From positions 1 through 32,797 of the forward strand of contig CANBXZ010000010.1 of the NCBI GenBank assembly GCA_947373495.1: 32,797 nt of DNA, read 5' to 3'. The position numbers and the translations under genes are program-made. The notes under the pieces were generated by a model that did not search any database, was not told the origin of the DNA, and worked only from the letters and a program-made list of their open reading frames with translations. Shown here in pieces: positions 1-32,797 of this stretch. Source of the stretch: Acetobacteraceae bacterium (GTDB taxonomy: Bacteria; Pseudomonadota; Alphaproteobacteria; Acetobacterales; Acetobacteraceae). Numbering within the stretch: position 1 is the stretch's first letter; each line of letters begins with the position of its first letter.

Positions 1-81
1 CGCCACCACGGCGCGCAGCGCTTCCTCGGTCCACTGGGCATAGGGCAGCAGGCTCTCGGCCTGCGCGGCGTCATCAGTCAT
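1..81 (-). CDS. sspB: Probable SspB-type ClpXP adaptor, N-terminal 27 residues only
   Basis: The reading frame starts at an ATG (complement of 79-81) and runs off the left edge. The visible peptide starts MTDDAAQAES and continues LLPYAQWTEEALRAVVA. Alphaproteobacterial SspB (ClpXP protease specificity-enhancing factor) typically begins with a similar short acidic leader and an L-x-Y...(D/E)ALR-x-VV segment. SspB binds tmRNA-tagged substrates and delivers them to ClpXP, so the nearby tmRNA gene would be a functional partner, though proximity alone proves nothing. Only 27 residues are available, so the family call rests on resemblance of the N-terminus. The gene lies 105 bp downstream of, and in the same direction as, the MmgE/PrpD gene. 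Confidence 0.5.
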   Translation of the reverse strand, partial: MTDDAAQAESLLPYAQWTEEALRAVVA

Positions 82-163
82 GCAATCCCCCAAGGGCGGC
101 AGGATAGCCAATCCCGGTAAATGAAGAAAGTATGCGAGGCTGGCGGCCGGTGGTGCAGGCCTG

Positions 164-195
164 CCCAGCTTCAGGCCAGCCCAGCTTCAGGCCAG
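164..195. repeat. 16-bp tandem direct repeat at a gene end
   Basis: Two perfect, abutting copies of cccagcttcaggccag occupy 164-179 and 180-195. The right copy contains the last two sense codons and the TGA stop (complement of 187-189) of the MmgE/PrpD gene, so the left copy duplicates that gene's 3' end just beyond the stop. Confidence 0.9.
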
Positions 196-1527
196 CGTCG
201 CCATCAGGCTGGTGACGTCCGGCGCGGCTTCAAGGCCCCAGGCCGCCCGCAGCATGGCCGGCGCACGGGCGGCGAAGCCTCCGAGGCCGGCATTGTCCAG
301 GAACTTGGCCTCCAGCGCCGCGTCGCTCATCGGGTTGTCGATGCTGCCGACCGGCGCGGTGACGGTCAGCGTGGCTTCCCGGCCGTCCAGCAGGCGCGCG
401 GTCACGGTGGCGGCGCCGCGCGGCAGGCTGGTGTCCAGCCGGGCCACCACCTTGGCGCGGAAGGCGGCCAGGGCGGCATCCGCCACCGCCGGCAGCTCGA
501 AATCCGCCACGCCGGCGCGGCCGCGCACGAAGCCCAGCGCGGCGCTGTGGTGGATGGAGACGCGGGCATCGCGTTCATTGCGCACCACGCGGTCGCCACG
601 GTCCTGCAGCAGTTGGTCGCCGGCCACTTCCACGCTGGCAATGGCCTCCGGCGCTACGCCCAGCTGCGCGCGCAGCGCCAGGCAGGCGTCGATCACGGCG
701 TGGAACACGATGCCGGCCGGGTAGGGCTTGTAGGTGTTGCGGGCAATCTCCCACCGGCTGCCCAGGCCCGCGGTAATCTGCGCCACGTCCGGCGCATCCC
801 CCATGGCGCGGGCCCAGCCCAAGGGCCCCTCGATGGCGGCCGGCGCCGCCTGATAGCCTTGCTGGGCGAACAGCGCGGCCAGCATGCCGTTGCGGGCGGC
901 ATTGCCCATGCCGACGTTCTTGGCCGCGCTGGGCAGGTTCTCCACCAGCCCGGCGGACTGGCTGGCGGCGATGCCGATGGCATGCCAGGTCTGCCCGGCC
1001 GTCAGCCCCAGCAGCTTGGCCGCGGCCACCGCCGAACCAAAGCCGCCGCAGGTGGAGGTGATGTGCCAGCCGCGGGCGTAATGCCCCGGGGAGACGGCAT
1101 TGCCGATGCGGCATTCCACCTCGGCGCCCAGCAGGAAGGCGTGCAGCACCTGGGCGCCGGAAAAGCCGCGCTGTTCGGCCAGCGCCAGCGCCGCCGGGGC
1201 CACCGGGGCGCTGGGGTGGATGACGGTTTGCAGGTGGGTGTCGTCGTAGTCCAGCAGGTTGCCGGCGATGCAGTTGACGAAGGCGGCGCTCATCGCGTCC
1301 AGCTTCACGCTCTGGCCGAACACCGTGGCCACCGGGGCGCCGGCGGTCTGGCGCATCACCGCCAGCGCCGTGGTCACCGCCGGGTCCTGCGCCACGCCCA
1401 GGGCGCAGCCGATATGGTTCAGGATGCTGCGCGTCGCCTCATGCCGCAGCGCCGGGCTGATCGCCTCCCAGCGGGAGGCGGCGACGAACTCACCCAGGAT
1501 CTGGCCGGCATAGGGGGTGGTGGACAT
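187..1527 (-). CDS. MmgE/PrpD family protein (2-methylcitrate dehydratase-like)
   Basis: The 446-residue product has the usual length of the MmgE/PrpD superfamily and its typical N-terminal layout: a helical AILNHIGCALG-like segment near residue 35, followed by NCIAGNLLDYDDTH around residue 110, which carries the Asp/His-rich region conserved in the family. Members include 2-methylcitrate dehydratase PrpD, cis-aconitate decarboxylase and many uncharacterised dehydratases or isomerases of organic acids. No prpB, prpC or acnD homologue is visible nearby, so a methylcitrate-cycle role is not supported. It lies 34 bp downstream of a Bug solute-binding protein gene on the same strand, suggesting the pair imports and converts a carboxylic acid. 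The substrate cannot be read from the sequence. Confidence 0.88.
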   Translation of the reverse strand: MSTTPYAGQILGEFVAASRWEAISPALRHEATRSILNHIGCALGVAQDPAVTTALAVMRQTAGAPVATVFGQSVKLDAMSAAFVNCIAGNLLDYDDTHLQTVIHPSAPVAPAALALAEQRGFSGAQVLHAFLLGAEVECRIGNAVSPGHYARGWHITSTCGGFGSAVAAAKLLGLTAGQTWHAIGIAASQSAGLVENLPSAAKNVGMGNAARNGMLAALFAQQGYQAAPAAIEGPLGWARAMGDAPDVAQITAGLGSRWEIARNTYKPYPAGIVFHAVIDACLALRAQLGVAPEAIASVEVAGDQLLQDRGDRVVRNERDARVSIHHSAALGFVRGRAGVADFELPAVADAALAAFRAKVVARLDTSLPRGAATVTARLLDGREATLTVTAPVGSIDNPMSDAALEAKFLDNAGLGGFAARAPAMLRAAWGLEAAPDVTSLMATLA

Positions 1528-1561
1528 GGGGCTGGCTCCGCGACAGGCCGGGGGGAATGCG

Positions 1562-2548
1562 CTACTGCGCCCGCACGATCAAGCCATCCCGCGCGGCCTG
1601 GGCCCAGCGGGTGTCCTCCTGCCGGCGCAGGGCTTCGAATTCGGCCGGGCCCAGCGCGCCCAGGTCGGCGCCTATCCGCACCAGGCGGTCGCGCACCGTG
1701 GCATCCGCCAGGGCCTGCACAATGGCGGCATGCATGGCGGTGGCGATGGCCGGGGCCAGGCCGGCCGGGGCCAGCATGCCGTACCAGCCGGCAAACTCGT
1801 AGCCGGCCACCCCGGCCTCGGCCAGGGTGGGCACGTCCGGCAACAGGCTGGAACGCTGCGCCGTGGTGACCCCCAGCGCGCGGATGCGGCCGCCCTGGAT
1901 GTGCGGCAGCGCCGCCACCGTGCTGTTCCAACTGGTCGGCAGGTGGCCGGCGATCAGGTCGTTCAGCATCGGCCCGGCGCCGCGATAGGTCACCTCCACC
2001 ATCTCGATGCCCGCCAGCCGGCAGAACAGGGTGCCGGCGTAGGAAATGGCGGCGTCGGTGGTACCGAAGCCGATGCTGCGCGGGCTGGCCTTCGCCGCCG
2101 CGACCAGGTCGGCCACGGTGGCATGGGGCGCCGCGCCGCTGGCCGCCAGCAGCATGGGAAAGCGCGACAGCAGCGCCACCGCGGTGAAATCCCGCAGCGG
2201 CTGGAACGGCAGGCTGGGCATCACGTGCGGGTTCATGGTGTGGGCGCCGGTATCCACCAGGAACAGGTGGCCATCGGCGTCGCCGCGGGCGACCATTTCG
2301 CTGCCCACCACGCCATTGGCCCCGGCGCGGTTTTCCACCAGCACCTGCTGGCCGAGGATGGGCCGCAGCCCCTCCGCCAGGGTGCGGGCGAAGGCATCCG
2401 TACCGCCACCGGGCGCATAGGGTACCAGCAGCCGCACCGGGCGCTGCGGCCAGGGCCGGGCGGGTTGCGCCAGGGCAGGTGAGGCGGGCAGGGCCAGCAC
2501 CGGGGCGGCGAGGGCGCCAAGCAGCAGGCTGCGACGGGGAGGGTGCAT
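1562..2548 (-). CDS. Bug-family (TctC-type) periplasmic solute-binding protein
   Basis: The 328-residue protein starts with a basic, hydrophobic export signal (PRRSLLLGALAAPVLA) that looks cleavable near ALA-Q at residues 26-28. The mature part begins WPQRPVRLLVPYAPGGGTDAF, the first ligand-binding loop of Bug/TctC proteins, followed by VLVENRAGANG and a central VTYRGAGPM segment, all family hallmarks. Bug proteins bind carboxylates or related small molecules in the periplasm. Some serve TctAB tripartite transporters, but many are orphans. No tctA or tctB is in the window, so this one is an orphan here. It precedes the MmgE/PrpD gene in the same direction by 34 bp, and the two probably form one transcript. 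Confidence 0.93.
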   Translation of the reverse strand: MHPPRRSLLLGALAAPVLALPASPALAQPARPWPQRPVRLLVPYAPGGGTDAFARTLAEGLRPILGQQVLVENRAGANGVVGSEMVARGDADGHLFLVDTGAHTMNPHVMPSLPFQPLRDFTAVALLSRFPMLLAASGAAPHATVADLVAAAKASPRSIGFGTTDAAISYAGTLFCRLAGIEMVEVTYRGAGPMLNDLIAGHLPTSWNSTVAALPHIQGGRIRALGVTTAQRSSLLPDVPTLAEAGVAGYEFAGWYGMLAPAGLAPAIATAMHAAIVQALADATVRDRLVRIGADLGALGPAEFEALRRQEDTRWAQAARDGLIVRAQ

Positions 2549-2619
2549 GGCAGGACGTTCCGCTCTGGCGCCTGGTGGGCGCGGTTGGCGGCAGTCTCGG
2601 CCTGTGGCGAGGGGCGGTA

Positions 2620-2790
2620 AAGTGGGGGGCTTCTGTTGCCCGGTGCCCCCCGAACCGCGCTTCTTACTGCTTACGCAGCAACAGCGAGTGCAACGTTGTC
2701 GTTCGCACTTAGGATGTAGCCCGATAACGGCGGTACAATGCCGAGCAAAAGCGTTCTCTTTACCACGCGTGTCGAGCCTGTTTCACCCCC
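2620..2790 (-). ncRNA. ssrA: tmRNA coding piece with proteolysis-tag frame
   Basis: It starts at the GGGGGTG acceptor-stem strand (2790) and contains the tag codons from GCG (resume alanine, complement of 2704-2706) to TAA (complement of 2671-2673). Beyond the stop, a perfect 7-bp stem (GGGGGGC at 2645-2651 with GCCCCCC at 2624-2630, 14-nt loop) may be a pseudoknot element or the end of the piece. The exact 3' end is not determined. Confidence 0.8.
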
Positions 2791-2817
2791 ATGCGCCGCC
2801 GGTTGGAAGGGCGGTAA

Positions 2818-2908
2818 TGGTGGAGGTGCCGGGCACTGCCCCCGGGTCCACAACGATTATTCCAGAACACGTTTATCACCATAGTCGGTCGGGGTTGCCC
2901 CCGGACGA
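2818..2908 (-). ncRNA. ssrA: tmRNA acceptor piece
   Basis: This piece carries the 3' half of the tRNA-like domain: a GC-rich segment, then the T-arm sequence, then CACCTCC plus discriminator A and CCA. The CCA (complement of 2818-2820) is encoded. The 3' end is well fixed by pairing with the coding piece; the 5' end near 2908 is inferred from a weak promoter-like sequence. Confidence 0.8.
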
Positions 2909-2915
2909 CGCCGCC

Positions 2916-2944
2916 TAGATAGGCGTTTGCGCGGGGGAATTCCA
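2916..2944 (-). promoter_or_regulatory. Possible tmRNA promoter
   Basis: On the minus strand TGGAAT (2944-2939), a 17-bp spacer and TATCTA (2921-2916) form a weak sigma70-like promoter about 7 bp ahead of the inferred RNA start. The -10 also sits in a perfect small palindrome, CGCCTA-TC-TAGGCG. The -35 match is only three of six. Confidence 0.25.
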
Positions 2945-3061
2945 GGGGGCAGCGCAGGATATCGGTGCCAGTCGCCGCCTGCCTGGCCGGGCCGTGCCTG
3001 GGCGCTGGTCAGGGCATGACGGGGGCGCTACACCGCGCGCGAGAAAGATCAGAGGCGAGCC

Positions 3062-4000
3062 ATGGCGCTGACCGAAGACCAGCAGCGTGAGATCGCTGCC
3101 GCAAGGGCCGCCGAGGCGCGCACGCTGCGCCCCACCGTGCCGGCGCTGGAAGCCATGCTGTTCACCGCCCTGCCGGTGCTGGACCACGGCTTCGTCCGCG
3201 TGATCGACTACATGGGCGACGACGCCGCCGTGGTGCAGGCCGCCCGCGTCTCCTACGGCCGTGGCACCAAGGCGGTTACCGAGGACCGCGGCCTGATCCG
3301 CTACCTGATGCGCCACCGGCATTCCACGCCGTTCGAGATGTGCGAGATCAAGTACCACGTGAAGCTGCCGATCTTCGTGGCGCGGCAATGGATCCGCCAC
3401 CGTACCGCCAATGTGAACGAATACAGCGCGCGCTATTCCATCCTGGACCGCGAGTTCTACATCCCGGCGCCGGAACAGTTGGCGGCGCAGAGCGTCAGCA
3501 ACCGCCAGGGCCGCGGCGCGGTATTGCAGGGCGAGGAAGCCGCCCGCGTGCTGGAGTTGCTGCGGGAGGACGCCAGCCGCAACTACGACCACTACGTGGA
3601 CATGCTGAACGAGGATGAGGCCGGCAACCCGGTGGACCCCTCCCGCCCCGGCCTGGCGCGCGAACTGGCGCGGATGAACCTGACGCTGAACGCCTATACC
3701 CAGTGGTACTGGAAGACCGACCTGCACAACCTGTTCCACTTCCTCAGCCTGCGGGCGGATGCGCATGCGCAGTACGAAATCCGCGTCTATGCCGAGGCGA
3801 TGCTGGACACGGTGCAGGCCTGGGTGCCGCATTGCTTCGAGGCGTTCCGGGATTTCCGGCTGGGCGCGGTGACGTTCTCCGCCGGCATGCTGGGCGTGGT
3901 GAAGGCGATGCTGGCCGGGGAGGACCCGCAGCAGAAGGGCAGCGGCCTGTCGCCCCGCGAATGGCGGGAGTTGATGGCCGTGCTGGGCCGCGCACCGTGA
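3062..4000 (+). CDS. thyX: FAD-dependent thymidylate synthase ThyX
   Basis: The 312-residue product carries the ThyX signature RHRx7S at residues 112-122 ([11 protein letters not shown]) that binds dUMP and FAD. It also has HSTPFE at 87-92 and a later R-x5-Q-x-E-I-R block near 231-241, as expected for the flavin-dependent family. ThyX makes dTMP from dUMP using methylenetetrahydrofolate as carbon donor and NADPH-reduced FAD as reductant. Length is slightly above short ThyX forms because of a 30-residue N-terminal extension typical of alphaproteobacterial copies. The ATG follows a GAGGCG ribosome site by 6 bases. Its TGA overlaps the next gene's GTG start (GTGA), so translation of the two is probably coupled. 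It is the first gene of a four-gene unit and is divergent from the tmRNA. Confidence 0.97.
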
Positions 4001-4284
4001 GCAGCACCACCGCCAAGGGCGCCCCGCGCGCCCCGGCGGCGGCGGCGCGCAAGCCGCGCGCCCCAGGGGCAAGCCGGGCCGGGGCCAAGGGTGCCGCCGC
4101 CAAGGGCGGCGTCCAGGGCGGTGCTCGGCTGGGCCGCCTGGGCAGTTGGGGCTGGGCGGCGCTGCTGGGCATTGGCGTCGTGGTGCTCTCCCCGGTGGTG
4201 CATGCCTTCTGGGGCGATGCCGGGGTGCTGATGCTGGGCATCTTCGGCCTGGGCTTCCTGCTCGGCCGCTGGACCGCCGTTTGA
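3997..4284 (+). CDS. Small two-helix membrane protein with basic Lys/Ala-rich N-terminus
   Basis: This 95-residue frame starts at a GTG that overlaps the thyX stop and ends in a TGA overlapping the next ATG. The first 45 or so residues are unusually rich in Ala, Lys, Arg, Gly and Pro with repeated AKG-type units, resembling a basic histone-like tail. Two hydrophobic segments follow (about residues 50-70 and 75-93), which should span the inner membrane. I do not recognise a family. Coupling at both ends argues that it is a real gene and is made together with ThyX and the HD protein. The basic tail would lie in the cytoplasm if both helices cross the membrane. Confidence 0.7.
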
Positions 4285-4880
4285 TGCATCCGGAACGGCT
4301 GGAACAGCTCTACGGCTTCCTGGCGCTGGCGGACCGGCTGAAGCACGTGCCGCGCCGGGGCCAGACCGTGCAGCCGGATGGCACCCTGCGGGCCGAGAAT
4401 TCCGCCGAGCATTGCTGGAACGCCGCGCTGGTGGCGCTGCTGCTGCATGGCGAGGACCCGGAGGCGCCGGACCTGGCCACGGTGCTCGCCATGATCGTGG
4501 CGCATGACCTGGTGGAGATCGAGGCCGGGGATACCTTCGCCTTCGACGAGGCAGGCCAACTGACCCAGGCAGCGCGCGAACTGGCCGCCGCCGATGTGGT
4601 GTTCGGCGCCCTGCCGGCGGATCTCGGCCGGCAGTTGCGCGGGCTGTGGGAGGAATTCGAGGCCGGCGAAACCCCGGCGGCGCGTTTCGCCATGGCCTGT
4701 GATCGGGCGCAGGGCTTCCTGCAAGGCGTGCTCTCGGGTGGGCATTGGTACCAGGTGGGCGTCACCGAGGCGATTTCCCGCCGCCGGATGGACCCCGCCA
4801 GCGCCGTGGCGCCGCCCTTCCGCGCCATGATCGAAGACCTGTACCGGCGGGCCCGGGAAGCGGAGATGTTCGCGCCATGA
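4284..4880 (+). CDS. HD-domain phosphohydrolase (YfbR-like nucleotidase family)
   Basis: The 198-residue protein shows an HD-domain metal site: AEHCW with His43, the AHDLVEIEAGD block with His74-Asp75, and ACDRAQ with Asp140. The spacing and the HDLVEI wording match the YfbR/YGK1-like HD hydrolases, several of which remove phosphate from deoxynucleoside 5'-monophosphates. That role would fit the thyX neighbour through dUMP/dTMP pool control, but this is inference. The start chosen is the ATG whose first base is the last base of the preceding TGA (TGATG). The stop overlaps the next gene's start (ATGA). An upstream in-frame extension exists but would run through the neighbouring membrane-protein gene. 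Confidence 0.85.
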   Translation: MHPERLEQLYGFLALADRLKHVPRRGQTVQPDGTLRAENSAEHCWNAALVALLLHGEDPEAPDLATVLAMIVAHDLVEIEAGDTFAFDEAGQLTQAARELAAADVVFGALPADLGRQLRGLWEEFEAGETPAARFAMACDRAQGFLQGVLSGGHWYQVGVTEAISRRRMDPASAVAPPFRAMIEDLYRRAREAEMFAP

Positions 4881-5806
4881 CGGTGTTGGTGTTCGGTTCG
4901 GTGGTGGCCGACATGGTGTTCCCGCTGCCGCACCTGCCCCGCCCCGGCGAGACGGTGCTGGGCGAGGCGATGCGCCTGCTGCCGGGCGGCAAGGGCGCCA
5001 ACCAGGCGGTGGCGGCGGCGCGGGATGGCGCCAAGGTGGCCTTCGCCGGCGCCGTGGGGCGGGATGCATTGGCCGAGGCCGCCCAGGCCGGCCTGCGCGC
5101 CGCGGGCGTTGACCTTTCCCGCATGGCGGAGGTCGAGGCCGCCACCGGCTGCGCCGCCGTGTGCGTGGATGCCAAGGGCCAGAACCAGATCGCGGTCGCC
5201 GCCGGCGCCAATTCCTGGGCGCTGGCCACCCAGGTGGAGGACGCGGCCCTGACCGCCGAGACCACGCTGGTGCTGCAGATGGAGGTGCTGGCGGTGGAGG
5301 TGGTGGAGATCATCCGCCGCGCCCGCAAGGCCGGCGCGCTGGTGGTGCTGAACCTGGCCCCCGCGCTGCCGCTGCCGGTGGAGGTGCTGCGGCTGGTGGA
5401 CGTGCTGGTGGTGAACGAGGCCGAGGCGACCTGGCTGATGGGCCACCTGGGCCTGGACCCGGCGACGCGCGACTTCGACGAACCGGCCAGCGCCGACCTG
5501 CGCGAAGCCATCGCCGCGCCCGAGGGCATCGCCGTGGTGGTGACGCGCGGCGAACGCGGGCTGGACGCGGTGAGCGCCGAGGGCGACCGCATCAACTACG
5601 GCACCGCCGAGGTGAAGGTGAAGGACACCACCGGCGCCGGGGATTGCTTCGTCGGCGTGCTGGCGGCGGCGCTGGACCGGGACGAGGCGTTCCCCGATGC
5701 GCTGTGGCGCGCCATGCTGGCGGCGACGCTCAGCTGCACCCGGGAAGGCGCCGCGGTTTCCTTCCCCGACGCGGCCGAGGTGGATGCCTTGCTGGCGCGC
5801 AGCTGA
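4877..5806 (+). CDS. Ribokinase-like PfkB-family sugar kinase
   Basis: The 309-residue product has both PfkB signatures: the N-terminal GGKGANQA at residues 37-44, which contacts the sugar, and the C-terminal DTTGAGDCFVG at 250-260, where Asp256 is the catalytic base and the glycines form the anion hole. Length and overall wording match ribokinase (ribose to ribose 5-phosphate), but other pentose or nucleoside substrates are possible. No ribose transporter gene is present. Its location at the end of the thyX/HD operon suggests a nucleoside or ribose salvage job rather than sugar uptake. It starts in an ATGA overlap with the HD gene and ends inside a hairpin that probably terminates the operon. 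Confidence 0.88.
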   Translation: MTVLVFGSVVADMVFPLPHLPRPGETVLGEAMRLLPGGKGANQAVAAARDGAKVAFAGAVGRDALAEAAQAGLRAAGVDLSRMAEVEAATGCAAVCVDAKGQNQIAVAAGANSWALATQVEDAALTAETTLVLQMEVLAVEVVEIIRRARKAGALVVLNLAPALPLPVEVLRLVDVLVVNEAEATWLMGHLGLDPATRDFDEPASADLREAIAAPEGIAVVVTRGERGLDAVSAEGDRINYGTAEVKVKDTTGAGDCFVGVLAAALDRDEAFPDALWRAMLAATLSCTREGAAVSFPDAAEVDALLARS

Positions 5807-5820
5807 GGCCGCGCGCCAGC
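5791..5820. terminator. Hairpin between convergent genes
   Basis: A perfect 10-bp stem (gctggcgcgc at 5791-5800 with gcgcgccagc at 5811-5820) and a 10-nt loop overlaps the end of the ribokinase gene. It lies between convergent genes and could stop transcription from both sides. There is no T-run, so an intrinsic mechanism is uncertain. Confidence 0.45.
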
Positions 5821-5828
5821 CAGCCGCA

Positions 5829-7010
5829 TCAGTCCCGCTTCTTCGCCAACTGCCGTTCCACCACCGCGGCCAGGATGCCGGCGCCGTAGGGGATGGCGGT
5901 GTCGTTGAAGTCGTATTTCGGATTGTGCACCTCGCACCCGCCGACGCTGCCCTCGCCATTGCCGACGTAGATGTAGGCGCCCGGCCGTTCCTGCAGCATG
6001 TAGGAGAAGTCCTCGCTGCCCATGACCGGCGCGCGGTTGCGGTCCACCTGCGCTTCGCCCACCAGCGCGGCGGCGGCATCGGCAATCGCCGTGGTCTGTT
6101 CCTCGGTGTTGATGACCGGCACGGTGATCTCGTTCCACAGCAACTCCGCCGTGGCGCCGAAGCCCTGCGCGATGCTGGTGGCCAGCGCCTGCATGCGGTC
6201 GTGCACCAGCTTCATCGTCTCCACCTTGTAGGTGCGCACCGTGCCCATCAGGTGGACATGCTCGGGGATGACGTTGTGCGCCTGGCCGGCGGTGAAGCCG
6301 GTGGTGGAGACCACGGCGGTGTCGATCGGCGCCACGTTGCGGGCGACGATGGACTGGAACGCGGTGACGATCTGCGCGCCGACCACCACCGGGTCGATGG
6401 TGCTTTCCGGCCGCGCGCCATGCCCGCCCCTGCCGTGGATATGGATGTCCCAGAACGCCGCGCCGGCCATCATGGCGCCGGGGCGAATGCCGTACTTGCC
6501 CACCGCCATGCCGGGGCGGTTGTGCAGGCCGTACACCTCGTCGCAGGGGAAGCGCTGGAACAGGCCGTCATTGATCATGGCCAGGGCGCCGCCGCGGCCT
6601 TCCTCGGCCGGCTGGAAGATCAGGTTCACGGTGCCGTCGAAGTTCTTCGTCTCGGCCAGGTACTTCGCCGCGCCGAGCAGCATGGTGGTGTGGCCGTCAT
6701 GGCCGCAGCCATGCATCATGCCGGGCACGGTGCTCTTGTGGCCGAAGCTGTTCTCCTCCTCCATCGGCAGCGCGTCCATGTCCGCCCGCAGGCCGATGGC
6801 GCGGTTGCCCTGGCCGTTGCGCAGCACGCCGACCACCCCGGTGATGCCGACGCCGCGATGCACCTCATAGCCCATGGCTTCCAGCCGTTCCGCCACCAGG
6901 GCGCTGGTGCGCACTTCCTCCAGCCCGATCTCGGGGTGCATGTGGAAGTCCTGGCGCCAGGCGGTGAGTTCTTCCTGCCAGTCGCGAATGCGGTTGATCG
7001 GGTTGCTCAC
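5829..7010 (-). CDS. M20 family metallo-amidohydrolase
   Basis: The 393-residue protein matches M20D amidohydrolases (hippurate hydrolase, IAA-amino-acid hydrolase, N-acyl-amino acid deacylase). It has DFHMHPE near residue 21, GLRADMDALP at 73-82, the di-metal motif GCGHDGHT at 101-108 (Cys102, His104), QPAEEG at 133-138 and GLHNRPG at 161-167. These enzymes split amide bonds in the cytoplasm; the acyl group is not readable. The start is a GTG overlapping the TGA of the upstream DUF2783 gene (GTGA). The gene is the last of a three-gene coupled unit that begins with a FAD monooxygenase, so an aromatic amide or N-acyl compound is a reasonable guess for the substrate. Confidence 0.92.
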   Translation of the reverse strand: MSNPINRIRDWQEELTAWRQDFHMHPEIGLEEVRTSALVAERLEAMGYEVHRGVGITGVVGVLRNGQGNRAIGLRADMDALPMEEENSFGHKSTVPGMMHGCGHDGHTTMLLGAAKYLAETKNFDGTVNLIFQPAEEGRGGALAMINDGLFQRFPCDEVYGLHNRPGMAVGKYGIRPGAMMAGAAFWDIHIHGRGGHGARPESTIDPVVVGAQIVTAFQSIVARNVAPIDTAVVSTTGFTAGQAHNVIPEHVHLMGTVRTYKVETMKLVHDRMQALATSIAQGFGATAELLWNEITVPVINTEEQTTAIADAAAALVGEAQVDRNRAPVMGSEDFSYMLQERPGAYIYVGNGEGSVGGCEVHNPKYDFNDTAIPYGAGILAAVVERQLAKKRD

Positions 7011-7213
7011 GGCTTGTCTCCTGTTGCGGTGGCGGCGGCCAGCGCGATGGCTTCGCGCAGCACGGCCATGTCGCCGATATGGTTGGCCAGCAGCAGCACC
7101 AGCCGGGCGTCAAGCCGGCGGGAGGCTGCCGGGTCCAGGTCACGATGCGCCTGCATCAGCGCCTCGTACAGCGCATCGGGGTCGGTCAGGCGGTCTTCGG
7201 TGCGCAGCATCAT
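7007..7213 (-). CDS. DUF2783 small protein
   Basis: This 68-residue acidic, helical protein has the core LVLLLANHIGDMAVLREAIALA at residues 41-62, which I recognise as the DUF2783 pattern. It is coupled on both sides: its ATG overlaps the stop of the FAD monooxygenase, and its TGA overlaps the GTG of the M20 gene. DUF2783 proteins are often found directly beside FAD-dependent aromatic hydroxylases, so a small partner or regulator of that enzyme is possible. The biochemical role is unknown. It lacks a signal peptide, membrane segment or cysteines. Confidence 0.8.
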   Translation of the reverse strand: MMLRTEDRLTDPDALYEALMQAHRDLDPAASRRLDARLVLLLANHIGDMAVLREAIALAAATATGDKP

Positions 7214-8832
7214 GGCTTCCCCAGGGCGCGGTCATGGGCGGCGCGCAACGCCGCCGCATCGGGCCGGTGCAGCCGCGCCGCCAGATGCTGGTCCGGCCGC
7301 AGCAGCAGCGCGTCGCCGGCCGCGGCACCCCAGCGCAGCGCCACCAGCCCGGCATGGTCCCACAGCGCGCCAGGCTGTTCGTCCTCCGTCACCAGCACCA
7401 CGGAGATGCCGGCCGGCACCTCCGCCGGCGCGGCGCCGAAGCAAAGCAGGGTGAAATCACCATCGGTGCCCAGGTGGTGCAGCAGCCATTCCGCCCGGCC
7501 GGCATTCAGCACCGGCGCGTCCGGCGGCGGCGCGCCCAGCGCCAGGCCGCTGCCGCCCGGGGTGGACAGCGGCGAGGCATGCAGCGTGGCCGGGCGCGAC
7601 AGCCGGCCGGAGTTCACCAGGGGCCGGGCGAAGGCATGGGTGCTGGCCAGTTGCAGCACCGCGTCGCGATAGGCCTGCGCCGCCGGGTTCTTCGGGGTGA
7701 TGAAATCCGTGCTGCGGGTGCTGTTGAGGATGTTCTCATCCGTGGCCGGGATGCGTTCGTCGTCGTAGCTGTCCAGCAGCGCCTCGGGCGCCTGGCCGGC
7801 CAGCACGGCGGCCAGCTTCCAGCCCAGGTTGTCGGCGTCCTGCACCCCGGCATTGCCGCCGCGGGCGCCGAACGGGGAGACCTGGTGCGCGCTGTCCCCG
7901 GCGAACAGGATGCGGCCGTGGCGGAACTTCTCCAGCCGGCGGCAGCGGAAGGTGTAGACGCTGACCCATTCCAACTCGAACGGAGGCGCCGCCATGCCGC
8001 TGGCGCCTTCCAGCATGGCCTTGACCCGCGAGATCACCCGTTCCGGCTGCTTCTCCACCTCCGGGTCGGCGTCCCAGCCCAACTGGAAGTCGATGCGCCA
8101 GACATTGTCCGGCTGCTTGTGCAGCAGCACGGACTGCCCCGGGTGGAAGGGCGGGTCGAACCAGAACCAGCGTTCGGAGGGGAATTCCGCATGCATCACC
8201 ACATCGGCGATGAGGAAGCGGTCGCGGAAGACCTGGCCGTTGAACGGCAGGTCCAGCCCCTGGCGGATGGTGCTGCGGGCGCCGTCGCAGGCCAGCAGCC
8301 ATTCGGCCCGGATCTGGTAGTCACCTTCCGGCGTGGTCAGGCTCAGTAGCGCGCCGCTGTCCTGTTGTGCCACCGCGGTCACCCGGGTTTTCCAGCGCAG
8401 ATCCACCAGCCCGGTGGCCTCGCAGGCCTCCACCAGCCATGCCTCGGCGTAGTATTGCTGCAGGTTCACGAAGGCCGGGTATTCATGGCCCTGTTCCGGC
8501 AGCAGGTCGAAGCCATAGGCCTCGTTTTCCTGGAAGAAGACCCGGCCGCGCGACCAGGTGATGCCCTTTTCCAGGAAGCGGTCGCCCAGCCCCAGCCGGC
8601 CGAAGATCTCCAGCGTGCGCTTGGCCCAGCAGATGGCGCGGGAGCCGTAGGAGACGGTGTCGTCCTCATCCACCACCACGCTGGCGATGCCACGGCGCGC
8701 CAGGTCCAGCGCCAGGGTCAGCCCGACCACGCCGGCCCCGGCGATGACCACCGGCGCCGCCTCCGGCACCAATGCACCCAGCCCCTTCGGTCGGCGGAAG
8801 GGGTAGCGGGGGTTCTGGTAGGTCGTGGGCAT
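7210..8832 (-). CDS. FAD-dependent monooxygenase (PheA/MhpA-type aromatic hydroxylase family)
   Basis: The 540-residue product has an N-terminal Rossmann GAGVVG at residues 32-37 preceded by hydrophobic beta residues, and a second FAD motif GRILFAGDSAHQVSPFGARGGNAGVQDADNLGWK in the C-terminal half. That is the GD-x-AH-x-x-x-P-x-x-x-x-G-x-N pattern of flavoprotein hydroxylases. A thioredoxin-like C-terminal domain of the phenol-hydroxylase type seems present. Such enzymes hydroxylate phenolic rings with NAD(P)H and O2. No ring-cleavage dioxygenase is adjacent. The open frame extends far upstream, but that part is antisense to another gene, so I place the start at the MPTTYQN ATG. It leads a coupled operon with DUF2783 and an M20 amidohydrolase. 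Confidence 0.9.
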   Translation of the reverse strand: MPTTYQNPRYPFRRPKGLGALVPEAAPVVIAGAGVVGLTLALDLARRGIASVVVDEDDTVSYGSRAICWAKRTLEIFGRLGLGDRFLEKGITWSRGRVFFQENEAYGFDLLPEQGHEYPAFVNLQQYYAEAWLVEACEATGLVDLRWKTRVTAVAQQDSGALLSLTTPEGDYQIRAEWLLACDGARSTIRQGLDLPFNGQVFRDRFLIADVVMHAEFPSERWFWFDPPFHPGQSVLLHKQPDNVWRIDFQLGWDADPEVEKQPERVISRVKAMLEGASGMAAPPFELEWVSVYTFRCRRLEKFRHGRILFAGDSAHQVSPFGARGGNAGVQDADNLGWKLAAVLAGQAPEALLDSYDDERIPATDENILNSTRSTDFITPKNPAAQAYRDAVLQLASTHAFARPLVNSGRLSRPATLHASPLSTPGGSGLALGAPPPDAPVLNAGRAEWLLHHLGTDGDFTLLCFGAAPAEVPAGISVVLVTEDEQPGALWDHAGLVALRWGAAAGDALLLRPDQHLAARLHRPDAAALRAAHDRALGKP

Positions 8833-8997
8833 GAGGCTTTCACAAGCGCAGCCGGGCGCGGATGTCCAGCCGGATTTCGTCACCACGAAGCCGCGAGGAC
8901 GTGCGCGTAATGTATGGCCGCTGCACCGCCCGCCGGTTAGGCTGGCCGGCAGGTGCCGCCGCGCCGGCGTGGCGCGCGTATGGTCTGGAGGAATCGC

Positions 8998-9699
8998 ATG
9001 CTTCGTCGCACGCTGCTGGCCGTGGTGCTGGCCGGGCTGCTCGGGCCGGGCCTGGCGCCCGATGCCCTGGCGCAATCGAATGACCCTTCCTTCCGGATAG
9101 TCAACAACACCCGGCACATCGTGAACGAGGTCTACGCCTCGGCTTCCAGCGAGCGGAACTGGGGCGCCGACCGGCTGGGCAGCGACGTCATCAACCCCGG
9201 CGCCAACTACATCGTCCGGCTGCCGGCCGGGGACTGCAATTACGATGTGCGCGTGGTCTACCAGGGTGGGCTGGCGGAGGAACGCCGGCGGATCAACACC
9301 TGCAACCTGACCGACCTGCAATTGCCGCTGGTGGCCAATGCGCCGGTGCAGCAGGGCCAGGCGCCCCAGGCCCAGCAGCCGCGCCAGCCCCAGCCGCAGG
9401 CCCAGCCGCGCCAGGTGCAGCCTTCCCAGCCGGGCGGGCCGCAAACCGGCAACCCCAGCTTCAACCTGGTGAACCAGAGTGGCCGGGTGATCGAGGAGTT
9501 CTACGCCAGCCCGGGCAGCGCGCGGGACTGGGGCACCGACCGCCTGGGCGACGATACGGTGCGGCCGGGCCAGAGCTACCCGATCCGCCTGCCGCAGGGT
9601 GAATGCGTGTACGACCTGCGGGCCGTGTTCCAGGGCGGCGGCAACCAGGAACGCCGCGGCGTGAATACCTGCACGCTGGATAACTACGTGGTGCGGTAG
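8998..9699 (+). CDS. Secreted protein with two tandem conserved domains
   Basis: A 233-residue protein follows a clear GGAGG ribosome site 6 bases before its ATG. Residues 1-26 form a cleavable signal peptide (RR-hydrophobic-ALA). Two homologous domains follow: about 32-110 (FRIVNNTRHIVNEVYAS...) and 155-232 (FNLVNQSGRVIEEFYAS...). Each contains a W-G-x-D-R-L-G block and a C-x-YD-hR-x-hxxG...NTC pattern (Cys80/Cys102 and Cys203/Cys225), probably one disulfide per domain. A Gln/Pro-rich linker spans roughly 113-150. Similar single-domain exported proteins of unknown function occur in alphaproteobacteria. No enzymatic motif is visible; a periplasmic or surface role is inferred. It is divergent from the FAD monooxygenase gene. 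Confidence 0.85.
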   Translation: MLRRTLLAVVLAGLLGPGLAPDALAQSNDPSFRIVNNTRHIVNEVYASASSERNWGADRLGSDVINPGANYIVRLPAGDCNYDVRVVYQGGLAEERRRINTCNLTDLQLPLVANAPVQQGQAPQAQQPRQPQPQAQPRQVQPSQPGGPQTGNPSFNLVNQSGRVIEEFYASPGSARDWGTDRLGDDTVRPGQSYPIRLPQGECVYDLRAVFQGGGNQERRGVNTCTLDNYVVR

Positions 9700-9759
9700 C
9701 GCCCGGGTGTCGTGGTGCGTTAGCGCCCGGGTGTCGTGGTGCGATAGCGCCCGGGGAAG
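9688..9759. repeat. 24-bp tandem repeat, three copies, starting at a stop codon
   Basis: The unit gtggtgcgNtagcgcccgggtgtc occurs at 9688-9711, 9712-9735 and, diverging at its end, 9736-9759. The first copy holds the last three sense codons and the TAG stop of the secreted protein. The variable base N is g, t and a in turn. Confidence 0.92.
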
Positions 9760-9822
9760 GCCGTGCAGCGGCAAGGGCGAAGGCCGGGCACTGCCCCGGC
9801 CCTGAGCCGCCGAGGTGAAGCC

Positions 9823-9850
9823 AACGGCGCGGGGGCAACCCCGCGCCGTT
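9823..9850. terminator. 12-bp GNRA-loop hairpin between convergent genes
   Basis: A perfect 12-bp stem (aacggcgcgggg at 9823-9834 with ccccgcgccgtt at 9839-9850) is closed by a GCAA tetraloop. It lies between the ends of two convergent genes and is a likely bidirectional terminator, although only a short T-rich tail follows on the plus strand. Confidence 0.6.
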
Positions 9851-9856
9851 TCGCGT

Positions 9857-12175
<2,319 letters not shown>

Positions 12176-12216
12176 CTCTCTGCTCCCCTGGTCGATTCAC
12201 TGCATCATCTACGGTG

Positions 12217-12242
12217 CCGGGGGGCGGTGTGAAGCCCCCCGG
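12217..12242. terminator. 9-bp GC hairpin downstream of the RND gene
   Basis: The stem ccggggggc (12217-12225) pairs perfectly with gccccccgg (12234-12242) over an 8-nt loop. It lies 26 bp beyond the RND pump stop and before the CoxL-like gene on the same strand. No T-run follows on the minus strand, so its efficiency as a terminator is doubtful. Confidence 0.4.
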
Positions 12243-12262
12243 TTGGGCTGCCGGTTGGGCTG
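12239..12262. repeat. 12-bp tandem repeat beside the RND gene stop
   Basis: ccggttgggctg is repeated perfectly at 12239-12250 and 12251-12262, with a third partial copy (ccggtt) at 12263-12268. The array sits directly beyond the RND gene's stop (complement of 12268-12270). An 8-bp inverted repeat, ccggttca...tgaaccgg (12263-12291), overlaps the stop codon. Confidence 0.85.
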
Positions 12263-12267
12263 CCGGT

Positions 12268-15200
12268 TCAGGGCCCGGCCGGGTGAACCGGCGGCGGGGC
12301 AATGCCGAAGACGCGGTGCTTGATGCCCTCGCGCAGCCACTGGAACACCACGTACAGCATGGGGATCATGAAGATCCCCAGCGCCGCCGCGGCGATCATG
12401 CCGCCGAACACCGGGGTGCCCACGGCCCGGCGGGAAAGCGCCGCGGCACCGGTGGCGTACACCAGCGGCAGCAGGCCCAGCACGAAGGCGATGGAGGTCA
12501 TCATCACCGCGCGGAACCTGAGCCGGGCGCCGTCCACCGCCGCCTCCAGGATGGAACGCCCATGCAGCTCCCGGGCTTCCTTGGAGAATTCGATGATGAG
12601 GATGCCGTTCTTGGCCGCCAGCGCGATCAGCACCACCAGGCCGATCTGGGCATAGACATCCAGCGACAGACCGAAATACCAGATGGCCCCGAAGGACCCC
12701 AGCCCGCCCACCGCCACCGAGAGCAGCACCGGGATCGGGATGGTCCAGCTTTCATACAGCGCCACCAGGAACAGGTAGGCGAACAGGATGGCCAGGCCGA
12801 TGAGGATCACGGTCTGCCCCGCCGCCTGCTTTTCCTGGAAGGCGGTGCCGGTCCATTCGAAGCCATAGCCCTGCGGCAGTGCGGTGCGGGAGATTTCCTC
12901 CATCGCCTTCAACGCATCGCCGGAAGAGACACCGGGCCGGCCGACACCGTTCAGCAGCACACTCCGATAATTGTTGTAGCGCTGGATGGTCTGCGGCCCG
13001 ACCACGATGCGGGCATCGGCGAAGGCGCGCAGCGGCACCATGTCGCCGCGCTGGTTGCGCACGCGAATGCGCCAGATGTCCGGGATGTCGTTGCGGTCGC
13101 TGGCCTCGGCCTGGATGTTGACCTGCCAGGTGCGGCCGAACTGGTTGAAGTCATTGACATAGAAGCCGCCCAGCGTGGCCTGCAGGGTGGTGAATACGTC
13201 GGAGACCCGTACCCCCAGCGCCTGCGCCTTGTCGCGGTCCACGTCCAGGTAAAGGCTGGGGGTGGTGGGGCTGAAGGTGGTGAACACCGCCGCCAGCCGC
13301 GGGTCCTGCCGGGTCGCGGCCATCAGCCCATAGGCCACGCCACCGAGTTCCGCCGGGTCGCGGCCCTGGTAGTCCTGCAACTGGTATTCAAAGCCGGCGC
13401 CGGTGCCCAGGCCGATGATCGGCGGGATGTTGAAGGCGAACACATTCGCGGTGCGGATGCCCGCGGTGGCGCCGAAGGTGCGGCCGATGGCGGCGAAGAC
13501 GCTGTCCTGCGCCGCGGTACGGTCGGCGAACGGCTTCATCCGCGCCACCAGGAAGGCGGCGTTGGACTGGGCGCCACCGTCGATGAGGCTGAAGCCGACA
13601 ATGGCCAGCACGTCCTGGATGGCGGTGTTCTGCTTCAGGATGGCCTCCACCTGGGCGGTGGCTTCCCGGGTGCGGGAAACGCTGGCGCCCTGGGGCAGCT
13701 GCAACTGCATGAAGAAGGCGCCCTGGTCTTCCTGCGGCAGGAAGCCCTGCGGGGTCTTGCCGGCCACGTACCAGATGCCGGCGCCGAACCCCGCGGTCAG
13801 CAGCACGCCCAGCACCGCCACCCGCACCAGCCGGGTGACGATCCAGGCATAGCCGTCCCGCACCTTGTCGATGCCGCGCAGCACGTACTTGATGGGCCCG
13901 CGCTTCGGTCCGGTATGGCGCAGCACCAGGCCGCACAGCGCCGGGGAAAGCGTCAGCGCATTGATGGCCGAGATCACCATGGCGACGCTGATGGTGACGG
14001 CGAACTGGCGGAACAGCACGCCGGAGACGCCGGGGATGAAGGCCACCGGCACGAAGACCGAAAGCAGCACCAGGGTGATGGCGATGATCGGCGCGGTGAT
14101 CTCCGCCATCGCCTGCTTCACCGCCACCTTGGGCGGCAGGTCCGGATGCTCCTCCAGCACGCGTTCCACGTTCTCCACCACCACGATGGCGTCATCCACC
14201 ACGATGCCGATGGCGAGCACGAGCGCGAGCAGGGAGATGGTATTGGCCGAATAGCCCACCGCCAGCAGCACGGCGAAGGTGCCGATGAGGCTGACCGGCA
14301 CCGCCACGGTCGGGATGATGGTGGCGCGCAGGCTGCCGAGGAACAGGTACACCACCAGCACCACCAGCACGAAGGCTTCCAGCAGGGTCTTGATGACCTC
14401 GTGGATCGTGTCGGTCACGAACTGGCTGGTGTCGTACACCACGTTGAACTTCATGCCCGGCGGGAAGCGCTGGGCCAGTTGCGCCATGGTGTCGCGGTAG
14501 GTCTGCGCCACCTGCACCGCATTGGCGCCCGGCGCCAGGTAGATGCCCATGGAGACGTTGGGCCGGCCGTTCAGCCGCGCCTCCACGTCCATGCTGGCGG
14601 CGCCCAGTTCCACCCGCGCCACGTCGCGGATGCGCAGCACGCTGCCATCCGGGTTGGCGCGCAGCACGATCTCGCCGAACTGGTCCGGGCTGGTCAGGCG
14701 GCCCAGGGTCTGGATGTTCAGCTGGAATTGCTGGGCGTCGTCGATCGGCCGGGCGCCGATGCGCCCCACCGCGGCCTGGATGTTCTGCGCCTGGATGGCG
14801 GTGATGATGTCCTGCGGCGTCAGGTTCACGTTGATGAGGCGGTCCATCTCGAACCAGACCCGCATCGAGTAGTCCTGGTTGGCGAACAGCTGCGCCTGGC
14901 CAACGCCGGGAATGCGCGACACCGCGTCCAGCACGTTGATGGTGATGTAGTTGGAGAGGAACAGCGGGTCCTGTTCGCCGCTTTCGGAATAGAAGCTGGT
15001 GAAGGCCAGGATGGCGCTGGACTGCTTGCGCACCAGCACGCCGGAACGCTGCACTTCCTGCGGCAGCCGGGCCAGCACGGACTGCACCCGGTTGTTGACG
15101 TTGACCGTGTTGATGTCCGGGTTGGTGCCCAGCGCGAAGGTCACGGCCAGGGTGTAGGTGCCGTCATTGGCGCTGTTGCTGCGCATGTACAGCATGCGGT

Positions 15201-15420
15201 CGGCGCCATTGACCGCGCTTTCCACCACCTGGCCCACGGTGGCCTCCACCACGGCGGCGGAGGCGCCCGGGTAGCGGGCGGTGACGCTGACCTGCGGCGG
15301 CACGATATCGGGGAACTGGCTGACCGGAATGGCGAACATGGCCAGCAGGCCGGCAAGCGTGGTGACGATCGCGATCACGATCGCCAGGCGCGGCCGGTCG
15401 ACGAAGACGGCGGAGATCAT
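12268..15420 (-). CDS. RND multidrug efflux pump inner-membrane subunit (AcrB/MexB-like, HAE1 family)
   Basis: The 1050-residue protein has the HAE1 architecture: a first membrane helix, a large periplasmic loop, a block of helices near 340-560, a second large loop and a final helix block. The proton-relay aspartates are present as [15 protein letters not shown] (Asp409-Asp410, matching AcrB Asp407/408), and the relay lysine appears in [13 protein letters not shown] near residue 945. It should form the trimeric proton-driven pump that exports drugs or metabolites with an adaptor and a TolC-type channel. Its adaptor gene is 10 bp upstream in the same operon; no outer-membrane channel gene is beside it. 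The substrate is unknown. Confidence 0.95.
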
Positions 15421-15430
15421 CTGTCGCGCC

Positions 15431-16609
15431 TCAGCCCGGCCGTCCCGCGGCGGCGGGTCGCCCGGCGGGGGGCGCGCCGGCCGGGGCCGGGTTCACCGGC
15501 TGGCCGGGGGTGACGCGTTGCAGCCCCTCGGTGATCACCGTCTCGCCGCCGTTCAGGCCGCGTTCGATCACGGCCTCCCCGGCGGTGCTGCGGCCCAGCG
15601 CCACGTTGCGGCGTTCGGCCTTGTTGCCCTCACCCACCACGAACACGAAGGTGCCGCCCTGGTCCTGCAATACCGCGGCGCGCGGAATGACGATGGCCTG
15701 CACCTGCTCGGCGCCTTCCACCGAAACGGTCACGTACTGGCCGTCCACCAGCTCGCGGTCGCCGGCGGAACCGGCGCGGGCCTCGGTGCGGATCGGGTTG
15801 GGGATCAGCGCGCGCACCAGCAGCGTGTCCATGTTGCGGTCCACCTGGGTGTCGATGAACTCGATCCGGCCCGGATGCGGGTAGGCGCGGCCATCGGTCA
15901 GCCGAATCCGCACCACCACGGCGCTGACGCCGCCGCGGCTTTCGTAGCGGTTGCGCAACTCCAGCGCCGCGCGTTGGCTGACGGTGAAGGAAACCCGCAT
16001 CGGCTCCTGGCTGACGATGGTGGCCAGGGGGTCGCTGGTGGGGGTGACCACGTTGCCGATGGCATAGGTGGCGCGGCCGATCTTGCCGTCCACCGGGGCG
16101 ACGATGTTGGTATAGGCCAGGTTGATCTCGGCGATGCGCACCTGGGCCTGGGCGCCCAGCACCGTGGCGGCCGAGGTACGGTCCTGCGCCAATGCCGTGT
16201 CCAGCGCCGCCTGGGTGCCGGCCCCGGTGGAGCGCAGCTCCTGCGCGCGTTGCAGGCTGACGCGGGCGTTCACCGCGGTGGCCTGGGCGCTGGCCAACTG
16301 GGCGCGGGCCTGTTCCAGCTGCGCCTCGAACGGCGGGCGTTCGATGCGGAACAGCACGTCGCCGGCCTTCACCTCCTGGCCCTCGGCGAACAGGCGTTCC
16401 TGCAGGAAGCCGGTGATGCGGCTGCGCAGGTCCACCCGGTACTGGGCTTCGATCCGGCCGACGAAATCGGTGCTCTCGGTCACCGGCTTGCGCTCCGCCG
16501 CCATGGTGCCCACCGCGGGCGGCCCCTGCGGCCCGAACTGCGCCAGCGCGGGGGCGGACAACAGGGCAAGCGAGAGCAGGGCGGCAATCGGCGCGGCAGG
16601 GCGACGCAT
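15431..16609 (-). CDS. RND efflux periplasmic adaptor (MexA/AcrA-like membrane fusion protein)
   Basis: The 392-residue product begins with a signal peptide ([23 protein letters not shown], cut before Gln about residue 24). It has the membrane-fusion layout: a barrel-sandwich segment [32 protein letters not shown], a long coiled-coil hairpin rich in Ala, Gln and Glu, the second lipoyl half with [13 protein letters not shown], then beta-barrel and membrane-proximal domains. There is no cysteine after the signal, so it is not a lipoprotein of the AcrA type. The C-terminus is a low-complexity Pro/Ala/Gly tail. I chose the ATG at the signal peptide, preceded by GGAGA; a longer open frame upstream lacks support. 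The pump gene follows after 10 bp. Confidence 0.93.
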
Positions 16610-16730
16610 CGGCAAGTCTCCGGTAATACCTTGGCATGTCGTCAATCCGCCGCTGGCGTCAAGGACGACGTTCCGCCCGGAATGGCCTGCCCCCCTTGCG
16701 AAGCGCCGGGGCGGCGGGCAGCCTGCCCTG

Positions 16731-17621
16731 ATGTGGCCAGCCCCTCCTCGTGAAATTCCCACCCGCCTGTTCTCCCGCATGCCCGAGAAGGAGCGGCGGC
16801 TCAGGCGCAGCCCCTGGGCGGATCACAACCGCGCGGGCCAGCCGGTGGACAGCTTCCTGGAAGGCCCGGCCTTCGATGCGTCCGGGCAATTTCATCTGGT
16901 GGACATCCCCAATGGCCGGATCTTCCGGGTCGGGCCCAGCCAGTGGCACACCGTGGCGGAATATGACGGCTGGCCGAACGGCATGAAGCCGGGCCCGGCC
17001 GGCAGCCTGCTGGTGGCCGACTATCGCCACGGCCTGTTGAGCCTGGACCCGCAGACCGGCGCCATGGCCCCGCTGCTGGAGACGGTAATGAGCGAGGGCT
17101 TCAAGGGCCTGAACGACCTGGTGCTGCATAAGGATGGCAGCATCCTGTTCACCGACCAGGGGCAGTCCGGCTTGCAGGACCCGTCCGGCAAGGTGTGGCG
17201 GCTGTGGCCGGATGGGCGGATCGACAAGCTCATCAACAACGGCCCCAGCCCCAATGGCGTGGCGCTGAACCGGGCGCAAACGCACTGCTACGTGGCCATG
17301 ACCCGCAGCTGCGAGGTCTGGCGCTTCGCCCTGCGGCCGGACGCGCTGGTGGGCAAGGCCAACTGCTTCTTCCGGGTGCCCGCCGGCACCAGCGGGCCGG
17401 ACGGCATGGCGGTGGACGCGCACGACCGGCTGTTCATCGCCAACCCCGGGCATGGCCAGGTCTGGGGGGTGAATGCCCAGGGCCATTGCGTGTTCCGGCT
17501 GGACTGCACCGAATTCGGCACCCACCCGACCAATGTGGCCTTCGCGCCCGATGGCACCACGCTGCTGATCACCGAAAGCGGCACCGGCAGCGTGCTGGTG
17601 GCGGAGATCCCGCCGCCCTGA
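16731..17621 (+). CDS. SMP-30/gluconolactonase-like beta-propeller protein
   Basis: The 296-residue protein carries the SMP-30/gluconolactonase/LRE pattern: FLEGPAFD near residue 42, where the glutamate is a metal ligand, then GLNDLVLHKDGSILFTDQG, SPNGVALN and SGPDGMAVDAHDRLFIANPG, which place the conserved Asn and Asp ligands. Family members hydrolyse sugar or other lactones using a divalent metal. No signal peptide is present. The start is taken at the ATG giving MWPAPPREIPTRLF, because homologues start with a similar R-E-I-x-T-x-x-F; the ribosome site there is weak. It stands alone, divergent from the RND operon. Confidence 0.85.
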   Translation: MWPAPPREIPTRLFSRMPEKERRLRRSPWADHNRAGQPVDSFLEGPAFDASGQFHLVDIPNGRIFRVGPSQWHTVAEYDGWPNGMKPGPAGSLLVADYRHGLLSLDPQTGAMAPLLETVMSEGFKGLNDLVLHKDGSILFTDQGQSGLQDPSGKVWRLWPDGRIDKLINNGPSPNGVALNRAQTHCYVAMTRSCEVWRFALRPDALVGKANCFFRVPAGTSGPDGMAVDAHDRLFIANPGHGQVWGVNAQGHCVFRLDCTEFGTHPTNVAFAPDGTTLLITESGTGSVLVAEIPPP

Positions 17622-17627
17622 GATTGG

Positions 17628-17685
17628 CGGCCGAGAGGGGCGGCCGAGAAGGGCGCGGCCGAGAGGGGCGCGGCTGAGAGGGGCG
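17628..17685. repeat. 15-bp tandem repeat array, about four copies, just after a stop codon
   Basis: Imperfect units cggccgagaggggcg lie at 17628-17640 (13 bp, truncated), 17641-17655, 17656-17670 and 17671-17685. The array starts 6 bp beyond the TGA of the SMP-30-like gene. It has no long reading frame or obvious hairpin. Confidence 0.85.
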
Positions 17686-17775
17686 CAACGCGGGCGCTCA
17701 AGCTGGCCCGACCGGCTGGGGCGGATGGCGCGAATCGCTGCACGAGGCGCTCCGCCCGGTGGCGCGGCGAAATGG

Positions 17776-17805
17776 TTGACCCGGCCCCAGGCCAGGCGGC
17801 ATAAG
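17776..17805 (+). promoter_or_regulatory. Candidate sigma70-like promoter for the Bug/CoA-transferase operon
   Basis: TTGACC at 17776-17781 and CATAAG at 17800-17805 are separated by 18 bp, in the first AT-richer stretch of the intergenic region. The position fits a transcript start around 17812, just ahead of the candidate operator. Confidence 0.4.
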
Positions 17806-17817
17806 CCGGTGAGTAAA

Positions 17818-17843
17818 ACAGAAATGAATTCTGTCTGACAGAA
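17818..17843. promoter_or_regulatory. Candidate operator: three alternating ACAGAA/TTCTGT half-sites
   Basis: ACAGAA (17818-17823), TTCTGT (17829-17834) and ACAGAA (17838-17843) form two overlapping inverted repeats with 5-bp and 3-bp spacers. They lie between the candidate promoter and the Bug gene's ribosome site. This AT-rich block stands out in GC-rich DNA and suits a repressor (GntR-, IclR- or MarR-type). No regulator gene is nearby, so the protein is unknown. Confidence 0.55.
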
Positions 17844-17875
17844 AATAACCTGTCGGAGCACCAGGAGGCCAGCGC

Positions 17876-18859
17876 ATGCCCACCCGTCGCCACCTGCTTG
17901 CCGCGCCGCTGGCGCTGCCGGCCCTTGCCGGTGCCCCACGAGCCCGCGCCCAATCCGCCGAATGGCCCAACCGCCCGGTGAAGGTGGTGATGCCCTATGC
18001 CGCCGGCGGTCCCACCGATGTGATCTGCCGCCTGGTCTGCGACCGGCTGTCCCAGCGCCTGCCCAACCGCTTCGTGGTGGAAAACCGCACCGGCGCCGGC
18101 GGCAACATCGGCGCCAGCGTGGCCGCCAAGGCGGCCGGGGACGGCTATACCTTCCTGTTCAGCAATATCGGCCTGACCGTGGTGCGGGCGCTGTATGCCA
18201 GCCTGGACTACGACCCGCTGCGCGACCTGAAGCCGGTGAGCATCGTGGCCGAAAGCCCCATGGTGCTGCTGGTGCCGCCCAATGCGCCGTGGCGCACGCT
18301 GGCCGAGTTCGTCGCCGACGCCAGGGCGCATCCCGGCAAGTACAGCTACGTCTCCTCCGGTGGCGGTGGGGCGCTGCAATTGGTGACGCTGCTGTTCCTG
18401 CGGGCCGCCGGCGTGCGGCTGGAGGAGATTGCCTATCGCGGCAGCGCCCCGGCGGTGCCGGACCTGGCGGCGGGCACGGTGCACATGATGATCGACGCCG
18501 GCGCCACCGGCTTCCCCCTGGCGCAGAACGGCCAGGCGCGGGCGCTGGCGGTGACCTCGCCGCAGCGCAGCCTGGTGATGCCGGCGGTGCCGACCATGGC
18601 CGAATCCGGGCTGCCGGATGCCAGCTTCGGCGTCTGGCAGGCCTTCTTCGCCCCCGGCGGCACGCCGGATGCGGTGGTGGCGCGGATGCAGCAGGAAATC
18701 GCCGCGGTGCTGGCGGAACCGGCGGTACGCACCCGCCTGGGCGAAATGGGCGCCGAACGGATCATCGGCAATGCCCCGGCCGAGGCCCAGGCCTTCGTCG
18801 CCGCCGAGTTCGCCCGCTGGGAGGCCCTGCTGCGCGAAGCCGGGGTGAAGCCGCAATGA
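17876..18859 (+). CDS. Bug-family (TctC-type) periplasmic solute-binding protein
   Basis: The 327-residue protein begins with an export signal (PTRRHLLAAPLALPALAGAPRARA), with Arg-Arg near the start that could suit the Sec or Tat route. The mature chain opens WPNRPVKVVMPYAAGGPTDVI, followed by FVVENRTGAGGNIGA and EEIAYRGSAPAVPD, the binding-site loops of Bug proteins. It should bind a small carboxylate in the periplasm. No tctAB membrane partner is present. AGGAGG lies 8 bases before the ATG. Its stop overlaps the start of the CoA transferase gene (ATGA), so the ligand is probably activated as a CoA ester by that enzyme after uptake. A candidate operator sits 32 bp upstream. Confidence 0.93.
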   Translation: MPTRRHLLAAPLALPALAGAPRARAQSAEWPNRPVKVVMPYAAGGPTDVICRLVCDRLSQRLPNRFVVENRTGAGGNIGASVAAKAAGDGYTFLFSNIGLTVVRALYASLDYDPLRDLKPVSIVAESPMVLLVPPNAPWRTLAEFVADARAHPGKYSYVSSGGGGALQLVTLLFLRAAGVRLEEIAYRGSAPAVPDLAAGTVHMMIDAGATGFPLAQNGQARALAVTSPQRSLVMPAVPTMAESGLPDASFGVWQAFFAPGGTPDAVVARMQQEIAAVLAEPAVRTRLGEMGAERIIGNAPAEAQAFVAAEFARWEALLREAGVKPQ

Positions 18860-20046
18860 GCCCCAACATGCCCACCCCCTTGGCCGGCCTGAAGGTGGTG
18901 GAGTTCACCCACATGGTGATGGGCCCGACCACCGGCATGGTGCTGGCGGATCTGGGCGCCGAGGTGGTGAAGGTGGAACCGGCGCCGGCCGGCGACAGCA
19001 CCCGCACCCTCACCGGTTCCGGCACCGGCTTCTACGCCGCCTGCCAGCGCAACCGCCAAAGCCTGTGCGTGGATATGAAGACGCCCGAAGGCATGGCGCT
19101 GGTGCGCAAGCTGTTGGCCGATGCCGATATCCTGATCGAGAATTTCCGCCCCGGCGCGATGGAAAAGCTCGGCCTGGGGTGGGCGGCGCTGCATGCGGCC
19201 AATCCGCGGCTGATCTATTGTTCCTGCAAGGGCTTCCTGCCCGGCCCCTATGCCAGCCGCGTGGCGCTGGACGAGGTGGTGCAGATGATGGGCGGCCTGG
19301 CCTACATGACCGGGCTGCCCGGCAAGCCGATGCGCGCGGGTTCCTCCGTCATCGACATCATGGGCGGCATGGCGGCCAGCATCGCCATCCTGGCGGCGGT
19401 GACGGAACGCACCACCACCGGCCTGGGCCGCTACGTGGAAGCCGGGCTGTTCGAGACGGTGGCGATGCTGATGAGCCAGCACATGGCGCAAACCGTCATC
19501 ACCGGCCAGGAACCGCCGCCGATGAGCACCCGCCTGCCAGCCTGGCCGGTGTATGATGTGTTCGACTGCGCCGATGGCGGCCAGTTGTTCGTCGGCGTGG
19601 TGACGGACACGCAATGGCCGGCCTTCTGCGACGCCTTCGGGCTGGAGGCCCTGCAGACCGACCCGACCCTGGCCAACAAGAACCAGCGGGTGCAGCAGCG
19701 CCACCGCACCATTCCGGTCATCGCCGCCGCGCTGGGCCGCTACACCAAGGCCGAACTGACCGCGAAGGTGGCGGCGCTGGGGCTGCCCTTCGCGCCCATC
19801 GGCAAGCCGGCCGAGTTGTTCGACGACCCGCACCTGAACGCCGCCGGCGGGCTGGTGCCGCTGACCCTGCCGGATGGCCGGGCGGTGAAGCTGCCGGCGC
19901 TGCCGATGGCCTTCGACGGCCAGCGCCCCGGCCTGCACCGGGACCTGGCGAAGCCCGGCCAGGACAATGCCAGCATTGCCGCCGGGCTGGGCTACAGCGC
20001 GGCCGAGGTGGCGGCGCTGCGGCAGATGGGCGTGCTGGCGGGGTAG
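18856..20046 (+). CDS. Class III CoA transferase (CaiB/BaiF family)
   Basis: The 396-residue protein has the family opening PLAGLKVVEFTHMVMGPTTGMVLADLGAEVVKVE, then the DILIENFRPGAMEKLGLG block at 91-108. The likely catalytic Asp is Asp139 in ALDEVVQMMGG, and there is a C-terminal PFAPIGKPAELFDDPHL segment. Class III enzymes move CoA between carboxylic acids through an aspartyl-CoA intermediate; known substrates include formate/oxalate, carnitine and succinate/malate derivatives. The substrate here is unknown. The start is the ATG overlapping the Bug gene's TGA, so both proteins are made together. It ends at a TAG next to a small hairpin between convergent genes. Confidence 0.93.
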   Translation: MSPNMPTPLAGLKVVEFTHMVMGPTTGMVLADLGAEVVKVEPAPAGDSTRTLTGSGTGFYAACQRNRQSLCVDMKTPEGMALVRKLLADADILIENFRPGAMEKLGLGWAALHAANPRLIYCSCKGFLPGPYASRVALDEVVQMMGGLAYMTGLPGKPMRAGSSVIDIMGGMAASIAILAAVTERTTTGLGRYVEAGLFETVAMLMSQHMAQTVITGQEPPPMSTRLPAWPVYDVFDCADGGQLFVGVVTDTQWPAFCDAFGLEALQTDPTLANKNQRVQQRHRTIPVIAAALGRYTKAELTAKVAALGLPFAPIGKPAELFDDPHLNAAGGLVPLTLPDGRAVKLPALPMAFDGQRPGLHRDLAKPGQDNASIAAGLGYSAAEVAALRQMGVLAG

Positions 20047-20062
20047 GGGCGGCTCACCGCCC
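20047..20062. terminator. Short hairpin between convergent genes
   Basis: GGGCGG (20047-20052) and CCGCCC (20057-20062) form a 6-bp stem with a CTCA loop in the 24-bp gap between the CoA transferase and MFS stops. There is no T-run; a weak bidirectional terminator at best. Confidence 0.3.
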
Positions 20063-20070
20063 GGGCCGCT

Positions 20071-21291
20071 TCAGCGCGCGGCGTTCTGGGCGCCGGCCTG
20101 GGCCTGCCGTGCCCGGCGTTGCAGCACCACGAAGCCGGCGGTGCTGGCCAGCAGCGCCACGGCGAAGGTGGCCAGCCCGGCCGCATTGCCGCCGCCCAGG
20201 CTCGCCATCAACCCCGAGACCGCCTGCAACACCGCGGCACCACCGAAGAAGGCCATGTTGTTGGCCGAAAGCGCCCGCCCGGTCTGGTCTTCCGGCACCA
20301 CGTCCCGCACCAGGCCGAACAGCATGATCTGGCTGGACAGCGTCAGCCCGTACAGCACCAGCATCGAGGTATCCCACCAGGCCGGCAGATGGTGGCCGGC
20401 CAGCATGGCCAGCAGCAGCAGCCCGGCCATGGCATGGCCCAGCGAAAGCAGCAGCACCCGGTGGCCGAACCGCTTGGCCAGCCAGCCGGCCAGCACCGGG
20501 CCGACGATCAGCGCGCCGGTGTAGGCCAGCAGCACATGCCCGGCCAGCAGGCGGGACAGCCCCTTGTCCTCCATCAGCCAGGGCCCGCCCCACAGCCCGC
20601 GCACGCCGAACATGCCGGCGAAGCTGGCGAAGGCCAGCACCATGCAGGGGCGCAGGCCGGGGCTGGCGGCCAGGGTCAGCACCTGGCGCAGGTCCTGCCC
20701 CAGCGTGGCGCGGCCGGCCTTGGCTTCCGGCGGCCGGGAGTTGGGCACCGCCACCGCCACCAGCACCGCCACCAGCAGCGCGAAGGCGCCGCAGGCCAGG
20801 TAGCCGGCGCGCCAGCCCTGCCATTCCACCAGCACCGCCAGCGGGCTGGCCGAAAGGATCATGCCGGTATTGCCGGTGGCCTGGGTGATGCCGCTCCACA
20901 GCGCGAATTGCGCCGCGCCCATGTTGCGGGCGGCGAAGGTCAGCGGGCACATCATCATGCCGGAACAGGCCATGCCCATCACCACCTGGCCCAGCAGCAT
21001 GGCGCCGAGGCCCGGCGAGAACGCGGATATCGCCGCCCCCAGCACGCCCAGCAACAGCAGCACCAGGGAGGTGGGCTTCACCCCATAGCGGTCCAGCCCC
21101 ACCCCCACCGGCAGCATGGCCAGCGCGAAGGCGAAGGGGAACACGCCGGTCAGCAGCGCCAGCGCGTCCGGCCCTATGCCCAGGTCGCGTTGCAGCACGT
21201 CGGCCGCCAGGGCCGGCAGGGTGCGCACGGCGTTGGAGAAGACATGGCCCATCGCCAACAGGACGATGACAGCCGGTACGGGCAGCGCCAC
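20071..21291 (-). CDS. Major facilitator superfamily transporter
   Basis: This 406-residue protein has about 12 hydrophobic segments. The MFS motif A-like loop GVGLDRYGVKPTS lies between helices 2 and 3, and a longer polar loop (PNSRPPEAKAGRATLGQDLRQ) sits between helices 6 and 7. The family moves small solutes by proton symport or antiport; the substrate is not readable. The start is a GTG 4 bp after the stop of the upstream FAD oxidoreductase gene, so it is probably co-transcribed and may import or export that enzyme's hydroxy-acid substrate or product. The next internal candidate start, at MGHVFSN, would remove part of helix 1 and is less likely. Confidence 0.88.
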   Translation of the reverse strand: MALPVPAVIVLLAMGHVFSNAVRTLPALAADVLQRDLGIGPDALALLTGVFPFAFALAMLPVGVGLDRYGVKPTSLVLLLLGVLGAAISAFSPGLGAMLLGQVVMGMACSGMMMCPLTFAARNMGAAQFALWSGITQATGNTGMILSASPLAVLVEWQGWRAGYLACGAFALLVAVLVAVAVPNSRPPEAKAGRATLGQDLRQVLTLAASPGLRPCMVLAFASFAGMFGVRGLWGGPWLMEDKGLSRLLAGHVLLAYTGALIVGPVLAGWLAKRFGHRVLLLSLGHAMAGLLLLAMLAGHHLPAWWDTSMLVLYGLTLSSQIMLFGLVRDVVPEDQTGRALSANNMAFFGGAAVLQAVSGLMASLGGGNAAGLATFAVALLASTAGFVVLQRRARQAQAGAQNAAR

Positions 21292-21295
21292 AGCC

Positions 21296-22687
21296 TCAGT
21301 TCCGGAACATCTTGCCCGGGTTGAGGATGCCCTTGGGGTCCAGCGTGGCCTTGATGCTGCGCATCACCGCCAGCGCCTCGGCACCGTGCTCGATCTCCAG
21401 GAACTCGCGCTTGCCGATGCCGATGCCGTGTTCGCCGGAACAGGTGCCGCCCAGCTTCAGGGCGCGGTGGACGATGGCCTTGTCCAGCGTCCAGGCGCGT
21501 TCCAGTGCCGCCGGGTCCTTGTCGTCCACCAGGATGACGGTGTGGAAGTTGCCGTCGCCGACATGGCCGCAGATCGGCGCGGTGAGGCCGGAGGCCAGGA
21601 TATCCGCCTTGGCGCCCAGCAGGGCTTCGTCCAGGCGGGAGATCGGCACGCAGACATCGGTGGCGATGCCGCGCTTGCCGGGTTCCAGCGCCACGCAGGC
21701 CCAATAGGCGTCGTGCCTGGCCTTCCACAGCTTGTTGCGGGTCTCGGCGTCGGTGGCCCAGGCGAAGCCCTTGCCGCCATTGTCGGCGGCGATGGCCTGG
21801 ACCATCTCGGCCTGTTCCTTCACCCCGGCCTCGGTGCCGTGGAACTCCAGGAACAGGCAGGGCGTCGGCGCATAGCCTTCCAGCTTGGAATAGCTGATGC
21901 AGGCGGCCATCTGCACCTCGTCCACCAACTCCATCCGCGCCACCGGCACGCCGGCCTGCAGGGTGGTGATGACGGTGTCCACCGCGCCCTTCAGCGTCTC
22001 GAACTGGCAGACCGCGGCCGAAATCGCCTCCGGAATGCCATGCAGCCGCAGACGGATCCTGGTGATGATGCCGAGCGTGCCCTCGCTGCCGATGACCAGG
22101 CGGGTCAGGTCATAGCCATTGCTGGCTTTCCGCGCGCGACTGCCGGTTTGGATGACGCGGCCATCCGCCAGCACCACTTCCAGCGCCAGCACGTTTTCCT
22201 TGATGGTGCCGTAACGCACCGCGTTGGTGCCGCTGGCCCGGGTGGCGCACATGCCGCCGATGGTGCAGTGGCTGCCCGGGTCCACCGGGAAGAACATGCC
22301 CTGGTCGCGCAGGTATTCGTTCAACTGCTGGCGGGTGACGCCGGGCTCGATCAGGCAGTCCAGGTCCTCGGCGGAGACGTCCAGCACCTTGTTCATGCGG
22401 CTGAGGTCAACGCTGATGCCGCCGCGCACCGGGTTCACATGGCCTTCCAGGCTGGTGCCGGCGCCAAACGGCACCACCGGCACGCCATGCTGGTGGCACA
22501 GCGCCAGCAGGCTGGACACTTCCGCGGTGGTTTCCACGAAGGCCACGGCGTCCGGCAGGGTGGGGGTGGTGGTGTCCTCGCCGCGGCTGTGCTGTTCGCG
22601 CAGCGCGCCGGCGGTGCTCAGGCGGTCGCCAAGCAGGCCACGGGCGGCGGCGATGACGAGTTCAATGGCGGCTGGCGAAGCGTACAT
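21296..22687 (-). CDS. FAD-binding 2-hydroxyacid oxidoreductase (GlcD / D-lactate dehydrogenase type)
   Basis: The 463-residue protein has the FAD-binding type 4 (PCMH) signature PFGAGTSLEGHVNP at 73-86, LIEPGVTRQQLN, DPGSHCTIGGMCATRASG near 136-153 and YDLTRLVIGSEGTLGIIT, then the C-terminal CGHVGDGNFH and SGEHGIGIGKREFL motifs of the VAO/GlcD group. Such enzymes oxidise D-lactate, glycolate or other D-2-hydroxyacids and pass electrons to cytochrome c or quinone. The open frame extends further upstream, but homologues begin near the MYASPAAIEL ATG, which I use. The MFS gene follows 4 bp later. The gene diverges from the HpaI-type aldolase gene, which could make or use the related 2-oxoacid. 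Confidence 0.92.
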   Translation of the reverse strand: MYASPAAIELVIAAARGLLGDRLSTAGALREQHSRGEDTTTPTLPDAVAFVETTAEVSSLLALCHQHGVPVVPFGAGTSLEGHVNPVRGGISVDLSRMNKVLDVSAEDLDCLIEPGVTRQQLNEYLRDQGMFFPVDPGSHCTIGGMCATRASGTNAVRYGTIKENVLALEVVLADGRVIQTGSRARKASNGYDLTRLVIGSEGTLGIITRIRLRLHGIPEAISAAVCQFETLKGAVDTVITTLQAGVPVARMELVDEVQMAACISYSKLEGYAPTPCLFLEFHGTEAGVKEQAEMVQAIAADNGGKGFAWATDAETRNKLWKARHDAYWACVALEPGKRGIATDVCVPISRLDEALLGAKADILASGLTAPICGHVGDGNFHTVILVDDKDPAALERAWTLDKAIVHRALKLGGTCSGEHGIGIGKREFLEIEHGAEALAVMRSIKATLDPKGILNPGKMFRN

Positions 22688-22798
22688 GGCGTTGTCCCCT
22701 TGCGGCCGGCCTAACATGGGGCGGGGCGGCAGAGGAAGCGACCTTCGGCGCATGGCTGCCACCCCGCGCGGGGCATCGCCGCCCGGCAGGCGCCGCCG

Positions 22799-22862
22799 GG
22801 GCAACCACCGGCCTGGGCAACCACCGGCCTGGGTGACCGCCGGCCTGGGTGACCACTGACCT
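22799..22862. repeat. 16-bp tandem repeat, four copies, in a divergent promoter region
   Basis: Units gggcaaccaccggcct occur at 22799-22814 and 22815-22830 (identical), followed by gggtgaccgccggcct (22831-22846) and gggtgaccactgacct (22847-22862). The array lies in the 263-bp gap between the divergent FAD oxidoreductase and aldolase genes. Confidence 0.92.
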
Positions 22863-22884
22863 GGGCGCCCCGCAGGCAGGGGTG

Positions 22885-22904
22885 ATTTGCGTGGCGGGGC
22901 AAAT
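22885..22904. promoter_or_regulatory. Inverted repeat upstream of the aldolase gene
   Basis: ATTTGC (22885-22890) and GCAAAT (22899-22904) are separated by 8 bp, 46 bp before the aldolase ATG, with GCTCTA just downstream as a possible weak -10. It could be an operator; no protein is assigned. Confidence 0.35.
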
Positions 22905-22950
22905 GCTCTAGCGTCCGCCTCCTCGAAAAGCCGCACCCCAGGGGGAAATC

Positions 22951-23712
22951 ATGGCGAACAAGGTCAAGGAAGCGTGGAAGGCCGGCAAGGCCGTGGTGAA
23001 CGGCTGGCTCGCCATCCCCAATGCGTTCAGCGCCGAAATGTACAGCCAGTGCGGCTGGGACAGCGTGACGGTGGACATGCAGCATGGCGTGCAGGACTAC
23101 CTTTCCTGCGTGTCCTGCTTCCAGGGCATGGCGCCTTCGGGCGTGACGCCGATGGTGCGGGTGCCGTGGAATGAGCCGGGCATCATCGGCAAGGTGCTGG
23201 ACGCCGGCGCCTATGGCGTGATCTGCCCGATGATCAACACCGCCCAGGAAGCCGCCAACCTGGTGCAGTTCAGCAAGTACCCGCCGCACGGCACGCGCTC
23301 CAACGGCCCGATCCGCGCCGGCGCCTACGGTTCCTCGGGCAGCTACCAGAAGACCGCGAATGACGAGATCCTGGTCATTCCGATGATCGAGACCAAGACC
23401 GCGATCGAGAACATCCAGTCGATCCTCGACGTGCCCGGCATCGACGGCATCTACATCGGCCCGTCCGACCTTTCCTTCAGCTATGGCAAGGAGCCGAAGC
23501 TGGACGTGGAAGACCCGGAGATCCTGGCGATCTACGAGATGCTGCTGAAGGAATGCGGCAAGCGCGGCATTTCCGCCGGCCTGCACAATGGCAGCCCGGC
23601 CTATGCCAACCGCATGATCAAGATGGGCTTCAAGCTGGTCACCATCAGCAACGAAGTCGGCCTGATGGTGAATGCCGCCAAGTCCGCGGTGAAGGAAGCC
23701 CGCGGCGGCTGA
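22951..23712 (+). CDS. HpcH/HpaI-type class II 2-oxoacid aldolase
   Basis: The 253-residue protein matches metal-dependent HpaI/RhmA/GarL aldolases: His45 in VDMQHG (general base), Arg70 in MVRVPW (pyruvate carboxylate), Glu147 in PMIET and Asp173 in GPSDLS as the metal ligands. These enzymes split 4-hydroxy-2-oxoacids into pyruvate and an aldehyde. The exact substrate is not evident; aldehydes from sugar-acid or aromatic degradation are candidates. A GGGGGA ribosome site lies 6 bases before the ATG. The gene is monocistronic, closed by a strong terminator, and divergent from a 2-hydroxyacid oxidoreductase gene. Confidence 0.92.
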   Translation: MANKVKEAWKAGKAVVNGWLAIPNAFSAEMYSQCGWDSVTVDMQHGVQDYLSCVSCFQGMAPSGVTPMVRVPWNEPGIIGKVLDAGAYGVICPMINTAQEAANLVQFSKYPPHGTRSNGPIRAGAYGSSGSYQKTANDEILVIPMIETKTAIENIQSILDVPGIDGIYIGPSDLSFSYGKEPKLDVEDPEILAIYEMLLKECGKRGISAGLHNGSPAYANRMIKMGFKLVTISNEVGLMVNAAKSAVKEARGG

Positions 23713-23734
23713 ACCCAGCCACCGCGCGGAACGG

Positions 23735-23768
23735 GGCCGGCCGGGGCGATGCCCTGGCCGGCCTTTTT
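23735..23768 (+). terminator. Intrinsic terminator of the aldolase gene
   Basis: A 13-bp stem (23735-23747 with 23751-23763, one G-U pair) closed by a GAT loop is followed directly by TTTTT (23764-23768). It is the clearest Rho-independent terminator in the window. The last T overlaps the stop codon of the convergent Fe-S protein gene. Confidence 0.9.
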
Positions 23769-25762
23769 CAATTCAGGTCCTCGGCGGTGCGCGGCCGTGG
23801 CCGGGGCGTGCCGGCATAGGGGTCCAGCCCGCCGGTGGTGGCTTCCACCACGCGGCAATCCTCGCACAATTCCAGCACCGCCAGCCGGGCCGGGTCGCTG
23901 AACATCCAGTGCCCGCTGGCGGCCAGCTTGGCCTTCACCCGGGCGATGCTGGACCGGGTGCCGAAGGGCTTGGCGCAACGGGTGCAGGGGAAGGGCTCCT
24001 CCGCCTTCACCACCTGCGGCCGGGCCGCCTCGGGGGCGAAGTTCAGCCGCGGCGCCAGGGAGATGACCTGTTCCGGGCAGGTGGCCACGCACAGCCCGCA
24101 TTGCACGCAGGCATCCTCCAGGAAGCTGAGTTCCGGCCGTTCCGGGTTGGCGCTGAACGCCTGGGTCGGGCAGGCCATGGTGCAGGCCAGGCACAGGGTG
24201 CAGCCGGCGGCGGCCACCTGCGCGGCGCCGAACGGGGCCCCCGCCGGCATCGGCACCAGCAGCGGGCCCTCGGCCGGGCGCAACGCCACCAGCGCCTGCT
24301 TCAGCACCTCGCGCGGGCTGCCCAGCGCCAGGAAGCTGGCCGGCGCCCAGGCCAGCCGCGGCAATGGCGCTCGCAGCGCCTCGCCCAGGGTGAAGGGGTC
24401 GTCGGTCTCGATCGCCGCCAGCTGGGCCGGGCCAGCCTCCAGCCGCAGCCCGGCCAGCGCGGCGGCCAGGTAGTCCAGGTTCTGCAGCGCGCCGGCCACG
24501 CCATGCGGCCGGTGGGCCGGCAGCAGCAGCCGCACCCCGGCGGCGCCCCAGGCCAGCGCGGCGGCCAGCGTCGCCAGGTCCAGTTGGGAAACCTCGTTCA
24601 CCCGCAGCGGCAGCACCCGCGCGGGCAGGCCCTCGCCATGCCGGGCCAGGGCGTCCAGCAGCGCCTCGCCATGGGTTTCGTCGTGCAGCAGCAGCACCGC
24701 GTCGCTGCCGCCGGCCGCGGTGTAGCCCTGCAGCAGCGTGCGCAGCCGGGCCAGGGTGAAGCCGGGCGGCGGCAGGGCATAGCTGGCCGCGCCGGTCGGG
24801 CATACCGCGGCACAGGCGCCGCAGCCGGCGCAGATCTCGGCGCTGAGCAGCACGCTGTCCTTGCCCGGGGTGATGGCGCCGGTCGGGCACAACGCCAGGC
24901 AGCGGGAGCAGCCGGTGCGCTTGTTGCGGCTATGCGCGCACAACCCGGCCTCGAACCTTATGAAGCGGGGCTTGTCGAACTCGCCCACCAATTCGCCGGC
25001 GGCGGCCACCAGGCGCTCCACCTCGGCGGCATTGTCGGGGTTGGCGCGCAGGTAGCCCTGGCGGGTCTCGGCCAGCGGGAACAGCGCCGCATCGCCGGTC
25101 AGGTCCAGCACCAGGTCGGCGCGGGACCGGGCGGCATCCCGCGCCGGGCCCCAGGCATAGGCGGCGCGAGACGCCGGGGAGGGTGCGGCATAGCCGTCCA
25201 CCACCACCTCGAAGGCGCCGAGCCAGCCGGTGGCGGTGCGGGCGCGGCCGCGCAGCACCGGGTATTCCACCTGGCGCGGCGGGGTTACCGGCTGGGAGCC
25301 GTTCAGCAGCACGGTCAGGTCCAGCTTGTGCTTCAGCCGCTCGGCCACGGCCAGGGCGGTGGCGTCGCGCCCCAGCAGCAGGGCCACGCCTTCGCTGCGC
25401 AGCCCCACCAGCGGGGTTTCCGGCGCCGGCAAGGCGGCGGCGGCCAGCAGGGCGGCCATCTTCGGCGCGGCCGCGGCGGCTTCGGTGGACCAGCCGGCGG
25501 TCTCGCGCAGGTTGGCGAAGGCCAGTGGCAGGGTGAAGCCGGCAGCCTCGGCTTCCTGGGTGAACAGCGGGGCTTCCTGGGTGCAGCCCACGGTCAGCGG
25601 CCGGCCTTCCGCCAGCGCGGCCTGGAAGCGTTCCAATTGGGTGCGGCACAGGTTCTCGGCGCCGCGCAGCTGGTCGCCGGCGCCGGCGCCACGGGCCAGG
25701 GCGCGCAGGTCCAGCGGCATGCTGTCTTCGCAGGTGCAGGCAAAAATGGTGCGACCGGTCAT
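23768..25762 (-). CDS. Polyferredoxin-like 4Fe-4S protein of the formate dehydrogenase region
   Basis: The 664-residue cytoplasmic protein has an N-terminal pattern C9-x-C11...C39...C60, then two groups of ferredoxin motifs. Group 1 is Cys275 plus Cys285-x2-Cys288-x3-Cys292-Pro, followed by C311-x2-C-x2-C-x3-C321-Pro. Group 2 is C521-x2-C-x2-C-x3-C531-Pro and C552-x2-C-x2-C-x3-C562-Pro. A stretch of about 200 residues without cysteine (322-520) separates the groups. The C-terminus has C593-x2-C596 and C633-x2-C636, like a zinc ribbon or rubredoxin knuckle pair. Up to four 4Fe-4S clusters could form an electron wire. It is transcribed away from the formate dehydrogenase accessory operon and probably acts with it. 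There is no signal peptide. Its exact role is unknown. Confidence 0.88.
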   Translation of the reverse strand: MTGRTIFACTCEDSMPLDLRALARGAGAGDQLRGAENLCRTQLERFQAALAEGRPLTVGCTQEAPLFTQEAEAAGFTLPLAFANLRETAGWSTEAAAAAPKMAALLAAAALPAPETPLVGLRSEGVALLLGRDATALAVAERLKHKLDLTVLLNGSQPVTPPRQVEYPVLRGRARTATGWLGAFEVVVDGYAAPSPASRAAYAWGPARDAARSRADLVLDLTGDAALFPLAETRQGYLRANPDNAAEVERLVAAAGELVGEFDKPRFIRFEAGLCAHSRNKRTGCSRCLALCPTGAITPGKDSVLLSAEICAGCGACAAVCPTGAASYALPPPGFTLARLRTLLQGYTAAGGSDAVLLLHDETHGEALLDALARHGEGLPARVLPLRVNEVSQLDLATLAAALAWGAAGVRLLLPAHRPHGVAGALQNLDYLAAALAGLRLEAGPAQLAAIETDDPFTLGEALRAPLPRLAWAPASFLALGSPREVLKQALVALRPAEGPLLVPMPAGAPFGAAQVAAAGCTLCLACTMACPTQAFSANPERPELSFLEDACVQCGLCVATCPEQVISLAPRLNFAPEAARPQVVKAEEPFPCTRCAKPFGTRSSIARVKAKLAASGHWMFSDPARLAVLELCEDCRVVEATTGGLDPYAGTPRPRPRTAEDLN

Positions 25763-25826
25763 CTGGGCGGCTTTCCCCGGGGGCTGGCCGGCCTATATGG
25801 GCGCCGCAGCGCCAACTGGCGAGGTT

Positions 25827-25845
25827 CCACTTGAAGGTCATGTGG
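25827..25845. promoter_or_regulatory. Imperfect inverted repeat between divergent formate dehydrogenase genes
   Basis: CCACTTGA-AGG-TCATGTGG is an 8-3-8 inverted repeat with one mismatch, centred in the 193-bp gap between the Fe-S protein and DUF6505 genes. It overlaps a possible -35 (TTGAAG, 25831-25836) for the plus-strand operon. It could be the site where both directions are co-regulated. Confidence 0.4.
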
Positions 25846-25955
25846 TGCGCGGGCTACAGGAATAAGTTCCTTTCACCCCTGGCAGGGAGATGTCGTTTGT
25901 CCGAAACCCACGCCTTTCCCTTGCCGCCGCGCGATGGCGCCGGGCGCGCCCCGGC

Positions 25956-26471
25956 ATGCTGAAGCTGCCCCGCACCCTGCGGCTGGACCCTTCGGACGCC
26001 GTGGTGTTCGAGGTTGCGGCCCAGCCCGGCGAATGGGCGGTGCCCGGCGGCTTCGCCTTCTGGGATGAAGCCCCGGAAGCCATGGCCGGCAAGCGCCGCC
26101 AGGCGTTCCGGGCCGGCTGGCTGGGGCTGGGCAGTTTCGGCTGGTCCACCCTGGTGGAGGTGGCGGCGGCGACTCCGGCCGAGCACCAGGCCGCGCAGGC
26201 GGCGCTGGCCCGGCATATCCTGGCCCAGTGCGGCGCCCCGGACCTGGCGGCGGCCACCGCGGCGGCGGCCGAGGAACTCCAGTTCGCCGCCAGCCTGTGC
26301 GACCATCCGCCCGGCACCGTGCTGGCGCTGGCCCGCAGCCTGCGCCAGGGCGAGGTGGTGGAGAGCTTCCGCAGCCTGCATCGGCGGCAGGCGGCGCCGG
26401 TCTTCGCCCTGGTGGCCGAGGACGATACCCCGGCCGAGGCCGTTGACCTGAGGAACCTGCCGCATGGCTGA
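25956..26471 (+). CDS. DUF6505-type protein, formate dehydrogenase region
   Basis: The 171-residue product starting at MLKLPRTLRLDPSDAVVFE has the pattern I associate with DUF6505: LRTLRLDPSD, a GEWAVPGGFAFWD block, LGLGSFGWSTLVEV and ELQFAASLCDHPPGTVLALAR near residue 105. No catalytic motif, membrane segment or metal-binding cysteine cluster is evident. I chose the ATG at 25956 because the conserved part starts there. An earlier in-frame ATG at 25890 would add 22 arginine-rich residues that look like non-coding translation. The last 8 bp overlap the next gene. It is the first gene of the operon that leads to formate dehydrogenase, so a maturation role is plausible but unproven. Confidence 0.7.
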   Translation: MLKLPRTLRLDPSDAVVFEVAAQPGEWAVPGGFAFWDEAPEAMAGKRRQAFRAGWLGLGSFGWSTLVEVAAATPAEHQAAQAALARHILAQCGAPDLAAATAAAAEELQFAASLCDHPPGTVLALARSLRQGEVVESFRSLHRRQAAPVFALVAEDDTPAEAVDLRNLPHG

Positions 26472-27480
26472 CTACTGGTTGGCCTCTGGCCATGCCTTCT
26501 GCGACCTGGATGCCGATGGCCGGCTGCTGGCCACGCCGGCGCTGTGGCGGGCCTTCCTCGCCCGGCCGGAACTGGTGCCGCCGCCGGAAGCCTGCGCCGC
26601 CGAGCGCGCGCTGCATGCCGGGCTGCTGGCCGAACCGCTGCGCGCGGTGCCGGCGGCCGAGGTGGCGGCGCTGGCGGACCCCGACGCGCGGGAGAACTGG
26701 CAGGTGTTCCTGGCCTTCCGCGACCGGGTGGCGGCGCAACCGACTCTGGAGGCGGCCTGGCTGGCGCTGTACGGCGCGGATGTGCACGGCGTGCCGCCGC
26801 TGTTCCTGCAGATGCTGACGCATCTGGTGGCCTATGCCGCCCTGGCCGGGGAGCCGGATGCCTTCGCCTGGCGCGCCGCCGAATGCCTGTTCCGGCCGCA
26901 GCGCGCCGCCATCCACCAGGGCGCCCTGCTGCTGGCGGATGAGGAGGTGGTGGACGCCCGCGCCGCGGATGGCGACCTGGGGGCGCTCGGCCGGCTGCTG
27001 ACCGAGGCTGGCGCGCCACCGCCGACGGTGGAGTTGGATGTGCTGTCCGAGGACCTCGCCCCCGGCTACCCGGGCCGCAGCGATGCGCACGACCTGGCGC
27101 TGGATATCGCCGAGGGCCGCCCCGGCCAGCGCGGCCTGGCGCGGGCGCTGGAACGCTTCATCCAGCATGTGCTGGGGGAGACGGTCCGCATCACCGCCGT
27201 GCCGGTGATTGCCGACGCGCCGTGGATTTTGGGCCTGGACAGCGAGGCGACGCGGATCGGCAATGCGCTGTGGCGCGGCGAGGCGGTGGCGCAGGCGGAG
27301 TTGGCGCGCATCCTGTGGCTGGGTGAGTTGCGCTTCGCCGAGGAATCCCGCGTGCTGCCGCGCGCCCAGGGCCGCCCGGTGGTGCTGGCGCTGGCGATGG
27401 ACGTGGCCCAGCGGGTGCGGCTGAAGCCGCAGAACCTGGTGGCCGGGCTGCCGCTGCTGGCGCGGGGGAAGGGCGCATGA
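26464..27480 (+). CDS. DUF6352-type protein, formate dehydrogenase region
   Basis: The 338-residue protein begins MADYWLASGHAFCDLDADGRL and has the blocks I associate with DUF6352: LVPPPEACAAERALHAGLLA, DARENWQVFLAFRDRV, an AAECLFRPQRA segment, ELDVLSEDLAPGYPGRSDAHD and a C-terminal RPVVLALAMDVAQRVRLKPQNLVAGLPL. No known catalytic motif is visible. Large parts look alpha-helical, with a mixed C-terminal domain. The start overlaps the DUF6505 stop by 8 bp and its TGA overlaps the DUF3305 ATG (ATGA), so all three are translated together. The role is unknown; context points to formate dehydrogenase assembly or electron transfer. Confidence 0.75.
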   Translation: MADYWLASGHAFCDLDADGRLLATPALWRAFLARPELVPPPEACAAERALHAGLLAEPLRAVPAAEVAALADPDARENWQVFLAFRDRVAAQPTLEAAWLALYGADVHGVPPLFLQMLTHLVAYAALAGEPDAFAWRAAECLFRPQRAAIHQGALLLADEEVVDARAADGDLGALGRLLTEAGAPPPTVELDVLSEDLAPGYPGRSDAHDLALDIAEGRPGQRGLARALERFIQHVLGETVRITAVPVIADAPWILGLDSEATRIGNALWRGEAVAQAELARILWLGELRFAEESRVLPRAQGRPVVLALAMDVAQRVRLKPQNLVAGLPLLARGKGA

Positions 27481-27947
27481 CGCCCGAGACCGAAACCCGC
27501 CAGGTGGCGGTGCTGGCCGAACGCCGGCGCGGGGCCACCCCCTGGCAGGACTGGGTATGGCAGGCGGTGGAGGTGCTGGAACAGGCGCCCGACCTGCCGG
27601 CCTGGTCCGTGCTGCGGCAGGATGAGCGGGCGACGCTGTACTTCGCCGGGCTGGCCGAGGTGGCGCTGCACCCGACCGACACCGACAATTACCGCCACAA
27701 CCTGGCCGCCGGCGCGGCCCGTGTCTGGGTGGTGCTGCGGCCGCTGCAAACCCAGGCCATGCCCGAGGTGGCGCTGCATTGCGTCACGGTGGATGCCGGC
27801 GAGGCGCACAACTATGCCGATGTCGGCAACGACCTGATGGAGGCGCTGCCGCTGCCGCCCGGCCTGGCCGCCTGGGTGGCCGATTTCTGCGAGCGCCACC
27901 ACAAGGAACGCCAGTTCCGCAAGCGCCGCCGGGACGCCAAGTCATGA
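27477..27947 (+). CDS. DUF3305 protein, formate dehydrogenase region
   Basis: The 156-residue protein has the DUF3305 pattern: VAVLAERRRGATPWQDWVWQAVEVL near the N-terminus, the central TLYFAGLAEVALHPTDTDNYRHNLAA block, VWVVLRP, and a C-terminal basic FCERHHKERQFRKRRRD. DUF3305 and DUF3306 proteins occur as a pair beside formate dehydrogenase genes in many alpha- and betaproteobacteria. Their function is not established. The basic C-terminus could bind nucleic acid, a membrane or an acidic partner. Its start and stop both overlap the neighbouring genes by ATGA. Confidence 0.85.
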   Translation: MTPETETRQVAVLAERRRGATPWQDWVWQAVEVLEQAPDLPAWSVLRQDERATLYFAGLAEVALHPTDTDNYRHNLAAGAARVWVVLRPLQTQAMPEVALHCVTVDAGEAHNYADVGNDLMEALPLPPGLAAWVADFCERHHKERQFRKRRRDAKS

Positions 27948-28549
27948 GCCCGGCCGACGATCAGGCCACGGGCGATGGCGGGTTCTTCTCGCGCTGGTCC
28001 CGGCTGAAGCGCGGCGCGGCCACGCCCGAGTCGGCGCCGGCAGCCGTGGTGGTGGAGCCGGCGGCAGTACCGGTGGAGGTACCGGCGGAAACACGGGTGG
28101 AAGCGCCGCCGGAGCCCGCGTTCGACCTTTCCCTGCTGCCCACGCTGGAGGAGTTGACCCCGGCGAGCGACATTCGCGGCTTCCTGCACCGCGCGGTGCC
28201 GGCCGGGCTGCGCAACGCGGCGCTGAAGCGGATGTGGGCGTTGGACCCGGCGATCCGGGATTTCGTCGGGCCGGTGGACTATGCCTGGGACTTCAATACG
28301 CCCGGGGGCCTGCCCGGCATCGCCGAGGCGATGGGCGGCGATGTCAGCGAGATGCTGGCCCGGGTGATCGGCGCCGCGCCGCCCCCGCAACCGCCAGCGG
28401 TCGGGGAGGATGTGGCGGAACCGGCGCCGCCCGCTGCCCTCATGGCCGAGGCGCCGTCCCCCGAGGTGCTCCCCCTCGACGTAACGGTGGCCGAGGCCGC
28501 GCCGGCCCCGCCGGTGGCGCGGCGGCATGGCTCGGCCCTGCCGATTTAG
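27944..28549 (+). CDS. DUF3306 protein, formate dehydrogenase region
   Basis: The 201-residue protein has the DUF3306 core FFSRWSRLKRG near residue 14 and LPTLEELTPASDIRGFLHRAVPAGLRNAALKRMWALDPAIRDFVGPVDYAWDFNTPGG at about 64-121, the usual signature block. Both flanks are Ala/Pro/Glu/Val-rich low complexity (about 25-60 and 140-195), so the conserved module is small. It is translated from an ATG overlapping the DUF3305 stop. After its TAG there is a 66-bp gap before the TorD gene, the first break in the coupled series. Function is unknown; pairing with DUF3305 suggests a complex. Confidence 0.85.
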   Translation: MSPADDQATGDGGFFSRWSRLKRGAATPESAPAAVVVEPAAVPVEVPAETRVEAPPEPAFDLSLLPTLEELTPASDIRGFLHRAVPAGLRNAALKRMWALDPAIRDFVGPVDYAWDFNTPGGLPGIAEAMGGDVSEMLARVIGAAPPPQPPAVGEDVAEPAPPAALMAEAPSPEVLPLDVTVAEAAPAPPVARRHGSALPI

Positions 28550-28615
28550 GGCCAAGGGGCGGTAACCAGCATCTTGGCGCTTGCGAATTCCTCCGTACAT
28601 CAACCATTAGTGACA

Positions 28616-29251
28616 ATGAACAGCCACCCTTGCGTGGTGGCGGATGAAATGACGTGGGGCATGGCGGCTAGGGCGGGCATGGCAGGCGGTGATCCGCTGG
28701 ATATGGAACGGGCGCGGGTGTTTGCCCTGCTCGGCCATGTGCTGGCGGCCGCGCCCGATGCGGCGCTGTTGCAGCGCCTGGGGGCGCTGCCGGGGGATGC
28801 CTCGGCCTTGGGCAAGGCGCTGGCCGGCCTGGCCGCGGCGGCGCGGGTCACCTCGGCCGCGGCGGTGCAGCGGGAATACCTGGCGCTGTTCGTCGGCGTG
28901 GCGCGGGGCGAGTTGCTGCCCTACGCCAGCTACTACCTGACCGGCTTCCTGCATGAACGGCCGCTGGCGGCGTTGCGGGCGGAAGTGGCCCGGCTGGGCA
29001 TTGCCCGGGCGGCGGGTGTGGCCGAGCCGGAAGACCATATCGCCTTTTGCTGCGAAGCCATGGCCGGCCTGCTTGCGGGCCGGTTCGAGGGCGATGCCGA
29101 GGCCTTCCTGGCCCGGCACCTGATGCCCTGGGCCGGCCGCTGCTTCGCCGACCTGGAGGCGGCCGAGGCCGCCAGCTTCTACCGCGCGGTGGGCGCCTTT
29201 GGCCGCACCGTGATGGACATCGAGACCGCTGCCGCCGACATGGCGGCCTGA
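28616..29251 (+). CDS. TorD-family chaperone for formate dehydrogenase
   Basis: The 211-residue product is all helical and carries the TorD/DmsD signature: the central YLALFVGVARGELLPYASYYLTGFLHERPL around residues 88-117 and EPEDHIAFCCEAMAGL near 137-152. TorD-family chaperones bind the twin-arginine leader and help insert the molybdenum cofactor before export. The start is uncertain: I give the first ATG after the gap (28616), but later in-frame ATGs (28649, 28661, 28679, 28703) are possible, because conserved helix 1 begins only at MERARVFALL. The small Tat protein and FdhA genes follow directly, so FdhA is the likely client. Confidence 0.88.
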   Translation: MNSHPCVVADEMTWGMAARAGMAGGDPLDMERARVFALLGHVLAAAPDAALLQRLGALPGDASALGKALAGLAAAARVTSAAAVQREYLALFVGVARGELLPYASYYLTGFLHERPLAALRAEVARLGIARAAGVAEPEDHIAFCCEAMAGLLAGRFEGDAEAFLARHLMPWAGRCFADLEAAEAASFYRAVGAFGRTVMDIETAAADMAA

Positions 29252-29271
29252 CTTCGCCGGGAGACGACGTG

Positions 29272-29493
29272 ATGACCGAAAAGAATACGGCCGAACGCCG
29301 CGGCTTCCTGAGGGCGCTGGGCTTGGCGGCCGTGGCCGCGCCCGCCGCCGCCAGCGCCGCCGAGACGCCGCACCGCGCCGACAGCGTGCCGGCCGCCAGC
29401 GCCCAGAAGGAAGCCCAGGGCGACCGCCTGAAGGCACGCTACCAGGGCGAAAGCGCGCATGTGCAGGCGTTCTACGCCACCAACCGGTACTGA
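29272..29493 (+). CDS. Small twin-arginine protein of the formate dehydrogenase region
   Basis: The 73-residue protein has a twin-arginine leader ERRGFLRALGLAAVAAPAAASA at residues 8-29 and a short mature part ending RLKARYQGESAHVQAFYATNRY. This matches the conserved short family described as a formate dehydrogenase region Tat target. GGGAGA lies 6 bases before the ATG. It lies between the chaperone gene and fdhA, separated by 20 and 17 bp. Export by the Tat route is expected; the function of the small mature peptide is unknown. It may associate with the FdhAB complex. Confidence 0.9.
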   Translation: MTEKNTAERRGFLRALGLAAVAAPAAASAAETPHRADSVPAASAQKEAQGDRLKARYQGESAHVQAFYATNRY

Positions 29494-29510
29494 GCGGGAG
29501 ACGCCCGGAC

Positions 29511-32432
29511 ATGCTCATCAAGCGCAGCGACGGCAAGGTGGCGCGGCAGCGCCTGGCTTCCGCCTACCAGGGACTTTCGGCCGGCGGGCTGGACCGGCGC
29601 GGCTTCCTGCGCCAGGCCGGCCTGGGTGGCGCCGGGCTGGCGGCGCTGGGCGCCCTGCCGGCACTGACCACGCGGCGGGCCGAGGCCGGGCCGACCAACT
29701 TCGCCCAGCCGATCACCCGCAGGAAGAACATGTGCACCCATTGTTCGGTGGGCTGTTCGGTCATCGCGGAAGTGCAGAACGGCGTCTGGGTGGGCCAGGA
29801 GCCGGCCTGGGAAAGCCCGATCAACCGCGGCACCCACTGCGCCAAGGGCGCCAGCGTGCGCGAGATCGTTCACGGCGACCGCCGGCTGAAATACCCGATG
29901 AAGCTGGTGAACGGCGAATGGCAGCGGCTTTCCTGGGCCACCGCGGTCGAGGAGATCGGTGCCAAGATGGCCGCGATCCGCGCCAATAACGGGCCGGACA
30001 GCGTGTTCCTGCTGGGCAGCGCCAAGTTCACCAACGAAGCCGCCTATCTGTTCCGCAAGTTCGCCGCCTTCTGGGGCACCAACAACGTCGACCACCAGGC
30101 CCGCATCTGCCATTCCACCACGGTGGCGGGGGTGGCCAACACCTGGGGCTACGGCGCCCAGACCAACAGCTACAACGACATCCGCAACGCCAAGACCATG
30201 ATCATCATGGGTGGCAACCCGGCGGAAGCGCACCCGGTTTCGCTCCAGCACGTGCTGACCGGCAAGGAAGTGAACCGCGCGAACCTCATCGTCATCGACC
30301 CGCGCTTCACCCGCACCGCGGCGCACGCCACCGAATATGTCCGCATTCGCCCGGGCACCGACATTCCCATCATGTGGGGCATGCTCTGGCACATCTTCCG
30401 CAACGGCTGGGAAGACAAGGACTTCATCGCCCAGCGCGTGCACGGCATGGACGACGTCCGCAAGGAGGTCGAGAAGTGGGACCCGGCGGAAGTTGAGCGC
30501 GTCACCGGCGTGCCGGGCGCGCAGATGGAACGCATCAGCAAGCTGTTCGCCACTGAAAAGCCCAGCACGCTGATCTGGTGCATGGGGGTCACCCAGCACA
30601 CCGTCGGCACCGCCAATGTGCGCGCGCTGTGCACGCTGCTGCTGGCCACCGGCAATGTCGGCGCGCCGGGCACCGGGGCGAACATCTTCCGCGGCCACAC
30701 CAACGTGCAGGGCGCCACCGACCTGGGCCTGGATGTGACCACGCTGCCGGCCTACTACGGCCTGGACGAGAACGCCTGGCGCCATTGGTGCCGGGTGTGG
30801 GAAGTGGACTACGCCGCCATGCAGGGCCGCTTCGGCTCCAAGGCGTTGATGGAACTGCCCGGCATTCCCAGCACGCGCTGGTTCGACGCCACCATGATGC
30901 CGGGCGAGAAGGACAAGGCCGGCGCCGGCGAGAACTACGTGCAGCAGCCCGACAACTACAAGGGCATGGTGGTGTTCGGCCACGGCGGCAACACCGTGAC
31001 CCGCATGCCCGAGATGGTGAAGGGGCTGGAGAAGCTGGAACTGCTGGTGGTGGCGGACCCGCACCCCACCACCTTCGCCCAGATCAGCGGCCGCAAGGAC
31101 GGCACCTACCTGCTGCCGATCTGCACCAGCTTCGAGATGGATGGCAGCCGCACCGCCTCCAACCGGTCGTTGCAGTGGGGCGAGAAGATCGTCGAGCCGA
31201 TCTTCGAATCCAAGAGCGACTATGAGGCGATCTACCTGCTGGCCAAGCGGCTGGGCTTCGCCGAGCAGATGTTCAAGAACATCAAGGTGGAGAACGACCA
31301 GCCGCTGGCCGAGGACCTGCTGCGGGAGATCAACCGCGGCGCCTGGAGCATCGGCTACACCGGCCAAAGCCCGGAACGGCTGAAACTGCACATGGCGAAC
31401 CAGGACCAGTTCGACATCGTGACGCTGCGCGGCAAGCCCGGCACCCCGGTGGCGGGCGACTTCTATGGCCTGCCCTGGCCCTGCTGGGGCACGCCGGAAC
31501 AGAAGCACCCGGGCAGCCACCAGCTGTACAACACCAACCTGCACGTGAAGGAAGGCGGCGGCACCTTCCGCGCCCGCTTCGGCGTGGAGCGCAACGGCCA
31601 GACCCTGCTGGCCGAGGGCAGCTATTCCAAGGGCAGCGAGATCCAGGACGGCTACCCCGAGTTCACCGTGGCGGTGCTGAAGCGCCTGGGCTGGCTGGAG
31701 GAACTGACCGAGGCCGAGCGCGCCAGCATCGAGCGGCATTTCGGCCCGAACATCGACCGCGCGAGCTGGGCCAACGACCTGTCGGGCGGCATCCAGCGGG
31801 TGGCGATGGAACATGGCTGCGTGCCCTATGGCAACGCCAAGGCCCGCGCCAATGCCTGGAACCTGCCGGACCCGGTGCCGGTGCATCGCGAGCCGATCTA
31901 CACCTCGCGCACCGACCTGATCGCCAAGTACCCGACCCTGCCGGACCGGCGCGGATTCCGCATGCCGCACCTGGGCGTTTCGGTGCAGAACCGCTCGACC
32001 GAGGTGGTGAAGGACTTCCCCATCATCCTCTCCTCCGGCCGGCTGGTGGAATACGAGGGCGGCGGCGAGGAAACCCGGTCGAACAAGTGGCTGGCCGAGT
32101 TGCAGCAGGACATGTTCGTGGAGATCAACCCGGCCGACGCGGCCGAGCGCAGCATCCAGGATGGCGGCTGGGTCTGGGTGATGGGCCCGGAGAACGCCAG
32201 CAAGGCGAAGATGAAGGCGCTGGTGACCGAGCGGGTCGCCCGCGGTGTCGCCTGGATGCCGTTCCACTTCGGCGGCTGGTTCCAGGGCGAGGATCGCCGC
32301 AAGTACTACCCGCCGGGCACCGACCCGGTGGTGCTGGGCGAAAGCGTCAATACCCTGACCACCTATGGCTACGACCCGGTGACCTACATGCAGGAAACCA
32401 AGTGCACGCTCTGCCAGATTCGCGCGGCGTAA
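29511..32432 (+). CDS. fdhA: Formate dehydrogenase major (catalytic, molybdopterin) subunit
   Basis: The 973-residue protein opens with a Tat signal (LDRRGFLRQAGLGGAGLAAL, Arg29-Arg30). A 4Fe-4S site is formed by Cys75, Cys78, Cys82 and Cys110 (CTHCSVGC...C). The molybdenum ligand position is Cys200 in ARICHSTTVAGV, followed by the conserved His201; in selenoenzymes this position is Sec. The rest follows the bis-MGD dimethyl sulfoxide reductase family (MGGNPAEAHPVSLQH, VIDPRFTRTAAHA, GATDLGLD, and a C-terminal molybdopterin-binding end). It oxidises formate to CO2 on the periplasmic face. The Fe-S subunit gene follows after 16 bp. GC content and codon use match the neighbours. Confidence 0.97.
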   Translation: MLIKRSDGKVARQRLASAYQGLSAGGLDRRGFLRQAGLGGAGLAALGALPALTTRRAEAGPTNFAQPITRRKNMCTHCSVGCSVIAEVQNGVWVGQEPAWESPINRGTHCAKGASVREIVHGDRRLKYPMKLVNGEWQRLSWATAVEEIGAKMAAIRANNGPDSVFLLGSAKFTNEAAYLFRKFAAFWGTNNVDHQARICHSTTVAGVANTWGYGAQTNSYNDIRNAKTMIIMGGNPAEAHPVSLQHVLTGKEVNRANLIVIDPRFTRTAAHATEYVRIRPGTDIPIMWGMLWHIFRNGWEDKDFIAQRVHGMDDVRKEVEKWDPAEVERVTGVPGAQMERISKLFATEKPSTLIWCMGVTQHTVGTANVRALCTLLLATGNVGAPGTGANIFRGHTNVQGATDLGLDVTTLPAYYGLDENAWRHWCRVWEVDYAAMQGRFGSKALMELPGIPSTRWFDATMMPGEKDKAGAGENYVQQPDNYKGMVVFGHGGNTVTRMPEMVKGLEKLELLVVADPHPTTFAQISGRKDGTYLLPICTSFEMDGSRTASNRSLQWGEKIVEPIFESKSDYEAIYLLAKRLGFAEQMFKNIKVENDQPLAEDLLREINRGAWSIGYTGQSPERLKLHMANQDQFDIVTLRGKPGTPVAGDFYGLPWPCWGTPEQKHPGSHQLYNTNLHVKEGGGTFRARFGVERNGQTLLAEGSYSKGSEIQDGYPEFTVAVLKRLGWLEELTEAERASIERHFGPNIDRASWANDLSGGIQRVAMEHGCVPYGNAKARANAWNLPDPVPVHREPIYTSRTDLIAKYPTLPDRRGFRMPHLGVSVQNRSTEVVKDFPIILSSGRLVEYEGGGEETRSNKWLAELQQDMFVEINPADAAERSIQDGGWVWVMGPENASKAKMKALVTERVARGVAWMPFHFGGWFQGEDRRKYYPPGTDPVVLGESVNTLTTYGYDPVTYMQETKCTLCQIRAA

Positions 32433-32448
32433 GGGGAGGGATCAGACC

Positions 32449-32797
32449 ATGGCTCGGATGAAGTTCCTCTGTGACGCGGACCGTTGCATCGAGTGCAACG
32501 CCTGCGTCACCGCCTGCAAGAACGAACACGAGGTGCCCTGGGGCATCAACCGCCGCCGGGTGGTGACGCTGAACGACGGCAAGCCCGGCGAGCGCAGCAT
32601 CTCCATGGCGTGCATGCACTGCACGGATGCACCCTGCGCCGCGGTCTGCCCGGTGAGCTGCTTCTACACCACGGCCGATGCCATCGTGCTGCACGACAAG
32701 GACCTGTGCATCGGCTGCGGCTATTGCTTCTACGCCTGCCCGTTCGGCGCGCCGCAATACCCGCGCGTCGGCAATTTCGGCGGTCGCGGCAAGATGG
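32449..32797 (+). CDS. fdhB: Formate dehydrogenase iron-sulfur (beta) subunit, 5' part
   Basis: The first 116 residues are visible and the frame is cut by the window edge. Cys13/16/19/23, Cys55/58/63/67 and Cys87/90/93/97 follow the C-x2-C-x2-C-x3-C and C-x2-C-x4-C-x3-C spacing of the electron-transfer subunits that serve bis-MGD enzymes. AGGGGAGGG lies a few bases before the ATG (32449). It would take electrons from FdhA and pass them to a membrane cytochrome b subunit, expected just downstream but outside the window. No signal peptide is visible; such subunits are usually carried out by the Tat leader of the large subunit. Confidence 0.93.
   Translation, partial: MARMKFLCDADRCIECNACVTACKNEHEVPWGINRRRVVTLNDGKPGERSISMACMHCTDAPCAAVCPVSCFYTTADAIVLHDKDLCIGCGYCFYACPFGAPQYPRVGNFGGRGKM

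Follow-up and report, generated by a model that had tools for sequence, protein, structure and literature searches.

In Escherichia coli, the exported molybdenum-bisMGD formate dehydrogenases FdnGHI and FdoGHI depend on FdhD and FdhE for maturation. As far as the available part of one study shows (PMC10609526), FdhE is systematically associated with periplasmic formate dehydrogenases, and FdhM of Campylobacter jejuni, a TorD homologue, is required for formate dehydrogenase biogenesis. The available text of Bay 2015 (PMC4464133) places DUF3305 and DUF3306 upstream of fdh operons, in 60% of dmsD-fdhGHI operons, and no function for the pair was found in it. Similarly, no function for the accessory genes was found in the literature on FDH3 (fdh3ABC) of Methylorubrum extorquens, including the available portion of PMC12445348. 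DUF6352 and DUF6505 are named in no paper in the literature searched and are absent from Bay 2015 (PMC4464133).

We analyzed a window of 32,797 nucleotides (positions 1–32797), which constitutes an entire contig (C10) of a 469-contig Acetobacteraceae assembly. Its fdh genes are preceded by the same DUF3305/DUF3306 pair as the dmsD-fdhGHI operons, and the initial annotation of the locus as the best candidate for an undescribed system is therefore too strong. The locus shares an exported enzyme with a twin-arginine (Tat) signal, together with FdhD, with the E. coli systems; a TorD-family gene within the fdh operon with NarJ/TorD/DmsD and FdhM; and a probable FDH3 beta equivalog with M. extorquens. 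In contrast to E. coli, genomes encoding FDH3 mostly lack FdhE, and all of them carry DUF3305 and DUF3306, which are absent from the E. coli control, as well as a polyferredoxin gene (E. coli lay outside the polyferredoxin scan). Unlike the known chaperones, TorD is accompanied here by DUF3305, DUF3306, and the polyferredoxin, and in one case it is fused to DUF3306.

Organization of the fdh operon

Re-reading of the sequence and a Pfam profile search recovered the operon and all named genes, with the coordinates and the 193-bp divergent spacer given in the initial annotation.

23768–25762, − strand: polyferredoxin, 664 aa, Fer4 Pfam matches
25763–25955: divergent spacer between polyferredoxin and DUF6505, 193 bp
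25956–26471, + strand: DUF6505 (PF20115), 171 aa, E 1.6e-57, 193.9 bits (cut-off 23.9)
26464–27480, + strand: DUF6352 (PF19879), 338 aa, E 3.9e-51, 174.7 bits (cut-off 25)
27477–27947, + strand: DUF3305 (PF11749), 156 aa, E 1.5e-38, 132.6 bits (cut-off 25)
27944–28549, + strand: DUF3306 (PF11748), 201 aa, E 9.5e-18, 65.6 bits (cut-off 25)
28616–29251 (or from TTG at 28574), + strand: TorD/NarJ-family chaperone (PF02613, Nitrate_red_del), 211 aa, E 1.6e-29, 103.1 bits (cut-off 22.2)
29272–29493, + strand: small twin-arginine protein of fdh regions, 73 aa
29511–32432, + strand: FdhA, 973 aa, Tat signal LDRRGFLRQ
32449–32797, + strand: FdhB (FDH3 beta), 116 codons, then contig end

The four DUF genes overlap consecutively by 8, 4, and 4 nt, whereas the junction between DUF3306 and TorD is a 66-nt gap, or 24 nt with the TTG start. 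The stop/start overlaps described earlier thus hold among the DUF genes and do not extend to the chaperone. The DUF proteins had also been described as fused; a protein fusion of the four is rejected, as they are encoded by separate, overlapping genes. A sigma-70-type scan, which leaves other promoter types outside its scope, detected no promoter-like site in 25700–28700.

FdhA contains the Molybdop_Fe4S4, Molybdopterin, and Molydop_binding domains, all above the Pfam cut-offs, and its translation displays a twin-arginine signal by eye (LDRRGFLRQAGLGG). The Cys residue in the QARICHS motif occupies the selenocysteine position of other formate dehydrogenases. A selenocysteine enzyme was rejected: Cys is present at the searched pattern in 35 of 39 catalytic subunits, and the remaining four lack a pattern match. 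The window spans its contig completely, so the contig end truncates FdhB, and the 116-residue fragment scores 221.8 bits against the NF038355 cut-off of 240. The assembly also encodes a complete FDH3 beta, on contig C130 (337.5 bits). The small twin-arginine protein matches TIGR02811 below the cut-off (E 1.5e-07; 31.7 versus 48.45 bits) and TAT_signal_seq above it (18.4 versus 16.7 bits).

Co-occurrence of the DUF genes with FDH3

Across 249 genomes of the phylum, in which FDH3 beta was counted above the NF038355 cut-off, DUF3305, DUF3306, and FDH3-type FdhB each occur in 41 genomes, and the three sets are identical. DUF3305 lies 2.9–11.3 kb from the FDH3 fdhB gene in all 41; the DUF genes are thus not located mostly apart from formate dehydrogenase genes, in agreement with the earlier proposal. 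Neither DUF3305 nor DUF3306 was detected in any of 14 control genomes, including E. coli. DUF6352 (18/249) and DUF6505 (22/249) are confined to the same 41 genomes, even where they are unlinked. DUF6352 is found within 3.3 kb of DUF3305 in 13 of its 18 genomes and DUF6505 within 5.7 kb in 21 of its 22, and the exceptions in both cases retain FDH3. This genome-wide co-occurrence and the spacing of the DUF genes and FDH3 beta reject a chance neighborhood.

Among 80 named loci containing DUF6352, fdhA is visible in 62. Of the 18 remaining loci, 16 lie on contigs that are short or cut at an end; L164 and L173 each cover a full 21 kb and carry DUF genes with no fdhA in the stretch. Molybdenum-cofactor genes, FdhD, and Mrp/NUBPL lie nearby, with FdhD at 16, Mrp/NUBPL at 15, MoeA at 9, MobA at 7, and MobB at 5 of 37 operon loci, and MoeA at 45, MobB at 40, MobA at 28, FdhD at 24, and Mrp at 6 of the 80 named loci (for Mrp, MobB, and MoeA, examples of the assignments were checked by Pfam). 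A biotin/lipoate protein ligase-like gene (BPL_LplA_LipB_2 type, PF16917) is present in 75 of the 80 named loci, usually between the polyferredoxin gene and DUF6505. The 193-bp spacer of the window leaves no room for this gene, and a search of its own genome gave no match.

FdhE and FdhD in FDH3 genomes

A profile search for FdhE (PF04216), positive in the E. coli control, found no match in 39 of the 41 FDH3 genomes. In the remaining two, FdhE is located more than 2 Mb from the FDH3 operon. The genome of the window (85% complete) has no match. FdhD (PF02634) is encoded in all 41, with the window's own genome carrying its copy on contig C85. This absence of FdhE in the presence of FdhD is new here. 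Avoidance between FdhE and DUF3305 taken alone is not significant (2/41 versus 36/208; Fisher p 0.055), and Shewanella oneidensis possesses both an FDH3-like cluster and fdhE. According to the available text of Bay 2015 (PMC4464133), fdhD and fdhE are encoded in trans in species with TorDfdh, a statement that conflicts with the FdhE count obtained here.

HdrA-like architecture of the polyferredoxin

The polyferredoxin comprises an HdrA-like N-terminal part, two ferredoxin modules, an MvhD/FlpD-like middle, and a C-terminal CxxC...CxxC segment. HdrA is an electron-handling enzyme of methane-making archaea.

25193–25762, − strand: HdrA-like N-terminal region of the polyferredoxin, residues 1–190 (PDB profile search)
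24227–24775, − strand: MvhD/FlpD-like region of the polyferredoxin, residues 330–512 (weak similarity)

A single match per genome was obtained in 41/41 FDH3 genomes with a search model whose rows were supplied by 15 of these genomes, and none of 39 controls gave a match. In one genome (G016), roughly 32 kb separate the gene from the operon. In the profile search, the N-terminus matches the HdrA entries 8rvv (E 3.1e-05), 8rvu (3.3e-05), and 5odc (3.1e-04) of the PDB, and the likeness reaches as far as the beginning of the nucleotide-binding domain, with the LGAFEV/GNFKV segment aligning weakly. C9, C11, C39, and C60 are invariant in 19 aligned rows, which represent 19 of the 23 homologs having the HdrA-like region; the other 8 of 31 homologs lack it. 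In contrast to HdrA, the polyferredoxin has a second ferredoxin module, a CxxC...CxxC tail, and an fdh operon context, and the FAD motif GxGxx[G/A] is matched in only 2 of 31 homologs, with GRDATA in the window protein and no match in 29. The N-terminus is homologous to HdrA with loss of the FAD glycine motif, a relationship that is new here. Similarity of the middle region to MvhD/FlpD is weak: FlpD (PF02662) matches three of 31 members, with E 0.05 at best, and 9sfi_K gives E 0.83. Profiles of the C-terminal segment hit zinc fingers through the short motif, with FdhE not among the best 60 of 210 matches, and zf-H2C2_2 is weakly matched in 2 of 31 members (best E 0.056).

Possible chaperone and cofactor links of the DUF proteins

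At one locus (L119), DUF3306 and TorD form a single reading frame in which both domains exceed the Pfam cut-offs; this sole case belongs to a second operon copy with no nearby polyferredoxin. DUF3305 aligns with the C-terminal part of the MobA-DUF3305 model NF011058 (positions 219–364 of 382; E 2.7e-28). The window protein consists of DUF3305 only, scoring 98.6 bits against a cut-off of 820, and the MobA domain is absent. No MobA-DUF3305 fusion was detected at E 1e-50 in 369 genomes of another class, where the controls were likewise silent. The DUF3306-TorD fusion and the DUF3305 match to the MobA-DUF3305 tail are new here.

The predicted folds of DUF6352 and DUF3305 are confident (pLDDT 91.2 and 94.0). 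PDB sequence-profile searches with DUF6352, DUF6505, and DUF3305 gave no useful match. The best PDB matches of the models were Foldseek E 0.88 and VIA-align Z 4.9 over 54 residues for DUF6352, and Foldseek E 0.50 and Z 2.6 over 83 residues for DUF3305. The lack of a PDB match for these predicted models is no proof of new folds, and no PDB match points to a chemistry for either protein. Profile-profile comparisons of DUF6505 with the ligase-like protein, DUF3305, or DUF6352 also gave no match. DUF3305, DUF3306, DUF6352, and DUF6505 have no transmembrane-like stretch, with maximum 19-residue Kyte-Doolittle means of 1.09–1.44. The polyferredoxin reaches 1.77, within a ferredoxin stretch, compared with 2.27 for FdhC. 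No signal peptide was seen by eye in the polyferredoxin or the DUF proteins.

Proposed role in FDH3 maturation

These findings suggest that the genes probably encode a dedicated cytoplasmic, FdhE-independent maturation module for the FDH3-type exported formate dehydrogenase, the biochemical steps of which we infer throughout. TorD would hold apo-FdhA, together with FdhB, while being tethered by DUF3306. DUF3305 may aid the handover of the bis-MGD molybdenum cofactor, which MobA would supply and FdhD sulfurate. The polyferredoxin, a putative Fe-S relay of HdrA origin that has probably lost FAD binding, would provide electrons or redox checking to finish the metal centers before Tat export. DUF6505 and DUF6352, and in relatives the biotin/lipoate ligase-like protein, would form an additional, accessory layer, found in roughly half of the genomes with FDH3. 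A more specific version is tentative: an HdrA-derived Fe-S relay that has lost its flavin, recruited from energy metabolism, may supply electrons for inserting the cofactor into apo-FdhA or for activating it, with DUF3306 docking the relay to TorD and DUF3305 docking it to the molybdenum-cofactor supply. Such a redox-driven, FdhE-independent machine would, if true, represent a novel class of assembly factor for molybdoenzymes, and an assembly role for an HdrA relative would be unexpected.

The initial annotation had proposed either maturation or cytoplasmic electron delivery. The DUF3306-TorD fusion, the MobA-DUF3305 model, and the nearby molybdenum-cofactor and FdhD genes favor the former. 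Fdh-MvhD-HdrA assemblies of methanogens transfer formate electrons to cytoplasmic acceptors, and the polyferredoxin and DUF proteins might act likewise, via FdhC or otherwise, given the HdrA homology, two Fer4 dicluster-type modules, and weak MvhD/FlpD signal. This is unlikely, as the Tat motif indicates that FdhA is exported, the FAD motif is mostly unmatched, and DUF3306 is fused to a chaperone. The Tat signal, together with the soluble-looking accessory proteins, therefore makes electron delivery to the mature enzyme improbable.

The strict co-occurrence with FDH3 beta would also suit proteins that belong to the mature complex itself, as subunits with a structural or membrane-docking role, and DUF3305 and DUF3306 are termed putative membrane proteins in the available text of Bay 2015 (PMC4464133). 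The hydropathy values and the lack of a visible signal peptide argue against this reading, to which we assign only a very slight chance. Scarcely more probable is a sensor or regulator in which the polyferredoxin and DUF proteins respond to redox, molybdenum, or formate status and control FDH3 production. It would account for the arrangement at 66 of the 80 named loci, where the polyferredoxin gene diverges from the neighboring operon gene, and for the zinc-finger-like matches of the CxxC...CxxC segment, but those matches depend on the short motif, no good DNA-binding family match appears among the 25 families listed, and 14 of the 37 operon loci have the polyferredoxin gene within the operon, flanked by DUF3306 and TorD.

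With FdhE missing from 39 of the 41 FDH3 genomes and DUF3305, DUF3306, and the polyferredoxin present in every one, what completes FDH3 is directly testable. Under the maturation reading, families of no known function would share a role, and it would become clear which genes to co-express for active FDH3 in another host. Being Fe-S-rich, the polyferredoxin could serve another cytoplasmic redox partner. The same gene set is present at three Methylorubrum loci (L204, L210, and L215).

Organization of the operon

Translation and Pfam/NCBIfam scans confirmed that the listed genes are present across 23768–32797.

Genes of the formate dehydrogenase region of the window
23768–25762, minus strand, polyferredoxin (664 residues, HdrA-like Fe-S protein)
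25956–26471, plus strand, DUF6505
26464–27480, plus strand, DUF6352
27477–27947, plus strand, DUF3305
27944–28549, plus strand, DUF3306
28616–29251, plus strand, TorD
29272–29493, plus strand, small Tat protein
29511–32432, plus strand, FdhA
from 32449, plus strand, FdhB (start only)

All four DUF families match well above their curated cut-offs. The overlaps between consecutive DUF genes measure 8, 4, and 4 nt, and a 193-bp spacer separates the divergent polyferredoxin and DUF6505 genes, in agreement with the initial annotation; its term "fused" does not apply, as the DUF genes are separate in the window. FdhB is incomplete because it reaches the end of contig C10, which the window spans in full and which is one of 469 in an 85% complete assembly. 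A second FdhB copy lies at the start of contig C130 of this assembly (locus L139, 1–639), with 93.9% identity over 393 bases to window positions 32405–32797, and is followed by FdhC, MobB, and MoeA. This arrangement reflects either a tandem or paralogous fdhAB or an assembly broken by strain variation. Beside the operon (21296–23712), an FAD-linked oxidase gene (minus strand) and an HpcH/HpaI aldolase-like gene (plus strand) were recognized by eye.

Co-occurrence with FDH3

Each family was searched for in one set of 249 genomes from the phylum, requested at ≥90% completeness and with the source genome of the window included. DUF3305, DUF3306, and the beta subunit of the exported formate dehydrogenase class FDH3 (NF038355, cut-off 240 bits) each occur in 41 of the 249 genomes, and the three sets are identical, spanning 25 genera; the beta model gives some match in 236 genomes, those below the cut-off being taken as other ferredoxin-like proteins. 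The proposed association of the DUF genes with formate dehydrogenase is borne out, as every one of the 41 genomes has an FDH3 beta gene 2.9–11.3 kb away from DUF3305, and DUF6352 (18/249) and DUF6505 (22/249) are confined to the same 41. Of the 18 genomes with DUF6352, 13 have it at most 3.3 kb from DUF3305 (it is unlinked in G016, G019, G175, G194, and G238); of the 22 with DUF6505, 21 have that gene at most 5.7 kb from DUF3305 (it is unlinked in G016). A model of the polyferredoxin middle domain, to which 15 of the 41 FDH3 genomes contributed rows and the other 26 none, yielded a single match in each FDH3 genome and none in 39 chosen non-carriers. Co-occurrence probabilities are inflated by shared ancestry; nevertheless, genome families f2, f8, f12, f33, and f56 each mix carriers and non-carriers, and this patchy distribution argues for joint gain and loss of the gene set.

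FdhD is present in all 41 FDH3 genomes. FdhE_N was detected in 38 of the 249 genomes, including just two FDH3 genomes (G204 and G233), where it lies more than 2 Mb from the FDH3 operon and, in G233, adjoins an FdhD copy. The avoidance by itself falls short of significance (p 0.055); the point is rather that FDH3 is without FdhE in 39 of 41 genomes. This does not fit passages of Bay 2015 (PMC4464133), according to which fdhD/fdhE are located in trans in the species that carry TorDfdh. Passages of a 2023 review (PMC10609526), in which the string DUF is absent, describe a systematic association of FdhE with periplasmic formate dehydrogenases, and Shewanella oneidensis has fdhE (SO0104) near fdnGH (PMC2535785).

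Gene order in relatives

The 37 operon loci derive from 36 of the 41 genomes (G066, G133, G163, and G208 were left out; the window represents its own genome, G000). DUF3305, DUF3306, TorD, Tat, FdhA, FdhB, and FdhC are present in all 37, and the polyferredoxin in 35; the exceptions are L119, which is the second operon copy of G174, and L121 of G016, where the polyferredoxin gene lies ~32 kb away. By manual reading, the polyferredoxin is divergent from the adjoining operon gene in 20 of 37 loci and within the operon, between DUF3306 and TorD, in 14; L117 deviates from both main orders. Part of the loci have genes for an Mrp/NUBPL-type ATPase, FdhD, MobA (a label given to a sequence cluster), MobB, and MoeA nearby, with Pfam-checked examples of Mrp, MobB, and MoeA. 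A WD40-repeat protein occurs in 16 of 37 operon loci, its L109 cluster representative showing a c-type cytochrome-like tail by eye. A small DUF6494 protein also adjoins FDH3 operons; the positions noted for this protein and the WD40-repeat protein are 3974–4180 and 4281–5576 of L222 and 4697–4888 of L224.

Searching with DUF6352 gave 540 confirmed relatives, of which the best 80 were used; most belong to the Acetobacteraceae (Belnapia, Roseococcus, and Roseomonas among them), and an uncultured Rhodospirillales bin is the closest, at 88%. These 80 loci contain DUF3305 (78), DUF3306 (74), the polyferredoxin (74), and FdhA (62). FdhA is missing from 18 loci, 16 of them on contigs that are short or cut at an end. 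The other two, L164 and L173, are full 21 kb stretches with DUF3305, DUF3306, DUF6352, DUF6505, a biotin/lipoate-ligase-like gene, and the polyferredoxin, and no fdhA within the stretch. The cluster, with the gene name fdh3B, also occurs on annotated plasmids from Sinorhizobium meliloti, Microvirga, and Sagittula; DUF3305 is not among the genes in the Microvirga table, which is incomplete, and DUF6352 is absent from the annotated Sagittula cluster. In Shewanella oneidensis (PMC2535785), SO4503 (FdhD), SO4506 (iron-sulfur protein), and SO4509 (FdhA) match the gene order.

Accessory proteins and their proposed role

The N-terminal polyferredoxin profile (268 residues, ferredoxin modules removed) matched HdrA in the PDB at E values of 3.1e-05, 3.3e-05, and 3.1e-04, with no other match at E < 1. 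Cys9, Cys11, Cys39, and Cys60 are invariant in 19 aligned rows of the 23 homologues having this region, which is missing in 8 of 31 (six from families f41, f43, and f63, plus L208 and L211). The FAD glycine motif is replaced, reading GRDATA in the window; GxGxx[G/A] is matched by 2 of 31 homologues. The middle region weakly resembles MvhD/FlpD. The protein also has two conserved ferredoxin modules and a conserved CxxC...CxxC tail. By eye, L102, L106, and L110 (G190, G019, and G238) contain an additional ferredoxin-like insertion following the HdrA-like region.

The confident AlphaFold2 models of DUF6352 (pLDDT 91.2, pTM 0.89) and DUF3305 (pLDDT 94.0, pTM 0.86) gave no notable PDB match. The window DUF3305 aligns to positions 219–364 of NF011058 (NCBIfam), a model named MobA with DUF3305; since no MobA-DUF3305 fusion was found in 369 genomes of another class, the MobA link comes solely from this model. 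At L119, one 358-residue reading frame joins DUF3306 (residues 1–114, 65.8 bits) to a TorD-family domain (193–312, 107.2 bits), both above cut-off, the sole such fusion among the loci examined. It lies at 8539–9678 of L119 (G174:C97:552000-571999), the second FDH3 operon copy in a genome that also has a fuller one.

The initial annotation offered two roles for an "undescribed system", maturation or cytoplasmic electron delivery for the formate dehydrogenase. FdhA is synthesized with a Tat signal, and the accessory proteins look soluble by hydropathy, with no signal peptide by eye; they would therefore encounter FdhA solely ahead of export. This restriction makes it unlikely, in our view, that the proteins deliver electrons directly to the mature enzyme. 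The same restriction, the fusion to TorD, the MobA-type model, the neighboring Moco genes, and the missing FdhE jointly favor the other role, and the accessory set probably acts in FDH3 maturation. We infer the step assigned to each accessory protein; most plausibly, the HdrA-like protein would supply electrons or test the redox state while the metal centres are completed.

The system is only partly undescribed. Earlier work covers the enzyme, the TorD/FdhD logic, and the linkage of DUF3305/DUF3306; passages of Bay 2015 (PMC4464133) place the two genes upstream of 60% of dmsD-fdhGHI operons and call their products putative membrane proteins, a label that does not fit the hydropathy found here. 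As far as the literature was searched, it is new that the set co-occurs exactly, that the polyferredoxin is of HdrA ancestry, that DUF3306 is fused to TorD at one locus, and that FdhE is missing.

The ligase-like gene of related loci

Among the 80 named loci (best 80 of 540), 75 have the biotin/lipoate-ligase-like gene, mostly immediately ahead of DUF6505; it is absent from the window, its nearest relative (L142), and the assembly of the window. PF16917 matched all 20 scanned members. The alignment of this protein shows no invariant lysine, which, judged by BirA/LplA, suggests that it is not an active ligase.
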